Source: Trichocoleus desertorum ATA4-8-CV12 | GTDB lineage: Bacteria > Cyanobacteriota > Cyanobacteriia > FACHB-46 | DNA: 50,282 nt | Assembly: GCA_019358975.1 (NCBI GenBank) | Contig: JAHHIL010000044.1 | Span: 1 to 50,282 of the forward strand | Reading direction: 5' to 3' | Shown here: positions 1 through 50,282 of the stretch, one piece after another | How positions within the stretch are numbered: the stretch's first letter is position 1 | How the letters are laid out: every line of letters begins with the position of its first letter | The notes under the pieces: model-generated | What the model saw: the letters and a program-made list of their open reading frames with translations, nothing else | Databases searched by the model: none | Told to the model about the DNA's origin: nothing | Translations under genes and position numbers: made by a program

Positions 1-1
1 C

Positions 2-739
2 CTGAGCGGTGCATATATTGATGAGCAGACACAAATCAATGCTAAATGGCGTTTAGCTTGGGAGATCGTCAACCAAGGAGCTAGTCAGGCCAACCTGAGC
101 GGTGTAGACCTGAGCGGTGCCAACCTGAGCGGTGCCAACCTGAGCGGTGCCAACCTGAGCGGTGTAGACCTGAGCGGTGCCAACCTGAGCGGTGCCAACC
201 TGAGCGGTGCCAACCTGAGCGGTGCCAACCTGAGCGGTGCCAACCTGAGCGGTGCATATATTGATGAGCAGACACAAATCAATGCTAAATGGCGTTTAGC
301 TTGGGAGATCGTTAACCAAGGAGCTAGTCAGGCCAACCTGAGCGGTGCAGACCTGAGCGGTGCCAACCTGAGCGGTGCCAACCTGAGCGGTGCAGACCTG
401 AGCGGTGCCAACCTGAGCGGTGCAGACCTGAGCGGTGCCAACCTGAGCAGTGCCCACCTGATCCTTGCCAACCTGAGCGGTGCCAACCTGAGCAGTGCCC
501 ACCTGATCCTTGCCAACCTGAGCGGTGCCAACCTGAGCAGTGCCCACCTGATCCTTGCCAACCTGAGCGGTGCCAACCTGAGGGGCGCAAAATTAGATAC
601 TGCTGAGGTTATCAATGCTTACTTCGGACAAGGTATTGGACTCTCTAATACGGAACGTCAAGCTCTATTAATGCGAGGGGCAAAGTTCGATGACGCTTCT
701 AGCGATCGTGAGTTTAGCCGCTCTCCTATCAATCGCTAA
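2..739 (+). CDS. Pentapeptide-repeat conflict protein, C-terminal part (joins 48834-50155)
   Basis: This is the 3' part of a gene whose start is at 48834. The window cuts it, and the frame is continuous across the 127-bp terminal overlap. The joined gene is 2061 nt (686 aa). This part holds two connectors (about 10-90 and 255-335, core [15 protein letters not shown]), each followed by runs of [10 protein letters not shown] five-residue repeats that should fold as a right-handed quadrilateral beta-helix. After the last coil comes a non-repetitive tail of about 50 residues ending at the TAA at 737. The connectors are almost identical at DNA level, which points to recent amplification or gene conversion. 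The number of coils may be under-counted by assembly. Family and frame are sure; the cellular role is inferred from the N-terminal half. Confidence 0.88.
428..562 (+). repeat. Three exact 45-bp higher-order repeats in the pentapeptide array
   Basis: Copies at 428-472, 473-517 and 518-562 are identical. Each encodes three pentapeptides ([15 protein letters not shown]). This is a second level of repetition on top of the 15-bp unit and is a likely site of slippage or unequal exchange. Confidence 0.9.
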
Positions 740-791
740 ATAAATTTGAGCAACTATGCCACCTTAAGTAGTAGCGAATACTTTCTAAGGT

Positions 792-1247
792 TTAGGTTTT
801 GCTTTCCAGCATAGTGATGAGCCGCCGTAACTTACCTGCTTCCTTCCGACCTTTATAGCGGCACTTTGCTTCATCTACAATTTTTTCCATTAGGGCTGGA
901 TCAGTACTGGCCTGCGTCCAAGCAGCTTCTAGAAAGACCTCAACAGTAATTCGCTGATCCTTACAGTAGCGGGTTAATTCTTGATCTAAGGACTTCTCTA
1001 GAACAATTGCGGAGTGACGACGAGTTTCAGGCAGCTTCATTAATTCCGCCCTTAGCTGCTCCAAAGTATTACCCAGCACAGGCTCTCGATCATCCTCTGG
1101 AGTGTCAGAGCTTGAGGCGATCGCCTCCTCTAGTGCTTCTCCCGCATTGGGTATCTGTTGCGATTGAGCGATCAAAGCATCACTTCTGGGTGGAACGGCT
1201 GCTTTAGTACGATTTTTGCGAATTCGATCAAGAACGCTGTCTGACAT
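792..1247 (-). CDS. ParA-partner protein, probable ribbon-helix-helix DNA-binding protein
   Basis: This 151-aa protein is encoded 64 bp downstream of parA on the same strand, the usual place for the centromere-binding partner in a type Ib-like partition locus. Residues 1-75 are polar and probably disordered. The C-terminal half has the strand-helix-helix pattern of ribbon-helix-helix proteins (RHSAIVLEKSLDQELTRYC, then a second helix near VEVFLEAAWTQ), ending in a basic tail (KCRYKGRKEAGKLRRL). It has no canonical ParB box. The partner role is inferred from position and fold pattern; no family name is recognised. Confidence 0.65.
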   Translation of the reverse strand: MSDSVLDRIRKNRTKAAVPPRSDALIAQSQQIPNAGEALEEAIASSSDTPEDDREPVLGNTLEQLRAELMKLPETRRHSAIVLEKSLDQELTRYCKDQRITVEVFLEAAWTQASTDPALMEKIVDEAKCRYKGRKEAGKLRRLITMLESKT

Positions 1248-1270
1248 AAAATTCTAACCCAAACCTTAAA

Positions 1271-1310
1271 TCAAATTTAGTAAGTTTTAAAGATCTAAAT
1301 TTAGCTTTTT
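1271..1310. promoter_or_regulatory. AT-rich repeat between parA and its partner gene
   Basis: The stretch contains AATTTAGTAAG and TTTAGCTTTTT motifs. Both recur upstream of parA (around 2124-2159), including an identical TTAGCTTTTT at 1301-1310 and 2150-2159. Repeats on both sides of a parA gene are typical of centromere or operator sites. The site function is inferred. Confidence 0.4.
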
Positions 1311-1311
1311 G

Positions 1312-2082
1312 TTAAATAAGCCTTTTAGTATTTGATACAAGTAGCTCAAATGGGTATTCCAAGTCGGCGAATCCCATTGCACTCAACGTCGTACCTTTAT
1401 TGATTGCTTGCTTATAACGCTCCGACTCTCGAATAGAGGGTAGCATCAGTTCCTCACCAACCTCCTCACGCATCCCATCTACTGCTAAGCGGCTCTCTTG
1501 ACTTTGGTTATTACCAATCCAGCGATCGCGAAATGGAAGAACTCCCATCACCTTCGCCTGAGTTGCACCAATATCTTGCAAGTTGTAGAGCAAATCGAGG
1601 GTACGCACTAGAGAGCCATAACCTTTAACTGACGCTTCGGCGGGGATGATTAAGAAATCTGCGGCTCCCATAACTGATAAGCAAATTTGCGATCGCTGAG
1701 GTGGCGCATCAATGATGCAAACCTTAAAAACATCAGCAACAGCCTCCAAGCGACGTTTGAGCAGAGTTGCTCCAACCCCACTATTAGACAGATAGTCTTG
1801 TACGTTATCCAGTTGATCATCAGACGGAATCAAAAATAAGTTGTCATTGACCTCAACTGGGTAGATACAGTCCTCAGCAGTAACAGACTTTTTAATAAAC
1901 TCCAGCAGAGTTGGTTGATTCGGCTGAAGCTCAAATCCTAAATATGTTGTGAGATTGTGCTGGGGATCAGCATCCACCATCAAGGTAGCAAAACCCTGTT
2001 GAGACAAAAGCCGCCCCAGCATTAGAGCAGCAGTTGTTTTACCCTGCCCACCTGAAAGAGAAGTGATTGCAAGAGTCAGCAT
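1312..2082 (-). CDS. parA: ParA/Soj-family plasmid partition ATPase
   Basis: This 256-aa deviant Walker-type ATPase segregates plasmid copies using ATP and a DNA-binding partner. The P-loop is near the N-terminus (residues 9-17, SGGQGKTTA). It lacks the usual KGG signature lysine and has SGG instead, so the signature Lys is absent or displaced. Walker A' (LMVDADPQHNLTTYLG) and Walker B (VCIIDAPPQ) are present. There is no N-terminal HTH, so this is a small ParA that depends on its partner, here probably 792-1247. It starts with ATG just downstream of an AT-rich region with a perfect inverted repeat. It is one of three ParA proteins on the circle. Confidence 0.92.
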   Translation of the reverse strand: MLTLAITSLSGGQGKTTAALMLGRLLSQQGFATLMVDADPQHNLTTYLGFELQPNQPTLLEFIKKSVTAEDCIYPVEVNDNLFLIPSDDQLDNVQDYLSNSGVGATLLKRRLEAVADVFKVCIIDAPPQRSQICLSVMGAADFLIIPAEASVKGYGSLVRTLDLLYNLQDIGATQAKVMGVLPFRDRWIGNNQSQESRLAVDGMREEVGEELMLPSIRESERYKQAINKGTTLSAMGFADLEYPFELLVSNTKRLI

Positions 2083-2137
2083 AACCGTGTTGATGAGTTA
2101 TCTTAGTTAAATATAAAAACTTAAATTAGTAAAGTAT

Positions 2138-2159
2138 AAAAAGCTAATTTTAGCTTTTT
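2138..2159. promoter_or_regulatory. Perfect inverted repeat upstream of parA (operator or centromere candidate)
   Basis: AAAAAGCTAA, 2-bp spacer, TTAGCTTTTT: 10-bp perfect arms about 56 bp upstream of the parA start. One arm recurs at 1301-1310. It lies in an AT-rich stretch (2100-2210) between parA and the Uma2 gene. The role as binding site for the partner protein is inferred. Confidence 0.5.
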
Positions 2160-2303
2160 ACTGAGTTTGCAATAGCTAAAATGCTAACTTCAAGTTGCAC
2201 GATTAAATTCTATTGGCCTGATATTTCTTAGTTAGTATCAGACAAGCGGTCCATCAATTAACTTCAGAGCAAGTTGAAATTCCAGAGCAAAGCGGAGGAA
2301 GCC

Positions 2304-2945
2304 ATGACCATCGCAGCACTAACCTTAGGAGAACAACGCATCGTTCTGCACAACGTTAGCTGGCATTTATTTGAGCTGATGTTGGATGAGCTTAGCGAAA
2401 CCAGTAATGCTCGATTAGCTTATGACCAAGGAACTCTGGAAATCATGTCCCCTTTGTTTCCTCATGAACATACCAAACGCCTAATTGAGAAGCTGATCGA
2501 TGTCCTTGTAGAGGAGCTGAACTTACCAATTCGGAGCGCAGGCGCATTGACGTGTAAACGGGAGGACTTATTGAAGGGCATCGAACCAGACTCCTGCTTC
2601 TATATCCAAAACGAACCCAAGGTGAGAGCGCTAGAAACGATTGACCTCGATCGCGATCCTGCCCCCGACTTAGTGCTGGAAGTAGACTTTAGCAGTTCAT
2701 CTCTCAACAAAGAGCCGATCTATGTTGCTTTAGGAGTGCCTGAAATCTGGCGCTATTCCAATGGTGAGTTAACTATCAAACAGCTACGGCAGGGACAATA
2801 TACTCAACTTGGATACAGCCCTACCTTCTCAAACTTGCCGTTGACCATCATTCCCCGCTTTCTTAACCAAAGTCCTGAGATCGGAGAAGTAGGCGTGATT
2901 CGAGCTTTTCGAGCCTGGATTAGAGAACAAAGCAGATCTTTATAA
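2304..2945 (+). CDS. Uma2-family (DUF820) PD-(D/E)XK nuclease-fold protein
   Basis: This protein of about 213 aa has the cyanobacterial Uma2 pattern. An N-terminal recognition segment ends in DQGTLEIMSP, followed by a helix with HEHTKRLIEKLIDVL. The nuclease core is EPDSCFYIQ then APDLVLEVDFSSSS, and then the GVPEIWRY strand. Start chosen at ATG 2304 because GGAGG lies 7 nt upstream; a start at 2274 would add 10 residues without a ribosome site. Uma2 proteins are very numerous in cyanobacteria, where most have no known target. No antitoxin or partner is next to it. Confidence 0.88.
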   Translation: MTIAALTLGEQRIVLHNVSWHLFELMLDELSETSNARLAYDQGTLEIMSPLFPHEHTKRLIEKLIDVLVEELNLPIRSAGALTCKREDLLKGIEPDSCFYIQNEPKVRALETIDLDRDPAPDLVLEVDFSSSSLNKEPIYVALGVPEIWRYSNGELTIKQLRQGQYTQLGYSPTFSNLPLTIIPRFLNQSPEIGEVGVIRAFRAWIREQSRSL

Positions 2946-2977
2946 TCAACTATTTTTTCAAATCGCAGTACTGGTGA

Positions 2978-3874
2978 TCAACCTAGACTCAAAAGTAGAG
3001 TGCCGACGACAATGAGAGCAATTGCCCCACCTTTTTGCAACAAACTTGCTCGACTAAGGTCTTCCTTAAATAGGTTTGGAAATTTAAGAGATAACAGGGC
3101 AGAAAAAAGTAAGACAAAAACTGCTTGAATCCCAGCAGAGGCAGTAACTAAGGAAACAGATTTTAATTTTATTGCATAGTTTAAGAACGCTAATCCAATA
3201 AGATCTAGCAAGCCATTTAGTAATATTAAACTTTTGATGCGTTTACTTACTGAAGCCAAAGCACTTATTAATTCAAGTCTATTTTTAGGAATCAGTAGAG
3301 CTGAGAAGGCAGTTAGAGCAGCTCCAAAACGGACTAAGGTAAATCCATCGTAGTAGGAAAGATGAAGATAGACAAATTTAATTAAAACATTGTAAATTCC
3401 AGCAATTAAGCTAGAAAGAAACATCAAATAGAATGCGGAACTAAGTTTGAACGTATCCTCGATCCGTTTAATAGATACTCCAAACCCTCCAACTACTAGG
3501 AGAATAAAGGCTATAGCCTGATAACCATTTAGATTCTCATCAATCAGGTTGCCTGAAAAGAGTAGTGTGAAGATGGGAGTGAATCGCCATAGGGGGATAA
3601 CTCTAGAAGGTTCTTCAAGAGACAGAGCTTTGAAGTAAAGAACTAAAACTGCAACATAAAGGCTTCCTGCTAAAAAAGCAATGAAGAGAAGCGAGAAACT
3701 TGGAATTATCAAGCCTTTGAAAGGTATTAGAAATGTTGGGACTACGTTTGAAGCTCCAATTACTACTGTATAGACAATAACGTTCGAGATGTAGCTGCTA
3801 ATTAAAACTTTACTGAGCAAGTTCGAAAATGCCCAGACCAAGTAAGCTGTAATTGCAAAGGGAAGCCATGTCAT
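2978..3874 (-). CDS. EamA/DMT-superfamily membrane transporter
   Basis: A protein of about 298 aa with roughly ten hydrophobic segments in two repeated halves, as in 10-TM EamA permeases of the drug/metabolite transporter superfamily. The first segment begins right after the chosen start (MTWLPFAITAYLVWAFSN). The loop with LSLEEPSRVIPLWRFTPIFT matches the conserved region of the first EamA repeat. An upstream GTG at 3952 would add 26 polar residues; I prefer the ATG at 3874 because the first membrane helix then sits at the N-terminus, though neither has a good ribosome site. The substrate cannot be predicted. Codon use is AT-rich. It is the only obvious transport gene on the circle. Confidence 0.8.
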   Translation of the reverse strand: MTWLPFAITAYLVWAFSNLLSKVLISSYISNVIVYTVVIGASNVVPTFLIPFKGLIIPSFSLLFIAFLAGSLYVAVLVLYFKALSLEEPSRVIPLWRFTPIFTLLFSGNLIDENLNGYQAIAFILLVVGGFGVSIKRIEDTFKLSSAFYLMFLSSLIAGIYNVLIKFVYLHLSYYDGFTLVRFGAALTAFSALLIPKNRLELISALASVSKRIKSLILLNGLLDLIGLAFLNYAIKLKSVSLVTASAGIQAVFVLLFSALLSLKFPNLFKEDLSRASLLQKGGAIALIVVGTLLLSLG

Positions 3875-4286
3875 ATTAGTTATTAGCCTTGAGCCTGTTG
3901 TTTGGAACCATTTATACCCAAATAGCTCTGAACTACGCTTTACTCCTTTCACCGTAAAGGTGCAGTAGTTTAATCCCGTTACTATATAAAAATCAAACCA
4001 AAAACAAGCTAGAGCCTGTTAAAAGCTATAGATGTCAAATTTTCAGAAAATACATCAAAAGCTATTAGATGAGAGTAGGAATCCTTGCTTATAAAGGAAC
4101 CTGGCAAATGACAAGCTCAGAAAATTTAAGTCCCCGTGGAGAACAAGATGCATATAAATACACTTAAATAAACCTCGGATTTTAGTTTCTTTTTATACAG
4201 AAATATTTTACTGCCTGTTGTCATAGCCTTTTAGGCCTGAATTGCCTCAAATTTGTCTAAGCAGCACTCTGTATAGCTTCTAAATT

Positions 4287-4325
4287 GTATAAGGATGCGT
4301 AATGGTACCTTATACATCCTTATAC
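4287..4325. repeat. 11-bp inverted repeat with a third half-site (GTATAAGGATG / CATCCTTATAC)
   Basis: Perfect 11-bp arms at 4287-4297 and 4315-4325 are separated by 17 bp. The shorter core CCTTATAC occurs again at 4308-4315 inside the spacer, giving three copies of one 8-mer (one inverted) within 39 bp. The cluster lies about 145 bp upstream of the recombinase gene. It could be an accessory recombinase site or an operator. Confidence 0.55.
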
Positions 4326-4442
4326 GAACAAAAAAACTGAACCCCTTATGCACAGAGCAATATAGGGATTTAAGCCTTTAAGTTGAGAGATATTTAAAAC
4401 TTAGTATGACCCTGATTCCTACATTTTAGTACATGTGGTACA

Positions 4443-4466
4443 CTTATAGTATTTTTGTACTATAAG
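4443..4466. promoter_or_regulatory. Perfect inverted repeat at the recombinase start (core-site or operator candidate)
   Basis: CTTATAGTA, 6-bp spacer, TACTATAAG: 9-bp perfect arms, ending 4 bp before the ATG at 4471. Arms of this size with a 6-bp spacer resemble tyrosine-recombinase core sites. The centre (AGTATTTTTGTACT) is nearly repeated at 37991-38004 upstream of the second large recombinase. Confidence 0.55.
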
Positions 4467-4470
4467 CACT

Positions 4471-6834
4471 ATGAACACCGTAAAAGAAGTTACAAGCATC
4501 ACAAGTGCCTATGAACGTTACGCACAAGCTTTTCCCACAAGAATTAAAGGGTTCAAGTCAGCGCTCGTTCGGTATCTTCTGCCTTATCCAAGATTTGAAC
4601 TCGACTTTCAAGTCATTCCAGAGCAACGTTTAAGTCGGCAACAAGTTAATCAAGTTTTAGAGCAGGCTCGTAAGCTTAATATTGAAACTCTTAGCGATAT
4701 TAATCGAGTTCTAAGCTGGCAGGAAAAAATATTTGTTTCTCTTAACTCAAATCCCAATATTCGTACTGTCTACAAGTGCCATCTCAAACATTTTTTGCTT
4801 TGGTGCCAGGAAGAGGGATTAATGAAGCCCCAACGCAGCGAAGAATGGACGATTCCTATTAGCTATTCAGGTCCAAGCCGACGGCATAACCGAGGTAATA
4901 AAGGAGATTATCCAATTACAAATCGCCACTCATTAATTTCCTACGGAGCGAAGCTTGAGCAATTCTGTGAATCTGTACAGAAGCAGTTTAGAGAATTTGA
5001 CTCTTTCTGGACAGACCCTCACTATAGTAGCCGTCGCCCTATTTCAAGCATAGTGGAAGAATCGACTTATAAACTTTGTTTTCGGTATGTGTTGCAACTC
5101 CTAGGTTGGTTGACTCTTGACAAAATAGGCTACTACCACAACAGCTATGAGCATGCCCATAACATGCGAGAAAGAAATCCACGATATGAATCTGATTGGT
5201 TGCTGGTAGAGCCCCACCCCCCTCTTTGGATTGAGGAACTAAATCAGAAATATCCACCAAGAGCGATCGATCAAATAAAGTTTGAAGACTTAATTCCAGT
5301 AGTTGATATTCGTTCTAGCAAACTGGATGAATGGTTGGCTAAAAATAACACTTCCAAACAGAATTACTCCGAGTCCCAAAGCCAGCAACTATTAGACGAA
5401 ATTCAGTCTGAGCTGGCTGCAAAAAATGTATCGCTTAGTTTTCAGTTAATAGCAAGACTGGGACAAGCATTAGCACAAACTGAGGGGACTAATGCAATTA
5501 AGGCATTGAGAAATATGATACAAAGAGAGGAAGCAAAGGAACGAATAAAATTAGAAGCTCAGGATGCTGCTCAATCAGTTCGTGGCTTTCTCAACGACTA
5601 TGTTAAGTGGCTTAAATTTCAGCATAATCCTTTAAGTAGAATTGATGGTTATCGGATTAGTTCAAAGTATATTTTGGAGTTTTATCATGCTGAGCTAAAC
5701 TTAGCAAAATTTCTCTATCGAGATATTACCGATCCAGTTATGTATCCGGATTACAAAGATATTCCTGTGATCATGGAATTGCGTAGAATGCGAAGTCAGG
5801 AGGAAAATTCTCCTAGCAAGGCCAACGAGATTAATCCCATCAAACGCAATCCATCTTGGCAAGAGCTAGGGCAACTGCTCAAAAAACTACTACACTTATG
5901 TTCCCCACGACATCAACCTTGCGAGACTTGGAATGTTAATTTAGGCAGGCTGAGAACTCAACGAGGAGTGGCAAAAGATTTTCAACGTTATCTAATTGTT
6001 ATGTTCTTTCGCATTATTGCTCCTGACCGTCAGCATGTAGTTCGGGAGTTGAAGGTACACGATACTCTAAGGCTTTACTATCTCGATTGGGAAACCAATA
6101 GTTATGAGGAAGCTCCTTGGGACTCCAAGTTAAAGCGTTATAAGGTTTACTTCAACATTTACACGAAACTCTATTACTTAGACCCTGCTGATGCAAGGGA
6201 TGACAAAGGAAATGCTCCTTCTCACCCCCAGGGAAAAGCTTTCGAATGGGTGGTTGATTTAGATGAGACACAAACCAAAACTGATCGAGAAAGTACCTAC
6301 AGAGTTCCTAAAATCTACAATCCAGAATTACAAGCATGGCTTTATGGACGTGAGGATTATTCACCTACATGGCATAATTGGCCCACACAGGCTGGAAGTA
6401 AACAAAGAAGTCGTTACCGCGAAGAACAGTTCAATTGGTGCGGTTATGTGATTCCAGAGACAAAGCAACTATCTGGCTTCCGGGATATATTTCAGCCACA
6501 GCACGATAATGTTTTCACACAATTAAATGGTAATTCATTCAAGGTAGCTTCCTTGAGAGACTTATATGAGAATCTCATTTGGAATCATTTAGGTATTAGA
6601 GCTAATCCGCATGGCGTAAGAAGCTCCGCAACTAGTTATTTTGAACGTCAAGGCATGACGCACTCAGAGAGCAAGTCTTTGGCTACTCTAAAAAACCACA
6701 GTGTTGAAATGCAAAATAGCTCAGCATATAACAAGTTGAAGGCTTTAGAAAAAACTGCACAAGCTTCCAGAATGATTACAGAAGACTTTCTAAAGGAGCA
6801 TAATTTGAACTCAGACGAATACGGACTTGCCTAG
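4471..6834 (+). CDS. Large tyrosine recombinase (787 aa)
   Basis: A site-specific recombinase of the phage-integrase superfamily, recognised from its C-terminal catalytic boxes. The first Arg lies in FFRIIAPDRQ (R520 or R514). The HxxR box is NPHGVRSS (H714, R717), followed by NHS (H743) and the nucleophile candidate Tyr753 in SSAYNK. The first roughly 450 residues are predicted arm- and core-binding regions and are unusually long compared with 300-400 aa integrases. Such long integrases occur on cyanobacterial plasmids and islands. The ATG follows an inverted repeat by 4 bp and has no ribosome site, so translation may be nearly leaderless. A shorter counterpart is at 36020-37948. Likely roles are dimer resolution or integration; targets are unknown. 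Confidence 0.82.
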   Translation: MNTVKEVTSITSAYERYAQAFPTRIKGFKSALVRYLLPYPRFELDFQVIPEQRLSRQQVNQVLEQARKLNIETLSDINRVLSWQEKIFVSLNSNPNIRTVYKCHLKHFLLWCQEEGLMKPQRSEEWTIPISYSGPSRRHNRGNKGDYPITNRHSLISYGAKLEQFCESVQKQFREFDSFWTDPHYSSRRPISSIVEESTYKLCFRYVLQLLGWLTLDKIGYYHNSYEHAHNMRERNPRYESDWLLVEPHPPLWIEELNQKYPPRAIDQIKFEDLIPVVDIRSSKLDEWLAKNNTSKQNYSESQSQQLLDEIQSELAAKNVSLSFQLIARLGQALAQTEGTNAIKALRNMIQREEAKERIKLEAQDAAQSVRGFLNDYVKWLKFQHNPLSRIDGYRISSKYILEFYHAELNLAKFLYRDITDPVMYPDYKDIPVIMELRRMRSQEENSPSKANEINPIKRNPSWQELGQLLKKLLHLCSPRHQPCETWNVNLGRLRTQRGVAKDFQRYLIVMFFRIIAPDRQHVVRELKVHDTLRLYYLDWETNSYEEAPWDSKLKRYKVYFNIYTKLYYLDPADARDDKGNAPSHPQGKAFEWVVDLDETQTKTDRESTYRVPKIYNPELQAWLYGREDYSPTWHNWPTQAGSKQRSRYREEQFNWCGYVIPETKQLSGFRDIFQPQHDNVFTQLNGNSFKVASLRDLYENLIWNHLGIRANPHGVRSSATSYFERQGMTHSESKSLATLKNHSVEMQNSSAYNKLKALEKTAQASRMITEDFLKEHNLNSDEYGLA

Positions 6835-6993
6835 CTTAACAAATAGCTAATGATGTTCTAGGCATGGCAATTATTTTACAGAAATAGCATTCCTAAGCTA
6901 AGTAATTCCTACGTCTAGAACATGAGCCAAATGGTTTAGCCTATCGATATTGAAATAGAGAGCAGATAGGCTCTGCTCTTCATTCATAACTAC

Positions 6994-7011
6994 TTAGAGC
7001 GATCGCTCTAA
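6994..7011. other. 18-bp perfect palindrome at the IS5 insertion point
   Basis: TTAGAGCGATCGCTCTAA is a perfect palindrome containing a HIP1-like core. The IS5 element abuts its right edge, and the last three bases (TAA) are the duplicated target. A weak hairpin (AGAGCAG/CTGCTCT, 6959-6979) lies just upstream and may serve as terminator for the recombinase gene. Confidence 0.6.
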
Positions 7012-7921
7012 GAGGACGTTTGAGAAGTTGAGTGGAGAGTAAAAAAGCTCTCAGGACATACGCTGTAGATACTGAATCACAGCACCGTTGAGAGCCATGA
7101 GTAAAGCATACGCCAGCAACCTGACTCCAGAGCAGTTTGACCTACTTGAGCCGTTGATTCCTCCTGCAAAACCGGGTGGTCGTCCCCGCTCTGTGGACAT
7201 CTGGGCAGTTCTCAATGCAATCTTTTACGTGCTGTGTGAAGGATGTCGTTGGCGCTCGTTGCCGGGTGACTTCCCCAACTGGCAAACGGTCTACACCTAT
7301 TTTCGCAACTGGCGCATCGATGGAACTTGGGTGAAAATGCATGACCATCTGCACCAGTGGGTGCGAGCGGATCAGGAGCGAGCGGCGAGTCCATCGGAAG
7401 CCATCCTCGACTCTCAAAGCGTCAAAACTGCGGCCAGGGTGAGCAAGCAGGTGGGATTTGATGCCGCTAAAGTGATCAAGGGTCGCAAACGATTCTTGAC
7501 GGTCGATACCCTGGGATTGGTGTTGCGTGTCTTTGTGAGTGCTGCGAGTGTGAGGGAGCGCGAAGGCGCTAAACAAGTACTCAAGCGCGTCAAACGCATG
7601 GGTAAAGCGGTGGCGCGCCTGCACACCCTTTGGGTCGATGGTGGCTATGATGGCAATTCGTTCATGGTTTGGGTGATGGACGTTTGTCGGTGGATTGTGC
7701 AGGTCGTACTCAGACCGGAGCAAACCAAAGGCTTCGTGTTACTCAAAAAGCGCTGGGTAGTCGAGCGGACTTTTGGTTGGCTAATGGAGGCACGCCGCTT
7801 AGTGCGAGACTATGAGTTGCTGCCTGCCACATCCGAGACGTGGATCTACCTTGCTATGCTTCGCATTATGGTGAGGCGGTTGGCATAAAAGTCTGCACCT
7901 TACTCCTTTTCAAACATCCTC
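7012..7921 (+). mobile_element. IS5-family insertion sequence, complete (910 bp)
   Basis: The element is bounded by imperfect terminal inverted repeats. The left end reads GAGGACGTTTGAGAAG; the right end, read inward, is GAGGATGTTTGAAAAG. It is flanked by a 3-bp target duplication TAA (7009-7011 and 7922-7924), as in the IS1031-type subgroup. It carries one intact transposase gene and appears to be a recent, potentially active insertion. Confidence 0.85.
7097..7888 (+). CDS. IS5-family DDE transposase
   Basis: An intact single-frame transposase of about 263 aa. An N-terminal DUF4096-type region (LTPEQFDLLEPLIPP, GCRWRSLPGDFPNWQTVY) is followed by a DDE catalytic domain: first Asp in ILDSQSVK, second in WVDGGYDG, Glu in VVERTFGWL. 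Length and motif spacing are normal for the group. ATG 7097 chosen; an upstream TTG at 7088 would add three residues. Its GC-richer codon use differs from the neighbouring recombinase gene. Confidence 0.93.
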   Translation: MSKAYASNLTPEQFDLLEPLIPPAKPGGRPRSVDIWAVLNAIFYVLCEGCRWRSLPGDFPNWQTVYTYFRNWRIDGTWVKMHDHLHQWVRADQERAASPSEAILDSQSVKTAARVSKQVGFDAAKVIKGRKRFLTVDTLGLVLRVFVSAASVREREGAKQVLKRVKRMGKAVARLHTLWVDGGYDGNSFMVWVMDVCRWIVQVVLRPEQTKGFVLLKKRWVVERTFGWLMEARRLVRDYELLPATSETWIYLAMLRIMVRRLA

Positions 7922-7990
7922 TAAGTAGCAACCCGCAGGGCAATGCAACCGCCCACCCCTACCTTGGCTAGATCAGCGAACGCAAATGTA
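7921..7990 (-). pseudogene. C-terminal relic of a second copy of the small membrane-protein gene at 10322
   Basis: Read on the minus strand, this stretch encodes TFAFADLAKVGVGGCIALRV then a stop. It closely matches ATFADLAKVGVGGYIGL, the C-terminus of the 74-aa protein encoded at 10322-10546. No start or membrane segment remains. The stop codon already existed before the IS5 insertion: the TAG is also formed when the element is removed. Thus similar fragments flank the second partition operon on both sides. Confidence 0.6.
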
Positions 7991-8003
7991 TGTCTACACT
8001 TAC

Positions 8004-8798
8004 TCAAATCGTAAATAAGGCCTTCAGTGTTTTGACCTTAGCTGCATCAATCTCACAATCCATTTTGGTAATGGGATTCAAGCTCTTCCATTTACTTCTA
8101 TTTGCGTTAGCGACCAGCTTTGACACTTTTTCAGGATCAACAGTGTCAAAGCCACCGATTTTGTGAGTGGTTAGATAATTTAAGCGTTCGAAAATTTCCT
8201 GTTCAGATGCTTGTTTGATACTGATAGTAGATGGTGGTTCAGGCGGTGGGGGTGGCGGTGATAGGTAAAAGGCAGCCGCTAATGTATCTAGCTTCTTGCC
8301 CTTGGTTATGCCGCACTTGAGTTTGACGATAGGGGTGAAGTCCTGCCAAGTAGTTCGATCTTCAGCTGCAATCCTAGTGGCTGCGATTGTCGTATCTACA
8401 CCTTTCAATGAGCTTCCTGGCTGGCTACCAAGATGCTTCAAGACTAACTGGATTGTTTCTCTAGTAGCTGTTGTAAGGTCAATCTTTGGGGTAACTTCGC
8501 CAGCCAAAATACGAGCTTGTTCGATATCTGGCCCACTAGACTTAATGACAAGGCACCAGAGTTCTTCTAGACCCGCATGGGCAGCAACTACATAGACAAA
8601 GTGATTAGTAACGGCTTGGTACTTATAGTCCTCTACCTCTTCAACAATCAGTGGTATCCAGTTATGCCCCTCAGTTTTTAGAAGTGCATCAGCCGCAGCA
8701 GCAATGATATATCTGGAAGGAGCTGAATAATGATCAGCAGGCAAAATGTCGTCTAATGGGAGGCACATCAGTTGCCCAACATTATCGAAATCACTCAT
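8004..8798 (-). CDS. ParB-like partner of the nuclease-ParA fusion
   Basis: A 264-aa protein whose start overlaps the stop of the upstream ParA-fusion gene by 8 bp, so the two are translationally coupled. The N-terminus (LPLDDILPADHYSAPSRYII, then QAVTNHFVYVVAAHAGL) resembles the ParB/sulfiredoxin fold. A six-proline linker separates two similar C-terminal units: one containing ITKGKKLDTLAAAFYL and a second, ending the protein, containing IDAAKVKTLKALFTI. Both have helix-turn character. This looks like a partition or specificity subunit; the exact family is not recognised. An 'ILPAD' loop in place of a full ParB box makes CTPase activity uncertain. Confidence 0.6.
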   Translation of the reverse strand: MSDFDNVGQLMCLPLDDILPADHYSAPSRYIIAAAADALLKTEGHNWIPLIVEEVEDYKYQAVTNHFVYVVAAHAGLEELWCLVIKSSGPDIEQARILAGEVTPKIDLTTATRETIQLVLKHLGSQPGSSLKGVDTTIAATRIAAEDRTTWQDFTPIVKLKCGITKGKKLDTLAAAFYLSPPPPPPEPPSTISIKQASEQEIFERLNYLTTHKIGGFDTVDPEKVSKLVANANRSKWKSLNPITKMDCEIDAAKVKTLKALFTI

Positions 8799-10155
8799 TT
8801 AAGAAATACTCCCTGGCTAAAGCAAGATAATATTCGTGAATTCTCTTGTGCTTCAAAACAGCCGGAACACGAGCAAAGGCACCGCTAGAAACTGCTGCAT
8901 ACTCCGGGAGATTGAATACAGTTTTGTCTATGTTGCCAGGAACGATCCTAGGAAAGAAGTATGGTGCTAGGTTGAGATTGCTTGCCGCCTTTGCCGCCCC
9001 AATAATCTCGTCAATTTCTTCTCTTGCCATATCGATCGCACGCCCATCAGAAGGACTGCCATTGAAGAAGATGGGGAGAGCAATTGGTCCACCGTCCTGC
9101 CTTAACTCTTTTACTTTAGGAACAAACTCCTGCACAACTCTGGCAGCATTATGAAGGGACGATAGGTCGTTATGGCGAGTAGGAATCAACACCGTATCAG
9201 ATGCATACACTCCACTCTGGCTAAAGAAGACCCATTGAGTTGGGCAGTCGATAAAGATGTAGTCATACTCATTAATAAATGGCTTCAGCAAATCTCTTAG
9301 CCGAGCAGACGCTTTTTGAACACGGGCTTGGGTATCTTGGGTAAAAGCTTCCATTCCGAGATCGGCTGGTATCACGTCAAAAACGTGATAGACTTTGCTC
9401 GATTTGCTAGCATTTTGAACTAGCTTATATGGCACGATAGTCGAGCGAATATCTAGCGTCCTATCTTTTAAGCATTCAGACAATTTAATATTGTTCGGCT
9501 TTAACCCCAGCGCTGTTGTCAAGTCACGCTGAGAGTCAAAGTCAACCAGCAACACCTTCTTTTTCTGTGTCGCTAGCGTCGATGCCAGATTGACAGTCGT
9601 TGTGGTCTTGCCTACACCACCCTTGTTGTTATAAACACAAACACAAAGGCCACGAACAGTATTCTCAATCAGTTTCTTAATACTACTGATGACAGCTTCG
9701 ATATTTACTTCACTAATTTCGATGCACTTGGTAGCGGGTACAATGACCTTATCGTGATGTCTGAAAAGTTGAATGTGTGTTGAATTGGTAATGATACCCC
9801 ATTGAACAGTCTTTCCTTTTGGAGAGAGTAAATACCGTTTTATCTGTTCTCGCGTCCGCACGTACTGGCTAGAGCCTTCTGTCAAATTAATGGAGCTGCC
9901 TGCATTTGTGAAGCGACCCTTAATTTCAACCATTAAAACAGGGTCATTTCTAGTAAAACTGAAGACATCATCCGCAGTATTTTTGCGAGCGGCAAAATCG
10001 ACGCAGTCGCCTCCTACTCCAGTCGCAAACTGCCCTGCACGCTCCGTTGTGTCAAATCCCAGTGCTTCTAACAAGTAGGGTATAAAATGGGTGCCTACGT
10101 CGTTTTCTATAGCTTTCGGGGGAATGTTAGCTAAAACGGCACTCCAATCTATCAT
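8791..10155 (-). CDS. Restriction-type nuclease domain fused to a ParA ATPase
   Basis: A two-domain protein of about 454 aa. Residues 1-150 resemble the N-terminal domain of type I restriction HsdR subunits: NDVGTHFIPYLLEALGFD, then a PD-(D/E)XK-like core with VGGDCVDF (D52/D55) and LMVEIKG (E79, K81). From about residue 172 it is a ParA ATPase with Walker A NNKGGVGKTTTT, VLLVDFDSQRDLTTALG and a Walker B YIFIDCPTQ. The signature lysine is present. Start 10155 chosen for spacing to AAAGAGG; ATG 10161 is 6 bp upstream. It forms an operon with the ParB-like gene. Whether the nuclease fold is catalytic or only DNA-binding is unknown. Confidence 0.82.
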   Translation of the reverse strand: MIDWSAVLANIPPKAIENDVGTHFIPYLLEALGFDTTERAGQFATGVGGDCVDFAARKNTADDVFSFTRNDPVLMVEIKGRFTNAGSSINLTEGSSQYVRTREQIKRYLLSPKGKTVQWGIITNSTHIQLFRHHDKVIVPATKCIEISEVNIEAVISSIKKLIENTVRGLCVCVYNNKGGVGKTTTTVNLASTLATQKKKVLLVDFDSQRDLTTALGLKPNNIKLSECLKDRTLDIRSTIVPYKLVQNASKSSKVYHVFDVIPADLGMEAFTQDTQARVQKASARLRDLLKPFINEYDYIFIDCPTQWVFFSQSGVYASDTVLIPTRHNDLSSLHNAARVVQEFVPKVKELRQDGGPIALPIFFNGSPSDGRAIDMAREEIDEIIGAAKAASNLNLAPYFFPRIVPGNIDKTVFNLPEYAAVSSGAFARVPAVLKHKRIHEYYLALAREYFLNE

Positions 10156-10321
10156 TACCATTCCTCTTTAGAGTACCTAGCTATCTTCATACGTTACTTC
10201 TCCATAAGAAGGCTACATTTCTAAAGTGCCCTATTTATTTGGGATTTCACCTGCACTTCATCGCACACTAATAGGCAGGGAATGAAACCGTTGTACTCAT
10301 CCCCTGTCCATAAACACTAGC

Positions 10322-10546
10322 CTACTCAGGCCTACCCGTCCGATTGGATGGCATCATTAAGCCGATGTAGCCTCCAACACCAACCTTGGCAAGGTCCGCA
10401 AATGTAGCACGGGCATCCTCATCAACCCATGCTAGGGCAAAGGAACCGATGACCAGCACCAAAATTACGAATGGAAGAATGTCAGGTTTCTGTGGGCGGC
10501 GCGATCGCTTCGTTTTCTGCATTACATTTGTTCTTGAATTCGACAC
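10322..10546 (-). CDS. Small single-pass membrane protein (74 aa)
   Basis: A short ORF with a basic N-terminus (TKRSRRPQK), one strong membrane segment (ILPFVILVLVIGSFALAWV) and a conserved-looking tail (ATFADLAKVGVGGYIGL). A partial second copy at 7921-7990 shows that the sequence has been duplicated, which supports it being a real gene. It lies upstream of the nuclease-ParA operon on the same strand, 160 bp away, and divergent from the NACHT gene. The function is unknown; membrane association is the only safe prediction. Confidence 0.55.
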   Translation of the reverse strand: MSNSRTNVMQKTKRSRRPQKPDILPFVILVLVIGSFALAWVDEDARATFADLAKVGVGGYIGLMMPSNRTGRPE

Positions 10547-10598
10547 CCCTATCGTCGCGATCGCAGCTTCTGTTCCAGTTTCAGTTAGGGCAAAGCCA

Positions 10599-10634
10599 GG
10601 TATGACTTCAGCCTAAGTTCGGTATGACTTCAGC
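10599..10634. promoter_or_regulatory. Two 14-bp direct repeats upstream of the NACHT gene
   Basis: GGTATGACTTCAGC occurs at 10599-10612 and 10621-10634, a 22-bp period (about two helical turns). It ends 38 bp before the NACHT start. The arrangement suits a dimeric activator or repressor; no regulator is identified. Confidence 0.5.
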
Positions 10635-10672
10635 GCCGTGGGTAAAATAAGCTCAACTTTCACCGTTGAACT

Positions 10673-13144
10673 ATGGGCACGCGATCGCTCCAGGCCTCGC
10701 AAAAAGGGATCGAGAAGGCAAAAGTTGCTTTAGCTCACTATTCGCTCAACCAAAATGCTCTAGCAGAAGATTTGGGGCTCTCCCGGCAGACCATCAACAA
10801 ATTCTTCAAGGGGAAGCCGATCGACCGCGAGAACTTTGCTCTCATTTGCGATCGCCTGGGGTTGAATTTAGAAAATACGGTCGCGATCAATCATGTGGCC
10901 TCTGAACCTAATGAGCTAAGCGATCGCCCCTACATAGATGCCGTAGTTCAAGAAGTTAGGCAAAAAGTCTACGCCAGTATTCAGAAGCGATGTGGCACCA
11001 TGCGGGTATTGGACATGGAGCAGCCCATCTCACTGGACTCCATTTACACCAAAGTCAACATTTTGGAGAAAGTCAGCCGCAATCAACGACGAACAATCGC
11101 GGAACTGCTAGAAGGATGTGACGTAAAAGACTTCGATCGCTTTACATTGGGTCGTGTCTGGCAGGAGCCAATACCAGGATTAGAGGCCGTTCAGCGTCAT
11201 GACAAACTCCTCATTCTAGGTAAACCTGGAGCCGGGAAAACCACGTTTCTCAAATGGCTAGCGATTCAGTGTAACGAGGGACAATTGTACACCAATCGAG
11301 TGCCGATGTTTGTCACCTTGAAGGAGTTCGCTGAACAACCAGGACAGCCCAGCTTGCAATCCTTCATTTGCTCCCAGTTTGAGGCCTGTGGAATTGATGA
11401 TGCCGTGAAGACGACCGAAATCCTGTTGCAAGAGGGGCGATCGCTGGTTTTATTAGATGGGTTAGATGAAGTTCGGGATGTAGATCACGATCGTGTGTTG
11501 CAAGAAATCTGTAGTATTTCTGCCCTGTGTCATGCCAGCCAGTTTGTCATTACCTGCCGGATTGCTGCCCAAGAGTATACCTTTGAGCAGTTTACAGAGG
11601 TTGAAGTTGCTGACTTCGATGATGACCAGATTGCTGAGTTTTCCCAGAACTGGTTTCATCGGAAAAACCCAACCAAAGCAGACCAATTTCCCAAAGAACT
11701 GAAAACCCACAAACGTCTGACAGAACTAGCAACTAATCCTCTACTTCTTACCCTTCTATGTCTAGTATTTGAAGAACGGGCAGACTTTCCGACAAACCGA
11801 GCAGAACTCTACAAGGAAGGTTTGGACATCTTACTGAAGAAATGGGATGTCAAACGCAACATCAAGCGAGATGACGCCTACAAAGACTTGTCTTTGAAGC
11901 GTAAGGAAGACTTATTGAGCCAGATTGCCTTTACTACCTTTGAAGGAAGTGAGTATTTCTTCAAGCAAAGGGTAGTAGAGCAGCAAATCGAGCAATACAT
12001 CTGGAACCGACCGAATGCCAGTACTAACCCGGAAGCATTGCAAATTGATAGTGAGGCTGTTTTGAAATCCATTGAGGCACAGCATGGACTATTGGTAGAA
12101 AGGGCACGAGGCATTTACTCCTTCAGCCACCTGACTTTTCACGAGTATTTTACTGCTCGTCGAATTGAAAAGCGTGATGAACTATATCCATTTCTCATTT
12201 CCCATTTGACCGAGAAGCGATGGCGAGAAATCCTGCTATTAACGGTAGGGATGATGGAGGAGGCAGACTCTCTGCTGCTTAAGACGAAGTTTCGGATTGA
12301 TAAGATGCTGGCAACTGACGAAAAACTTCAACAATTTCTTAACTGGGTTCAGCAGAAATCTTGCTCAGCAAACGTGCCCTACAAACCCGCTGCCGTTCGA
12401 GCGTTCTACTTTGCCCTCGAAATTGCCCAAACCCTCAACCTCGACCGCTTCTTCAACCTCGACCTCGACCACGCCCTCAAACTTGCCCGCACTGTTGACG
12501 AAGGCCTCGACCTCGACCTCGACCTCGACCTCGGCCTCGACTTCGGCCTCGCCCGTTCCCGTATCTACGCCCATGCCCTCAATTTCGACTGCAACGACGA
12601 CCGCTTCTTATCCCTCAACCTAGCTGTCGGCCTGGCCCGTGAGCGCGCCCTCGACCACTTCTTCAACCTCGACCTCGACCTCGACCTTGAGCGCTTCATC
12701 GGACTCGATCCCGAGCGCTTTCTCGACTTGCTCCGTGACCTCAACCTCGACCTCGACTGGTTCCTCAGCCTTGCCCGCGCCCACAGCTACGCCCTTGCAC
12801 TCTACCAATCCCTTGCCAAACTTAAGGAACAACTTCCAGATCCTTGGGAAAATTGGGATTATATTCAACAATGGTGGCAGGCTAATGGTTCATCCTGGGT
12901 AATCCAACTAAGAGCCGTGATGATTGAACATCACAATATGTGGCATGACTGGCAGTTTAGCGCTACCGAGATAAAACAACTGCAGCAATATTACGATGCC
13001 AACAAATTGCTAGTTGAGTGCCTTAACAGTGATTGCCAGGTTAGCCAAGAAGTTCGTGAGGAAATCGAAGCCAGTTTGCTACTTCCTATCGAAGAGATCA
13101 AGCACCGCTTCCCCAATCAACTGAACAACCCCAGCACCTCTTAA
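10673..13144 (+). CDS. HTH-NACHT STAND ATPase with Leu-Asp repeat C-terminus (probable anti-phage)
   Basis: An 823-aa STAND ATPase. Residues 8-72 form a Cro-like HTH (LAEDLGLSRQTINKFFKGK). The NACHT domain has Walker A LGKPGAGKTTFLK (about 182-194) and Walker B LVLLDGLDEV (about 258-267), followed by the helical NACHT arm (THKRLTELATNPLLLTLLCL) and a winged-helix region (YSFSHLTFHEYFTARRI). The C-terminal 240 residues hold degenerate Leu-Asp repeats (LDLDLDLD and FFNLDLD), probably the sensor. Bacterial NACHT proteins (bNACHT) are known anti-phage NTPases; that role is by family. The same N-terminal HTH type occurs in the pentapeptide protein at 48834. No separate effector domain is visible. 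Confidence 0.88.
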   Translation: MGTRSLQASQKGIEKAKVALAHYSLNQNALAEDLGLSRQTINKFFKGKPIDRENFALICDRLGLNLENTVAINHVASEPNELSDRPYIDAVVQEVRQKVYASIQKRCGTMRVLDMEQPISLDSIYTKVNILEKVSRNQRRTIAELLEGCDVKDFDRFTLGRVWQEPIPGLEAVQRHDKLLILGKPGAGKTTFLKWLAIQCNEGQLYTNRVPMFVTLKEFAEQPGQPSLQSFICSQFEACGIDDAVKTTEILLQEGRSLVLLDGLDEVRDVDHDRVLQEICSISALCHASQFVITCRIAAQEYTFEQFTEVEVADFDDDQIAEFSQNWFHRKNPTKADQFPKELKTHKRLTELATNPLLLTLLCLVFEERADFPTNRAELYKEGLDILLKKWDVKRNIKRDDAYKDLSLKRKEDLLSQIAFTTFEGSEYFFKQRVVEQQIEQYIWNRPNASTNPEALQIDSEAVLKSIEAQHGLLVERARGIYSFSHLTFHEYFTARRIEKRDELYPFLISHLTEKRWREILLLTVGMMEEADSLLLKTKFRIDKMLATDEKLQQFLNWVQQKSCSANVPYKPAAVRAFYFALEIAQTLNLDRFFNLDLDHALKLARTVDEGLDLDLDLDLGLDFGLARSRIYAHALNFDCNDDRFLSLNLAVGLARERALDHFFNLDLDLDLERFIGLDPERFLDLLRDLNLDLDWFLSLARAHSYALALYQSLAKLKEQLPDPWENWDYIQQWWQANGSSWVIQLRAVMIEHHNMWHDWQFSATEIKQLQQYYDANKLLVECLNSDCQVSQEVREEIEASLLLPIEEIKHRFPNQLNNPSTS
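12434..12770 (+). repeat. CTCGAC hexanucleotide-rich repeat tract inside the NACHT gene
   Basis: Repeated CTCGAC (Leu-Asp) units, some perfectly tandem around 12507-12535 and 12668-12690, encode the Leu-Asp-rich C-terminal region. The same hexamer builds the repeats in the gene at 44193. Such tracts are prone to slippage in steps of two residues without frame loss. Confidence 0.8.
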
Positions 13145-13206
13145 CATGCTACTCATTGCGGTGGATTGTCACAGCCTTCACCATCACTGGCCTACTTCGT
13201 CTCCTT

Positions 13207-13791
13207 CTACATCCAAATAATGCGATCAAACCTAGCCGGATTGGCTGCCGTATACCGCACCGTATGCTGAATATTCTTATGTCCTAAATACTCCTGGATA
13301 TCCCGCGTCGGTAATCCCTGCTCCGCCAGATAATATCCACAAGAATGACGCAACATATGCGGATGCACCGGCAAAGGGAGATCCGCCAACTCCCCAGAAC
13401 GCTTCATCATCTTTGAGATGGCCCCCGTCGTCAGTCTCGTCTCTCGTTCATTCACAAACAGAGCATAACTGCCAGCGTAACGTTCTCGGAGCAACACCAG
13501 CGCTTCCAGCTCATCCGGTTGCAGGCGATGTACGCCACTATTACTGCCTTTGAGACGCGAGATCGCAATACAGCGCTCCTCCAGCATCACTGCATCCCAC
13601 TTCAGCAAGCAAGCTTCTCCCGCTCGCAATCCATGCCGGAACATCAGTAACAACAACGTGCGATCGCGCAGAGGATGTCTGCCGCGTTGCCCTGCCGATT
13701 CAATCAGGCGCTGCACTTCCCTGGGAGTTAAGTACTCCCGGCTGCGGTAAGTGAGATTGGGTTGTCTAGAGAGCGTGTTGGAGGGTGGCAT
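13207..13791 (-). CDS. FimB-like tyrosine recombinase (catalytic domain only)
   Basis: This 194-aa protein has almost only the catalytic domain of a tyrosine recombinase, like the FimB/FimE inversion recombinases. Arg I is in FRHGLRAGEACLLKW, the beta-region Lys in SRLKGSNSG, HxxR in HPHMLRHSCGYYLAEQG, the third His in YLGHKNIQHT and the nucleophile candidate Tyr in VRYTAANP. All catalytic residues are in place, so it should be active. It lies tail to tail with the NACHT gene. A 9-bp inverted repeat 17 bp upstream of its start is a candidate binding site. No invertible promoter segment was identified. Confidence 0.9.
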   Translation of the reverse strand: MPPSNTLSRQPNLTYRSREYLTPREVQRLIESAGQRGRHPLRDRTLLLLMFRHGLRAGEACLLKWDAVMLEERCIAISRLKGSNSGVHRLQPDELEALVLLRERYAGSYALFVNERETRLTTGAISKMMKRSGELADLPLPVHPHMLRHSCGYYLAEQGLPTRDIQEYLGHKNIQHTVRYTAANPARFDRIIWM

Positions 13792-13807
13792 GGAAGCATT
13801 TTAGTCT

Positions 13808-13841
13808 AACAGTCCGTAAAATGGTTGTTTTTCGGACTGTT
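13808..13841. promoter_or_regulatory. Inverted repeat upstream of the FimB-like gene
   Basis: AACAGTCCG and CGGACTGTT are perfect 9-bp arms separated by 16 bp, placed just upstream of the recombinase start. It could be an operator or one half of a recombination site. Confidence 0.5.
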
Positions 13842-13989
13842 TGATTTATTGAGAAACGAATCAATGCAGCTACCGAAAGCAATCTACATAGACTTTTTAG
13901 CCTTAGCGACCAAAATCTCTCCATTGCTATACAAATGTCTTCCTAAATCTTGCGATCGCCTCCAATGTATGAAGAGTTGGAAGGATACG

Positions 13990-14181
13990 CTATAGAGTAC
14001 CTCTGGCTAGGCGTTCGATGTATTCAGAACACGACAGTTTGGGGTCATGTGCTTGAATTTTCTGGTCTAGCAACTGCAATCCAGTGGCGGTCATGTTGAG
14101 CACCACGATTTTAGATTTTGGCTCGTCATATATTTCCGGTTTGCCCCGGCGCGACTTTTGGCCTTTCTTACCCATACCCAT
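13990..14181 (-). CDS. Small ribbon-helix-helix-like protein (63 aa)
   Basis: A basic N-terminus (MGMGKKGQKSRRGK) is followed by a strand-helix-helix pattern (KSKIVVLNMTATGLQLLDQK, then SEYIERLARG). This is typical of CopG/Arc-type DNA-binding proteins, often copy-number repressors or antitoxins on plasmids. IS1182 copy 1 is inserted 21 bp upstream of its start, so its promoter region has been replaced or split; the original upstream DNA probably continues at 40108. The assignment rests on pattern only. Confidence 0.55.
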   Translation of the reverse strand: MGMGKKGQKSRRGKPEIYDEPKSKIVVLNMTATGLQLLDQKIQAHDPKLSCSEYIERLARGTL

Positions 14182-14202
14182 TGAGTGTTTTACTTCTCTA
14201 TA

Positions 14203-16013
14203 GGGGTAAAGGTAGCGAAGATACTGTTGGCGAATTCATCAGAGAAAAATGAAGCTTGGCGTCTAGCCTAGGATGAGAGTAAAGCTTTACAGCTCAGCAG
14301 AGGTGTAGCATGTCCATACAACCCCAGCCCATTCCTCCAGTTCCAGAGGATACCGCAGCAGTCGCACGAGCTGCTTTTCCCAAAGGTAACCTCTACCTTC
14401 AAATCCGCGATACACTTGGCAGCCTCTATCAAGACGAATCTTTTGTCTCACTCTTTTCCAGGCGAGGACAACCTGCACAATCTCCCTGGCGGTTGGCTTT
14501 AGTTTGTGTGATGCAGTTCATGGAAAATCTCTCTGACCGCCAAGCTGCTGATGCTGTTCGAGCTCGCATCGATTGGAAGTATGTCCTCAGTCTGCCACTC
14601 AGCGATCCAGGATTCAATTACTCGATTTTGAGTGAGTTTCGCGATCGCCTGGTGGCAGACAATGCTGAATCCCTGTTGCTAGACCCGTTGCTAGAACAAT
14701 TACGTGAGAAGGGATTACTCAAAGGACATCAGCGGCAACGCACCGATTCCACTCATGTTCTCGGGGCAATTCGAGTATTGAATCGCCTCGAAACATTGGG
14801 AGAGACCTTTCGAGCTGCGCTCAATAGCCTAGCGGTTGCGGCTTCAGATTGGCTAGAGCCACATTTACAAGCAGCTTGGTTTGAGCGCTATCATCGGCGC
14901 ACTGAGAACTATCGCTTGCCTAAATCAGACAGTGAACGCGAAGCATTGGGTCGCACGATAGGCCAAGATGGATTGACATTGCTAGATGTTGTTTATCATG
15001 CCTCTTCTCCAGAGTGGTTACGACATGTTCCAGCCATAGAAACCCTCCGACAAGTTTGGCTCCAGCAATTTTATGCACTAGGTGAAGATGGCGCTCTCCA
15101 ATGGCGATCGCCTAAAGACATGCCACCGTCTACGCTAGCGATACATTCTCCCTATGATGTGGCAGCCCATTACAGCACCAAACGAAGTGTGGATTGGGTG
15201 GGATACAAAGCTCACCTGACTGAAATCTGCGATGAGGCTTGCCCCCATTTCATCACTGGCGTTTATACAACGCTCTCCACAACCCCAGATGATGCAGTCG
15301 TTGATGCAGTTCATGAAGGCCTATCAGAGAGGACGCTGCTTCCCAAAGAACACCTGATGGATACAGGATATATAACCGCTGCCCATATCCTCAACAGTGA
15401 CAAAAAGTATGGTATTGACTTGGTTGGAGCAGTGCGAGGCAATCCCAGCTGGCAGAGTCGAAAAAACTCCAAGTTTACTTCAGACCAATTTGCCGTCAAT
15501 TGGAATGAGCAAACAGTAACCTGTCCTCAAGGACATCAGAGCATCATTTGGAGAGAAAAGATCGATAACCGGAGTTTGCCCGTCATCCATGTGCATTTTT
15601 CACAAGCTGATTGTCGCCGCTGCCCCGTTCGCAAACGCTGTACTCACTCAAAATATGCTCGCAGGCTGACACTACAACCGCAAGCCAAATATGCTGTTTT
15701 ACAGCAACGGCGGCAAGAGCAGGAAACCGCAGAGTTTAAGGAGCGCTATCAACAGCGAGCGGGAATTGAGGGAACGTTATCCCAGGGAGTCAGACGTTCG
15801 GGTCTACGGCAATCTCGCTATGTAGGATTAGCGAAAACGCATCTTCAGCATATTCTTACCGCAGTTGCTCTCAATTTGATTCGTCTGGATGCTTGGCTCT
15901 CAGGAGTTCCCTTAGCAAAAACTCGTACCTCTCGATTCCTGGAGCTTAAGTCTCGAGTTGCATAGATTTTTCTCTGATGAATTCGCCAACAGTATCTTCG
16001 CTACCTTTACCCC
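14203..16013 (+). mobile_element. IS1182-family insertion sequence, copy 1 (1811 bp)
   Basis: It has 48-bp perfect terminal inverted repeats (14203-14250 and 15966-16013), outermost bases GGGGTAAAGGTAGCGAAG. It encodes one intact transposase. The left flank is CTATA and the right flank ATCTA, so it has no matching target duplication of its own. Each flank matches the opposite flank of copy 2 (38297-40107), which indicates recombination between the copies. Confidence 0.92.
14310..15965 (+). CDS. IS1182-family transposase
   Basis: A 551-aa transposase, identical in protein sequence to the one at 38404-40059. It has the N-terminal DUF772-type region (SPWRLALVCVMQFMENLSDRQAADAVR, then FNYSILSEFRDRL). 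The DDE catalytic domain starts at RTDSTHVLGAIR and ends around RAGIEGTLSQGVRRSGL. Between them is a zinc-ribbon-like cluster (CRRCPVRKRCTHS). The stop codon sits immediately before the right terminal repeat. The only coding difference from copy 2 that I saw is silent (15939 C versus 40033 T). Confidence 0.94.
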   Translation: MSIQPQPIPPVPEDTAAVARAAFPKGNLYLQIRDTLGSLYQDESFVSLFSRRGQPAQSPWRLALVCVMQFMENLSDRQAADAVRARIDWKYVLSLPLSDPGFNYSILSEFRDRLVADNAESLLLDPLLEQLREKGLLKGHQRQRTDSTHVLGAIRVLNRLETLGETFRAALNSLAVAASDWLEPHLQAAWFERYHRRTENYRLPKSDSEREALGRTIGQDGLTLLDVVYHASSPEWLRHVPAIETLRQVWLQQFYALGEDGALQWRSPKDMPPSTLAIHSPYDVAAHYSTKRSVDWVGYKAHLTEICDEACPHFITGVYTTLSTTPDDAVVDAVHEGLSERTLLPKEHLMDTGYITAAHILNSDKKYGIDLVGAVRGNPSWQSRKNSKFTSDQFAVNWNEQTVTCPQGHQSIIWREKIDNRSLPVIHVHFSQADCRRCPVRKRCTHSKYARRLTLQPQAKYAVLQQRRQEQETAEFKERYQQRAGIEGTLSQGVRRSGLRQSRYVGLAKTHLQHILTAVALNLIRLDAWLSGVPLAKTRTSRFLELKSRVA

Positions 16014-16139
16014 ATCTAGCAATCGCGGTTCAGCTTCTTTGACAGAGCTGTCACCATTGCGTAGGTGTAGAGCATCGCGGTCGTCAATTCACAGTTGCGA
16101 ACCATCTGCCTTGGACACTCGTGCATAACCGACGAGCAC
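16014..16139 (-). pseudogene. tnpR: Relic of a Tn3-type serine resolvase gene (tnpR), 5' end
   Basis: On the minus strand a GTG at 16139, preceded by AAAGGAG, begins LVGYARVSKADGSQL. This is the conserved N-terminus of Tn3-family resolvases, including the catalytic Ser of the RVS motif. A TGA follows after that stretch; the next residues (DDRDAL) still echo the family, so the gene is decayed. It is cut at 16014 by IS1182 copy 1. Together with the 38-bp ends at 17235 and 38202 it identifies the surrounding DNA as a degraded Tn3-type element. Confidence 0.75.
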
Positions 16140-16211
16140 GTTCACTCCTTTAGCAAGGCTAAGAAAGATAAATTTAGCAGGGTTTAATTAGTCGTCCCTG
16201 AAAAACCGTCC

Positions 16212-17141
16212 TTAAGCGATCGGCTGAGGTTGAAGGAGAGGAGCGCTTAAAAAGAAGCGAAACAGCTTCCGCAAGTTGAAGCCACAACCCGCTAGGAAGG
16301 CATTGATTCGGTCACCGTCTTGTCCTCTCAAATAGTTGCGCTTGAGAGCATGGTCTTGTTTGACGTGCCCAATCACAGGTTCAATCGCGCTGCGCCGTTT
16401 GAGCAGTCGCTTGAGTGCCTGGTTCCGCTTGCGGGTGCCTGCCACCAGGACTTCCACATCAGGAGGATGATGAGAGGTCCCTCGAAACCCTTTGTCCACA
16501 GCAGCTTGCTTCGGTTTGATAGCCGTGAGGTGTTGGGTTTGACTCAGTGCTTCTCTCAAGGTGGCTCCATCATAGGGATTGCCATGCACCGCATCCATGC
16601 CCACAATCCAGTTGCTGGCATGAGTGGTCACGAGCACCACCTTACAGCCAAACTCATAGCGTTTGTGCACTTTGCCCTTAGCGATGCATTCGGTTTCAGG
16701 TGCGTGCACACTGTAGAGTTTGCCTGTGTCCTTGGGCTGTTGCACATAGATGCGTTTGGCAATCTCCAAGAGTGCCTGCAACTCTGGCGGCAGTTGCTTC
16801 ATCTTGCGCTCAATGTCACGAATGACTCGTCCTAGATAGGTGCGGAGTTTGCGAGTTTGTTGCCTTGCTCGCTTGCCTTGCTTGGCTGCGGCATAGCGAC
16901 TTTGGCGGAATAAGGCTTGCTTGCCCAGTCGTACATAGCTCTGCCTCAGTTGGACGTGATGCTTGCGAGCAAAGCGCACCAAGGCTCGTCTGGCTTTGTC
17001 GTACAAGCGAGCATCGGTGGGAAAGGCAATTGCCTTCTCCTGCACGGTCGTGTCCACATTCACCCGAGCAATTTCAGAGGGTTTGAGGGCTTGCTGATTC
17101 ATGGCGCTTCGCAGGGTTTTCTTATGCTGATCAAGACTCAA
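16212..17141 (-). pseudogene. 5'-truncated IS5-type (DUF772) transposase
   Basis: 309 codons remain open but the N-terminal DUF772 region is missing. The frame starts only at a TTG, with a TGA three codons upstream. The DDE residues are still present: VNVDTTVQEKAI, AAVDKGFRG, SAIEPVIGHVKQDH. A full member would be about 440-480 aa, so roughly the first third is lost. It lies inside the decayed Tn3-type element whose right end is at 17272. It is unrelated in sequence to the intact IS5 element at 7012. Confidence 0.75.
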
Positions 17142-17234
17142 GCGTGCTCAGAAGTCGAGCACAAAGAAAACAGTCTTTTTTCTAGCGCTCGCCCTAACAG
17201 TAGATAGAAGTCCTATGGAATAAAGATTCCAGTT

Positions 17235-17272
17235 AAAACCGTAGGTTTCTGTTCAAATGCCCCCGCTGGTCC
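17235..17272 (-). repeat. 38-bp terminal inverted repeat of a Tn3-type element (right end)
   Basis: It matches 38202-38239 in inverted orientation with one mismatch in 38 bases; the similarity stops exactly at 38. The inner 19 bases (AACAGAAACCTACGGTTTT read inward) resemble the inner half of Tn3-family ends, with ACG at positions 31-33, though the usual GGGG tip is replaced by GGAYCAGCGG. The outside bases ATTTT (17273-17277) match ATTTT at 38197-38201, a 5-bp target duplication as in Tn3. Confidence 0.85.
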
Positions 17273-17322
17273 ATTTTGAAAGATTGATAGGCTATCTCTC
17301 TAAATACAGTCTGGAAGCAAGT

Positions 17323-18483
17323 TCAGGTATAGAGGATAGTTCTAATTGCCCCAATGGTACTGGATAAGACATGAGCTGCTGCCTCAACTTCCTCATTAGT
17401 CGTGAACTTACCTATTCCAATCCGGAGTGCACCCTCAATCAAAGATTCTGGAAGAGCCATTTCATGGAGAACATGAGAGGGAGTTTCAATACCAGTTGAA
17501 CAAGCTGCTCCTGTAGAAATTGCTATTTTTTGACGAACCCTAGCAATAATTGCACTGTTGGGAATGTTTGGAATTGAGATGTGAAGGTTTCCTGCTAGTC
17601 GATTCTCAGCATCCCCATTGACTATCAAATCGGTTACTTCTCTAGATAAGAGAGCTTGAAGACGGTCGCGCTTGCTTGCGATCGCCCTTTCATCCTCCTC
17701 CATCTCCAGCGATCGCAACCGGCAAGCTTCTCCCAACCCTACAATCCCTGGAACGTTAAGAGTGCCCGATCGCATTCCTCGCTGATGACCACCACCAAAT
17801 ATAAGTGGTTCCAATTGATAGCCTCTACGCACAGCTAGCGCTCCAACACCTTTAGGACCGTAGAGCTTGTGGGCAGAGATTGCTAGGTAGGTGATGCCCC
17901 ACTCTTCAAATTGCATGGGAATTTTACCGACTGCCTGAGAGCCATCACATAGAAAAGGAATGCCATAGCGTTGAGCAATTCGCCCAACCTTTTGAATAGG
18001 GTAAATGTTGCCAATCTCGTTGTTAGCTGCCATGACACAGAGCAGAGACATCCCCTTAGTGCAGACCTGCTCCAAATGTTCGAGGTCAAGCCTGCCTCTG
18101 GAATCTATTTGCAGATAAACTAGTTCAGCACAACCTCGCTTCTCTAAAGCGCGACAGGTATCAAGGACTGCTTTGTGTTCGATCGGCATTAAGCCAATTC
18201 GATGGGGGTTTGTGGAGTTAGGGGTTAGGCCCCCCTGAATTACTAGATTGATGCTTTCAGTTGCACCGGATGTCCAAACAATTTCCCCCGGTGAGGCTCC
18301 TATGAGGTCAGCAACTTGTTTAGCAGCTTGCTTAACAGCGGTCTCAGCGCGATCGCCCTGCTCATGATCAGTGCTGCTAGCGTTGCCAAACTCTGTAACC
18401 ATGTAATGGTAAATGCGATCAGCTACTCGTGGATCAACGGGAGTTGTTGCATGGTAATCAAGATAAATCACACTTCTAATCAC
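17323..18483 (-). CDS. sspA: Cysteine desulfurase of the phosphorothioation system (SspA/DndA)
   Basis: A 386-aa class V aminotransferase-fold enzyme of the IscS/NifS/DndA type. It takes sulfur from cysteine as a persulfide and passes it to the DNA-modifying enzymes. The PLP lysine is K206 in ISAHKLYGPKG, and the persulfide cysteine is C328 in STGAACSTG. The N-terminus YLDYHATTPVDPRV is typical. It starts with GTG, 9 bp after the stop of the DndB-like gene, and is the last gene of the operon. Its place beside sspBCD and a DGQHR gene marks it as the dedicated sulfur donor rather than housekeeping IscS. Confidence 0.9.
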   Translation of the reverse strand: MIRSVIYLDYHATTPVDPRVADRIYHYMVTEFGNASSTDHEQGDRAETAVKQAAKQVADLIGASPGEIVWTSGATESINLVIQGGLTPNSTNPHRIGLMPIEHKAVLDTCRALEKRGCAELVYLQIDSRGRLDLEHLEQVCTKGMSLLCVMAANNEIGNIYPIQKVGRIAQRYGIPFLCDGSQAVGKIPMQFEEWGITYLAISAHKLYGPKGVGALAVRRGYQLEPLIFGGGHQRGMRSGTLNVPGIVGLGEACRLRSLEMEEDERAIASKRDRLQALLSREVTDLIVNGDAENRLAGNLHISIPNIPNSAIIARVRQKIAISTGAACSTGIETPSHVLHEMALPESLIEGALRIGIGKFTTNEEVEAAAHVLSSTIGAIRTILYT

Positions 18484-18492
18484 CTATTAGTC

Positions 18493-19818
18493 TTAATCTT
18501 CTTCATCTTCCTCGTGAGGTTGATCATTTTGTCCAGACCAATTGATAAGTGGAAGTAGGGAAGCTTTTTTATTACCAATAGCATCACGATATTTCTGCTT
18601 GAGCTCACGAACTTTTACTGATGTTCTAAGCCCTAAAGCATGGTTGATCATTGTGGCGATGAGTGATCTCTCTTTTCTTCCACCAATAATGGAACGTGCT
18701 AATGGATTCCAGATTACACCTGCCCAGGGTGCATCATCAATATTCATTGAAACCTGAGTCATAATTGCTACAATTACATCTGGAATTGACTTTCTTTGAA
18801 TACCAGCTTGTTTGATAACCTCTGCAACAACATACTGACCAACTGGACGTAGAAAAACATTACCACCATAAATAAGTTTTTGATGGTCGTTTATAGTAGG
18901 TAAACCATCAGAATCAAGGAGAAGACGGAGATCACCCGGTTTTTTTCTCCCGCTTTTAACAGCATCAAATCCAGGGCAACAATCGAGCATCTTTTCCCAT
19001 ATTTCTTCTAAAAACAAATAATATTTATCCAAATCATCACTTGAAGGTCTAAATCTTTTGAAATCGTTATCAATTTGTAGACCCCCTTCATAAGCACTAA
19101 GCAGAATCTCGTTTACTTCATACAGAGAGGCAAGCGTTGTAATGTACGATTCATTTGCTTTACTTGGTGCAAGTTGCTTAGAGCCCAAAGTATTTAAAAC
19201 TAATCCTTTTAACACATTACTTTCTTTTACCAATCGACGTGAAATGATCGCTACTCCGTCATCTTCATCAATGGCAATATTCATACCAGAAGATGTTGGT
19301 TTTGCGCGCCGATTGAGAGTAGAAAATAATCTGCGAGTTCGTTGTAGCCCTTCCTTAGAATCCTCATGTTTAAGGATAATTACAGTAATCTCTTCTTTTG
19401 CCAAGTCAGGTTCTATCTTTATGGCTTCTTGGATAGACTTTAATCTGTGTTGTCCATCCAAAGCGTAGTAGACCTGACTTCCATCAAAACGAAGTAATCC
19501 AAAGCCATAACTGCCTCTGTCTTTATCATCTAGGAGTTCATGCTCATCAACTCTTACTGGTGAAAACTCTGGTTCTCCTCCATAAACAGCCACGACTAAA
19601 GCACCGTAGAATCGCTGCGGCTCATGGATAAGGTAAGGAACCATTTCTTTTTCAACACGATCTTGAATTGCCCTTTGGATTAAAGCATCAAGATCCTTAT
19701 CTGTATGAATTTCCTCTGCAAGCCTACACTCACGGGCGACTTTACCCAATTTCATTACGGTAACGTAGTATCTCCAATCACCCATCCGAGCTTGTAATGC
19801 TGGCACGTAATCTGGCAC
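18493..19818 (-). CDS. dndB: DGQHR-domain protein, DndB-like
   Basis: A 441-aa protein with the diagnostic motif YYALDGQHRLKSI (DGQHR at residues 121-125), an extended helical middle and an acidic tail (QPHEEDEED). DGQHR proteins are found with dnd clusters; DndB acts as a transcriptional regulator and influences where DNA is modified, with ATP- and DNA-binding activity reported for the family. Start is GTG 19818, with AGGAGA upstream. It sits 28 bp after the GIY-YIG gene and 9 bp before the cysteine desulfurase. A DndB homologue beside single-strand-type ssp genes is a mixed arrangement. Confidence 0.85.
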   Translation of the reverse strand: MPDYVPALQARMGDWRYYVTVMKLGKVARECRLAEEIHTDKDLDALIQRAIQDRVEKEMVPYLIHEPQRFYGALVVAVYGGEPEFSPVRVDEHELLDDKDRGSYGFGLLRFDGSQVYYALDGQHRLKSIQEAIKIEPDLAKEEITVIILKHEDSKEGLQRTRRLFSTLNRRAKPTSSGMNIAIDEDDGVAIISRRLVKESNVLKGLVLNTLGSKQLAPSKANESYITTLASLYEVNEILLSAYEGGLQIDNDFKRFRPSSDDLDKYYLFLEEIWEKMLDCCPGFDAVKSGRKKPGDLRLLLDSDGLPTINDHQKLIYGGNVFLRPVGQYVVAEVIKQAGIQRKSIPDVIVAIMTQVSMNIDDAPWAGVIWNPLARSIIGGRKERSLIATMINHALGLRTSVKVRELKQKYRDAIGNKKASLLPLINWSGQNDQPHEEDEED

Positions 19819-19846
19819 TTTTCTTTCTCCTAGACAAATGTACTTA

Positions 19847-20356
19847 TCAAAATGCTTTACCCCAGTGTTTCTGTCTATCAGGGATAATTTCGTTACATGG
19901 AGTTCGGCAACACATAAGAAGATGTTCTTCTACAGCATCTACATGAATTCGAGGTAGTTCAGCCCACCAAAAAACTAAGCGATTACGATATTTATTAAGC
20001 ATAAATACTACTTTTTTTCGACCCGTAATATTTTTTGCCTCTATAAGATAATCTTTATACCTTTCCGAAAGATATTGTTGAGCAGCTTTTCCAATGTACA
20101 AGGGAATATGAAGGTCTTCTGCAAAAGGCTTTCCTAATTTCGTTGAAAAGCAATACACTCCATACTTATTTGGGATGGAAGTTTGAGCATCACGAATAAA
20201 ATTACACTTTTGCCAGTTCAACTGAATAGCTTGCATCGCTACTGGAAACTCTTCTATATATTGTGGAAGCCATCGGAGGGTGAACTCGTAGTCTTTTGCA
20301 AATCGCCCTGCAATAGCTGCCTTCTGAGTAGCAAAATCATAGGGAGCATCAACCAT
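19847..20356 (-). CDS. GIY-YIG nuclease-domain protein in the phosphorothioation operon
   Basis: A 169-aa protein with all landmarks of the GIY-YIG catalytic core: NKYGVYCF, then PLYIGKA, the conserved Arg in LSERYKDYL, the metal-binding Glu in AVEEHLLMC and the Asn in TPCNE. About 60 N-terminal residues precede the nuclease domain. GIY-YIG enzymes cut DNA with a divalent metal. It lies between sspD and the DndB-like gene on the same strand, 329 bp after sspD. It could be the restriction arm missing from this island, or a repair or nicking accessory; that is inference. Confidence 0.75.
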   Translation of the reverse strand: MVDAPYDFATQKAAIAGRFAKDYEFTLRWLPQYIEEFPVAMQAIQLNWQKCNFIRDAQTSIPNKYGVYCFSTKLGKPFAEDLHIPLYIGKAAQQYLSERYKDYLIEAKNITGRKKVVFMLNKYRNRLVFWWAELPRIHVDAVEEHLLMCCRTPCNEIIPDRQKHWGKAF

Positions 20357-20685
20357 TTCCGTCTACCATTGGCGGGCTTCTAGTCCATTTTGCCCCGATT
20401 GCTTGGTAATGTAACCGTTGCCTCCAGGTAAGGATCTTTGGTTGTTACCGGGTTCCCTTCGGGGCACCCCCCGATTGCCCAGCATATTCGCCGCGATCGC
20501 TCAATCTTGAGTATTATGGCGAATTTGGTTGATCCAGGTGAGGAGCGATCACAAATTTGCCTTATCCAGTGAAGATTTAGGAAACAGCTATATGTTCTTA
20601 ATGGCAGGCTGCGGTTAAACTGACGTAGCCTATTTGCATTGAGGGGTTAGAGGGCTGAGTATCATAGCGTCTACTTCCTTGATCA
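20357..20685. other. Intergenic region between sspD and the GIY-YIG gene
   Basis: 329 bp without a credible gene. It contains a hairpin with a TTCG loop (GGGTTCCC/GGGCACCC around 20450-20469) that may terminate or attenuate the sspBCD transcript, and HIP1-type sites. It probably also holds a promoter for the GIY-YIG, dndB-like and sspA genes. No boxes are strong enough to name. Confidence 0.45.
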
Positions 20686-21492
20686 CTATAAGTGACATGC
20701 CAAACAGGGTAACGTGTCATCATCTTCATCGAGTACCGCTTCCAGCACTTCTGCCAACGGTTGATTGGGCTTTGTTTTTGCCTCTCGTACGATCGCTCGT
20801 TCATGGTCTGCAATAATTTCATCCTTACGTGCTAGCAATCCCAGCAATGTTTCGCCCTGCGTCCAAGTGTAGGTTCGACCATCGCTATGGTTTTGCTCGT
20901 AGGCGATCGCCTTGGCAAATAGGTCAGGATGCTCCTGCGCTAGCATCACCCACTCATACTTCCGCTGGAAGAAGCAGAAGTAACATCCTGAGCGACTGCG
21001 CCAGCGGTAATAGTCTGGTAAGCCAATGCCACTTTCCTCTAACAACCGAATAATATCTGCCTTAACTAGCCCATGTTCCTTAAAGGGGTAACGGGCTTGA
21101 ATTGTTGGCTTTGTCGAAATATAGCCTTCCCGGTGTTCATCTGCACGAATGCCAATATAGCTGATGGCATCGTCATCACCGATAAACTCCTCCAAAGGCT
21201 TAATCTTCATTTGTTTTGTACACCATCGCACTTGAGGAGATGGCAAAACGCCTCCATACACCTCTAACCAATGGTCAAAACCGCGATCGGCACTTAAGCG
21301 AATAATTTTGATACCCAGCCGAGCCTCAATGCGATCGAGATAATCATAAGTTTCTGACAGTTCCTTGTGGGTATCACAGAAAAAATACTCCATCGGCAGG
21401 TCAGGGTACTTTTGTCGCATCAGCACCGCTAGGGCAGTACTATCCTTACCCCCTGAAAGCCCCAGAATATGTCGAATGGGCTGCTTCACCAT
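20686..21492 (-). CDS. sspD: PAPS-reductase-family ATP pyrophosphatase (SspD/DndC-like)
   Basis: A 268-aa adenine-nucleotide alpha-hydrolase of the PAPS reductase family. The PP-loop is SGGKDS (residues 13-18). Cysteines in VRWCTKQMK and RSGCYFCFF fit the Fe-S cluster site described for DndC. It activates the DNA backbone phosphate or carries the sulfur during phosphorothioation. It is about half the length of DndC and similar to SspD of the single-strand Ssp system, which agrees with the DUF4007 and ATPase genes upstream. It starts 5 bp after the sspC stop, so it is the third gene of a tight operon. Confidence 0.86.
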   Translation of the reverse strand: MVKQPIRHILGLSGGKDSTALAVLMRQKYPDLPMEYFFCDTHKELSETYDYLDRIEARLGIKIIRLSADRGFDHWLEVYGGVLPSPQVRWCTKQMKIKPLEEFIGDDDAISYIGIRADEHREGYISTKPTIQARYPFKEHGLVKADIIRLLEESGIGLPDYYRWRSRSGCYFCFFQRKYEWVMLAQEHPDLFAKAIAYEQNHSDGRTYTWTQGETLLGLLARKDEIIADHERAIVREAKTKPNQPLAEVLEAVLDEDDDTLPCLACHL

Positions 21493-21497
21493 CTCCC

Positions 21498-24400
21498 TTA
21501 ATCCACCACCTTCGTTTTCCGTTTACCCCGCCTCTGACGGACTTCCTTCAATTCGTCGGGGGTTTGTACCTGCAACACCTCTCTTGCCAATTTAGCAATC
21601 AAAGCTTGCCGCAGTTTAGCATCGTTCCGGAGGGTCGGCTTGTCTAAGATCTCATCCACTAACCGATTCAGTTGTTCTTCCTGGGTCTGGTCAATCCAGA
21701 CAACCTGGTTTAGTTCGTGTCCGTCTGATTTGGTGACGGTAAGCCGATATGCCTCAAAGCCTTCATGGTCAGTCGCTGCAATATCTTTTTGTAAGGCTTC
21801 TAGTCGCTTAAACTGTCGAGCAACATCATTCAGCTTCAATTCAAAGGCAGCGCGATCGTCATCGCTCCAAGTATGGGCAGGCTTATCTGCCAAAATCATC
21901 ATCAGGGATTCTAACCACTCCGTATCTGCCAACATGGTATCGCTCGCCGCTAGCGTAAAGCGCCTCAGCATTGGCTCCAAGCAGCGATCGACCAAGTAGT
22001 TGGCTCTCACACGCAAATCAGGCCGCAAATGCTCTAGGTTACTACGGACTCCGAAAGCAGCATGAAGCAACTGCCGACCAGTACTCAGGAGATTTTCATA
22101 GGTAATCTCTAATTCATGAAGTGCTTTAACCAACCGTTTGCGGAAGGTTCGTGCCGCCGATTCATCATTTGGATCAGCATGCCGAATGGGAGCCAACCCA
22201 CAGGCTTGAGGCAGACTAGTAAACAATAGTTTATCTGGCTCTTGAGCTGTTTGCAACGTTTTCAGGACTGCCTGAGCTTCAGCACTCAGTTGTTGAGTTT
22301 TCAGGGTGTAGGCTGGCAGCTTCTTGACGAACTGGAACAACGGCTTGGCGATCGCCAAGAGCGAAGTGTTCCGTACTCCCGCAGGGACTCGACTCCGCCA
22401 AATAGCTTCCAATTCTTGAAAGACCTGGGATCGCAGCCCTGCCATTTCAAACGATTTAACGGCAAACCGTCCGGGTTGTTTCACTAACAACTCAAAATGA
22501 GGAGCCGTCAACACCGGAACAAACGTCCCATCATGATAAAGCCCGACATCATCAACGTGGTAAAGCAGCATAGCAGCTAACAGCACTGGGATTACCCCTG
22601 GTTTAACGCCATAGGGTGGAGCCCCTAGCAAGGCGTATAGCTGATCGAGGCTGCGCGGTTGTTCAGCAGATTTCAAACAAAAGGATTCAACTGACTGCCA
22701 GAGACTTGATAAATCTGTCCTGCCATTGCCTTTTTGTTTGGCAGAACGATTTGCAATTGGCGGATAGAAACCCCATTCTCCATTCTCCTGGCGGTGAATC
22801 CCTGGCTCTGCCAGCACCGAGTAATACATGCTCACTTCAGGACCATAGCCCTTCAGTCCCAATTTCTCCTGATCTTCATGGTTCAGCATGCCTTCAATCA
22901 ACTCACGCCGCGCCTTTGCCCCTTGAGAGGTAAGTTCTCGCCGGTTAATCAATTCATTCCAAAGAGTAGGGCTATGGCAATAGACCTTCTCACACACCTC
23001 CGATAATGCTGCATTGAGATCGGCGCTATCTCGAATCTCCTGCTGTTCTCCTAAAAACCAGGAAAAGCTTTCAGAATTAGCGGGATCAAGTGCCTGAGTT
23101 AATGTCTCATCCATCAAGTTTTCTGCTTGCACCAACCGCTGCCGCACTTCCCGCCGAGCAACCCCATCCGTTTGCAATTCTGAAGCGGTTGATTGAATCT
23201 TTTCTAAGGCGGCAAATTCGATCGCGCGGTCGCGCAAGGTTTTGAGATGAGCCGTATTAACCACAATAAGAGGCTTACCATCTTTAGTGGTAGAAGGGGG
23301 AGCTTCTACAAGAGGTTGTGCCTCCATCCAGTACACGATCAAGCCGTCATAATCTGGCTTAGATACTTGAAGGGTGGATAGGTCATGAGTCTTATCTCCA
23401 TATCGCCGCTCAAAATAGCGGAGGGTTCCCACTCGGTAACTGTGGCGTTGAGCAACCAATGGTTTTAAGGCACGCACCCGTGACAAGATCTCAACTAGCG
23501 ATCCCCGTTCTTGTTCAAAATACTGGTCGATCGCAATCTGAACATTGAAATCAGATCCCTCCCAGATTCGCAGTTCATCCAACTGCTTACGGTAAGTAAT
23601 TAGGTTTTTCTCTAAAAGGGTTTGAATCGCCGTTTGCCAAGGGTTATCGCTAGTCGTTTCATCAGGCGACTCACACAATGGCAAGATTGACAGGGCTTGA
23701 GTTGCCCGTAGTGCCCCTGCCGATGTAATTAAATTAAGCGTACCAATCGTCTTGAGTGCCTGAATTACTTCAGGTGACAGATCCATTCGACGGCTGGCAT
23801 CTGCAACAACCCCCTGAACCTCTAGCCACTTCTGAACATTGGGACGAGATGACAACCCCATCCCTGCTGACTCTACAAAATAGTCGTAAACCTGATGGAT
23901 TTTTAGCGTTGGAATTAAATTTTTATTGAGAGCCGTTGAATCTAAGAATTGCTTAAAGGAATATGGCTCAGAACTCGTCAGGAAGGTAAAGAGAGAGCGA
24001 TCGTTTTGAGCATACCTCGTACACAGCTGGGGTAATACCAGAGAGGTCAGTGGATGAAGTGGATAAGCCTCTGCTAGTACCGCAGACGACAAATCACTTA
24101 ATTCTAGGTGCTCAGCTAGATGCTCAAACCATACCGTTGCTCGTTGCTGAATTAATTCTTTCAAAGCGCCTGCTTCGTTATGGATAATGGCTTGTCCCAG
24201 TAAACGAGTCATCTGTTCCGGCGATTCTGTGAAGGGAATATCCTCAAATCGCCCGTGAATTTTTGACCATTCTTTCCGCTCACTGGAAGCTAACCGTTCT
24301 CCGTAATCCCCAAAGGATTGGTGCAACACCCCAACGAGATACACCTGATAAGGCGTACGTTCAGGGAGTTCTGCGATTTGCTGCAACAGGTATAAGTCTG

Positions 24401-25043
24401 CAACGCCTTGATGTTGAGCTGCAAACTCCAACGTCTTGCCTAACTCATCAATCAGGAGTAGGACATCCGTCTTTGCTGCCTGCGCCACTGCCTGAATCAG
24501 TTGCAGAACTTGCTTTTCCTCAATCGAGTGACCAGCGGCAAGCTCTATCTCTAAGTCTACTAAATCAGCCAATATCTCTGGCTTCTTGCGGCTCCTTCGC
24601 CAAAATATTTCAACCCCTCGCCTTAATGCACGGACGATGGTATGACTGAGAGGCTCCCGCTGAGCAGTGCTAACTGCTTGCACGAGTCCCCGCCGTGGCA
24701 ATCCATCCGTAAGCGCTTGTAGCTCAGGACTGGCTGATCCCAGTGCCCGCTCTGCGATTGTCAACGCTTTTTGTCGCACAGGGCCAGCCTCTGACGCACA
24801 AAGCCCTGCCCAAAAGTGAGCAAATGCTGATTTACCTGTACCGTAAACCCCAGTCAGTGTCCAGGCACGTTGAGGGCTATTTTTAGTAAAAGCAGGTAAC
24901 ATGCGCCGTAACGCATCCACTGCTCGTTCCGTCACAATGTATCCTTCTACAGCATCTGGCAATTCCAGATCTCGCTCTAAATTAACCGAGCGAGCATAGC
25001 GACGGTTGAGGCTAAAGTACTGCGATAAAAATTTTTGAGCCAT
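21498..25043 (-). CDS. sspC: Large ATPase of the phosphorothioation system (SspC-like)
   Basis: A 1181-aa P-loop ATPase. Walker A is TGVYGTGKSAF (about 64-74) and Walker B DVLLLIDELGK (about 193-203), followed by a sensor-like region (VYLVGVLHQSFGDYGERL). The remaining roughly 900 residues are mostly helical without a domain I recognise. Identity as SspC rests on size, the P-loop and the exact position between the DUF4007 gene (5-bp gap) and the PAPS-reductase gene (5-bp gap), the SspB-C-D order. SspC is thought to supply ATP-driven action on DNA during modification. Confidence 0.82.
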   Translation of the reverse strand: MAQKFLSQYFSLNRRYARSVNLERDLELPDAVEGYIVTERAVDALRRMLPAFTKNSPQRAWTLTGVYGTGKSAFAHFWAGLCASEAGPVRQKALTIAERALGSASPELQALTDGLPRRGLVQAVSTAQREPLSHTIVRALRRGVEIFWRRSRKKPEILADLVDLEIELAAGHSIEEKQVLQLIQAVAQAAKTDVLLLIDELGKTLEFAAQHQGVADLYLLQQIAELPERTPYQVYLVGVLHQSFGDYGERLASSERKEWSKIHGRFEDIPFTESPEQMTRLLGQAIIHNEAGALKELIQQRATVWFEHLAEHLELSDLSSAVLAEAYPLHPLTSLVLPQLCTRYAQNDRSLFTFLTSSEPYSFKQFLDSTALNKNLIPTLKIHQVYDYFVESAGMGLSSRPNVQKWLEVQGVVADASRRMDLSPEVIQALKTIGTLNLITSAGALRATQALSILPLCESPDETTSDNPWQTAIQTLLEKNLITYRKQLDELRIWEGSDFNVQIAIDQYFEQERGSLVEILSRVRALKPLVAQRHSYRVGTLRYFERRYGDKTHDLSTLQVSKPDYDGLIVYWMEAQPLVEAPPSTTKDGKPLIVVNTAHLKTLRDRAIEFAALEKIQSTASELQTDGVARREVRQRLVQAENLMDETLTQALDPANSESFSWFLGEQQEIRDSADLNAALSEVCEKVYCHSPTLWNELINRRELTSQGAKARRELIEGMLNHEDQEKLGLKGYGPEVSMYYSVLAEPGIHRQENGEWGFYPPIANRSAKQKGNGRTDLSSLWQSVESFCLKSAEQPRSLDQLYALLGAPPYGVKPGVIPVLLAAMLLYHVDDVGLYHDGTFVPVLTAPHFELLVKQPGRFAVKSFEMAGLRSQVFQELEAIWRSRVPAGVRNTSLLAIAKPLFQFVKKLPAYTLKTQQLSAEAQAVLKTLQTAQEPDKLLFTSLPQACGLAPIRHADPNDESAARTFRKRLVKALHELEITYENLLSTGRQLLHAAFGVRSNLEHLRPDLRVRANYLVDRCLEPMLRRFTLAASDTMLADTEWLESLMMILADKPAHTWSDDDRAAFELKLNDVARQFKRLEALQKDIAATDHEGFEAYRLTVTKSDGHELNQVVWIDQTQEEQLNRLVDEILDKPTLRNDAKLRQALIAKLAREVLQVQTPDELKEVRQRRGKRKTKVVD

Positions 25044-25048
25044 TTACC

Positions 25049-25966
25049 TCACCTCGTCTGGTAATAATCTTGCAAAATTTGCTCCGCCAGAATCAGAGGA
25101 TCTTCTGTAAAGGAGAATTGAATTAATCCAGCTGTGTCCGATAGACTAATTGGCTCATGCTGTTGGGCAACTTGCTCAATTGCATTACACAAAGCACTTT
25201 CTGATAGCTTGAAGGCTAACCCTGGGCTACCTGCTTCATATAGTAAGCGAGAGACGGCGATCGTACCCTGCCCTTGCCGATCCTGGGCTGCAAACTCTAG
25301 ACAAGCAGAAACGACGACAGCTGGGGGTAAATTTCTTTTCGTCCCTACCCGGAACGTGTAGATACGAGTATCGCCAGCGGTATGCAACAGCCCTAACTCG
25401 GTAAAAGGGCAATCAATGGAGTCTTCTGTAAACCCCGATTTGCTTTGCTGCTCTACATACATTTTTAAGAGGCAACGAACGTCTTTTTGAAACGAAGACG
25501 AAGCAGTTCGTAGCCCTTGCTGTTTCTGGTAATAGTTCTCCAAAGCAACGAGCAGGTCTTGTTCAGTAAATTCGACTGAACGGAATAAATTAAAAGTGAA
25601 ATACCAGGTAGTTGCATAGCAAGGGAGTTTAAGCAACTGCCAGTGCAGCAACCAGAGCGAGGCGGAATCCTCTAAAAATGGGTCCCATCCTGTGTCGGCT
25701 AGTAACCGCTGTCCAAAGTCTGTCGGTTGATCATCCTGTAACAGCTTAAAAGCCTGTTCCCAATAGCGGATGGAGCGAACCATGTTTTTTCCAACCCCAA
25801 GCTGAATGGGAGCGCCCTCATTCAAAAACACCCTTGGATCTTGAATGGCACAATCGAAGCCCTTCTTCAGCCAGCCAAACCGGGGGTGAAAAGTTTCGTG
25901 GCGAGCAAAGACACTCGATTGACGAGTATCAACCCTTCCAAGATCAAGACTGATTTGCTCTACCAT
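25049..25966 (-). CDS. sspB: DUF4007 protein, SspB-like DNA nickase of phosphorothioation
   Basis: A 305-aa member of the DUF4007 family, shown by SVFARHETFHPRFGWLKKGF near the N-terminus followed by LGVGKNMVRSIRYWEQAF. SspB, the DUF4007 protein of the Ssp system, nicks one DNA strand as the first step of single-strand phosphorothioation. This gene is first in the sspB-sspC-sspD operon and divergent from the associated methyltransferase. DUF4007 is absent from double-strand Dnd clusters, so it marks this island as Ssp type. Confidence 0.87.
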   Translation of the reverse strand: MVEQISLDLGRVDTRQSSVFARHETFHPRFGWLKKGFDCAIQDPRVFLNEGAPIQLGVGKNMVRSIRYWEQAFKLLQDDQPTDFGQRLLADTGWDPFLEDSASLWLLHWQLLKLPCYATTWYFTFNLFRSVEFTEQDLLVALENYYQKQQGLRTASSSFQKDVRCLLKMYVEQQSKSGFTEDSIDCPFTELGLLHTAGDTRIYTFRVGTKRNLPPAVVVSACLEFAAQDRQGQGTIAVSRLLYEAGSPGLAFKLSESALCNAIEQVAQQHEPISLSDTAGLIQFSFTEDPLILAEQILQDYYQTR

Positions 25967-26184
25967 AGCCCTTTTTATAGAACCGATGTACTTTATTGTG
26001 TACTACCCGTAGTCTGTTGAGAAGTTCCTTATGCTATTGGTAAACTCAGCCAGAGGAATTTTACAAACTACCATGATCGCTTTATATTCAAGCGGTTTCT
26101 TGGACAGAGTTTCACATCATACCAAGTTCAGTAGCATAATAGGTTCCAGTCGGGTTCAAGCAAAACTGCCAAATTACTCAATCA
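25967..26184. promoter_or_regulatory. Divergent promoter region between sspB and the methyltransferase gene
   Basis: It holds two GTACT direct repeats 12 bp apart (25988-25992 and 26000-26004). The second overlaps the palindrome ACTAC-CC-GTAGT (26002-26013), about 25-50 bp upstream of sspB. TTGTGTACT here also occurs at 37996-38004 upstream of the 642-aa recombinase. It is a candidate operator for the DndB-like protein or another plasmid regulator; that is inferred. Confidence 0.4.
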
Positions 26185-28263
26185 ATGCCCTGTGGTCTGG
26201 CTCAATTCGAAGCGATCGTGATTACCTGTCAACGAAGTAAGGTAGGTAAGCTGTTGCCCGATGCCCTATACGTTCACATCTCGGCCCTACAGGCATTAGA
26301 TCCGCTTCTGCAAGCCTATGAAAGCGAGGCAAGGCAGATTGCCTCTTCTCCTAAGGGGATTACCGTAGTCAAATTCAGTACAGCGAAGCCGACCGTTTCT
26401 TACCTGTTCTATCCAGAATTTGACACTGATCCTCACCCTGCCCTTCAATCAAGCATCCAAGTGAATCTACAAACCCGTGAGGTGAAGCACCGGGACTATG
26501 GGGATGCCGATAACCCGTTTATTCTGCATCGCAAGGAAACTTTTGTTACGATTAATTATCCCTATTACCAGCAATTTGCAGCACTAACTCGGCAAGAAGA
26601 AGCTCTGGGCCTGCTTGACAATCCTCGGGCGATTGGCACTCGCTTGGTTTGGGAAGAGCGGCTGGCTCAGTTCAAGGTGGCATTCCAGGGGCATACCTTG
26701 GTTCATCGATCGCTTCTTAATGCCCAAGCTGCCCAAGTCAAAATCGATCGCCACAAAGCTGCTATTAGCCGCAATGACTTGTCTAAACCTGTTCGTCTGG
26801 CATTGGAAGCTGGACTGTTGAAGCAGAGCATGACATTCTTCGACTACGGTTGTGGTCAGGGAGGTGATGTTGAGCGGGTCACTAAGTTGGGTTATGAGTG
26901 TTCTGGTTGGGACCCCCATTATCGTCCGGATGTAGCTCAAGTTGCTGCTGATGTCATCAATTTAGGCTACGTGATCAATGTCATTGAATCTCAGGCAGAG
27001 CGTCGAGAGGCGTTGGTTCAAGCTTGGGATCTGACTCAGCAAGTACTGATTGTGGCTGCGCAGGTTCTCATCGCTCAGGGGAATAGCCAAATTGCCTACG
27101 GCGATGGGATCATTACCAGCCGTAATACGTTTCAGAAGTATTACGACCAGGATGAACTGAAGATTTATATTGACCAAGTGCTGGGAGTTGACTCTATCCC
27201 AGTAGCTTTGGGGATTTACTTTGTTTTCCGGGATGAAGCTCAGGCACAAAGTTTTCGAGCCTCCCGATTCCGATCGCGCGTTAGTGTTCCTAAGGTTCAG
27301 CTCAGCAATAAGCGGTTTGAAGATTACAAGGAACTGCTAACTCCCCTAATGACTTTTTTCACTGAGCGGGGGCGGTTGCCAACCCTAGAAGAGTTGCCTG
27401 AAACTGCAACACTCAACAGTGAGTTTGGCAACCTAAAGCGGGCCTTCCAGATCGTTCTGCAAGCTACAAACCCGCAAGAGTGGGATGCGATTAGCGATCG
27501 CCGCCGTCAAGATTTGTTAGTTTATTTGGCGTTGAGCCATTTTAGTCGTCGTCCCAAGCTACGGGATTTAACACCCGTGGTTCAGAATGACATCAGGAGT
27601 CTGTTCGGGGGCTATCAACAAGCTTGTGCTGCGGCAGATCTAATGTTGATGACCTTAGGCAATCTGGAGGTAGTTGAGGAACGCTGCAAGAGTAGTGCGA
27701 TCGGGCAAAAGCGACCGAATTCACTGTGGGTTCATGTGTCGGCGATCGAGGCACTTGATCCTTTGCTTCGGCTCTACGAAGGTTGTGCCTCTCGCACGAT
27801 CGGTCGCCCCCAGGAAGCCAACGTCGTTAAATTTCACTTCCGCAAGCCTAAGATTTCTTATTTGTTCTATCCAGCCTTTGACACTGATCCTCATCCTGCG
27901 CTGCACACGAGCATGCAGATTGATCTGCGGGATTTGCACGTTCACTACCGTGACTATGACCCAAAGGACAATCCACCCCTACTGCATCAGAAGGATCTGC
28001 TCGTCACGACCGAATATGCTCTCTATGCGAAGTTTGCTAAGCTAACTCGTCAAGAATCAGATTGGGGGTTACTGGATGATATAAGGAGCATTAGCGATCG
28101 CCGAGGTTGGCAAAAGTGCTTAGAGGAGCATTGTGCTGAATTAAAGGGGCATCGTGTATTGTGGCGAAAAGATGCTGACCCCTATCAGGTGAAGTTAGTG
28201 CGATCGGCTATTCGTGCAAAGCAGGCAGGGCGAACAGCATCTGCCGCAGAATCTGCTGGCTGA
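26185..28263 (+). CDS. DNA phosphorothioation-associated putative methyltransferase
   Basis: This 692-aa protein resembles the Dnd-associated putative methyltransferases (TIGR04096 type). The central Rossmann methyltransferase domain has the SAM motif FFDYGCGQGGDV (about 218-229). It is flanked by two copies of one domain: residues about 5-175 and about 492-655 share LYVHIS/LWVHVS, ALDPLL, VVKF, SYLFYP, FDTDPHPAL and HRDY. Homology reaches back to about residue 6, supporting the start at 26185 despite no clear ribosome site. The target base and the link to sulfur modification are unknown; it may add a second mark or protect sites. Transcribed divergently from sspBCD. Confidence 0.82.
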   Translation: MPCGLAQFEAIVITCQRSKVGKLLPDALYVHISALQALDPLLQAYESEARQIASSPKGITVVKFSTAKPTVSYLFYPEFDTDPHPALQSSIQVNLQTREVKHRDYGDADNPFILHRKETFVTINYPYYQQFAALTRQEEALGLLDNPRAIGTRLVWEERLAQFKVAFQGHTLVHRSLLNAQAAQVKIDRHKAAISRNDLSKPVRLALEAGLLKQSMTFFDYGCGQGGDVERVTKLGYECSGWDPHYRPDVAQVAADVINLGYVINVIESQAERREALVQAWDLTQQVLIVAAQVLIAQGNSQIAYGDGIITSRNTFQKYYDQDELKIYIDQVLGVDSIPVALGIYFVFRDEAQAQSFRASRFRSRVSVPKVQLSNKRFEDYKELLTPLMTFFTERGRLPTLEELPETATLNSEFGNLKRAFQIVLQATNPQEWDAISDRRRQDLLVYLALSHFSRRPKLRDLTPVVQNDIRSLFGGYQQACAAADLMLMTLGNLEVVEERCKSSAIGQKRPNSLWVHVSAIEALDPLLRLYEGCASRTIGRPQEANVVKFHFRKPKISYLFYPAFDTDPHPALHTSMQIDLRDLHVHYRDYDPKDNPPLLHQKDLLVTTEYALYAKFAKLTRQESDWGLLDDIRSISDRRGWQKCLEEHCAELKGHRVLWRKDADPYQVKLVRSAIRAKQAGRTASAAESAG

Positions 28264-28348
28264 TTTCAAGCTCTACCAATAATGACTCGGATGCCATCTG
28301 TTATTTCCTAGGTTAAAAATTGAGGAAGATATGCCCTAAAAACACGAT

Positions 28349-30697
28349 ATGGCTGATTCGCCCAAATCCACCGAAGCATCCTCTCCTTCCCCAGAGCCTA
28401 CCTCCGAATCTAACAAACCTAGCCCGGAGCGTCGCTTTATTCAACGGCAGGTGGTACAGCCTTTAATTCAGTGGATGCCATTGGGAGGCAGTGGCTGGCT
28501 ATTTGCTAGCTTTTGGTTAAAGCAAGAATGGACACAAGTTCTCCTTACCTTTCCCGTCACGATTGTGACGGCAGTATGGGCAGCTTACAGCAAGAACTTT
28601 GTTGAGCGGTTGTCAGAAATTTATGCAGAAAAGGGCAAACAAGATGCCGAAGTCTTAAATCAGTTGCTAGCCAACCTGGATGAGACAATTAAGTGGCAGT
28701 TTTCAGGCTTTGAAGCGAAATATCTGGAACTGCAAGCCAAACCTTGCCAAGAATACATAACCGAAGGCTTCAACCCAGATAAAACTGCGATCCCTATGTT
28801 GGAGGAAGTCTTCGTCCCGCTCCAGCTCAATGGTTATCTGATTGAGGGTAATGGACGCTTTATTGAGAACAGAAAAGATTCTGCAAAAGCAAACCAATCG
28901 TCTGAAGGAATTAATATTTGGGATTTAATTCTCAGATCACGCAAGAATCCAACATTTCGGCAAATGGCGATTCAGGCACAGGGAGGATTTGGCAAAACCA
29001 CATTGTTACGCCACATTGCCTTGATCTATGGGCAAGGAAAATACCGCCGCTACCGGGCACCAAAACTCATTCCTTTCTTGCTGTACTTGCGTGATTGGCG
29101 AGACAAACTATCACAGCCTGAGTTGCCAACTTTGCCCGATCTAATTAAGAACCATTTTCTACCCAAGTTATCGCCCAACAATCCACTCAAGCCCCCACCC
29201 GCATGGGTTGAAAACTTGCTGGAGCAGGGGGGAGCATTGGTGATGTTTGATGGCTTTGATGAGTTAGCTGAAGACCAACGTCAACGAGTTAGCCAGTGGA
29301 TTAGCCAACAAATGCAGGAGTACCATCGCACCACATTCATCATTACATCTCGCCCTGCCGGATTTAAAGACTATGTTGCCAAACGCCCGGCTGTACCACT
29401 ATTTGTCCAGAAGTTTAAGTCTTACCAACAAGAGCGATTCATCAAGCGGTGGTATCTCTGCCAAGAACGTTGTGCCCGCAGTGAGAAGCAGGCCAACCAA
29501 GCAAAAGAGGCCGCTGAGCGCAATGCTCAAAAGTTGTTGACTCAACTGCAAGACCCTGATCGCCCTGAACTGCAAGAGATGGCCGAAAACCCACTCTTGC
29601 TCAATATGCTGGCGACATTTCACCGTTTTGATCCGGGCACTGAGTTACCCAAACGGCGCATTGAACTCTACCGAGGGATCTGCAAACTACAACTCGAAGA
29701 TCGCCCTAGAGCGCGGGGCATTCCCATGCTGTTGCCTTATGAAAAAAGTCATCAGGTATTGCAATCGTTAGCACTGGCGATGGTGAAACGGTCTTCCCCC
29801 CGTGTTTCTTGCCAGTCGTTGATCAGTTTTCTAAAAAAACATCCCCTATTAAAACAAGAAGATGTTGGGGCAGAAGCCTTGCTCAAGCAAATGGTGCAGA
29901 TCAGCGAGTTATTAGTAGAGCGAGAACTAGGCTACTATGAGTTTCCGCATCTCAGCTTTCAAGGCTATTTTGCGGCCAGCTTTTTAGCCCAAAATCATAT
30001 CAAATCACTCGCTCTAGTGAGAGAAAACTGGGATAAAGCTTCATGGCGGGAAACGATCTTGCTTTACAGCGCTCAATTGCCCCCTCGGTTGATGACTGAT
30101 GTGATTCAACAAGTCTGCGATTTAGGCAAAGAAGCTGCTCAACTGGCCTATGACTGCTTGCGCGAGTATCGCAACCCAGAGAAGCTTGACCCAGGCTTAG
30201 AACAAGAACTCAGAGCACTAACTAGCACGGTACAAACCCTCCGCTACACAAAACTGGAGGAATATCTGAAAAGTAGGCACTGGAAAGAGGCCGATCAAGA
30301 AACCTATCGGCTGATGATTACGACAGTTGGCAGGACGGAGGGAGAGTGGTTTGAACCAGAAGAATTATTGACTTTTCCGCGTGATGAGTTACGGGCGATT
30401 GATGCCCTTTGGGTGAAATACAGCCATGGCATGTTTGGCTTTAGCGTCCAAAAGCAGATTTATGTAGGGTGTGGTGCTAAACTAGACGGCAAATTTCCTG
30501 GTGATGAAATCTGGTGGGAGTTTGGCAATCTCATGGGTTGGCGTAGGAATGGTAAATGGCTGAGTTACTCCCAAGTAGTCGGAACTTCTTTCTCCCTTCC
30601 CAATACAATTCTCCCTGTTATAGGTACTCTGTACTACGGCGTCGATGCGTTGGTGTCCGCGGGGGCATGCTCTCTTCTCTCGCACAAAGACTTGTAA
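28349..30697 (+). CDS. Membrane-anchored NACHT ATPase with C-terminal GUN4 domain
   Basis: A 782-aa protein. Residues 1-30 are a Ser/Pro-rich tail. Hydrophobic segments at about 38-56 and 62-79 suggest membrane anchoring. NACHT Walker A is QGGFGKTTLL (about 211-220), Walker B LVMFDGFDELAE (about 297-308), then the arm LQEMAENPLLLNML and the winged-helix box FPHLSFQGYFAA. The last 140 residues are a GUN4 domain: WKEADQETYRLM, LRAIDALWVKYS, FGFSVQKQIY and LMGWR. GUN4 binds porphyrins and activates Mg-chelatase; here it probably serves as sensor or signalling module. It follows the methyltransferase gene by 85 bp on the same strand, which suggests membership of the phosphorothioation island. Confidence 0.87.
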   Translation: MADSPKSTEASSPSPEPTSESNKPSPERRFIQRQVVQPLIQWMPLGGSGWLFASFWLKQEWTQVLLTFPVTIVTAVWAAYSKNFVERLSEIYAEKGKQDAEVLNQLLANLDETIKWQFSGFEAKYLELQAKPCQEYITEGFNPDKTAIPMLEEVFVPLQLNGYLIEGNGRFIENRKDSAKANQSSEGINIWDLILRSRKNPTFRQMAIQAQGGFGKTTLLRHIALIYGQGKYRRYRAPKLIPFLLYLRDWRDKLSQPELPTLPDLIKNHFLPKLSPNNPLKPPPAWVENLLEQGGALVMFDGFDELAEDQRQRVSQWISQQMQEYHRTTFIITSRPAGFKDYVAKRPAVPLFVQKFKSYQQERFIKRWYLCQERCARSEKQANQAKEAAERNAQKLLTQLQDPDRPELQEMAENPLLLNMLATFHRFDPGTELPKRRIELYRGICKLQLEDRPRARGIPMLLPYEKSHQVLQSLALAMVKRSSPRVSCQSLISFLKKHPLLKQEDVGAEALLKQMVQISELLVERELGYYEFPHLSFQGYFAASFLAQNHIKSLALVRENWDKASWRETILLYSAQLPPRLMTDVIQQVCDLGKEAAQLAYDCLREYRNPEKLDPGLEQELRALTSTVQTLRYTKLEEYLKSRHWKEADQETYRLMITTVGRTEGEWFEPEELLTFPRDELRAIDALWVKYSHGMFGFSVQKQIYVGCGAKLDGKFPGDEIWWEFGNLMGWRRNGKWLSYSQVVGTSFSLPNTILPVIGTLYYGVDALVSAGACSLLSHKDL

Positions 30698-31016
30698 ACT
30701 GTAACATTCGCTAGTTTCAGCTTTTCGTTAACATTGATTTCCATCACATTTTCTACGATGCCATCACGAGGGTGACTGATCCGATATTGGCACCGCGATC
30801 CGTTTTCTCGTCGTTTTCTGGTCAATTATTAGGCTGAACTGAGTACTTCTGACAGCGTTTAATGGCAAACAATAACACCTCTCGACATTCAAACCGAGCC
30901 GAACGAAGTTCGCGATTATTGCAGCGAGTAGTGAGATGGTAGTATGGATAAAGGTTTCGCTACCTTTATCCCTAGTAATAGCCAGTTTGAATTTCCCGAC
31001 GTTTGCGTGGCATAGG
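30698..31016. other. Intergenic region with an IS1182-end-like hairpin
   Basis: 319 bp without a convincing gene. A perfect 9-bp hairpin (GGATAAAGG/CCTTTATCC, 30946-30971) includes TTTCGCTACCTTTATCCC, which differs from the right end of the IS1182 copies at few positions, so it may be a relic of joined IS ends. It could also act as terminator between the convergent NACHT-GUN4 and M15-like genes. Confidence 0.5.
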
Positions 31017-31622
31017 CTAAATCAGGAACCTGGTAGATGCAGGCTTGATCAACTCTACCCAATGTTCAAGTCCTTTTCGCGTTGGTACTCCCTTATCTGT
31101 AAATGTCCAGATGTTTCGATTTTGCTTCTGACTTTGGCTAATATGAATGGGGCGATCGCTTCCATAGTAGTACAGCGAATCAAATGGTAATTGCTGTTCC
31201 AAAATCCACTCCACAAGGCGATTGCTCTCCAACCCCGCAATCTGAAAATCACAGGCAGCACCGAGGCGATCGCAGTAATACTTGCCATTTCGGTTTTTCT
31301 CGTGAGCCATGTGCTGATCACGGCTAGGGTCAACTCGACCATTCTTGATGCCTGTTTCTGGATCCCTTTGACTTAGAAAGCGCTTCAAATCTGTTGAGCA
31401 GAACCCATAGGTTAGATGGAATTGCTCCCTGCTAAAGTGATCAATAATGGGGTCAATAATCCATTGGCAAAGTGATTGTAACGCTGGAATTGTTTCTTCC
31501 AGATTTTCGGGGTATGGGCCAATTTGACTAGAGTACTTCTGGTAGGTCTGCGTGCAGGTACAAAACTCTTGTAGAGTTAGATATTTTCCTAAAACAACTT
31601 TAGGAAGTAACAAGTTTTCCAT
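31017..31622 (-). CDS. M15-like peptidase-fold protein
   Basis: A 201-aa protein with the layout of zinc peptidases of the M15/hedgehog fold. A helical N-terminal part (LTLQEFCTCTQTY) precedes a metal-site-like series: Asp/His in DQHMAHEKN, Asp in LGAACDFQIAG, and a final His in RPIHISQSQ. M15 enzymes cleave D-Ala peptides in the cell wall, but no signal peptide is present, so a cytoplasmic or phage-lysin-like role is possible. It follows parB by 18 bp on the same strand, and thus may be the last gene of the parA-parB operon. It faces NACHT-GUN4. The catalytic assignment is uncertain. Confidence 0.55.
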   Translation of the reverse strand: MENLLLPKVVLGKYLTLQEFCTCTQTYQKYSSQIGPYPENLEETIPALQSLCQWIIDPIIDHFSREQFHLTYGFCSTDLKRFLSQRDPETGIKNGRVDPSRDQHMAHEKNRNGKYYCDRLGAACDFQIAGLESNRLVEWILEQQLPFDSLYYYGSDRPIHISQSQKQNRNIWTFTDKGVPTRKGLEHWVELIKPASTRFLI

Positions 31623-31640
31623 CCTTTACTTCAACTCATA

Positions 31641-32555
31641 CTAATTAGCCTCAACAACCAAGGTTCTCAGCTCAACTAATAGTTTTTCTAGCCGTTTTTG
31701 CTTCTTAGGATTGCTCCAAACCCGCGATCGCTTTGCTAATCGCAAGATATCATCAATTTGGTTCTTAAGTGAGGGAGCGGAATTTTGTAACTTGGCTGCA
31801 TCAGCTTTAAGATTGGCAATTCGCTCCTTAATGTCTAAAAAGGAAAGGTCGTTAGCGATCGCTTCCTCCAAAAGCTTACGGCGCTGCTCATCATCTTTAA
31901 TACGAGCGATTACTTGAGCTTTTGTATAGGCAATTTGCCCGCTCCTTAGAGCTTCCAAAATTTCGGCAGGTAAATTTAACAGTGATAGCCGAGTGGTTAC
32001 GAAAGATTCCCAAGTAAGTGTTCCAAGCTCATGGAAGACAGCCTGGACAGTTTTTCCATCTGTACTAGTCAAGATATTCTGATTACTATTGCCAGCGACT
32101 TCATTGCGCATCCGGTAAAGCAAAGCTGGAACATCACTAGAGTTTATATGTAGTCTCAGCCCTAGAAGTTGTAAGATACCTTCCGCTTCCTCGACTGCGT
32201 TTAGGTCTTCCCGCTGTAAGTTTTCTACTAGCGCAATCTGTAAAGCTTCCTCATCATTAAGCTCACGAACGATCACCGGAACTGAAGACAGGTCAGCTTG
32301 TTTCGCGGCTCTAAGTCTTCGTTCTCCGGCTATCAATTCATAAACCCCTGGCTGGCTAGAAGGGCGAACTAAAAGCGGCTCTAATATTCCATGCTGTCGA
32401 ATAGACTCCGTAAGCTGCTGTAGCTTCTCAGCATCAAAGTAGCGGCGAGGTTGACTGGTGGGCATGACAATTAAGTCAATAGAAACGCTGTGATCGCCAG
32501 AGCTTGAGTTGTTTTCAAATGCCCATTCATCTTGCAGGCTCTTCCGTCTCGCCAT
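31641..32555 (-). CDS. parB: ParB-family partition protein
   Basis: A protein of about 304 aa. The ParB/Spo0J N-terminal domain has SQPRRYFDAEKLQQLTESI, then YELIAGERRLRAAK (the GERRxRA CTP-binding box) and ALVENLQREDLNAVEEAEG. A central HTH region follows, and a basic C-terminus (NPKKQKRLEKLL). Start 32555 chosen because GAGGAGG lies about 9 nt upstream; it overlaps the parA stop by 29 bp, so the pair is coupled. It loads on a parS site and works with the ParA encoded just upstream. This is the partition pair of the second half of the circle. Confidence 0.93.
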   Translation of the reverse strand: MARRKSLQDEWAFENNSSSGDHSVSIDLIVMPTSQPRRYFDAEKLQQLTESIRQHGILEPLLVRPSSQPGVYELIAGERRLRAAKQADLSSVPVIVRELNDEEALQIALVENLQREDLNAVEEAEGILQLLGLRLHINSSDVPALLYRMRNEVAGNSNQNILTSTDGKTVQAVFHELGTLTWESFVTTRLSLLNLPAEILEALRSGQIAYTKAQVIARIKDDEQRRKLLEEAIANDLSFLDIKERIANLKADAAKLQNSAPSLKNQIDDILRLAKRSRVWSNPKKQKRLEKLLVELRTLVVEAN

Positions 32556-33177
32556 AGTGTATCGCCTCCTCAAAGAGCTTGTTATAGTCTTTAGTTGCTG
32601 AAGTAGCAGCCTCACCAGTCATGCTGAATACAGTGGCAGCTTGCCCTGGCGCATCAGCAATAACTTGACGTTGGTAAATCACTGAGTTTAATAGTTTAAA
32701 GCCTTGAGTCTTTCTTAAGGCTTCTTGTGCCTCTCTAAGCAAGACTGTCCCTCGGGCTGCTCGGCTCAAGAACATGGCTGCTCTAGGCAGCCCTTTACGA
32801 ATTTTCTGTGCTTGATTGACTAAGCGAACGATATCCTTTGCTGAGAGCAAATCTAGATTAGAAGGTTGAACTGGAACAAGTGCTAAGTCAACACTTAACA
32901 ATACTGATTTAGCTGGTTCTCCGAGAACTGAGGGTGAATCCACAATCACGGAATCATACTCTTCAGTAAACTTACCAATTTGATCAAACAAGTCGTCTGG
33001 ATCATTGATCACAACAGAGGGCATGTCCAGCTTTTTAAGCCACTGGCTAGAGCTTGCTTGCCCATCTGCATCGATTAGCATAACGCGCTGTTGCTGCTGG
33101 AATAGCCAGTAGGCAAGATGCACTGCTGTTGTTGACTTCCCACAGCCACCTTTTCGATTGAGGACTCCAATCAGCAT
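32527..33177 (-). CDS. parA: ParA-family partition ATPase (small type)
   Basis: A 216-aa small ParA without N-terminal HTH. Walker A is NRKGGCGKSTTAVHL with the signature lysine, Walker A' is VMLIDADGQASSSQWL, and the Walker B region is YDSVIVDSPSV. It works with ParB encoded downstream, overlapping by 29 bp. A perfect 12-bp palindrome lies 31 bp upstream of its start. It is the only ParA in the 16014-38296 half, whereas the other half has two. Confidence 0.93.
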   Translation of the reverse strand: MLIGVLNRKGGCGKSTTAVHLAYWLFQQQQRVMLIDADGQASSSQWLKKLDMPSVVINDPDDLFDQIGKFTEEYDSVIVDSPSVLGEPAKSVLLSVDLALVPVQPSNLDLLSAKDIVRLVNQAQKIRKGLPRAAMFLSRAARGTVLLREAQEALRKTQGFKLLNSVIYQRQVIADAPGQAATVFSMTGEAATSATKDYNKLFEEAIHYGETEEPAR

Positions 33178-33207
33178 TGCTTTATTAGGTATTTCCTAGC
33201 TCATGAC

Positions 33208-33219
33208 GCTAGTACTAGC
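33208..33219. promoter_or_regulatory. 12-bp palindrome upstream of parA (operator or parS candidate)
   Basis: GCTAGTACTAGC is a perfect palindrome in the short region between divergent parA and the gene at 33275. Its TAGTAC core resembles the GTAC-centred repeats upstream of both large recombinases. The binding role is inferred. Confidence 0.45.
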
Positions 33220-33274
33220 ATCACATGTTATGCCTGTAAAATTGTCAATAACCCACGTCAATTCGAGGAAAACG

Positions 33275-33715
33275 ATGATGCAATTTGACTGGGAGGCTTT
33301 TACTTACGAACAAGACTGGCTTCGAGCAACCGTTCAACTTGAGGAGAAATCTGGGCAGGATGTTCAGATAGGTATTCAAACTTCCTGCCCTTCCACCCTT
33401 GAGCCAACTCAGCTTCAAATCCAGCTCAAACGAGTAAAACTCTTGTCAGTTCTCTTTACAGAACTGCGTTACCTTCTGGAGCAGCAAAACTTAGGCGCAG
33501 ATATAGAAGCTGCCTTGGTTCAGGGGCGGCAATTGGTCCAAGCTCGCGCAGGTCAACTCAGCCTAGAACAGCAAGAGTACTTTGAAACGTTGTTTATCGA
33601 AAAGGAGGCGAACCTCGTCAAAAAACTGCTGCGACCGCAGGGCAATCATATGCTGTATTCATTACTGACCGAGTTAGATTGGCAAAAAATTGCTCAATTT
33701 CTTTCGATCGATTGA
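33275..33715 (+). CDS. Unknown protein, divergent from parA
   Basis: A protein of about 146 aa. The start is MMQFDWEAF at 33275 (or the next ATG), with GAGGAAAACG before it; an upstream start at 33203 would run through the parA operator region. The sequence is helical and charged (LLSVLFTELRYLLEQQN, then LSLEQQEYFETLFIEKEANLVKKLL) with an N-terminal strand-rich part. No family is recognised. Its place between the partition operon and the primase suggests a backbone gene, perhaps involved in replication control. Confidence 0.6.
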   Translation: MMQFDWEAFTYEQDWLRATVQLEEKSGQDVQIGIQTSCPSTLEPTQLQIQLKRVKLLSVLFTELRYLLEQQNLGADIEAALVQGRQLVQARAGQLSLEQQEYFETLFIEKEANLVKKLLRPQGNHMLYSLLTELDWQKIAQFLSID

Positions 33716-34260
33716 AAGAAGAAGCGATCGCAGGTTGGATCAGGTAAACTACTGAACAAGCTTGATTCTAAATGGAGGAAAACTGTGATTCTTAGGGATG
33801 CTAGTTGCGTGATGAAGGAGCAGGTTATGCTCTAGGCACCCTAAAAGGCTAAAACCCCAACTGGTGGAACAGCAGGGGTAGAAAAGCCATTGATTTTTGA
33901 ACGGAATAGAGGGGACTTTAACTTCGATGCTTGGCCGCTAAGAGTTAAGTCACCTACAGTGTCATGCGTCTATATTACGGTGATTTGGCAAAAAGTGACA
34001 AGACCTTTTGTGCCGTTTTTTAATAGGCAAATGGCTCTCTATTCCTCGCTACATCAGGGATGGAGCAGATCCTAGAGAAACTAACCGTACAGGAATATTT
34101 TTTAGTTAATCTCGCTCTATCCCCTGCCCACCGTATGTTTGGGACGGAGAGACTATGCATAACTACCGTGATTGTTACCTGCGGTTGCAGGTCGAGCAGC
34201 AATATTCTTTGACTTTGCACTCTCTGTCCCCTTGCTTTTACTGGACTAGAGAGTTGCATC
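33716..34260. other. Region upstream of the primase gene; replication origin candidate
   Basis: 545 bp without a convincing gene, directly upstream of the replication-type primase. It contains an ACCCC/GGGGT hairpin (near 33855-33880) and a CTGC-GGTT-GCAG hairpin (near 34178-34190), but no clear iterons. By position it could hold the origin and copy-control RNAs. The 61-codon ORF at 33890 has no ribosome site and is not supported. Confidence 0.4.
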
Positions 34261-35958
34261 ATGCCCCGAAAACAACTACCCGCTTGTGATAGTCAAGCGA
34301 TCGCCCCTCAGCCAGCTCGTCAGCGCCTACCAGAACCCCTGCCCCGCGACTCCTTAGGTCAGCGCTTGTGTCAGCTCTTCCCCTACCCCTGGCAAGCGAT
34401 CGTCGCCCCTACCCCTACCGATGCTGGCCAAAAACCCGCTTGGCAAACCCTCACGCAGTACCCCCTCAAGCCCCGTAGCCTCTGGGCCTACTGGCAAGAT
34501 GCCGCTCAGCTCGTTGGCGTCCGCTTCGGTTCCACCACCACTTATGGCCTCATCGACCTCGATGCCCTTAGCCTGCATCATCCCACCCGCGATCGCCAAG
34601 CCCTTACCACCCTTCGAGCTGCCCTCGCTAGCATCGGCATTCATCAAACCCTCCTGCTACGCTCCAGCTGGAATGGTGGCCTCCACCTCTACATCCCGCT
34701 GCCTGAAGCTGTCCCTACCTTTGGCCTTGCCGTTGTCCTCAAGCACTGCCTGGAAGCACACCACCTGCCCCTAAAAGCAGGCCAACTGGAAGTCTTCCCC
34801 AACGTCAAACGCTATAGCAAAGCCGGAGAGTATAGCGAATACAACGCTCATCGCCTACCCCTGCAACCTGGTAGTGGCTCCGTCCTTCTCAGCGATCGCC
34901 TCCAACCCCTGCCCAGCGACTTGCCCTGCTTCTTCCACCGGTGGGATCAAGCTGCTGCCGCTCAGAATCTAGAGCAACTGCAACAGGCAATCGCCACTGC
35001 CAAGAAACAACATCAGTACCGCTCCTACAACCGCCGCAGTAACACCACCCTGTGGCAGCAAGAACTAGAAACCGAAATGGAGCAAGGGTGGACTGGACCC
35101 GGACAAACGAACCATCTGCTCAAAACCATTGGTTGCTATGGCGTCGTCTTCCAGTCGCTCTCCGGTGCAGCACTGGCTCACTACATTGAGCACACTGCGA
35201 TTAAAAGCCCTGGCTATCGAGAGTGGTGTCAGCACCAGCACGAAATCAGTCGCCGAGCCCAAGAATGGGCCACAGCCGTAGAAAGCTACTACTGGCCCCT
35301 CGGCACCAACCCGAAACGCGATCGCACCTCTTCTCAGGTCCCATCTGCTAACAACATCGTCAACTTCAACCAGAAGCGAGCCGAAGACGCTCAAGCCCGA
35401 ATCAAACAAGCCGTCCTCAACCTGACTCAACAAAGTCAACTACCCGATCGCCTGACTGCTCGAGCTAAGGCGATCGCCTCTCTGGCCCAGTGCAGCCACA
35501 GCACCTTGCAGAAGTACAAAGAGCTATGGCATCCCGAATGGTATGTAATAGACCAACCTGAGCCCGTTACAGCTACCTCACTATCTCCAGCGATCGCACC
35601 TTCAAAAGCACTAGAAAACTCTCCCAGAGAGGAATTACACACCTTTGCCTATATGAAGGGTGGGGGGGTAAGTGAAGGTGATTCTTCCTCTTTCACTTCT
35701 GTTTACTCTGTATGGGAGGGTCAAGGGAGGGGGAAAGTGAGTTTTCCACAGCCTCCTCAAGCTCCTTCTACGATCGCTTATGAGGATCTCAGCGATGTGA
35801 TTGTGGGGATTCAGATCCAGATTGGGCGACTGGGGTGGACTGTGGAGCAAGCCCACCAATTCATTGCTGATAACTTCCAGGGTAAGCGTAGAAGTCAGCT
35901 CACAGATGATGAATTGATAGGCTTGCTGTACCAATTGAGGACGCGATCGCTCAAGTGA
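34261..35958 (+). CDS. AEP-type primase, probable plasmid replication initiator
   Basis: A 565-aa protein with an archaeo-eukaryotic primase core. The metal-binding acidic pair is in YGLIDLDALSLHHP (D99, D101), the nucleotide-binding motif is SSWNGGLHLYIPLP (H142 in the sxH position), and an acidic/basic strand follows at LEVFPNVKRYSK. The middle holds a PriCT-like helical region (GWTGPGQTNHLLKTIGCYG). Residues about 400-430 look like a helix-turn-helix (DRLTARAKAIASLAQCSHSTLQKYKELWHPEWY). No helicase domain is fused. Proteins of this kind are common as Rep/primases on cyanobacterial plasmids; here it is the only replication-type enzyme in its half. Confidence 0.78.
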   Translation: MPRKQLPACDSQAIAPQPARQRLPEPLPRDSLGQRLCQLFPYPWQAIVAPTPTDAGQKPAWQTLTQYPLKPRSLWAYWQDAAQLVGVRFGSTTTYGLIDLDALSLHHPTRDRQALTTLRAALASIGIHQTLLLRSSWNGGLHLYIPLPEAVPTFGLAVVLKHCLEAHHLPLKAGQLEVFPNVKRYSKAGEYSEYNAHRLPLQPGSGSVLLSDRLQPLPSDLPCFFHRWDQAAAAQNLEQLQQAIATAKKQHQYRSYNRRSNTTLWQQELETEMEQGWTGPGQTNHLLKTIGCYGVVFQSLSGAALAHYIEHTAIKSPGYREWCQHQHEISRRAQEWATAVESYYWPLGTNPKRDRTSSQVPSANNIVNFNQKRAEDAQARIKQAVLNLTQQSQLPDRLTARAKAIASLAQCSHSTLQKYKELWHPEWYVIDQPEPVTATSLSPAIAPSKALENSPREELHTFAYMKGGGVSEGDSSSFTSVYSVWEGQGRGKVSFPQPPQAPSTIAYEDLSDVIVGIQIQIGRLGWTVEQAHQFIADNFQGKRRSQLTDDELIGLLYQLRTRSLK

Positions 35959-36019
35959 AAAAAGTGTTGAACAATTCAACAGCTTTTGAGAGTCGATTTT
36001 ATAGATTCATGTGACAAAG

Positions 36020-37948
36020 CTACAAAAGTTCTAAGAAGAGTTTTCGTCGCTCTTCAGCTTGCAATTTTGATGCTAATGCTTTGATTTGAGCTGTGAGCGC
36101 TGTTTTTCCCTCAAGCGTTGGTGATTCCCACCATCCCTTAGCATCAACTGTTTTCTCGCTAGGATGCATCTCGTTATACTCTTGGTCCCCAACTGCCTCA
36201 GAGTTACCGATGACCTTGTGAAAAGCCTTTCGCTTCGTCGGATCACCATGTCGACGCTCATGAGTAACCGCAATATTTCTAAAGAAGTGAGGATTTGTTT
36301 TGCGTGGCTCAATATCCTTAAATAGCGGGTGCTCTAGCATCTTTAGTGCTGCACTGGCCGTATATACAGCACGTGTGACGGTGGTGAATAAGTGACTTGC
36401 CTGTAGCTGCTTACCATATCCTTCTAGTTGGCTATTTCCGTAAGAGACGAAGAATAAGTTGCTTTGAAAATTACTTCTTGCCTCCTCCATGGTTTGAACG
36501 TGGGATTGAGCTGATTGTATGCGCTTGCTTACTCCCTCTGCTTCTTCGCTCCGGCCTGCTTGTATGGCTTGCTGATGTTGTTTTCCTAGCTTTGCTAAGT
36601 ATCGTTTTAACTCTTCGGTGTTTCTGCACCCCTGACGAGCTACAAGACCTAACCAACTGTTTAAGTCTGCGGTAGCTGCCTGAGCTTTTGGTTTCCAAAC
36701 GTTGAGCCATTCATCAATATCAGCAACCACTTCTGGAGCCAATACATCGGAAAGTATGAAGTCTCGCTCATCGGCTGTTTTGTTGTCGTCTGGCTGTAAA
36801 ACCATGCGATAGCCATTAAGTATGCGAAAGAGCGTGCGCTCGAGTTCAAGTTCTCTAAGTTCGCGTTGCCGTAGTGGACAGTAAGTCAGAATAGCTACAA
36901 GTAAATAACGCTGCCAGGATCGAATAATTGATAAGTCAGAACGTTTTGTCCCAAGAGAATCACGAGGAGCGCAGCATTTTCTCAAATACTTTACAATTTC
37001 GATGCACTGTTCCATCGTCATCTCTTTTTCAGCCCGTTTAGCCCTCTTGTTAGCCTTTTTCTGTTCTTTGTACCGCTTGGATAGATTGTTGCTAATCATT
37101 CGAATTTCTTCGACTACAGCAATATCTCGATACATGGGTCTTTTGGACTCATAACAATGCAGCCACTTTGCAACGTTTAACGCTAGGTCACAAAAGCCCA
37201 TTCCCCAACCACAAGTATTGCCACGCTCATTAATGCCCCAAGCTAAGAATTTATTGAGCAAGTCTAGATCAATCAATAGCTTGAGGTCTAAGTTTTTGAT
37301 CTCATAATTCTCAACATTCTTGAGCCATCCCAGGATATCGAGTGCTCGTGCTCTATGATTGTTAAAAGTTTTGGCTCGCATTTTCCTGTCCTGGCGCTTC
37401 GGAACATACTCACCAGTACAAAACGTATTAAGTTGTTCTAGCTGTTTTAGAAGCTTTGAGGTGAGTTCAGACTCCTGTAGCCCATATGAATCGGCATGGA
37501 GTGCTCTTCGACCTTCATTGGCTGCCATGATGTTGGTTCCAGAGCGAGTTCTAGGAGCATACTTTCCATATCGCCCTTCGACAGCCTCCTCATACCAAGT
37601 TTCTTGCTGTATCCACTTGAGAAACTTATTAACAGCTGGACGGTATGTTGTTCTCTCTACATCAGCTCGAATTTGCTCAGCGGCCAAAGCGGCCTGACAA
37701 GCCTCAGAGAGAAGTTTAAGGGGCTCAGCATTTAGAAATACATCCAGAGGAATCTGGCTGAGCACATACTCTAAACCTACTCCTTCTAGATCTTCAGTGA
37801 CAAAGTTATATCCCGGCAAGTTGGGAAGAACATACCGCCTCAAAGCAGTTTTCAAGTTTGCAAAACTTGTGCCACTAATCTTAGTTTCTCCTTGTTGGAT
37901 ATATCGATGTAAAGCTTCAAGGGTGTTTTGAGGAGGACATTGAGACAT
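36020..37948 (-). CDS. Large tyrosine recombinase (642 aa)
   Basis: The second long recombinase of the phage-integrase superfamily. Arg I lies in YCPLRQRELRELELER, HxxR in NPHFFRNIAVTHERR, the third His position in KAFHKVIGNS and the nucleophile candidate Tyr in DQEYNEMHP. About 330 residues precede the catalytic domain. Inside it a long coiled insertion (around QAATADLNSWLG to EARSNFQSN) separates Arg I from the HxxR box. It has the same overall plan as the 787-aa protein at 4471, but is clearly divergent. A related GTAC-centred repeat lies 43 bp upstream. It probably serves dimer resolution or integration of the second parental plasmid. Confidence 0.82.
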   Translation of the reverse strand: MSQCPPQNTLEALHRYIQQGETKISGTSFANLKTALRRYVLPNLPGYNFVTEDLEGVGLEYVLSQIPLDVFLNAEPLKLLSEACQAALAAEQIRADVERTTYRPAVNKFLKWIQQETWYEEAVEGRYGKYAPRTRSGTNIMAANEGRRALHADSYGLQESELTSKLLKQLEQLNTFCTGEYVPKRQDRKMRAKTFNNHRARALDILGWLKNVENYEIKNLDLKLLIDLDLLNKFLAWGINERGNTCGWGMGFCDLALNVAKWLHCYESKRPMYRDIAVVEEIRMISNNLSKRYKEQKKANKRAKRAEKEMTMEQCIEIVKYLRKCCAPRDSLGTKRSDLSIIRSWQRYLLVAILTYCPLRQRELRELELERTLFRILNGYRMVLQPDDNKTADERDFILSDVLAPEVVADIDEWLNVWKPKAQAATADLNSWLGLVARQGCRNTEELKRYLAKLGKQHQQAIQAGRSEEAEGVSKRIQSAQSHVQTMEEARSNFQSNLFFVSYGNSQLEGYGKQLQASHLFTTVTRAVYTASAALKMLEHPLFKDIEPRKTNPHFFRNIAVTHERRHGDPTKRKAFHKVIGNSEAVGDQEYNEMHPSEKTVDAKGWWESPTLEGKTALTAQIKALASKLQAEERRKLFLELL

Positions 37949-38201
37949 TATGGAACCAAATATTGATTGAAATTAATATACCGTAAACTTAGTATTTGTG
38001 TACTGTATTAACAGATACCTGTGGCTCCCAAGTCTACGATATATCAAATTTTGGCAATATTCTTGGAACCTATGTAATCTTTTCTGTATAAAAGTTTGCA
38101 TTGATTGATGTCTTTAAGCTTGTAGGAAAACAAAATAATTGCTTCCTACGCTTTTATTGCCAGCGGCTAAGCTAATTACGATATATTGAATCTTGTATTT
38201 T
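37949..38201. other. AT-rich intergenic region upstream of the 642-aa recombinase
   Basis: No gene is visible. AGTATTTGTGTACT (37991-38004) has 4-bp arms and closely matches the centre of the inverted repeat at 4443-4466 upstream of the other large recombinase. The region ends at the ATTTT (38197-38201) that flanks the Tn3-type end. Confidence 0.5.
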
Positions 38202-38239
38202 GGATCAGCGGGGGCATTTGAACAGAAACCTACGGTTTT
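38202..38239 (+). repeat. 38-bp terminal inverted repeat of a Tn3-type element (left end)
   Basis: The partner of 17235-17272 (one mismatch). Only 57 bp of the element remain to its right before IS1182 copy 2. In the proposed parental circle this end is joined through one IS1182 to 16014-17272, giving a relic of about 1.35 kb with its resolvase remnant. Confidence 0.85.
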
Positions 38240-38296
38240 GAATTAGAAGCACTTTTTCAGTAACCAGTGCTGGTCTTTACTTCGTTGCCTGATCTA

Positions 38297-40107
38297 GGGG
38301 TAAAGGTAGCGAAGATACTGTTGGCGAATTCATCAGAGAAAAATGAAGCTTGGCGTCTAGCCTAGGATGAGAGTAAAGCTTTACAGCTCAGCAGAGGTGT
38401 AGCATGTCCATACAACCCCAGCCCATTCCTCCAGTTCCAGAGGATACCGCAGCAGTCGCACGAGCTGCTTTTCCCAAAGGTAACCTCTACCTTCAAATCC
38501 GCGATACACTTGGCAGCCTCTATCAAGACGAATCTTTTGTCTCACTCTTTTCCAGGCGAGGACAACCTGCACAATCTCCCTGGCGGTTGGCTTTAGTTTG
38601 TGTGATGCAGTTCATGGAAAATCTCTCTGACCGCCAAGCTGCTGATGCTGTTCGAGCTCGCATCGATTGGAAGTATGTCCTCAGTCTGCCACTCAGCGAT
38701 CCAGGATTCAATTACTCGATTTTGAGTGAGTTTCGCGATCGCCTGGTGGCAGACAATGCTGAATCCCTGTTGCTAGACCCGTTGCTAGAACAATTACGTG
38801 AGAAGGGATTACTCAAAGGACATCAGCGGCAACGCACCGATTCCACTCATGTTCTCGGGGCAATTCGAGTATTGAATCGCCTCGAAACATTGGGAGAGAC
38901 CTTTCGAGCTGCGCTCAATAGCCTAGCGGTTGCGGCTTCAGATTGGCTAGAGCCACATTTACAAGCAGCTTGGTTTGAGCGCTATCATCGGCGCACTGAG
39001 AACTATCGCTTGCCTAAATCAGACAGTGAACGCGAAGCATTGGGTCGCACGATAGGCCAAGATGGATTGACATTGCTAGATGTTGTTTATCATGCCTCTT
39101 CTCCAGAGTGGTTACGACATGTTCCAGCCATAGAAACCCTCCGACAAGTTTGGCTCCAGCAATTTTATGCACTAGGTGAAGATGGCGCTCTCCAATGGCG
39201 ATCGCCTAAAGACATGCCACCGTCTACGCTAGCGATACATTCTCCCTATGATGTGGCAGCCCATTACAGCACCAAACGAAGTGTGGATTGGGTGGGATAC
39301 AAAGCTCACCTGACTGAAATCTGCGATGAGGCTTGCCCCCATTTCATCACTGGCGTTTATACAACGCTCTCCACAACCCCAGATGATGCAGTCGTTGATG
39401 CAGTTCATGAAGGCCTATCAGAGAGGACGCTGCTTCCCAAAGAACACCTGATGGATACAGGATATATAACCGCTGCCCATATCCTCAACAGTGACAAAAA
39501 GTATGGTATTGACTTGGTTGGAGCAGTGCGAGGCAATCCCAGCTGGCAGAGTCGAAAAAACTCCAAGTTTACTTCAGACCAATTTGCCGTCAATTGGAAT
39601 GAGCAAACAGTAACCTGTCCTCAAGGACATCAGAGCATCATTTGGAGAGAAAAGATCGATAACCGGAGTTTGCCCGTCATCCATGTGCATTTTTCACAAG
39701 CTGATTGTCGCCGCTGCCCCGTTCGCAAACGCTGTACTCACTCAAAATATGCTCGCAGGCTGACACTACAACCGCAAGCCAAATATGCTGTTTTACAGCA
39801 ACGGCGGCAAGAGCAGGAAACCGCAGAGTTTAAGGAGCGCTATCAACAGCGAGCGGGAATTGAGGGAACGTTATCCCAGGGAGTCAGACGTTCGGGTCTA
39901 CGGCAATCTCGCTATGTAGGATTAGCGAAAACGCATCTTCAGCATATTCTTACCGCAGTTGCTCTCAATTTGATTCGTCTGGATGCTTGGCTCTCAGGAG
40001 TTCCCTTAGCAAAAACTCGTACCTCTCGATTCTTGGAGCTTAAGTCTCGAGTTGCATAGATTTTTCTCTGATGAATTCGCCAACAGTATCTTCGCTATCT
40101 TTACCCC
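38297..40107 (+). mobile_element. IS1182-family insertion sequence, copy 2 (1811 bp)
   Basis: Same length and orientation as copy 1. The right terminal repeat has one change (40098 T versus 16004 C), so its ends match at 47 of 48 positions. The left flank is ATCTA (38292-38296) and the right flank CTATA (40108-40112), exactly the reverse of copy 1. Confidence 0.92.
38404..40059 (+). CDS. IS1182-family transposase (second copy)
   Basis: A 551-aa protein identical to the product of 14310-15965, with the same DUF772-like N-terminus, DDE domain and CxxC-type zinc-ribbon cluster. Both copies look intact, so either may be the active source. Near-identity of the two copies implies that the duplication, or the fusion that brought them together, is recent. 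Confidence 0.94.
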   Translation: MSIQPQPIPPVPEDTAAVARAAFPKGNLYLQIRDTLGSLYQDESFVSLFSRRGQPAQSPWRLALVCVMQFMENLSDRQAADAVRARIDWKYVLSLPLSDPGFNYSILSEFRDRLVADNAESLLLDPLLEQLREKGLLKGHQRQRTDSTHVLGAIRVLNRLETLGETFRAALNSLAVAASDWLEPHLQAAWFERYHRRTENYRLPKSDSEREALGRTIGQDGLTLLDVVYHASSPEWLRHVPAIETLRQVWLQQFYALGEDGALQWRSPKDMPPSTLAIHSPYDVAAHYSTKRSVDWVGYKAHLTEICDEACPHFITGVYTTLSTTPDDAVVDAVHEGLSERTLLPKEHLMDTGYITAAHILNSDKKYGIDLVGAVRGNPSWQSRKNSKFTSDQFAVNWNEQTVTCPQGHQSIIWREKIDNRSLPVIHVHFSQADCRRCPVRKRCTHSKYARRLTLQPQAKYAVLQQRRQEQETAEFKERYQQRAGIEGTLSQGVRRSGLRQSRYVGLAKTHLQHILTAVALNLIRLDAWLSGVPLAKTRTSRFLELKSRVA

Positions 40108-40261
40108 CTATAGGACTTAAATTATGATGGGGATGGTGTAAAAACCAAATTCGATAATGCCCTGCCTCGCAAGAAGTGTTTTTTTTGTGTTAGGCGAGTT
40201 GCTGTGGACTAGCAAGTGATCGTAAGTTTTGAGAAAAACCATACTTTCTTTAAATTCCGTA

Positions 40262-41836
40262 TCAAAAAAGATTTATTAACAAATTCCATAGTTTGATAGC
40301 TAAAATTTTTCGAGTGTTTTCTGGAAGTAGAGTGATAACAGTAAGGACTGCAACTACGATTGAGAGTATGAGAGTATTCCGTTGGAGAAGATAATTCAGC
40401 GTGAGCGATTTAGAGGACAGGATCTGCGAGTAAGCTAACTTTAAAAGGCTTAATTGCCCCTCACAGAATTTCTTGTCTTGGTCAATGCGATACTTCACAT
40501 CTTCTGCTAAAAAAACTGATCCTTCCTCTTTGTGTTTTTTTCTCGATAGACCTTCTGCCCCTCTATTTATAAAATACAGAAGAAATTTCTCATTTATTCC
40601 TACCCCCATCCTAGAGTTATGAAAGTGGAAGCCATTAACTCTTGTCATTTTTGAAATTCCCACCTCTAAGGTTCTAAGGTGAATTCTCCCTTTTATTTGA
40701 TCCTTTAAAGCTGGCTCTAACTCATTTTTTAGCTCTATTGTCATACTCTTTAGAACTTTATAGAAGTGTTCTAATGCTAGTAAAGGGAAAAGTTCATGAA
40801 GTCTATAAGATATAATCCCAAACATAGATTCTTTATCATCTGAGCTGGCTTCAGATTTTAGAACTTTATAGTCTGGCAAACTCATTAATACTTGATATGA
40901 GGAAGAATTCTCATAGAGCAATTTCTCTCTACTAACCTCATAAAATATCCACCAACTTCTGCTTTTGTAGATTAATCTTTGATCGAAAGGATACCCCAAA
41001 CTTCTAAGAAATTGGCAGGAGGCTCTAAGCTTTGGAGGAAACTTTGGTAGGTATGGTTTTTCTGGAATTTCTCTTAAAGGAACATTGAAATTAATAACTT
41101 CAATACAAGGCAAAGGACCAAAACTTGACAAACCTGCATTAAAAGTTTTTCTGAAAAAAATTACGATACTCTTGTTGAGTTCCAAGAAAATCTCTTCAAA
41201 CTCTAATTGCTTAACATTTTGCGTTGGATTTCTTGAAGATGCAGTAATTCCATCTCTGAAGCTAAAACCTAGAATTTCAGATTGAGGGTAGGGGATGCTT
41301 TTACTTATTTGAGAAAATTTTGATAAAAATTCAGTCGATGGATTAACAAAAATCGAAAGAATAATAAAAGAAGAATCAAGGTAGTGAAGCCAAATTTGAG
41401 CGCTATGAACTAGCTTTAATAAGCTTCTAGCTTTCTTGTCAAAGAGAATCGAGCCTACATAAATAGATGCTGCATTTGTAGAAGCAGATTTACGAATATC
41501 GTTGAACCAAGCATTAAGGTTTTCTGTATTGCCTTCCAAAGAGGAATAAGGATAGCTAGTTAATAACCTGTTCAAACCTTTCTGAAGACTATCGAACTCC
41601 TCAGAGAAGAACAAGTCTGCAAATCCAATCTTGTTTAGGCTGACCTCTAAGTTCTCAGGGCAAGCAATTAATTCAGATTCGTGAACATGCAAATTAAATG
41701 TTGCATGATCCTTAAGGTTCTTCAAAATTTTCCGTTTTGGATTCTCAATACCTTCTGCAAATTGGAAGATCCTTCTTGTTGCTTTAATTCGTAGAGACTG
41801 CCAAATAGTCCTTTTTGATTTAGGCCAATTTCGCAT
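40262..41836 (-). CDS. Unknown AT-rich protein with C-terminal membrane segment (524 aa)
   Basis: I do not recognise the family. The protein is rich in Lys, Ser, Ile and Phe with AT-rich codons, clearly unlike the neighbouring IS and AIPR genes, which suggests recent transfer. A hydrophobic segment near residues 487-505 (NTLILSIVVAVLTVITLLP) and an amphipathic end (LAIKLWNLLINLF) suggest C-terminal membrane anchoring. The large soluble part has no visible catalytic motif; an HFHNSRMGVG stretch is the most distinctive. It neighbours an AIPR-type gene on the same strand, about 200 bp away. The layout (large soluble part, membrane tail, defence context) would fit an abortive-infection effector, but this is inference. 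Confidence 0.7.
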   Translation of the reverse strand: MRNWPKSKRTIWQSLRIKATRRIFQFAEGIENPKRKILKNLKDHATFNLHVHESELIACPENLEVSLNKIGFADLFFSEEFDSLQKGLNRLLTSYPYSSLEGNTENLNAWFNDIRKSASTNAASIYVGSILFDKKARSLLKLVHSAQIWLHYLDSSFIILSIFVNPSTEFLSKFSQISKSIPYPQSEILGFSFRDGITASSRNPTQNVKQLEFEEIFLELNKSIVIFFRKTFNAGLSSFGPLPCIEVINFNVPLREIPEKPYLPKFPPKLRASCQFLRSLGYPFDQRLIYKSRSWWIFYEVSREKLLYENSSSYQVLMSLPDYKVLKSEASSDDKESMFGIISYRLHELFPLLALEHFYKVLKSMTIELKNELEPALKDQIKGRIHLRTLEVGISKMTRVNGFHFHNSRMGVGINEKFLLYFINRGAEGLSRKKHKEEGSVFLAEDVKYRIDQDKKFCEGQLSLLKLAYSQILSSKSLTLNYLLQRNTLILSIVVAVLTVITLLPENTRKILAIKLWNLLINLF

Positions 41837-42042
41837 TTACACAACCTCACATTTATTGGCTCAAGCTATAAGCAAAGAATGGTGCAAGTATGAGTTCATC
41901 TTGCACAAGCTGATACTTTCAAAGAGCGATCGCATAAGTGACTCAATATACGCACAAACGGCAGGTAACTACGGAATCATGATCGAAGTTGAGTCCTGCC
42001 GTCTATCCCTTATAGCGCTAGCTCATCCGCTTCAAACTCTCG

Positions 42043-43233
42043 TTAAATTTGGACGAACTGCATAGCGATCAAGTTGGTGAGAGTGTTCCAAGTGCTCTTA
42101 GAGCGACCGAAGGAAGCAGCGCTTGCCCTTCCTTCAACTTTGTAGGTTTCCCAAAGACGATCGACCAGCATCATTCCATACTGTTCCCACAGCTCATCCA
42201 CTGGCTTGATCCACTGTCCATCTTTGATCAAGACTCGGAACGCAGCTAAAACGGGCATAACAAAGGGGGGTGCAACGGTGAGGTTAAAGATACGTCCTGT
42301 TATTAAAGTAGATGGCTTTTTGCTGCACCCGCTAACTCTGGAAATAACAACTTTTCCACCTGTGGTGCTACGTCCGTTCAAAGCTTCATGAGCTTCCATG
42401 ATCTTCTCCTCCAGCCACAAGATGTCAGGCAATAGGGGAAGAATTGCTTTGTAGTCCTCATTATTCCACTTGCGAACGAGAGAACCTTTACCTGTGTAAG
42501 CGGCTACAGGATGGCTGTCTTTTCTGAAGTCAAATATCTCGTTGTTAAGCAACGCAAGGCGTTGAACAACATCTACAACCGTATACTCTGGAGCCTCATC
42601 CAATTCACTTTCAAATTCATTAGGTTTGAATATCACATTCTTGCGACAGCTCTGAGGTAGGTACTTCTCAACAGCCTGCCAATCGCCTTCTAAATTTTTC
42701 AAGGCGTAGTCAGGAACTGCTTTAGACAAGTTTCTAGCTCGGCTGATGCTAGAAACTTGTTCTTCCTCAACCCCAACAGCTACAGTGACTTGAACATACG
42801 CTCGCTCTAAATCTGGATAACGCTCTCCCCGCCTGTGTTGACCATGCAGAGCATGCATCAGAGCTTTGTAGGTATGGCCTCCGTTGAGAACTCCATGCCC
42901 CACAAAGTCTTCAGTTTCTTCGGTCGGCTCGCTATACCTGATCCGAATTTCAAAATCCCCCCCTTCAACGCGCTTTGCCTGAAGCGAGGCAACAACAAGC
43001 ATAATCCCGTTGTTGTAGTAAATGAATTGCTCCGGTTCCGACTTCAAAGTTTCCAGCATAGCCTTGGCTGGCTTTGCTGCAAGATCAGCGTTTCGAGCAT
43101 TCGGACCGTAAGGAAAACCTTGAGGTACTTCTTTAGCTGGTACCGTTAAAGACCAAATCTGTCTCTTTTCATCGCTGTCTTGAAAAACACGACAAGCAGA
43201 CTTGGCAAGAAATTCAACTTGCTTCTCTTCCAT
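42043..43233 (-). CDS. AIPR-type (abortive infection phage resistance) protein
   Basis: A 396-aa protein with AIPR-family landmarks: EQFIYYNNGIMLVV, then GHGVLNGGHTYKALMHAL (the NGxxT box) and SRARNLSKAVPDYALKN. It is shorter than many members (500-700 aa). The family is linked to abortive phage infection and to phosphorothioation or restriction islands, but its biochemistry is poorly known. Start ATG 43233 has AGGATA upstream. It is divergent from the 43436 operon. The C-terminal region (VMPVLAAFRVLIKDGQW) is helical. Confidence 0.72.
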   Translation of the reverse strand: MEEKQVEFLAKSACRVFQDSDEKRQIWSLTVPAKEVPQGFPYGPNARNADLAAKPAKAMLETLKSEPEQFIYYNNGIMLVVASLQAKRVEGGDFEIRIRYSEPTEETEDFVGHGVLNGGHTYKALMHALHGQHRRGERYPDLERAYVQVTVAVGVEEEQVSSISRARNLSKAVPDYALKNLEGDWQAVEKYLPQSCRKNVIFKPNEFESELDEAPEYTVVDVVQRLALLNNEIFDFRKDSHPVAAYTGKGSLVRKWNNEDYKAILPLLPDILWLEEKIMEAHEALNGRSTTGGKVVISRVSGCSKKPSTLITGRIFNLTVAPPFVMPVLAAFRVLIKDGQWIKPVDELWEQYGMMLVDRLWETYKVEGRASAASFGRSKSTWNTLTNLIAMQFVQI

Positions 43234-43435
43234 GATCTATATCCTGTTTTGCTTTGTTCTACTGAACTGGTTAGTTGGGTTCAACGGAACCTCTTCGCTG
43301 AAGCTAACACAAGTATTTGGGGAGTGCAACCACAATTTCAAAAGTAGGCGGCGATCGCCTTACCGTAGCCTTCCTCTAGACAAAATTAGGTGAAGTGCCA
43401 GAATAGAGCAGCATAGTTCTCAAGCTTTTGCCCTG

Positions 43436-44200
43436 ATGAGTGCCAGCCCAAAACCTCAAGTAGAGAGTAAGTTTCCTGACTGCGTAGCGATGAAACTCCA
43501 TCTTCAGGAAAAATCTGAAGCCCCTAAAGCCTCGTTTTTACCTAGATTAAGCAAGCAGGTAACAACTCATTCACAAGAATTTGATCTCAGTCTTACCGTT
43601 AACTTTAGCGGTGAGCAGGAGATTATAGTGCCAGGGGGCACTCGGTTAGGCCTACCCGGAGGACGGGCAACCTTTGGCGTGAGGCGGGGGCAACTTCGAT
43701 TTATACTTCAGAATTGCAAATTGCCATTAGAAAAGACAACCCTTTTAGAACCATTTAAGGTATCGATTGCGGTAGAAAGGCAAAAGACTAAATCCAATGA
43801 AATTCAGGCAGGAGCAGCATCAAATGCTCCTAGTATTGGAGCGAAAACAACTGAAGGATCGACTGAGAAGATTACAGTAGAAGTTTTCCAGGTGAAGAAG
43901 ATAGGCTCTGAAGACAAACCTGCCTGGATTTTTGAAGCCTACGGCGATCGCCCAATTTTAGAAGGAATGCTAACGGAAGCGTTGTTAGGGAGTCTCCAAG
44001 TTGATGAGCTTCCTTGTGAAATAGCTGCTGATTTTATAGTTCGAGGTGAGGATGTTCAGATCACCTGGGGGCAAATTGGGCAAGTTAAAAATATTCATCG
44101 CAATAAGCTTGCTGTGATTGAACGAGCAATCGCCCTTCGCTATATCAAGCCAATCGTCGAATCTACTCCTATTTGTCAAGGGGGGTGGAGACATGGCTGA
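43436..44200 (+). CDS. Unknown beta-rich protein, first gene of a two-gene operon
   Basis: A 254-aa protein with no recognised family. The middle is strand-rich (EFDLSLTVNFSGEQEIIVPG, then GGRATFGVRRGQLRFILQN), a Ser/Ala/Thr-rich linker follows (around residues 122-145), and then a second strand-rich part with WIFEAYGDRPILEGML. Its stop overlaps the start of the next gene in ATGGCTGA (44193-44200), so the two are translationally coupled and probably work together. An alternative start at ATG 43490 would remove 18 residues. The partner carries pentapeptide and Leu-Asp repeats, so this may be a sensor or specificity subunit; that is only inference. Confidence 0.7.
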   Translation: MSASPKPQVESKFPDCVAMKLHLQEKSEAPKASFLPRLSKQVTTHSQEFDLSLTVNFSGEQEIIVPGGTRLGLPGGRATFGVRRGQLRFILQNCKLPLEKTTLLEPFKVSIAVERQKTKSNEIQAGAASNAPSIGAKTTEGSTEKITVEVFQVKKIGSEDKPAWIFEAYGDRPILEGMLTEALLGSLQVDELPCEIAADFIVRGEDVQITWGQIGQVKNIHRNKLAVIERAIALRYIKPIVESTPICQGGWRHG

Positions 44201-45314
44201 ACCTACTTCCTTCGAAGAACTTGATCAGGCAATCGGTAATGTTCTTGATGCTAAAACGACCAATTTTTTCAAGTTAGCTGAAATGCTAGGACTAGACCCT
44301 AGGCAAGATTTTGCCGGAGCCGATCTGTCGAGCACTAATTTCTATGAAGGCAATTTGGCAAGCGCCAATTTTGTAGGGACTAACCTGCGTGGTGCTAACT
44401 TTGCTTATGCCAATCTGCAAGAAGCCAACTTTACAAATGCCAATCTGCAAGAAGCCAACTTTACAAATGCCAATTTAGGTATTCTACCCTCCAGCTATCT
44501 AGCCCGTACTAAAGAAGTCGATTACCTAATTACCAGCGCCCTCAACCACATCAACGACTTAAACAAAGAACTAAACCTCGCCCGCTACCTCTTTATGCAC
44601 CTCGACCGCATCAACGACTTAGACAGCGGCCTCGACAGCGACCTCGACCGCATCAACGACTTAGACAGCGGCCTCGACAGCGACCTCGACCGCATCAACG
44701 ACTTAGACAGCGGCCTCGACAGCGACCTCGACCGCATCAACGACTTAGACAGCGGCCTCGACAGCGACCTCGACCGTGCCTATGACCTTGTTCGTGACCT
44801 TGCCCGTGACATCGAGTACTTCCATAACATCATTCGCATCAACGACTTAGACAGCGGCCTCGACAGCGCTCTCGAAAGCGCTCTCGAAAGCGCCCGTGCC
44901 CTTGACAGCAACCTCGACAGCGCCCATGAACTCCACCGCGACCTCGACAGCGCCCATGAACTCCACCGCGACCTCGACAGCGACCTCAACAGCGCTCTCG
45001 AAAGCGCCCATGCCCTTGACAGCGCCCGTAACCAGGCCGAACGCCTCACCTATGAACTCCACTATGCCCTCGACAGCGCCCATAAACTCCACCGCGACCT
45101 CGAGGGCGCTCTCGAAAGCGCTCTCGAAAGCGCCCTCGAGGTCGCGGTGGAGTCCATCCATCGTATCGGAGGTGGAGCAAACTTCTACAGAGCTCAACTC
45201 ACTGGAGTGGTGCTTGACAAAGCTAATGTTGAGGGAGCAATTATGATTGGCTGTACAGGTTTATCGAGTTCTAAGGTTGCTGATTTGATGAGGAGAGGAG
45301 CCATTATTCGATAG
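44193..45314 (+). CDS. Pentapeptide protein with Leu-Asp-Ser repeat region
   Basis: A 373-aa protein. Residues about 40-100 are pentapeptide repeats (ADLSSTNFYEGNLASANFVG and on). Then come about 200 residues of Leu/Asp/Ser repeats, including four exact 14-residue units (RINDLDSGLDSDLD) and later ALES and HELHRDLDS units. The C-terminus returns to pentapeptide form (ANFYRAQLTGVVLDKANVEG). Start 44193 has GGGGTGGAG upstream and overlaps the previous stop by 8 bp. The repeats should be helical with an acidic face. The same Leu-Asp codon tract (CTCGAC) forms the C-terminus of the NACHT protein at 10673. Function unknown; probably a recognition surface. Confidence 0.8.
   Translation: MAEPTSFEELDQAIGNVLDAKTTNFFKLAEMLGLDPRQDFAGADLSSTNFYEGNLASANFVGTNLRGANFAYANLQEANFTNANLQEANFTNANLGILPSSYLARTKEVDYLITSALNHINDLNKELNLARYLFMHLDRINDLDSGLDSDLDRINDLDSGLDSDLDRINDLDSGLDSDLDRINDLDSGLDSDLDRAYDLVRDLARDIEYFHNIIRINDLDSGLDSALESALESARALDSNLDSAHELHRDLDSAHELHRDLDSDLNSALESAHALDSARNQAERLTYELHYALDSAHKLHRDLEGALESALESALEVAVESIHRIGGGANFYRAQLTGVVLDKANVEGAIMIGCTGLSSSKVADLMRRGAIIR
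44601..44768 (+). repeat. Four exact 42-bp tandem repeats
   Basis: Copies at 44601, 44643, 44685 and 44727 are identical, each encoding 14 residues. They are in frame, so copy number can change without loss of the protein. Perfect identity means recent expansion. Confidence 0.92.
45086..45153. repeat. 25-bp perfect inverted repeat inside a coding region
   Basis: Arms 45086-45110 and 45129-45153 are perfect reverse complements with an 18-bp loop, in frame inside the Leu-Asp repeat gene. The left arm encodes HRDLEGA-type residues; the right arm encodes LEVAVES from the reverse of the same DNA. A local inverted duplication is the likely origin. Confidence 0.9.
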
Positions 45315-45523
45315 CTCTCCTGGCGAGCGATCAGAGGTTCGCGTACCAGTTTCTAGATGAGTCTCTGCGAATATGCCGTTTGGGTATCCACAGTTAGGGA
45401 AAAGCGATTGTGTCCCGAGTCGATACAGCAATGACAGTAAGCTTCATCTCTAAGTTCGCCATCAGAGTTGTCGTCTAATAGCTCCTGTCAGCCAAGGCAG
45501 GTCTACTGCTAGAAGCACAAGCA

Positions 45524-46519
45524 TTAAGTCAGCAGATTGCCGGGATCAGGAAGTGTTTGGCTCTCTGAAGCGATCGCGCGCCAATCCTCCCAAACCTGAG
45601 AACCACGCCGCAGGACTCCAATTGAGTCAGAGGGTAGGCCAGTCACCTTGCTATCCGAAGACGTAAAGTACTCAATTAAACCCGCAGCATAAGCCTTGTG
45701 GTACCAATCATTGAACTGAGCCATCACACTAGGAGTGCTTTGAGCTGGCTTCCACTGACCTCGGATTGCATCCACTAACAACCCAGCGGGATTCTTCACC
45801 TCACCACTCTGCTTGCGTTCCTTGACTAGCGCGATCGCATCCTGAACTGTGGTCAAAGTTGCCTCTAGTACCACAGCCGCAATTTGTGGGTTCAACGGAA
45901 TCGGGGCGATCGCCGCTTTAACTTGATTTAAAATTTTGCGCTGCTCGCCGCTGGCGGAAGAAACGTCTATTTCAGCATTTTGAACTAAGTTAGTTAATCC
46001 TGCATTTAGACCTGAACATTCCAAACCCTCTAAATCTAAGGATTTTTCCTGAGCTCTTACCTCCTGATCATTTTGGTTAATTTTAGCAGCAGGGTGGGTG
46101 GAGGGTATGTCTGTTTTCTTTGATTTTTCTCTATAAGAGAGAATGGAGCCATCAGGGTTTGAGGCCTCTATTTTGGACATTTCCATCCCAGATTGGATAT
46201 TTTGATCCAGTTTTGCGACATTTTTGTCCGCTTGGGGATGGTTGGCTACCAGCTTAAAAATCTGGCCTGTGTACTTCCGCACCACCTCGACTAGTCCCAC
46301 TTGAACTAGTTCCAAAAGCGATCGCTGGATGTGGCGGATGGAGTAGGAGCGCTTGCGATTTACCCCTGTCCACTCAGAAAACTCGTTCATCTCAAATTCT
46401 TGGGGCCGTCCTGCGGGCCTGCGTCTCAGCAACCAACGGTGTAACTGACCGGCACAGGGGGTGAGTTGTAGGGCTAGAGCATCGTGCGCGTGGGTGACGC
46501 GCGCAAAAACTTCGGACAT
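45524..46519 (-). CDS. Winged-helix DNA-binding protein, plasmid backbone (replication candidate)
   Basis: A 331-aa protein. Residues 1-95 form a winged-helix-type domain: LTPCAGQLHRWLLRRRP, MNEFSEWTGVNRKRSYSIRHIQRSLLELVQVGLVEVV, then a hairpin with KYTGQIFKL. A polar linker follows. The C-terminal part (IAAVVLEATLTTVQDAIALV, then KNPAGLLVDAIRGQW) resembles the DnaD-like tail of Rep or primosome proteins. GGAG precedes the start by about 8 nt. No AEP primase was found in this half of the circle, so this is its best replication-initiator candidate. The assignment rests on fold pattern and context. Confidence 0.6.
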   Translation of the reverse strand: MSEVFARVTHAHDALALQLTPCAGQLHRWLLRRRPAGRPQEFEMNEFSEWTGVNRKRSYSIRHIQRSLLELVQVGLVEVVRKYTGQIFKLVANHPQADKNVAKLDQNIQSGMEMSKIEASNPDGSILSYREKSKKTDIPSTHPAAKINQNDQEVRAQEKSLDLEGLECSGLNAGLTNLVQNAEIDVSSASGEQRKILNQVKAAIAPIPLNPQIAAVVLEATLTTVQDAIALVKERKQSGEVKNPAGLLVDAIRGQWKPAQSTPSVMAQFNDWYHKAYAAGLIEYFTSSDSKVTGLPSDSIGVLRRGSQVWEDWRAIASESQTLPDPGNLLT

Positions 46520-46601
46520 CCGTGGTTCTCCAGTTGTAATTTGCGGTGGAGAACTGCTAGCCTTAAGTTACCAGCTATGGGCTAACAGTCCTTAGATTTT
46601 T

Positions 46602-46637
46602 GAAACCAGCATTGGGAGCCAACCCGGTGCTGGTTTC
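46602..46637. terminator. Strong hairpin between two minus-strand genes
   Basis: GAAACCAGCA and TGCTGGTTTC are perfect 10-bp arms with a 16-bp loop, downstream of the gene at 46725. No T-run follows on either strand in canonical position, so terminator function is uncertain; it could also be an operator for the winged-helix gene. Confidence 0.4.
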
Positions 46638-46724
46638 GCTTTAAGGGGACTCTACTACAGCCGTTGCTAGTTCGTCTAGCGATATTCGCAGTGGGTCACA
46701 AAGTAGTCGAGCCAGGGCGATCGC

Positions 46725-47099
46725 CTAAAAGCCAAGTAGTTCGGGGTCGCAGCAGCCTAGGATAGCAAGCTGATACACCATTTGTTGACGAGCTTGCAGC
46801 TTGGTCGCAGTGAAGCCATTACGGAGTCTTTCCAGTTCAGCCATTGCATTTGCCTTCGCCACAGTTAGCTGCATGAAATGCTGCTGAAGGTCTTGGTACT
46901 TCTGATTGGTTTGCAACAGCAGAAAACGTCTCGCTTTGCGTTGATTCTCGTTTTTTAGGTCATTTTCAAAAGCTACAACTGCCTCAGCCTGGCCTTCTTC
47001 CTCATGCATCTGATGACGCACTTGTAGAAGTTTGCTGTCTAACTCATTCACTAATCGGGCAGCTTGAGCAATTTGTGGTGGATAGTCTGACAACTTCAT
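46725..47099 (-). CDS. Unknown coiled-coil protein (124 aa)
   Basis: A largely helical protein with heptad character throughout (LVNELDSKLLQVRHQMHEEE, then AVVAFENDLKNENQRKARRF). Its ending is AILGCCDPELLGF. No enzyme motif is visible. Start is ATG 47099. It lies about 100 bp from the gene at 47196 on the same strand; the two probably share a transcript. Small coiled-coil proteins of this sort occur near single-strand annealing or host-nuclease inhibitor genes in phages and plasmids, but no specific family can be named. Confidence 0.65.
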   Translation of the reverse strand: MKLSDYPPQIAQAARLVNELDSKLLQVRHQMHEEEGQAEAVVAFENDLKNENQRKARRFLLLQTNQKYQDLQQHFMQLTVAKANAMAELERLRNGFTATKLQARQQMVYQLAILGCCDPELLGF

Positions 47100-47195
47100 G
47101 GTTACTCTTAACGGTGCAGTTGGAACGCAGCTTTGTAGTCAACCTCAATCACCCCAGGTTTACGAGGTGGGAAGCTCCCACCCCAATCCACTGAT

Positions 47196-47597
47196 TTATG
47201 CCACTTTCTTAGGCTCGATTAGTATCGAATGCTCCAGCCGCTCTACTGCCTGCTCAAATGCGCGGCGATTGAAGGCATAGTTCCGATTGCCGGAAAGGCA
47301 ATGCTCAAAAGCATCACTCGCTAGTTCCTCAACGCAACTTTCTATCCACTTGGTAAAGGCTTGAGCTAAATCGAGAACTGCATAGTATTCGCCTTGTTCA
47401 GTTTCGTACCAAGCTTGAGCTTGCTGAGCCGCCTCTAACAAGTGCGCTGCTATAGAAAGGGGAATCTCGAAAGCGATCGCAGTGTAGTCCCCATTGCAGT
47501 TTCCTGGAAGAGCATAAGTTTGTTGACTGAGCTGGATCTGCTCATCGGGATTGGTTTCTAACTGAGCAGTTGGAGTGTTAAAGCTTTGAGTTAGCAT
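47196..47597 (-). CDS. Unknown small acidic protein (133 aa)
   Basis: Not recognised. The N-terminal part is polar (TAQLETNPDEQIQLSQQTYA). The rest is helical with conserved-looking aromatic residues (AAQQAQAWYETEQGEYYAVLD, then FTKWIESCVEELASDAFEHC). Start ATG 47597 has GAGGAATTC upstream, a good ribosome site, which supports a real gene. It probably forms a two-gene unit with the coiled-coil gene downstream. Confidence 0.65.
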   Translation of the reverse strand: MLTQSFNTPTAQLETNPDEQIQLSQQTYALPGNCNGDYTAIAFEIPLSIAAHLLEAAQQAQAWYETEQGEYYAVLDLAQAFTKWIESCVEELASDAFEHCLSGNRNYAFNRRAFEQAVERLEHSILIEPKKVA

Positions 47598-47848
47598 GAT
47601 TCTGAATTCCTCAATGAAAGTTGGGGTGGCGTCAGAACAGGCGGTTGTCCAGACTCGGCTGTTCTGAGGTGCATAATCAGCAGCGATCGTTGGTTTCTCA
47701 GAACCCGCGATCGCTTGTTGTGTTTTGAATTTTTATTCAGTGCGCTAAAAACGCTTGGTATGCAGCTTCTAGCGCTTATCTCATTCTTGATTCCAATTCC
47801 TAAATTGTCAATTGTTAGTTAACAATTTATTAGCGTCGATGAGCGACG

Positions 47849-48157
47849 ATGAAAGCAACGCTAGTCAGACTGTCCATGGGCATGAAAATCGCAATTACAA
47901 TTGAACTGCCAGAGTTAGAGAAGAGATTGAAGACTTGGCGAGATGCTAAGGGTTGGTCGCTCAATGACTTGTCGCGACAGATCACTCTGGAAGGCAAGCG
48001 CATGACTAGCCAGAACATTCAACGGATCGAAACGGGTGAAACCAAGGCGGTCCCCTATGAAACCCTCCAAACCATTTGTGATGCTCTTGGAGTTGACCTA
48101 ATGCCACAAATTGCAGAGGCCATCCAAACTCAGATTCTCCAAGGGCGACCGCGGTAA
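47849..48157 (+). CDS. XRE-family HTH regulator (102 aa)
   Basis: A Cro/C1-type helix-turn-helix: LEKRLKTWRDAKGWSLNDLSRQ, then MTSQNIQRIETGETKAVPYETLQTICDALGV. The RIETG and LQTICDALGVDL segments are the classic recognition-helix and last-helix patterns. Start codons at 47849, 47876 and 47882 are all possible; MKIAITIEL at 47882 is attractive. Transcribed divergently from the 47196 operon across about 250 bp, so it may repress that operon. No toxin gene is adjacent. Confidence 0.78.
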   Translation: MKATLVRLSMGMKIAITIELPELEKRLKTWRDAKGWSLNDLSRQITLEGKRMTSQNIQRIETGETKAVPYETLQTICDALGVDLMPQIAEAIQTQILQGRPR

Positions 48158-48171
48158 ACCTCAAGGGAGTA

Positions 48172-48354
48172 AGGATGCGATCGCTGGCTCAGCGAAGACT
48201 GGGGCACTGAATATTGGGTCAACCAAGCTGATGCACTGGAACTACAGTACGAGGTGACCAAATCAAAGGTTTTGCAGCTTAATATTTTTGGAGATGTAGC
48301 AGACAGGTTGGCCAGAATAGGAATGCTAGCGCTAGCAAGGCAAATGTGGAAGTA
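48172..48354 (+). pseudogene. Remnant ORF without a start codon
   Basis: An open frame of about 60 codons from a TAA at 48172 to a TAA at 48352 encodes WLSEDWGTEYWVNQADALEL and continues to MLALARQMWK. It has no start codon until near its end. It reads like the C-terminus of a decayed gene. A GCTAGCGCTAGC palindrome lies at 48325-48336 within it. Confidence 0.35.
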
Positions 48355-48367
48355 AAGCTATAACCGT

Positions 48368-48655
48368 TTATGCTTCATCCAGAAGTTCGCTCATGATTTT
48401 GTCTAAGCGATCGTTGGCATCCTTAGCAAGACGAACACAGCCAGCACTACTTAGCATGCCACTAGAGGCAACGGCTGCTCCTTCTGGAACTTTGCCGAAC
48501 AACAGCATTGCTGCACCTAGAAAGCTAATCGCAGTGAATGCTGCACTTGAAGTTAGGGCAATATTAAAGCTGTAGCGGGCTTGGCGTACACGCTCTTGAG
48601 CAATTTTCATTTTTAGTGGGCCTAAGATGTCGAAAGCTGAATTGGGTTGGTTCAT
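48368..48655 (-). CDS. Two-TM protein with cyanobacterial TRADD-N-associated membrane domain
   Basis: A protein of about 95 aa. After a short N-terminus comes GPLKMKIAQERVRQARYSFN, then two membrane segments (IALTSSAAFTAISFLGAAML and VPEGAAVASSGMLSSAGCV), then the conserved tail RLAKDANDRLDKI. This matches the Pfam type CyanoTRADDas_TM, named for its link with TRADD-N domains in predicted conflict systems. The frame is open back to 48889 (173 aa), but that extension would overlap the divergent gene's start, so I chose ATG 48655. It is head to head with a gene that has a TRADD-N-like domain, exactly the association the family name reflects. It is probably a membrane effector. Confidence 0.75.
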   Translation of the reverse strand: MNQPNSAFDILGPLKMKIAQERVRQARYSFNIALTSSAAFTAISFLGAAMLLFGKVPEGAAVASSGMLSSAGCVRLAKDANDRLDKIMSELLDEA

Positions 48656-48833
48656 AGGAATGATTGGATGTAAACTTCCTACTTCCAGTGTGAAACTCAA
48701 TTCCTCAAACCTTGACTCAGCAAAGCTCCTATTGATCGCATCTTTTGTTGAGCTTTTGTTTGTGCTTATGTTATGACTGACTTGTGCCCTATTTTTGTTT
48801 GCTCCAAGGTCAACTAAGTAGAAATTCTCTTTA

Positions 48834-50282
48834 ATGCCTGAATCCAATAGTCGAAAACGCTTAACGGTTATTGCTTCCCCTGAAGGCATTAAGAAAGCCG
48901 AGAAAGCTTTGATTAGATTAGGTTTTGAATCTAAAGCTAATTTTGCAAAAGCTCAGTTGATCTCTCGCAATGCAGTTACAAACTTTTTTCAGCGTCATAG
49001 CATTCAGGCTGATACCTTTAAGAGAATCTGTAGTGGCTTACAGCTCAATTGGGAAGAGATTTTAGAGACCAAAGCCACCGATGAGATGGTAGAGATACAG
49101 AGAGCTGGGCAGCCAGAAGCACTTAAACTTGGCAGCTCCACTACCATTCAAGAAGAAAAAACTATGGCAACGGTTCTGCGCCAGGTAACAGTAGTTGATC
49201 AGCACAACGAGACCAAAGCAGTGATCGTCCTAGAGGGCGACATTGCCTCTGTTGATGCCAATTTTAGAACAACGATTGAAGCCGTTCTAAAAATATATGT
49301 AGGGGCCACAATACGTGTTCAAGATATTGAAGGAGGCAGCATTAGAATTAAGATTTCAGGCTCTCCAGAAGATATCGAAAGGCTGATAGAAAATGTTACT
49401 TCAGGAGAAATCACTGAGCTGAGTGGATTACCGATTCAAGAGGTTGAGCGTTTAGATGAACAATCATCAGAAGCTATCAACACCAAAACTTCTTGGAATA
49501 AATGGAATGTGGTTCAAGAAATTATCAATTCTCCAGCTCAAAATCGCGAACTTAGCAATGTAGATCTAAGTGATACTGACCTGAGCGGTGCAAACCTGAG
49601 CGGTGCAAACCTGAGCGGTGCAAACCTGAGCGGTGCAAACCTGAGCGGTGCCCACCTGAGTGGTGCAAACCTGAGCGGTGCATATATTGATGAGCAGACA
49701 CAAATCAATGCTAAATGGCGTTTAGCTTGGGAGATCGTCAACCAAGGAGCTAGTCAGGCCAACCTGAGCGGTGTAGACCTGAGCGGTGCCAACCTGGGCG
49801 GTGCAAACCTGAGCGGTGCCAACCTGGGCGGTGCCAACCTGAGCGGTGTAGACCTGAGCGGTGTAGACCTGAGCGGTGCCAACCTGAGCGGTGCCAACCT
49901 GATCGGTGCAAATCTGAGCGGTGCCAACCTGAGCGGTGCATATATTAATGAGGAGACACAAATCAATGCTAAATGGCGTTTAGCTTGGGAGATCGTCAAC
50001 CAAGGAGCTAGTCAGGCCAACCTGAGCGGTGTAGACCTGAGCGGTGCCAACCTGAGCGGTGTAGACCTGAGCGGTGCCAACCTGAGCGGTGTAGACCTGA
50101 GCGGTGTAGACCTGAGCGGTGCCAACCTGAGCGGTGCAAACCTGAGTGGTGCAAACCTGAGCGGTGCATATATTGATGAGCAGACACAAATCAATGCTAA
50201 ATGGCGTTTAGCTTGGGAGATCGTCAACCAAGGAGCTAGTCAGGCCAACCTGAGCGGTGTAGACCTGAGCGGTGCCAACCTG
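48834..50282 (+). CDS. HTH / TRADD-N-like / pentapeptide-repeat protein, N-terminal part (continues at 2-739)
   Basis: This is the 5' part of the 686-aa protein that crosses the cut point. Residues 10-76 are a Cro-like HTH ([19 protein letters not shown]). Residues about 112-205 are an alpha/beta domain ([37 protein letters not shown], then SPEDIERL). I assign this to the TRADD-N-like class because of its neighbour; that naming is inference. A degenerate connector ([11 protein letters not shown]) starts the pentapeptide array, with further connectors near 49690 and 49948. The HTH resembles that of the NACHT protein at 10673. Transcribed divergently from the two-TM gene. It is probably a sensor or signalling protein acting with that membrane partner. 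Confidence 0.85.
50156..50282 (+). repeat. 127-bp terminal redundancy, identical to 1-127
   Basis: Every base of 50156-50282 equals 1-127, and the match runs exactly to both window ends. It is in frame for the pentapeptide gene. This marks a circular molecule of 50,155 bp cut inside the repeat array. A repeat copy of the connector module is the only other source of such identity. Confidence 0.9.

Follow-up and report, generated by a model that had tools for sequence, protein, structure and literature searches.

The window analysed here, a contig of 50,282 nucleotides from the cyanobacterium Trichocoleus desertorum ATA4-8-CV12, carries an identical stretch of 127 bp at both ends and is therefore taken as a complete plasmid, circular and about 50.15 kb long (~50,155 bp). 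Its minus strand includes a two-gene cassette composed of a fusion gene and an overlapping partner gene:

8791..10161, minus strand: fusion gene, 456 aa, an HsdR_N-type PD-(D/E)XK domain followed by a complete ParA/Soj-type ATPase
9652..10161, minus strand: nuclease-like domain of the fusion (residues ~1-170), with E19, D55, E79, K81 and Q106xxxY110
8791..9651, minus strand: ParA ATPase domain of the fusion (residues ~171-456), with the deviant Walker A motif KGGVGKTT at 180-187, D209 and D305
8004..8798, minus strand: partner gene, 264 aa, overlapping the fusion gene by 8 bp, with a ParB-N/Srx fold (residues 9-102) and two helical modules (104-183 and 189-264)

A first-pass annotation had proposed a nuclease domain ahead of a complete ParA, with a ParB-like partner, and this architecture was borne out, both open reading frames lying where it had placed them. 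The ParA half matched AAA_31 in Pfam (2.3e-34), and in a structure model of the fusion (pLDDT 92.1, pTM 0.92) residues 169-456 aligned with Soj/ParA structures with Z-scores of 28-30 (Soj, Z 29.9). The whole-model fold search was dominated by ParA and its list holds no nuclease fold; the identity of the nuclease domain comes solely from sequence profiles and motif conservation. In profile searches, HSDR_N_2 was matched by 18 of 21 N-domains of the family (best 3.8e-7) and HSDR_N by 10 of 21, while the window's own N-domain searched alone gave a sub-threshold match (HSDR_N, E=0.017) and no match to PDB sequence profiles. Among PADLOC profiles, only the P-loop region of the fusion was recognised (PDC-M28B, 4e-8, over 38 residues); no full-length match was obtained for the fusion and none of any kind for the partner.

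We refer to the family of the window's fusion as group I. Searching relatives with HSDR_N_2 revealed more HsdR_N-ParA fusions, most of them followed by a ParB-N-like partner (groups II and III). In 101 non-redundant group I fusions, the putative catalytic residues are retained almost without exception (E19 in 101, D55 in 99, E79 in 101, K81 in 100 and Q106 in 99), as are K180, K185, D209 and D305 of the ParA half (101/101). Conservation of the nuclease motif in 98-100% of these homologues is far beyond chance. Accordingly, three of the residues put forward earlier, D55, E79 and K81, stand as conserved, and D52, which had been listed beside D55, does not: it is kept in just 23 of 101, and D55 is the catalytic aspartate. 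We also weighed a reading of the pair as a mildly unusual ParAB variant whose N-terminal domain is vestigial, or binds DNA without cutting it. PD-(D/E)XK folds can be inactive, and degenerate single copies exist in the family (L044 and L142): L044 retains neither D55 nor K81, and D55N occurs in a second homologue. Such a reading is nevertheless very improbable given the conservation of E19, D55, E79, K81 and Q106 among diverse group I copies and, in 38 of 38 full-length copies of groups II/III, of the corresponding E, D, E and K residues, although identity is far lower in the rest of the protein. A degenerate nuclease as a trait of the family was rejected on the same grounds, and a chance fusion or assembly artefact was rejected in view of more than 100 non-redundant full-length copies.

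The partner is less apparent at the sequence level. No Pfam family matched the window partner above threshold, and PDB sequence profiles gave weak ParB matches. Its model (pLDDT 93.4) places residues 9-102 on ParB (7bnk_A, Z 13.3, rmsd 2.0 over 91 residues), and the two helical modules weakly match GspK and ComEA (Z 6.3 and 6.7). Across 28 partners of the family, ParB_N was matched by 22, Rho_N by 15, SAP by 8, HeH by 4 and HhH by 1, and the parS-binding HTH (HTH_ParB) by none. The window partner reads NHFV in place of the ParB GERR motif (CTP, P motif GxxR). At the equivalent positions, assigned by motif spacing and not by structure superposition, partners read N-x-F-(V/I), the two arginine positions being occupied by F in 90 of 97 and by V or I in 96 of 97. 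To judge from these sequences, neither the HTH domain of ParB nor the GERR motif survives in the partner, which carries HhH-like or Rho_N/SAP modules in their place. Upstream of the loci, inverted repeats of 8 bp or longer occurred at 14 of 116 (about 4 expected); they were mostly unlike in sequence, and none was present in the window. No shared parS-like motif was found in these upstream regions, where the commonest 10-mers stem from closely related loci.

Of 386 cyanobacterial genomes sampled, 45 encode the group I N-domain, almost always in an ORF of roughly 450-470 aa. A scan of GTDB contigs with one degenerate peptide pattern, which distant non-cyanobacterial fusions could escape, gave 109 relatives, and the 80 loci kept were all cyanobacterial, as were all plasmid matches with full-length coverage. 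No match to the family occurred among phage records; among viral contigs one matched, with Rad52-like and HTH-M78 genes nearby. The fusion-partner pair is known from more than 100 cyanobacteria, and in nearly all intact loci the partner lies directly downstream, the two genes as a rule overlapping by 4 or 8 bp. Distances among fusions and among their partners are strongly correlated (97 pairs, Mantel r 0.94, a value reached in 0 of 1000 permutations); therefore the two genes travel together. No third gene is conserved with them: no other cluster was common to more than 8 of 41 neighbourhoods, nor did a methylase recur in these. Some loci depart from the usual layout. Three group I fusions lie by ribosomal S2/EF-Ts genes, and no partner was found directly downstream of them (L069, L070 and L071), and in three Okeania loci (L137, L138 and L140) fusion and partner are separated by 360-620 bp.

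Partition functions are also encoded elsewhere on the plasmid:

31641-33177: canonical parAB (ParB_N 9.8e-32 and HTH_ParB 1.8e-11, plus ParA)
1312-2082, minus strand: further parA, ~6.7 kb from the cassette
within 792-2082, minus strand: 151-aa protein following this parA, with sub-threshold family matches only

The annotation had spoken of a normal parA pair 6 kb away. The parA gene is indeed present at 1312-2082; a ParB beside it was not shown, and the canonical pair is the one at 31641-33177. Its view that the cassette is not the main partition locus held, and we rejected that role since both the canonical parAB and the further parA share the circle. The closest relative plasmid (G060:C29, 34.4 kb, circular by an end-overlap test) comes from a different family, and the sole DNA similarity found between the two covers just the cassette (8056-10154 of the window, 73% identical). 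This plasmid and a 35.7-kb plasmid of Nostoc UHCC 0870 each carry other ParA genes. Another ParA thus accompanies the cassette on 3 of 3 plasmids examined, two of which have a canonical ParB. Far from serving as the only partition locus of many plasmids with decayed nuclease residues, the cassette coexists with other ParA genes, occurs in many chromosomal copies and keeps its nuclease residues. Two further proteins of these plasmids were recorded. A 123-aa ORF of G060:C29 (L288, 9334-9705), located away from the cassette, is 29% identical to the partner. In the window, a 787-aa protein (4471-6834, plus strand) matched nothing credible in Pfam, PADLOC, PHROG or NCBIfam; an HGVR...Y pattern in its C-terminus may, by eye, resemble that of tyrosine recombinases.

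The plasmid also carries a phosphorothioation set and two NACHT genes:

17323-18483, minus strand: SspA, phosphorothioation set
18493-19818, minus strand: DndB-like, phosphorothioation set
20686-21492, minus strand: SspD, phosphorothioation set
21498-25043, minus strand: SspC, phosphorothioation set
25049-25966, minus strand: SspB, phosphorothioation set (whole set 17323-25966)
10673-13144, plus strand: NACHT protein 1, with N-terminal HTH and NCH2, oriented divergently to the cassette and ~0.5 kb upstream
28349-30697, plus strand: NACHT protein 2, ending in a GUN4 domain

No SspE match was found by the phosphorothioation set. A divergent 692-aa ORF beside it (26185-28263) gave a sub-threshold HNH_repeat match only.

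To see the surroundings of the family more widely, we compared 142 neighbours of 25 group I loci with 94 control proteins from 20 arbitrary regions. The excess of defence genes was weak (Mrr type IV at 2 loci, one type II RM pair, AAA_21 and PIN), the control matches being mostly TnpB-like false positives, and many group I copies are located among housekeeping genes. DUF29 was among the most frequent Pfam matches near these loci (4 of 142 proteins).

Evidence for mobility came from one genus (G127), in which the cassette occurs in 2 of 16 species, flanked by a methyltransferase gene and an msrA-like gene. These neighbours lie 218-242 bp apart in three sister species, where the site is empty. 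The two filled copies share 64% protein identity, compared to 95-98% for the flanks. Filled and empty sites, together with divergent copies between near-identical flanks, fit a hotspot where the cassette has been gained or replaced more than once. The two overlapping genes, their occurrence on plasmids and their presence in a hotspot beside toxin-antitoxin-like genes would suit an addiction or post-segregational killing module, in which the partner restrains a toxic nuclease fusion and loss of the cassette exposes cells or replicons to attack. However, a 456-aa fusion and a 264-aa partner are unlike a labile antitoxin pair, and the three loci by the S2/EF-Ts genes keep a fusion that would be toxic there if the partner were its antitoxin. 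We consider addiction improbable.

The group I cassette was present in 7 of 7 sampled Microcystis genomes. As simple pairwise counts, not model-based tests, dN/dS was ~0.62 for the Microcystis group I fusion (95 nonsynonymous and 45 silent variable codons) and 0.11 for its partner (Fisher p 0.0004 against the fusion), with flanking genes at 0.007-0.18. In these strains the group III pair gave, by the same type of count, 0.22 for the fusion and 0.44 for the partner, which is there the faster of the two. One Microcystis copy is broken. Fusion alleles in Microcystis are mosaic (L046, L049, L050, L051, L078, L320, L122 and L123), with variation densest at residues 261-280 and 386-435 and the catalytic residues constant. 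Between the window and G060 copies, pairwise dN/dS was 0.10 for the nuclease domain and 0.06 for ParA, with synonymous sites (pS) near saturation, values that indicate a divergence under strongly purifying selection.

Groups II and III have the same architecture and are mostly chromosomal. Of 373 genomes, 63 contained them: group II and group III queries matched the same 63, with essentially one copy each. Profile comparison links their N-domains to those of group I (prob 99.2, E 2.8e-19) and, more weakly, their partners (prob 97.1, E 4.8e-11). In several families the site is near ileS, beside a divergent stand-alone ParA. The genome of the window has such a locus on contig C5 (L180): a group II fusion and a ParB-like partner (L180:3986-6285 and L180:7255-8193) adjoin a stand-alone ParA at the ileS-side site. 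Groups II and III thus look more resident than mobile, which makes DNA maintenance a serious rival and the main one, if less probable than the reading favoured below. According to this explanation, the pair positions or segregates a plasmid or a polyploid chromosome, and the nuclease deals with intermediates, for instance broken ends, multimers or entangled copies. Polyploidy is common among cyanobacterial chromosomes, both the ParA and ParB-N folds are kept, and the conserved ileS site with its stand-alone ParA and the purifying selection between window and G060 copies all agree with it. Against it are the partner, which lacks HTH and GERR, the absence of a common upstream parS-like motif, the other par loci on the same plasmids, and a patchy presence, most species of the G127 genus being without the cassette at an otherwise conserved site.

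Comparison with known systems gives only partial likenesses. The cassette resembles ParABS in its ParA fold with deviant Walker A, its ParB-N fold partner and its gene order, ParA first with the partner overlapping downstream. It differs in bearing a nuclease on ParA, in a partner with HhH-like or Rho_N/SAP modules in place of HTH and GERR, in its coexistence with ordinary parAB, and in that parS was not found. With the type I restriction subunit HsdR (HSDR_N) it shares an N-terminal PD-(D/E)XK domain with the order E...D...ExK...QxxxY; here, the ParA ATPase stands in place of the motor, and the SF2 translocase, HsdM and HsdS are lacking. A type I RM subunit was rejected, as the 456-aa protein has no helicase domain and the module no HsdM or HsdS. 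McdA is likewise a cyanobacterial ParA-type ATPase, and its structures are among the fold matches of the fusion; the McdA/McdB system has no nuclease domain, and McdB is not of the ParB fold.

Cooperation of a ParB/Srx fold with a nuclease has precedents. SspE (PMC13251355) and GmrSD (PMC4619093) are ParB/Srx-fold NTPases coupled to a nuclease, and in SspE a GTP switch licenses cleavage (PMC13251355). In both, a DUF262 domain (DGQxR) and an HNH nuclease are united in one protein or complex, whereas the cassette has its ParB fold in a separate partner without DGQxR, a PD-(D/E)XK nuclease and ParA as NTPase; DUF262 was matched neither in the fusion nor in the partners. Osa has a ParB/Srx fold and a role in plasmid-plasmid competition (Maindola 2014, as cited in PMC13251355 and PMC10853773). 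Osa is a stand-alone protein that acts on conjugation and is not known to include a ParA-nuclease fusion. A survey of ParB-CTPase fusions (PMC12704722) presents a DUF3850 fusion as the sole one consistently adjoining parA, and the portion consulted does not name the present family. No description of an HsdR_N-ParA fusion with a ParB-like partner was found in open-licence PMC papers, which is no proof of novelty.

Taken together, these results lead us to favour, with a probability of roughly 0.45, a nuclease-effector ParA/ParB-like module that would act on foreign or competing DNA and form a self-contained, horizontally moving two-gene cassette. In established ParA systems, an ATP-bound ParA dimer binds DNA non-specifically, and its partner stimulates the ATPase. 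By analogy, the ATP-bound ParA dimer of the fusion would sit non-specifically on DNA, and the partner, probably co-produced by translational coupling as the overlapping layout suggests, would read a DNA feature or structure through its HhH-like or Rho_N/SAP modules and govern the cycle of ATP hydrolysis, in the way that ParB governs that of ParA. When the partner meets ParA on the wrong DNA, the nuclease domain would be licensed to cut. The purpose would be an attack on incoming or competing DNA, plasmid or phage, as defence or inter-replicon conflict and not replicon inheritance.

In favour of this conflict reading we count the catalytic residues kept in group I (99-101/101) and groups II/III (38/38); the partner immediately downstream, with correlated distances (r=0.94) and no third conserved gene; the other ParA or parAB on 3/3 plasmids and the two plasmids sharing the cassette alone; the filled and empty site in the G127 genus and the raised dN/dS of the Microcystis fusion; the SspA/B/C/D, DndB and two NACHT genes on the same plasmid; and the precedent of SspE (PMC13251355) and GmrSD (PMC4619093). 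Against it we count the weak defence-gene excess with many copies among housekeeping genes; the conserved chromosomal ileS site of groups II/III, which is like that of a resident function; the lack of an immunity gene (methylase), a difficulty for self/non-self discrimination; and a raised dN/dS that could reflect relaxed constraint, as the broken Microcystis copy and the homologue without D55 and K81 illustrate. The earlier suggestion of plasmid competition is compatible with the broader DNA-conflict reading; a purely plasmid-centred version is too narrow because the distribution is wider than plasmids.

We also propose, tentatively and at somewhat less than even odds, that the family represents a new cyanobacterial class of DNA-conflict system, in which ParA would deliver an HsdR-type nuclease to DNA picked by the ParB-fold partner, group I being the mobile branch and groups II/III the mostly chromosomal one. 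The cassette family is widespread in cyanobacteria, bloom-forming Microcystis included, and easy to overlook, as Pfam names the ParA half of the window fusion alone and nothing in the partner. Textbooks present ParA/ParB pairs as the machinery that moves DNA and cargo, and PD-(D/E)XK domains as the one that destroys foreign DNA. A conserved family in which both active sites are kept suggests that ParA-type gradients or DNA scanning may be used to target a nuclease.

What the first reader, a model, noticed from the sequence alone, without database searches (positions are those of the whole stretch)
17323..30697. Single-strand phosphorothioation island without a recognised restriction partner
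sspB (DUF4007), sspC and sspD are tightly coupled, and sspA sits in a second operon with a DndB-like DGQHR gene and a GIY-YIG gene. No SspE (DUF262/DUF1524), SspFGH or DndFGH genes are present. The island mixes Ssp modification enzymes with a Dnd-type regulator and carries a GIY-YIG nuclease, a methyltransferase and a NACHT-GUN4 ATPase instead. This may be a new configuration of phosphorothioation-dependent defence.
Basis: partly seen in the sequence, partly recalled or inferred. Interest (0 to 1): 0.85.

Follow-up and report, generated by a model that had tools for sequence, protein, structure and literature searches.

The report
Phosphorothioate DNA-marking island with GIY-YIG cassette
A cyanobacterial plasmid carries a complete enzyme set for marking DNA with sulfur, but none of the known cutting partners; in that place sits a small nuclease-like gene paired with a DndB-like gene, a pair that recurs beside sulfur-marking genes in other bacteria and may be an undescribed way of using the mark against phages.

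Summary
Observation confirmed. Window 17323-25966 encodes a complete Ssp phosphorothioation (PT) set with intact catalytic motifs, on a complete circular ~50 kb cyanobacterial plasmid. No SspE, SspFGH or DEAD-GHKL-PLD module was found on the plasmid or in the 99.98% complete genome; the one chromosomal DUF262 protein is GmrSD/Orf5-like and has Phe where SspE/DndI have the PT-sensing Tyr. Interpretation partly supported. Lack of a known effector is common for sspBCD (about 84% in one survey), and the methyltransferase is a known PT-associated family (TIGR04096). What is new is the GIY-YIG + DGQHR gene pair: in 101 SspC loci, 16 of 16 such GIY-YIG genes lie directly upstream of a DGQHR/DndB-like gene. 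Alphaproteobacterial relatives sit in Ssp, SspFGH and Dnd loci. The pair occurs alone (6 loci including the window) or beside SspE, SspFGH or DEAD-GHKL-PLD, so it is a portable PT-linked cassette, not simply a replacement for SspE. NACHT-GUN4 linkage is real but rare (2/101). An unreported ~190-aa gene (31017-31622) travels with the methyltransferase. Best reading: Ssp modification plus a candidate GIY-YIG/DGQHR restriction module; the function is inferred, not shown. New variant of a known kind.

The parts
17323..18483 (-). sspA: cysteine desulfurase of the DndA/SspA family (sulfur donor)
   Evidence: PADLOC DndA E 2.9e-137 and SspA E 1.5e-136; PF00266; PLP Lys motif SAHK and Cys loop GAACS intact
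18493..19818 (-). DGQHR/DndB-like gene, partner of the GIY-YIG gene
   Evidence: PF14072 111 bits; TIGR03187 94.2 bits (cut-off 58.85); TIGR03233 DndB only 81.5 of 328; DGQHR motif present
19847..20356 (-). GIY-YIG-like nuclease gene, 28 nt upstream of the DGQHR gene
   Evidence: invariant G66-x-Y68, Y87-x-G89, R99, E143 across cyanobacteria and alphaproteobacteria; profile recovers a PF20815 GIY_YIG_2 protein; no direct Pfam hit
20357..20685 (-). 329-nt gap between sspD and the GIY-YIG gene; sspE fills this place in L072
   Evidence: tblastn finds no SspE, SspFGH, DEAD, GHKL, PLD or HNH remnant
20686..21492 (-). sspD: PAPS-reductase-like PP-loop sulfurtransferase
   Evidence: PADLOC SspD E 1.2e-116; SGGKDS motif
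21498..25043 (-). sspC: BrxC-like AAA+ ATPase
   Evidence: PADLOC SspC 1475 bits against BrxC 475; Walker A GVYGTGKS, Walker B LLIDE
25049..25966 (-). sspB: DUF4007
   Evidence: PF13182 E 9.4e-100; PADLOC SspB E 1e-121
26185..28263 (+). DNA phosphorothioation-associated putative methyltransferase (TIGR04096) with an N-terminal copy of its own C-terminal domain
   Evidence: NCBIfam 880.8 bits, cut-off 150; two matches to the same model in one gene; SAM motif DYGCGQG
28349..30697 (+). NACHT-GUN4 STAND-type ATPase
   Evidence: PF05729 and PF05419; same position in L055, 50% identical
   Evidence: in 12 of 92 loci with enough upstream DNA, 11 of them with the methyltransferase, Fisher p 1e-5; no Pfam or PDB sequence match, no PDB fold match with E <= 0.001

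Best explanation
This is a plasmid-borne Ssp-type DNA phosphorothioation island. SspA supplies sulfur, SspD transfers it, and SspB and SspC find and open the DNA site, marking one strand (inferred from homology). Between sspD and sspA, where relatives carry a restriction effector, it carries a two-gene cassette: a small GIY-YIG nuclease and a DGQHR (ParB/DndB-superfamily) protein. The mechanism I think most likely is that the DGQHR protein binds DNA and/or nucleotide and gates the GIY-YIG nuclease, so that the pair nicks or cuts DNA lacking the PT mark, as an alternative to, or an addition to, SspE, SspFGH or DEAD-GHKL-PLD. The divergent methyltransferase, the 190-aa protein and NACHT-GUN4 form a second, exchangeable accessory block. 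Shown here: gene content, intact motifs, absence of SspE/SspFGH/DEAD-GHKL-PLD from the plasmid and of SspE, SspH and the GHKL ATPase from the host genome, conserved GIY-DGQHR pairing and its linkage to PT systems. Inferred: that DNA is actually modified, that the GIY protein cuts DNA, and that the PT mark controls it.
For: Complete Ssp set with intact motifs. Complete circular plasmid and 99.98% complete genome without SspE, SspH or the paraMORC-like GHKL ATPase; for SspH and GHKL the same query rang in other genomes. The only DUF262 protein is Orf5/HEC-06-like and has PLFQR where the SspE proteins whose N-terminus was captured have PxYQR; the Tyr is the PT sensor of SspE/DndI (PMC11662687). 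All 16 GIY genes of three sequence clusters lie 0-61 nt upstream of a DGQHR gene; Fisher p 7e-11 for co-occurrence among 65 loci, not corrected for relatedness. Homologues 22-26% identical, with the catalytic residues kept, sit next to a DGQHR gene in Roseobacter sspABCD (L187), Rhizobium SspFGH (L185) and Rhizobium dndBCDE (L186) loci. The cassette has lower G+C than its own sspBCD in 16 of 16 loci, as expected of a separately acquired unit. Six loci have GIY-DGQHR and no other effector class tested.
Against: The cassette coexists with SspE (L072), SspFGH (L185) and DEAD-GHKL-PLD (L187 and other loci), so it may be an accessory rather than the effector. DGQHR genes also occur without the GIY gene (5 of 20), so the DGQHR protein has some use alone. 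The window GIY protein matches no Pfam GIY-YIG model directly, its AlphaFold model is uninformative (pLDDT 39.5), and its profile does not align with the other two GIY clusters. No biochemical data exist for this plasmid.
Confidence: 0.45

Rival explanations
1. Solitary modification: the island lost its effector (SspE or DEAD-GHKL-PLD slot empty) and now only marks DNA; GIY-DGQHR is a leftover or a control module that limits or repairs PT sites. PT then serves as protection, regulation or antioxidant.
For: The close relative L072 has sspE exactly between sspD and the same GIY-DGQHR-sspA block; the window has only 329 nt there. Cyanobacterial dnd loci lack restriction genes and an antioxidant role has been proposed (PMC8569181). 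DndB in Dnd systems is a negative regulator of PT (PMC10853773).
Against: No effector remnant in the gap. GIY-DGQHR motifs are intact, and effector-free GIY-DGQHR loci occur in other lineages and GIY clusters (L042, L044, L049, L096, L137), which random effector loss would explain less simply.
Confidence: 0.3
2. GIY-DGQHR is a backup or suicide module present with all PT effector types, triggered when phage interferes with PT marking; the primary effector of this island is the NACHT-GUN4 / methyltransferase / 190-aa block.
For: GIY-YIG (URI) nucleases beside Dnd modification genes have been proposed as restriction components or suicide effectors (PMC10853773). The block 190-aa gene - NACHT-GUN4 - methyltransferase recurs intact in L055.
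Against: NACHT-GUN4 occurs in only 2 of 101 loci; most methyltransferase-bearing loci lack it, and L055 has SspFGH anyway.
Confidence: 0.15
3. The effector acts in trans from the chromosome (the GmrSD-type DUF262 protein or an unknown protein).
For: The genome has one DUF262/DUF1524 protein with DGQQR and GmrSD_C parts; DndI, of similar size, is a PT effector (PMC11662687).
Against: It scores as Orf5/HEC-06, matches SspE mainly over the N-terminus, has Phe for the PT-sensing Tyr, and lies alone among housekeeping genes.
Confidence: 0.1

Closest known systems
SspABCD-SspE (Xiong et al. 2020, as cited in PMC8092258)
   Same: sspA, sspB (DUF4007), sspC and sspD homologues; locus L072 has the same GIY-DGQHR-sspA block plus SspE
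   Different: no SspE in the window or host genome; GIY-DGQHR cassette, methyltransferase, 190-aa gene and NACHT-GUN4 present
SspBCD-SspFGH (PMC8092258)
   Same: same modification module; a GIY-DGQHR pair lies directly before SspFGH in Rhizobium K1/93 (L185)
   Different: no SspF, SspG or SspH in the window; no SspH in the host genome
Dnd systems with accessory nucleases (PMC10853773)
   Same: PT modification loci with URI (GIY-YIG) nucleases and ParB-superfamily DndB already reported for Dnd; GIY-DGQHR found next to dndBCDE in Rhizobium NXC14 (L186)
   Different: here the modification core is SspBCD, not DndCDE, and the DGQHR protein is below the DndB cut-off
DNA phosphorothioation-associated putative methyltransferase TIGR04096
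   Same: window protein is a full member (880.8 bits, cut-off 150)
   Different: nothing essential; N-terminal duplication of the C-terminal domain is common in cyanobacteria
paraMORC/GHKL - SF2 helicase - PLD restriction neighbourhoods (PMC2292703)
   Same: likely the family behind the DEAD-GHKL-PLD module in about a third of the surveyed Ssp loci
   Different: absent from this window; GHKL ATPase absent from the genome

Membership tests
Ssp PT modification module (SspABCD) | SspB (DUF4007), SspC, SspD in one operon with SspA nearby | tested here: met
   PADLOC and Pfam scores and gene order
Ssp PT modification module (SspABCD) | PT actually present in DNA, single-stranded, at a CCA-type motif | not testable with these tools
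   needs LC-MS/MS or PT mapping
SspABCD-SspE defence system | SspE (DUF262-DUF1524 with PT-sensing Tyr) | tested here: not met
   none on the plasmid; own-genome DUF262 protein is Orf5/HEC-06-like with Phe
SspBCD-SspFGH defence system | SspF, SspG, SspH | tested here: not met
   no match in the window; SspH query silent in own genome, rings in G119
Dnd system | DndC, DndD, DndE | tested here: not met
   island proteins score as Ssp; best DndC score for the PP-loop protein is 29.7 bits of 290.4
Dnd system | DndB equivalog | tested here: not met
   TIGR03233 81.5 bits, cut-off 328; DGQHR domain TIGR03187 is met
DndFGH restriction module | DndH present | tested here: inconclusive
   TIGR03237 silent in own genome, but silent in all control genomes too
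GIY-YIG nuclease superfamily | GxY, YxG, catalytic Arg and Glu in order | tested here: met
   invariant across 7 homologues down to 22% identity; ordered pattern in 6 of 200,000 shuffles
GIY-YIG nuclease superfamily | match to a Pfam GIY-YIG model over its cut-off | tested here: not met
   no hit at E 10; family profile does recover a PF20815 member
GIY-YIG nuclease superfamily | predicted or solved GIY-YIG fold | tested here: inconclusive
   AlphaFold pLDDT 39.5 from 4 sequences
TIGR04096 PT-associated methyltransferase | score over curated cut-off | tested here: met
   880.8 of 150 bits
BREX type 4 (BrxC, BrxP, DUF4007 with PglZ and BrxL) | BrxC and BrxP rather than SspC and SspD; PglZ and BrxL | tested here: not met
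   SspC 1475 against BrxC 475 bits; SspD 387 against BrxP 43 bits; none of the ten scanned proteins scores as PglZ or BrxL

The most novel reading that the evidence does not exclude
GIY-YIG + DGQHR is a complete, undescribed PT-dependent restriction module that can couple with either Ssp or Dnd marking and works alone in this plasmid: a further class of PT effector besides SspE, SspFGH, DndFGH and DndI.
Probability: 0.3. Interest if true: 0.75.

Novelty: new variant of a known kind. Interest (0 to 1): 0.5.

Why it matters
By BLAST most sspBCD loci have no known effector (PMC8092258), and cyanobacterial PT systems were described as lacking restriction genes (PMC8569181). This locus and its relatives give a small, testable candidate: two genes, found across two phyla, that travel with both Ssp and Dnd marking. 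The survey also suggests that many cyanobacterial Ssp loci do carry effector candidates (DEAD-GHKL-PLD, an HNH_4 protein, GIY-DGQHR) that BLAST with SspE and SspFGH misses.

Tried and rejected
AlphaFold of the GIY protein: too few homologues (pLDDT 39.5), so no fold search was made. The 190-aa gene was first taken by eye for an M15-type peptidase (QHMAHE...GAACDF...IHIS); Pfam, PHROGs (best an endolysin model, E 0.07), PDB sequences and PDB folds gave no support, so 'M15' is only a working label. c135/c136 in L002/L125 looked like a further GIY-DndB pair by position but are not GIY-YIG or DGQHR proteins. A search for the GIY family in viral contigs found nothing. In 386 cyanobacterial genomes the GIY family was found over most of its length only in the own genome; the broader profile's best other hit (L192) is a canonical GIY-YIG gene in an unrelated locus. 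A composite-transposon reading of the two IS copies was considered; crossed flanks fit a cointegrate at least as well. DndFGH absence was searched with one model but without a working positive control.
Full report
The island. The window is contig C44 of a 6.06 Mb, 99.98% complete genome that belongs with cyanobacteria. Its first and last 127 bases are identical, so it is a complete circular molecule of about 50.16 kb, a plasmid with ParA/ParB genes. On the minus strand lie sspB, sspC and sspD with 5-nt gaps, then after 329 nt a GIY-YIG-like gene, a DGQHR gene and sspA; on the plus strand, divergent from sspB, lie a methyltransferase and a NACHT-GUN4 gene. Catalytic motifs of SspA, SspD, SspC, the DGQHR protein, the GIY protein and the methyltransferase are intact.

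Absence of known effectors. tblastn of SspE, SspF, SspG, SspH, DEAD, GHKL, PLD and HNH proteins from related loci finds nothing credible in the window, including the sspD-GIY gap. In the own genome the SspE query finds only the N-terminus of a chromosomal DUF262 protein. That protein scores as Orf5/HEC-06 (E 1e-191) far above SspE (3e-22) and carries PLFQR, whereas the SspE proteins of related loci whose N-terminus was captured carry PxYQR; the Tyr is the PT-sensing residue of SspE and DndI (PMC11662687). The SspH and GHKL queries are silent in the own genome and ring in other genomes searched in the same call. One DndH model was silent everywhere, including controls, so DndFGH absence is not proven.

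Survey. 80 SspC loci from GTDB genomes, 33 regions around DUF4007 hits and other places in a sample of 386 genomes of the phylum and seven plasmid loci gave 101 SspC loci after removal of duplicates. Of the 65 with at least 8 kb downstream of sspC, 18 have SspE or SspFGH, 24 have a GHKL ATPase (usually with a DEAD helicase and often a PLD protein) without those, 9 have only an HNH_4 protein, 6 have only GIY-DGQHR (window, L042, L044, L049, L096, L137) and 8 have none of these. The loci were drawn by similarity to the window's SspC, many are related, and gene calling was simple, so these are descriptive counts.

The GIY-DGQHR cassette. The window's GIY gene has three close homologues (61-66% identity; L044, L049, L072), all downstream of sspD (in L072 with sspE between) and directly upstream of a DGQHR gene. 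Two further clusters of GIY-YIG-like proteins, related to each other but not detectably to the window's, occupy the same place. All 16 GIY genes lie 0-61 nt upstream of a DGQHR gene; the co-occurrence has Fisher p 7e-11 without correction for relatedness. In all 16 loci the cassette has lower G+C than sspBCD of the same locus, as expected of a separately acquired unit. tblastn on plasmids found the pair in Rhizobium K1/93 directly before SspFGH (L185); DGQHR searches found it in Rhizobium NXC14 before a methyltransferase and dndBCDE-dndA (L186) and in Roseobacter litoralis between sspABCD and PLD-GHKL-DEAD (L187). Aligned with these, the window protein keeps G66, Y68, Y87, G89, R99 and E143, and the family profile recovers a PF20815 GIY_YIG_2 protein. 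This supports the GIY-YIG assignment although no Pfam model hits the window protein directly.

What follows. The cassette is tied to PT marking of both kinds but to no single effector. It can be alone, or beside SspE (L072), SspFGH (L185) or DEAD-GHKL-PLD. The simplest functional reading is an additional PT-linked nuclease module that may suffice alone; the alternative is a control or backup module whose main effector has been lost here. Sequence data cannot separate these. GIY-YIG (URI) nucleases near Dnd genes were already noted and proposed as restriction components or suicide effectors (PMC10853773), and DGQHR proteins were linked to PT genomes earlier (PMC3226654). The new parts are the fixed two-gene pairing, its recurrence in Ssp loci and its occurrence across Ssp and Dnd; no held paper found was seen to describe it.

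Accessory block. The methyltransferase is TIGR04096 (880.8 bits, cut-off 150), present over cut-off in 104 of 386 cyanobacterial genomes; it lies near ssp in 30 of 92 loci with enough upstream DNA. A conserved ~190-aa protein (31017-31622) accompanies it in 11 of 12 cases (p 1e-5). NACHT-GUN4 occupies the same position between these two genes in L055 (50% identity), where the methyltransferase is 87%, the 190-aa protein 75%, SspD 77%, SspB 59% and SspC 53% identical to the window's; the pieces have evolved or moved at different rates. NACHT-GUN4 linkage is therefore real but rare (2 of 101).

Verdict. Observation confirmed; interpretation partly supported; new variant of a known kind (Ssp-based PT system) with a recurrent, functionally untested GIY-YIG/DGQHR cassette.

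Noticed in passing
window 31017-31622 (-): Conserved ~190-aa protein found beside the TIGR04096 methyltransferase in cyanobacterial Ssp loci; weak motif resemblance to M15 peptidases, no significant family or fold match.
   Followed up: partly
window 14201-16013 and 38295-40107: Two direct IS copies (DDE_Tnp_1_6/DUF772 transposase), 2 mismatches in 1813 bp, bracket the island. Outer flanks share CTATA and inner flanks share ATCTA, which suggests the plasmid is a cointegrate of two replicons joined by IS recombination (or a composite transposon).
   Followed up: partly
window 1-127 and 50156-50282: Exact 127-bp terminal overlap: the contig is a closed circle cut at a low-complexity repeat region.
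   Followed up: yes
[quoted passage not shown]
   Followed up: no
window 10673-13144 (+): Second NACHT protein with N-terminal HTH and NCH2 domain on the same plasmid.
   Followed up: no
L006:13815-14981 and 25 of 101 loci: An uncharacterised ~390-aa protein with a Cas9-like HNH_4 domain sits after sspC/sspD in a quarter of the Ssp loci; candidate PT effector.
   Followed up: no
L003:19404-23961 and similar loci: DEAD helicase - GHKL (paraMORC-like) ATPase - PLD module, with the GHKL ATPase in 26 of 101 Ssp loci; likely another PT effector not covered by PADLOC Ssp models.
   Followed up: partly
L055:14447-16698: A GHKL ATPase and a small GIY-YIG-like gene (PF01541 E 0.0055) directly precede SspFGH.
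   Followed up: no
L003:16340-17023: The GIY-YIG gene of Trichormus variabilis plasmid A is split by an in-frame stop relative to L043, so it may be a natural knock-out.
   Followed up: no
L005, L039, L064, L082, L097: A second, divergent SspB-SspC pair with a ~146-aa gene (F17) follows sspD, sometimes with BrxL: mixed Ssp/BREX type 4-like loci.
   Followed up: no

Follow-up and report, generated by a model that had tools for sequence, protein, structure and literature searches.

In SspE, phosphorothioation (PT) of DNA is read through a pocket in which a tyrosine precedes Gln-Arg, GTP is hydrolysed by the DGQQR motif, and the HNH nuclease is then licensed (PMC13251355). DndI is built like SspE, but PT marks make DndI release self DNA (PMC11662687). 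The DGQ(H/Q)R, QR and FxxxN motifs are common to GmrS and the DGQHR proteins (PMC4619093). In published searches, SspE or SspFGH lies beside only ~15% of sspBCD loci (PMC8092258), which leaves a gap in phage restriction at the remaining sspBCD loci. As regards GIY-YIG (URI) nucleases, the occurrence of such genes near Dnd loci was already published in 2024, as the main text of that paper attests (PMC10853773).

The window analysed here (the whole stretch of DNA, a contig of 50,282 bases from Trichocoleus desertorum) carries a PT operon on its minus strand. It comprises, in order, the genes for SspB (a DUF4007 protein, recognised by PADLOC and domain match; 25049..25966), the large ATPase SspC (21498..25043; 1475 bits with the PADLOC SspC model) and SspD, a sulfurtransferase of the PAPS-reductase family (20686..21492; PADLOC SspD, 1.2e-116), then a gap of 329 nt (20357..20685), the nuclease gene considered here (19847..20356), 28 nt, a gene for a 441-aa DGQHR-domain protein of divergent DndB type with a GTG start (18493..19818), and the gene for a cysteine desulfurase of the SspA/DndA type with a PADLOC SspA match (17323..18483). 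All four of SspA, SspB, SspC and SspD thus have PADLOC matches and, because these are the flanking genes, the operon is of the Ssp and not of the Dnd kind: its modification genes are SspBCD, not DndCDE. The preliminary description had the nuclease gene coupled to the DndB-like gene by 28 bp; the gap is exactly 28 nt and contains AGGAG, which resembles a ribosome site. No remnant of SspE is recognisable in the gap between SspD and the nuclease, the corresponding place being filled by an intact SspE in the cyanobacterium UBA2566. Elsewhere in the genome from which the window comes, neither SspE nor a full SspH was found; contig C4 has a GmrSD-like ORF of 564 aa, whose match is weak and spans 125 aa, and another contig has a HerA-like ORF.

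Divergent from the ssp operon stands a gene for a PT-associated putative methyltransferase (TIGR04096; 26185..28263, plus strand; 881 bits for a cut-off of 150), which has two repeated, similar halves. The contig, which may be a plasmid, also holds ParA-like ORFs, neighbouring genes for ParB and ParA, and transposase-like ORFs (1312-2082, 31641-33177, 14310-15965 and 16212-17141). Two further plus-strand genes encode an HTH-NACHT-like protein with Leu-Asp repeats (LDLDLDLD; 10673-13144, the repeats being encoded by low-complexity DNA near 12.3-12.8 kb) and a NACHT-like protein (28349-30697) with a match to PADLOC PD-T4-6 in its C-terminal part (1.6e-30).

The nuclease ORF encodes 169 aa from an ATG start, and its product matches no Pfam, NCBIfam or PADLOC model. 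Single members of its family touch GIY_YIG_2, GIY-YIG and DUF123 in Pfam, and the best values with curated models among the eight members (GIY_YIG_2, E=0.0037; GIY-YIG, E=0.0091) are not convincing. Such a match does not define the superfamily, and for this divergent subfamily, which lacks one, membership rests on profile comparison. A profile of the eight members was compared with one built from 24 cyanobacterial GIY-YIG domains (UvrC, YhbQ-like and others): the score was 48.2 (probability 94%), whereas none of 60 column-shuffled targets exceeded 17.8, the reversed target gave 15.6 and an unrelated family 17.1, and the five GIY-YIG motif positions were aligned in register. A profile search of the PDB returned three sequences, each of them a UvrC GIY-YIG domain and each weakly matched (E 0.38-1.1), and an AlphaFold2 model made from only four sequences had a mean pLDDT of 34.5. 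The GIY-YIG identity first proposed for the ORF is thus borne out, and so is the retention of the catalytic positions: G66-V67-Y68, Y87-I88-G89, R99, E143 and N155 are all present in the window ORF. G66, Y68, Y87, G89, R99 and E143 are identical in 7/7 full-length relatives, and N155 is replaced by Ser in Roseobacter. As judged from profile comparison, the window ORF is a divergent member of the GIY-YIG superfamily, with a predicted cutting activity.

It had also been suggested that the 60-residue N-terminal part of the nuclease could read the modification. This idea was not supported: residues 2-44 form the least conserved region of the protein and differ in length among members, and only L46 and W48 (LxW) are fixed, along with F or Y at position 53, just ahead of the start of the catalytic domain (IP-x-GxY). 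To judge from the alignment, the N-terminus does not look like a conserved modification-reading domain. The DndB-like partner is the likelier sensor, even if it lacks the PT-sensing Tyr of SspE and DndI. The nuclease is in any case not a stand-alone reader, the partner being present wherever the nuclease was found complete and with its downstream flank.

Relatives of the nuclease were found in Coleofasciculus sp. S288 (82%; adjoining SspD) and UBA2566 (66%), on Rhizobium pTi plasmids, on plasmids of Rhizobium NXC14 and Roseobacter litoralis, in an integrative element of Salmonella Infantis and on a viral contig, giving a small sample of eight members, seven of them full-length. The gene is rare: it occurs in one of the 386 cyanobacterial species sampled and in one of the 36 cyanobacterial Ssp (SspB) genomes searched, where an additional match was left out of the count (E=0.014, covering only 38 residues). 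Its partner is constant. In every locus found that extends downstream of the nuclease gene, a DGQHR protein of one clade is encoded directly after it, at a spacing of 27-28 nt in cyanobacteria and with an overlap of 1-4 nt in proteobacteria. The association also holds when approached from the partner: a tblastn search of plasmids with the window DGQHR protein returned two groups of records, five with E<=6e-49 and nine with E between 1e-6 and 1e-13, and the GIY-YIG gene is present in 5/5 of the strong records versus 0/9 of the weaker, DndB-like ones, searches with the nuclease adding no other plasmids. Three of the five strong records are near-identical; counted as lineages, the contrast is 3/3 versus 0/9 (Fisher p ~0.005). 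The tight linkage of the two genes, originally noted from the window, is supported. The preliminary description had also staked its proposal on the nuclease accompanying DGQHR and ssp genes in other genomes; it was found with DGQHR and with ssp or dnd genes in cyanobacteria, Rhizobium, Roseobacter and Salmonella, and so with both kinds of PT modification.

Among the 386 cyanobacterial genomes, 39 carry SspB. The DGQHR clade (>600 bits) is present in three, all of which (3/3) carry SspB and have the DGQHR gene within their ssp locus (hypergeometric p ~0.001). SspE was found in only 1/36 of the cyanobacterial Ssp genomes searched, so that most Ssp systems of cyanobacteria must employ another means. 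Compared to the window, nuclease dN amounts to 0.12 for the Coleofasciculus locus (L003) and 0.25 for the UBA2566 locus (L004), within an overall range of 0.12-0.27, synonymous sites being saturated; the partner has a dN/dS of 0.11 (window versus L003 or L004). Nuclease and partner distances co-vary over seven loci (Mantel r 0.90, p 0.02), a co-variation that becomes weak (r 0.51, p 0.07) when L004 is left out and only one of the two close cyanobacteria is kept. Viral contigs gave no match to the nuclease alignment and one contig (L011), bearing a 5'-truncated nuclease ORF, to the DGQHR alignment. Its segment 8803-14025 comprises, besides the truncated GIY-YIG ORF, a DGQHR gene that is intact and, following a DNA adenine methylase, a large gene that lacks annotation; in the vicinity of the pair, PT genes were not recognised. 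The Salmonella-type pair was not found in E. coli genomes by DNA similarity.

The partner is a relative of DndB. The window protein passes the PF14072 threshold (E=8.5e-32), scores 81.5 of the 328 bits set as the TIGR03233 equivalog cut-off, and is homologous to canonical DndB over most of its length. The partners nevertheless form a clade of their own, with pair-profile scores of no less than 290 bits, as against ~50 for canonical DndB. The possibility that the partner is merely the system's own DndB was rejected because a separate canonical dndB is present in two loci (Rhizobium NXC14 and Salmonella). Its DGQHR, QR and FxxxN motifs are intact. The residue ahead of QR is I or L in 8/8 partners examined, SspE and DndI having YQR. 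Against SspE/GmrS N-domain profiles the partner scored 29.5, for a shuffle maximum of 27.3, and the alignment covered no more than the DGQ(H/Q)R motif, which is too weak to claim anything beyond motif sharing. A profile search with the DGQHR family found no solved structure, and the AlphaFold2 model of the partner, made from only three sequences, had a mean pLDDT of 45.6.

We propose, with a probability of about 55%, that the GIY-YIG and DndB-like genes constitute a mobile two-gene accessory cassette of PT systems, encoding an effector of the restriction or abortive type. The host DNA would receive its sulfur marks from SspABCD or, in other loci, from DndBCDE. The DGQHR protein, as a putative member of the ParB/sulfiredoxin-like NTPase superfamily that includes the sensor domains of SspE, DndI and GmrS, would bind DNA and nucleotide and act as the control subunit, and the GIY-YIG protein would be the catalytic subunit, nicking or cutting DNA judged to be non-self. 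The pair would then resemble a split SspE or GmrSD in which the HNH nuclease has been swapped for a separate GIY-YIG protein. Such a split sensor-nuclease is the most economical reading because the DGQ(H/Q)R, QR and FxxxN motifs of GmrS and the DGQHR proteins are all found in the partner. The physical complex, the nuclease activity, the use of NTP, the target and the PT dependence are what we infer here. The weakest link would seem to be the sensor step, given the replacement of Tyr by I or L in all eight partners. A further point against the cassette is that its partner is a full-length homologue of DndB, a protein reported as a transcriptional regulator. The small sample and the weak co-variation of the two genes without L004 count against it too, as do the presence of complete restriction modules beside the pair and the retention of the partner without the nuclease in two cyanobacteria, both described below. 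A more specific form of the proposal may be entertained, although we consider it somewhat more likely to be wrong than right: the pair would be a new PT-sensing effector serving both Ssp (single-stranded) and Dnd (double-stranded) systems, in which a DndB-like NTPase sensor licenses or restrains the GIY-YIG nuclease, and the sole restriction arm in SspABCD loci devoid of SspE and SspFGH.

The genomic contexts of the pair bear on these proposals. In the window and on Roseobacter pROLI83, the pair accompanies SspABCD alone, without a second known restriction gene next to it. In UBA2566, the order is SspBCD, intact SspE, pair, SspA, with SspE directly upstream of the pair. On Rhizobium pTi, the SspABCD operon occupies one strand and the other carries a run in which the pair stands at the head of SspF, SspG and SspH. 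On the Rhizobium NXC14 plasmid, the pair occurs with DndBCDE, a cysteine desulfurase and a CxC-type module, and in the Salmonella integrative element it is followed by a GmrSD/DndI-like gene, opposite DndBCDE. The Salmonella DGQHR frame is broken once near the gene start (L012, 12125-12150), its N-terminus lying in another frame, which may reflect decay or an error in sequencing. In the two loci that have their modification genes on one strand and their restriction genes on the other (Rhizobium pTi and Salmonella), the pair is on the restriction side. As complete restriction modules coexist with it in several loci, the pair is not required as the restriction arm. This coexistence with SspE, SspFGH or DndI-like modules would also suit a back-up suicide effector, in which the DndB-like protein restrains the GIY-YIG nuclease until a phage blocks the main PT system and DNA is attacked indiscriminately. 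Such a role agrees with the small size of a stand-alone nuclease lying beside a putative control protein, and was already proposed, according to the main text of Rakesh et al. 2024 (PMC10853773), for stand-alone URI genes at the edges of Dnd loci. A pure back-up, however, leaves unexplained why the window and Roseobacter pairs sit inside SspABCD operons with no other known restriction gene alongside, and we regard it as unlikely.

Two cyanobacteria retain the partner without the nuclease. In one of them (G073), the DGQHR gene is kept between SspD and SspA, together with DEAD helicase and GHKL ATPase genes, and just upstream of it lies a decayed nuclease C-terminus with a stop at the codon of the catalytic Glu, whose score was reached by 0/1500 shuffles. 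The helicase and ATPase genes lie between the DGQHR gene and SspA (L017, G073:C35, 6521-9959), and similar genes, plus a PLD nuclease, adjoin the Roseobacter pair (L009, 11477-15901). In the other cyanobacterium (G250), an HNH_4 protein takes the place of the nuclease beside the DGQHR gene, and SspD was not found in the genome; the interval from SspC to the DGQHR gene, in which SspD and the nuclease would be expected, encodes an HNH_4 protein and a PD-(D/E)XK-like protein (L032, G250:C63:1-18000, 8847-10773). The partner can therefore function alone. This, together with its homology to DndB over most of its length, its PF14072 match and its position between SspD and SspA in cyanobacteria, would also be compatible with a regulatory pair, in which the DGQHR protein, in the manner of DndB, would repress or limit phosphorothioation, with the GIY-YIG protein serving modification itself (for instance by nicking DNA or processing it for sulfur insertion, or by repair at PT sites). 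We find this reading rather less plausible still than a suicide back-up: most Ssp systems do without the pair, as the single nuclease among 36 cyanobacterial Ssp genomes illustrates, so the nuclease is not needed for modification; two Dnd loci possess a canonical dndB as well; and on Rhizobium pTi it is the SspFGH operon, rather than the modification operon, that begins with the pair. It is, lastly, highly improbable that a homing-type or repair GIY-YIG gene landed in the operon as a chance passenger, since, common as such genes are in mobile elements and despite the transposase and ParA/ParB genes of the contig, the same order and tight coupling recur in cyanobacteria, alpha- and gammaproteobacteria and a viral contig, the plasmid records divide as described above, the pair is under strong purifying selection, and the decayed nuclease of G073 lies at exactly the same place.

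Since the same two genes turn up next to further sulfur-DNA systems in bacteria that are not related, they probably serve these antiviral defences as an additional, exchangeable weapon or safeguard. As a compact, exchangeable nuclease-sensor pair found with both Ssp and Dnd, the cassette is a testable candidate for filling part of the restriction gap, and it suggests a possible role as nuclease control subunits for the DndB-like proteins, which usually go by the name of regulators. In the literature searched, we found no account of the obligate pair or of its link to Ssp, although Dnd-linked members may figure in the supplementary tables of PMC10853773.

Compared with known systems, the pair shares a GIY-YIG catalytic domain with another defence nuclease, the type IV restriction enzyme CMoRE/PD-T4-3, which differs in that a single polypeptide also senses 5hmC, through a C-terminal domain, and in having no PT genes (PMC12923530). 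Like the URI genes that the main text of PMC10853773 places at the borders of Dnd loci, it features a GIY-YIG nuclease adjoining PT genes, and the NXC14 and Salmonella loci are probably of that same kind; unlike the pair, the genes treated in that main text are stand-alone URI suicide effectors of Dnd loci, described there with neither an obligate DGQHR partner nor an Ssp link. The partner resembles DndB (PF14072/TIGR03233) in its overall homology and in its three motifs, and is distinguished from it as a separate clade that falls below the TIGR03233 cut-off and coexists with canonical dndB in two loci. Finally, as in the PT-sensing nickases SspE (DUF262-DUF1524) and DndI and in the type IV GmrSD enzymes, a DGQ(H/Q)R control part is coupled to a nuclease beside PT genes; unlike in these, the pair consists of two separate proteins, GIY-YIG replaces HNH, and the partner belongs to the DndB family (PF14072) and not to DUF262, with I or L in place of the PT-sensing Tyr before QR.

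Follow-up and report, generated by a model that had tools for sequence, protein, structure and literature searches.

Hypervariable C-terminal ends of cyanobacterial NACHT-GUN4 proteins, probably renewed with the help of a linked RAYT transposase

What does a GUN4 domain do at the C-terminus of a NACHT ATPase, in the place of the sensor? The question is raised by a gene of Trichocoleus desertorum ATA4-8-CV12 that lies on the window (the whole stretch of DNA analysed, an entire contig of 50,282 bases with ParA/ParB genes, from a genome of 6.06 Mb in 90 contigs that holds six GUN4 copies). A sequence-only reading of this DNA had proposed a NACHT protein with C-terminal GUN4 at 28349-30697, and profile matches confirm both domains: PF05729 at residues 204-368 (E 7.4e-15, above cut-off) and PF05419 at residues 629-761 (E 3.1e-30; 105.6 bits vs a cut-off of 29.2). 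The gene and its main parts are as follows.

28349..30697, + strand: NACHT-GUN4 gene, an open frame of 782 aa with 80 related loci
28529..28585, + strand: moderately hydrophobic segment, residues 61-79 (Kyte-Doolittle 1.44; low AlphaFold confidence), a possible membrane contact
28958..29452, + strand: NACHT domain, residues 204-368, with P-loop GGFGKTT and Walker B LVMFDGFDE
30233..30616, + strand: conserved part of GUN4 up to the GHLP equivalent (here TILP, Pro756), from profile match and alignment

Residues G212, G213, G215, K216, T218, D301, G302, D304 and E305 are invariant among 68 aligned sequences. The AlphaFold model has a mean pLDDT of 82, with low confidence over residues 36-89 and values below 50 at 755-769, and among PDB structures it matches NOD2, NLRC4 and NLRP3 best, with GUN4 itself (1z3x) matched at E 8e-5. 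The earlier suggestion that the protein is a STAND switch carrying GUN4 where a sensor would stand is supported. NACHT ATPase and C-terminal sensor are common to this protein and to bacterial NACHT/STAND defence proteins; unlike in those, the sensor here is a hypervariable GUN4. The two-segment membrane anchor that had also been proposed was not confirmed: residues 61-79 form the sole segment reaching a Kyte-Doolittle mean of 1.44, below the usual threshold of 1.6, and AlphaFold is unsure over 36-89; among 67 orthologues, segments of at least 1.4 numbered none in 12, one in 45, two in 9 and three in 1. NCBIfam DS8 and EruA matched NACHT-GUN4 only weakly (E 1e-4 and 1e-3). When relatives were sought in 292 genomes sampled across the phylum, with mostly no more than three candidates scored per genome, at least 12 other genomes were found to hold a NACHT-GUN4 protein at nearly full length, and 80 NACHT-GUN4 loci came from scanning species genomes (9 of 81 rows were left out of one tabulation of loci).

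The gene follows a stretch of ssp and related genes.

20686..25966, - strand: SspD, SspC and SspB (PADLOC)
26185..28263, + strand: phosphorothioation-associated methyltransferase (TIGR04096, E 2.1e-265), the upstream neighbour, whose adjacency to NACHT-GUN4 is not conserved

The members looked for in an SspABCD-E set are all present in the window: SspB (25049-25966), SspC (21498-25043) and SspD (20686-21492) on the - strand (PADLOC E 1e-121, 0 and 1.2e-116), together with a cysteine desulfurase, a class-V aminotransferase (Aminotran_5) at 17323-18483, in the SspA/DndA place. The NACHT-GUN4 start lies 85 nt past the stop of the methyltransferase, just as the sequence-only reading had measured it. 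Its adjacency to sspBCD is likewise present in the window, but the linkage is weak, since SspBCD and the methyltransferase stand beside NACHT-GUN4 at only one other locus (L072), and NACHT-GUN4 is not a regular component of ssp loci. The survey for defence neighbours that had been suggested, now run on 115 neighbours from 46 loci (of 182 neighbours listed), returned few members of defence families, with PADLOC matches merely scattered, and a defence context as the rule for NACHT-GUN4 is rejected. The PADLOC PD-T4-6 match (E 1.6e-30) spans the GUN4-side region alone and is uninformative on function.

Several other features of the window may be recorded here. A DndB-like gene (PF14072, E 8.5e-32) at 18493-19818 has the desulfurase on one side and the SspD end of the Ssp system on the other. 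A second NACHT gene, at 10673-13144, encodes an N-terminal HTH and an NCH2 helical domain preceded by an LDLDLD repeat. Two IS-type transposase genes (551 aa, their translations the same by eye) at 14310-15965 and 38404-40059 flank the ssp and NACHT-GUN4 stretch in a composite-transposon-like manner, and a pentapeptide-like protein at 44118-45314 has a tandem RINDLDSGLDSDLD repeat that is open on both strands. Rfam gave no match over positions 28000-31200.

What sets the protein apart is its end. The Pro of the GHLP equivalent is kept in 67 of 68 aligned NACHT-GUN4 proteins, and at the next codon entropy rises from 0.11 to 3.76 bits. The DNA from this point on divides into four features, of which the hypervariable segment, the tail with its three-frame stops and the transposase remnant had escaped the sequence-only reading.

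30617..30671, + strand: hypervariable (HV) segment of the window copy (VIGTLYYGVDALVSAGAC), which replaces the LxNxLR loop (entropy jump at codon 757; pLDDT <50 at 755-769)
30672..30708, + strand: conserved DNA tail CTCTTCTCTCGC...GACTTGTAAACTGTAACATT, extending over the stop codon (pattern conserved in relatives)
30774..30794, + strand: degenerate copy of a second conserved motif (in relatives CAGCGATCCGTTACCTGGCACC) between tail and transposase gene, from motif comparison
30825..30959, - strand: remnant of a RAYT (Y1/HUH) transposase gene, convergent, N-terminal part only (hmmsearch E 7e-12)

The HV starts right after an anchor, GGACACCTCCC, which codes for GHLP. Beyond it, the C-termini of relatives are of three kinds (...LLSRRDL, ...LFSRAETCKL and ...SSLASRLVNCNI), and all of them result from a single DNA stretch, TCTTCTCTCGC...GACTTGTAAACTGTAACATATAA, read in its three frames and extending beyond the stop. 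With up to three mismatches allowed, this tail pattern occurs in 46 of the 292 genomes and the reversed control pattern in none; it occurs once in the window, which is also its single occurrence in the whole source genome, and viral contigs scanned with it gave 0 matches. Anchor and tail could be parsed at 87 of 109 sites, the 22 dropped having no recognized anchor. At these 87 sites the HVs are about 18-177 nt long, with base frequencies of G.38, T.31, A.19 and C.12, and at 86 of them the GUN4 frame reads through to the tail, which it enters in all three phases (34/22/30). Stops within HVs are almost confined to the two frames that are not read: 1 in 1682 codons of the GUN4 frame vs 84/1659 and 90/1629 in the others (pooled 174/3288; Fisher p 1e-30). 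The HV is thus free in frame and selected for open reading. Each of the three frames of the tail contains a stop, which is kept in the phases that the gene leaves unused in 52/53, 53/57 and 61/64 cases, and because of these stops an HV of any length leads to a C-terminus that is short and safe. The near-equal amino-acid make-up of the HV across the three frames points to random sequence, unselected but for the need to stay open. Nine segments contain copies of the anchor inside the HV vs 0.12 expected from shuffles (none of 500 had more than 2). At one locus (L227) the tail is doubled, the copies ~70 nt apart, the first slightly decayed and a short G/T-rich insert between them, which looks like an insertion intermediate; two sites in another genome (G284 C1:1168992 and 1169043) have a similar look.

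Comparison of close relatives indicates how this variation arises. Among 175 gene pairs at least 75% identical upstream, the HVs were mostly at random identity. The pair L170/L172 is 0.95 identical upstream and 0.87 downstream of HVs that match at 0.47, where random HV pairs average 0.44, and for the NACHT-GUN4 orthologues L017, L024 and L221 identity is 0.95-0.96 upstream, 0.97 downstream and 0.40-0.54 in the HV (11 tail sites were left out of this comparison). Other cases show inheritance or partial change: L019 and L024 have an HV in common at 0.91, one pair (L061/L063) has inherited an identical HV, and L161/L163 share a 13-nt stub and diverge beyond it. As judged from these alignments, renewal of the HV exchanges the entire stretch of DNA between a constant anchor and a constant tail. 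Sampling was of one genome per species; the sole same-species plasmids found, three of Fremyella/Tolypothrix (L215-L217), carry identical GUN4 genes without the tail, so that this strain comparison was uninformative.

The HV-GUN4 end is not confined to NACHT proteins. A scan of 45 further HV-GUN4 proteins found Pkinase in 23, NACHT in 8, TIR in 4 and caspase in 2, which by domain content is the parts list of conflict systems. At L218 (17032-20489) a MoxR ATPase gene stands directly ahead of an HV-GUN4 gene, an arrangement that resembles ternary conflict systems (PMC7159879, in excerpt). The same source, again in excerpt, proposes lectin folds varied by diversity-generating retroelements (DGRs) as hypervariable tips of conflict proteins (PMC7159879). 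Probably the window gene belongs to a large cyanobacterial set of immune-type receptors, with a NACHT, protein kinase, TIR or caspase part at the N-terminus and GUN4 at the other end. Known defence genes are seldom found beside them, and their role in defence is an inference.

The RAYT gene behind the tail is the sole neighbour with a fixed position from locus to locus: at 22 of the 80 loci a Y1_Tnp gene stands directly behind, in convergent orientation. We extended the comparison to 125 distinct GUN4-tail sites, 114 of which have at least 600 nt downstream, and found RAYT homology at 34 of the 114, all 34 convergent and no more than 260 nt away, vs 0 of 92 control stretches; 19 of the 34 retain frames of at least 200 aa, and the other 80 sites have no detectable adjoining RAYT. 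Tail and RAYT genomes also coincide (16/23 vs 30/269, p 1.3e-9, with RAYT counted at E <1e-40 and the family f20, described below, left out). Intact RAYTs of relatives match PF01797 (Y1_Tnp) at E 6e-17 to 1e-18, the HUH and Tyr motifs SNHxHYL and YIHxNP are conserved in 14 aligned RAYTs, and NCBIfam REP_Tyr_transpos (NF047646) scores 68-77 bits, below its cut-off of 80. Between tail and RAYT most aligned copies carry the second DNA motif, TACCTGGCACC, which is degenerate in the window. The remnant of the window, 68% identical over 35 aa (E 1.2e-8), is the sole such match in the source genome, in which no intact RAYT of this kind was found. A Cylindrospermopsis curvispora plasmid (NZ_CP060823.1) carries two GUN4 genes with unrelated HVs and the same tail in different frames, and an annotated 'transposase' lies 90 nt beyond one of them.

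The enzyme shares with RAYT/TnpAREP the Y1_Tnp domain, the HUH and YIHxNP motifs and its existence as a single gene beside a conserved DNA element (PMC6006769 and PMC8266576, in excerpt). Unlike known RAYTs, it is encoded convergently to, and behind, a receptor gene whose end is hypervariable, and no such receptor-linked role appears in the excerpted RAYT literature (PMC6006769, PMC8266576). Some RAYTs of the clade have no recognized GUN4 gene alongside (L191-L194, L200, L209); those at L191-L194 have a different C-terminal tail (CQVSETPEVTEV...) and possibly act in trans or serve REPs. We had also considered that the presence of a RAYT might predict younger, more biased HVs; this was rejected, HVs beside intact RAYTs being no richer in G/T than others (p 0.66).

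A second passenger family accompanies RAYTs in small-genome cyanobacteria (f20). These RAYTs are 46-48% identical to the query RAYT and convergent to genes of an unrelated protein that has a signal-peptide-like start and no Pfam match. The passenger genes (L198-L204, L244-L259) end in RDVRVHD plus a short C-terminus that is different in each, most of the paralogues adjoin a convergent RAYT, and ~140 nt before most of these RAYTs stands the motif TACCTGGCAC, the same as at GUN4 sites. Of 14 ends parsed, 11 are from one genome (G189), where pairs up to 99-100% identical upstream fall to 0.55-0.58 over the first 60 nt after the anchor. The HV base composition differs here and is not G/T-rich (A.26, C.18, G.28, T.28), and the process in this family may therefore not be the same in every detail.

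We consider the best explanation of the whole to be a RAYT-driven renewal of the ends of immune-type GUN4 receptor tips, with a probability of roughly 0.6. TnpAREP is reported to cleave single-stranded DNA at C|T, which yields a 3'-OH that could serve for priming synthesis or for attack (PMC8266576, in excerpt), and a CT-rich run opens the tail exactly at the HV edge; it is because of this correspondence that RAYT-driven renewal is rated the most likely reading. The GUN4 ligand loop would have been turned into a hypervariable binding tip, renewed through replacement of the DNA between the anchor GGACACCTCCC and the fixed tail. By analogy with C|T cutting by TnpAREP, the RAYT, as the putative writing enzyme, would nick the CT-rich start of the tail, the candidate cut being the C|T in CTCTTCTCTC of single-stranded tail DNA; the free end would be trimmed back, receive new G/T-rich sequence, for the most part untemplated, and then be joined to the tail again, and cells with an open and useful new HV would be kept. 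Binding of the target, probably a phage protein, by the tip is predicted to make the NACHT part oligomerise and so switch on the N-terminal effector. The window copy is probably frozen, because its RAYT is a remnant.

Next in rank, possible but less likely, is that the RAYT is a bystander that favours the tail, with HVs renewed otherwise (by error-prone end joining, a polymerase or a trans-acting enzyme), a reading that would leave the receptor interpretation unchanged. It would account for the HVs, of the same base bias, at the 80 of 114 sites without a RAYT, for one genus that replaces HVs between 95%-identical genes with no adjacent RAYT, and for a source genome that holds the remnant only. 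A bystander would not, however, be expected to lie in one orientation within 260 nt in 34 of 34 cases, nor to accompany, in the same clade, a second and unrelated passenger that is also hypervariable; moreover, four sampled genomes (L191-L194) carry a RAYT elsewhere that possibly acts in trans.

That GUN4 here binds a porphyrin or bilin and reports the photosynthetic state to the NACHT switch is very unlikely. The fold and family membership are clear, being common to this domain and to GUN4 of magnesium chelatase (1y6i, 1z3x), and GUN4 in conflict systems has generally been proposed as a tetrapyrrole sensor (PMC7159879, in excerpt). In Synechocystis GUN4, numbered from our alignment, the Pro of GHLP is residue 208 and is followed by LxNxLR with Asn211 and Arg214; excerpts of two studies link this motif to bilin binding (PMC10156173) and the Arg214 equivalent to porphyrin binding (PMC8967248). 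The LxNxLR stretch is exactly the part that is hypervariable, from codon 757 on, in the 68 aligned proteins, and so the porphyrin or light input of the sequence-only reading loses its basis. That reading had itself named the loss of porphyrin-pocket residues as telling against it, and the window protein has VIGTLYYG where the loop would stand. A porphyrin pocket in NACHT-GUN4 is therefore rejected, conservation ending at the Pro before LxNxLR. Unlike GUN4 of magnesium chelatase, the domain lacks this ligand loop and is fused to NACHT, kinase, TIR or caspase; the alternative raised earlier, GUN4 reused as a binding module, is the one that gains support.

Silent cassettes or captured foreign DNA, such as phage spacers, as suppliers of the HVs have about equally poor odds. 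Replacement of whole segments and the doubled tail in L227 would suit such a source, but the window HV has no second copy in its own genome and no phage match, a 160-nt HV stretch matched only at chance level (E 0.1-0.5), and the base bias (G.38, C.12) with frame-equal amino-acid make-up points to unselected random sequence. Among the two HVs searched, a phage or cassette origin found no support.

Still more improbable is a DGR, in which a reverse transcriptase would copy a template repeat into the C-terminus with errors at A. DGRs diversify conflict proteins in cyanobacteria (PMC7159879, in excerpt), and they resemble the present system in the targeted renewal of C-terminal tips of signalling and effector proteins and in a conserved 3' DNA edge that borders the variable region (PMC7159879 and PMC7517822, in excerpt). 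Against this, the source genome has no template repeat, the tail being single and the HV without a second copy, on which ground a DGR there is rejected; its two RVT_1 genes (any RT type) are on other contigs. Unlike in DGRs, neither the length nor the frame of HVs is constant and no non-A positions are kept, the fold is GUN4 and not lectin-type, and the linkage is to an HUH transposase, not a reverse transcriptase. Least probable of all is neutral drift of a free, unconstrained C-terminus, which the low structural confidence at residues 755-769 would fit and which is already contradicted by flanks 95-97% identical around HVs at random identity, by the near absence of stops from one frame and by a DNA tail that stays conserved past the stop.

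RAYT-driven renewal recalls a different comparison. V(D)J junctional diversity arises from trimmed ends, untemplated additions and frame-shifting outcomes, followed by selection for open reading. All four have their likeness in the proposed scheme; unlike in V(D)J joining, no joining of separate gene segments is seen and the enzymes are different, and the three-frame stop tail takes the place of out-of-frame loss. To our knowledge, targeted protein diversification in bacteria has so far been essentially the work of retroelements (and cassette switching), and our search of the open-licence PMC literature (bioRxiv being outside its scope) found no work that connects GUN4 with RAYT or describes GUN4 ends as hypervariable. 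We lean, if only slightly, towards an adaptive-type diversification unlike DGRs, in which a RAYT clade has receptor tips rewritten randomly in two or more passenger families. The variable site is short and fixed, and its renewal is therefore measurable by one amplicon per gene in clonal cultures. Such a transposase-linked diversification, if true, would answer in its own way the problem solved by V(D)J joining, through random sequence of any length or frame, and would form a bacterial counterpart of the junctional diversity of antigen receptors. It would also give a function to RAYTs, whose cellular use is debated, and would shift GUN4 from a pigment sensor to a recognition scaffold.
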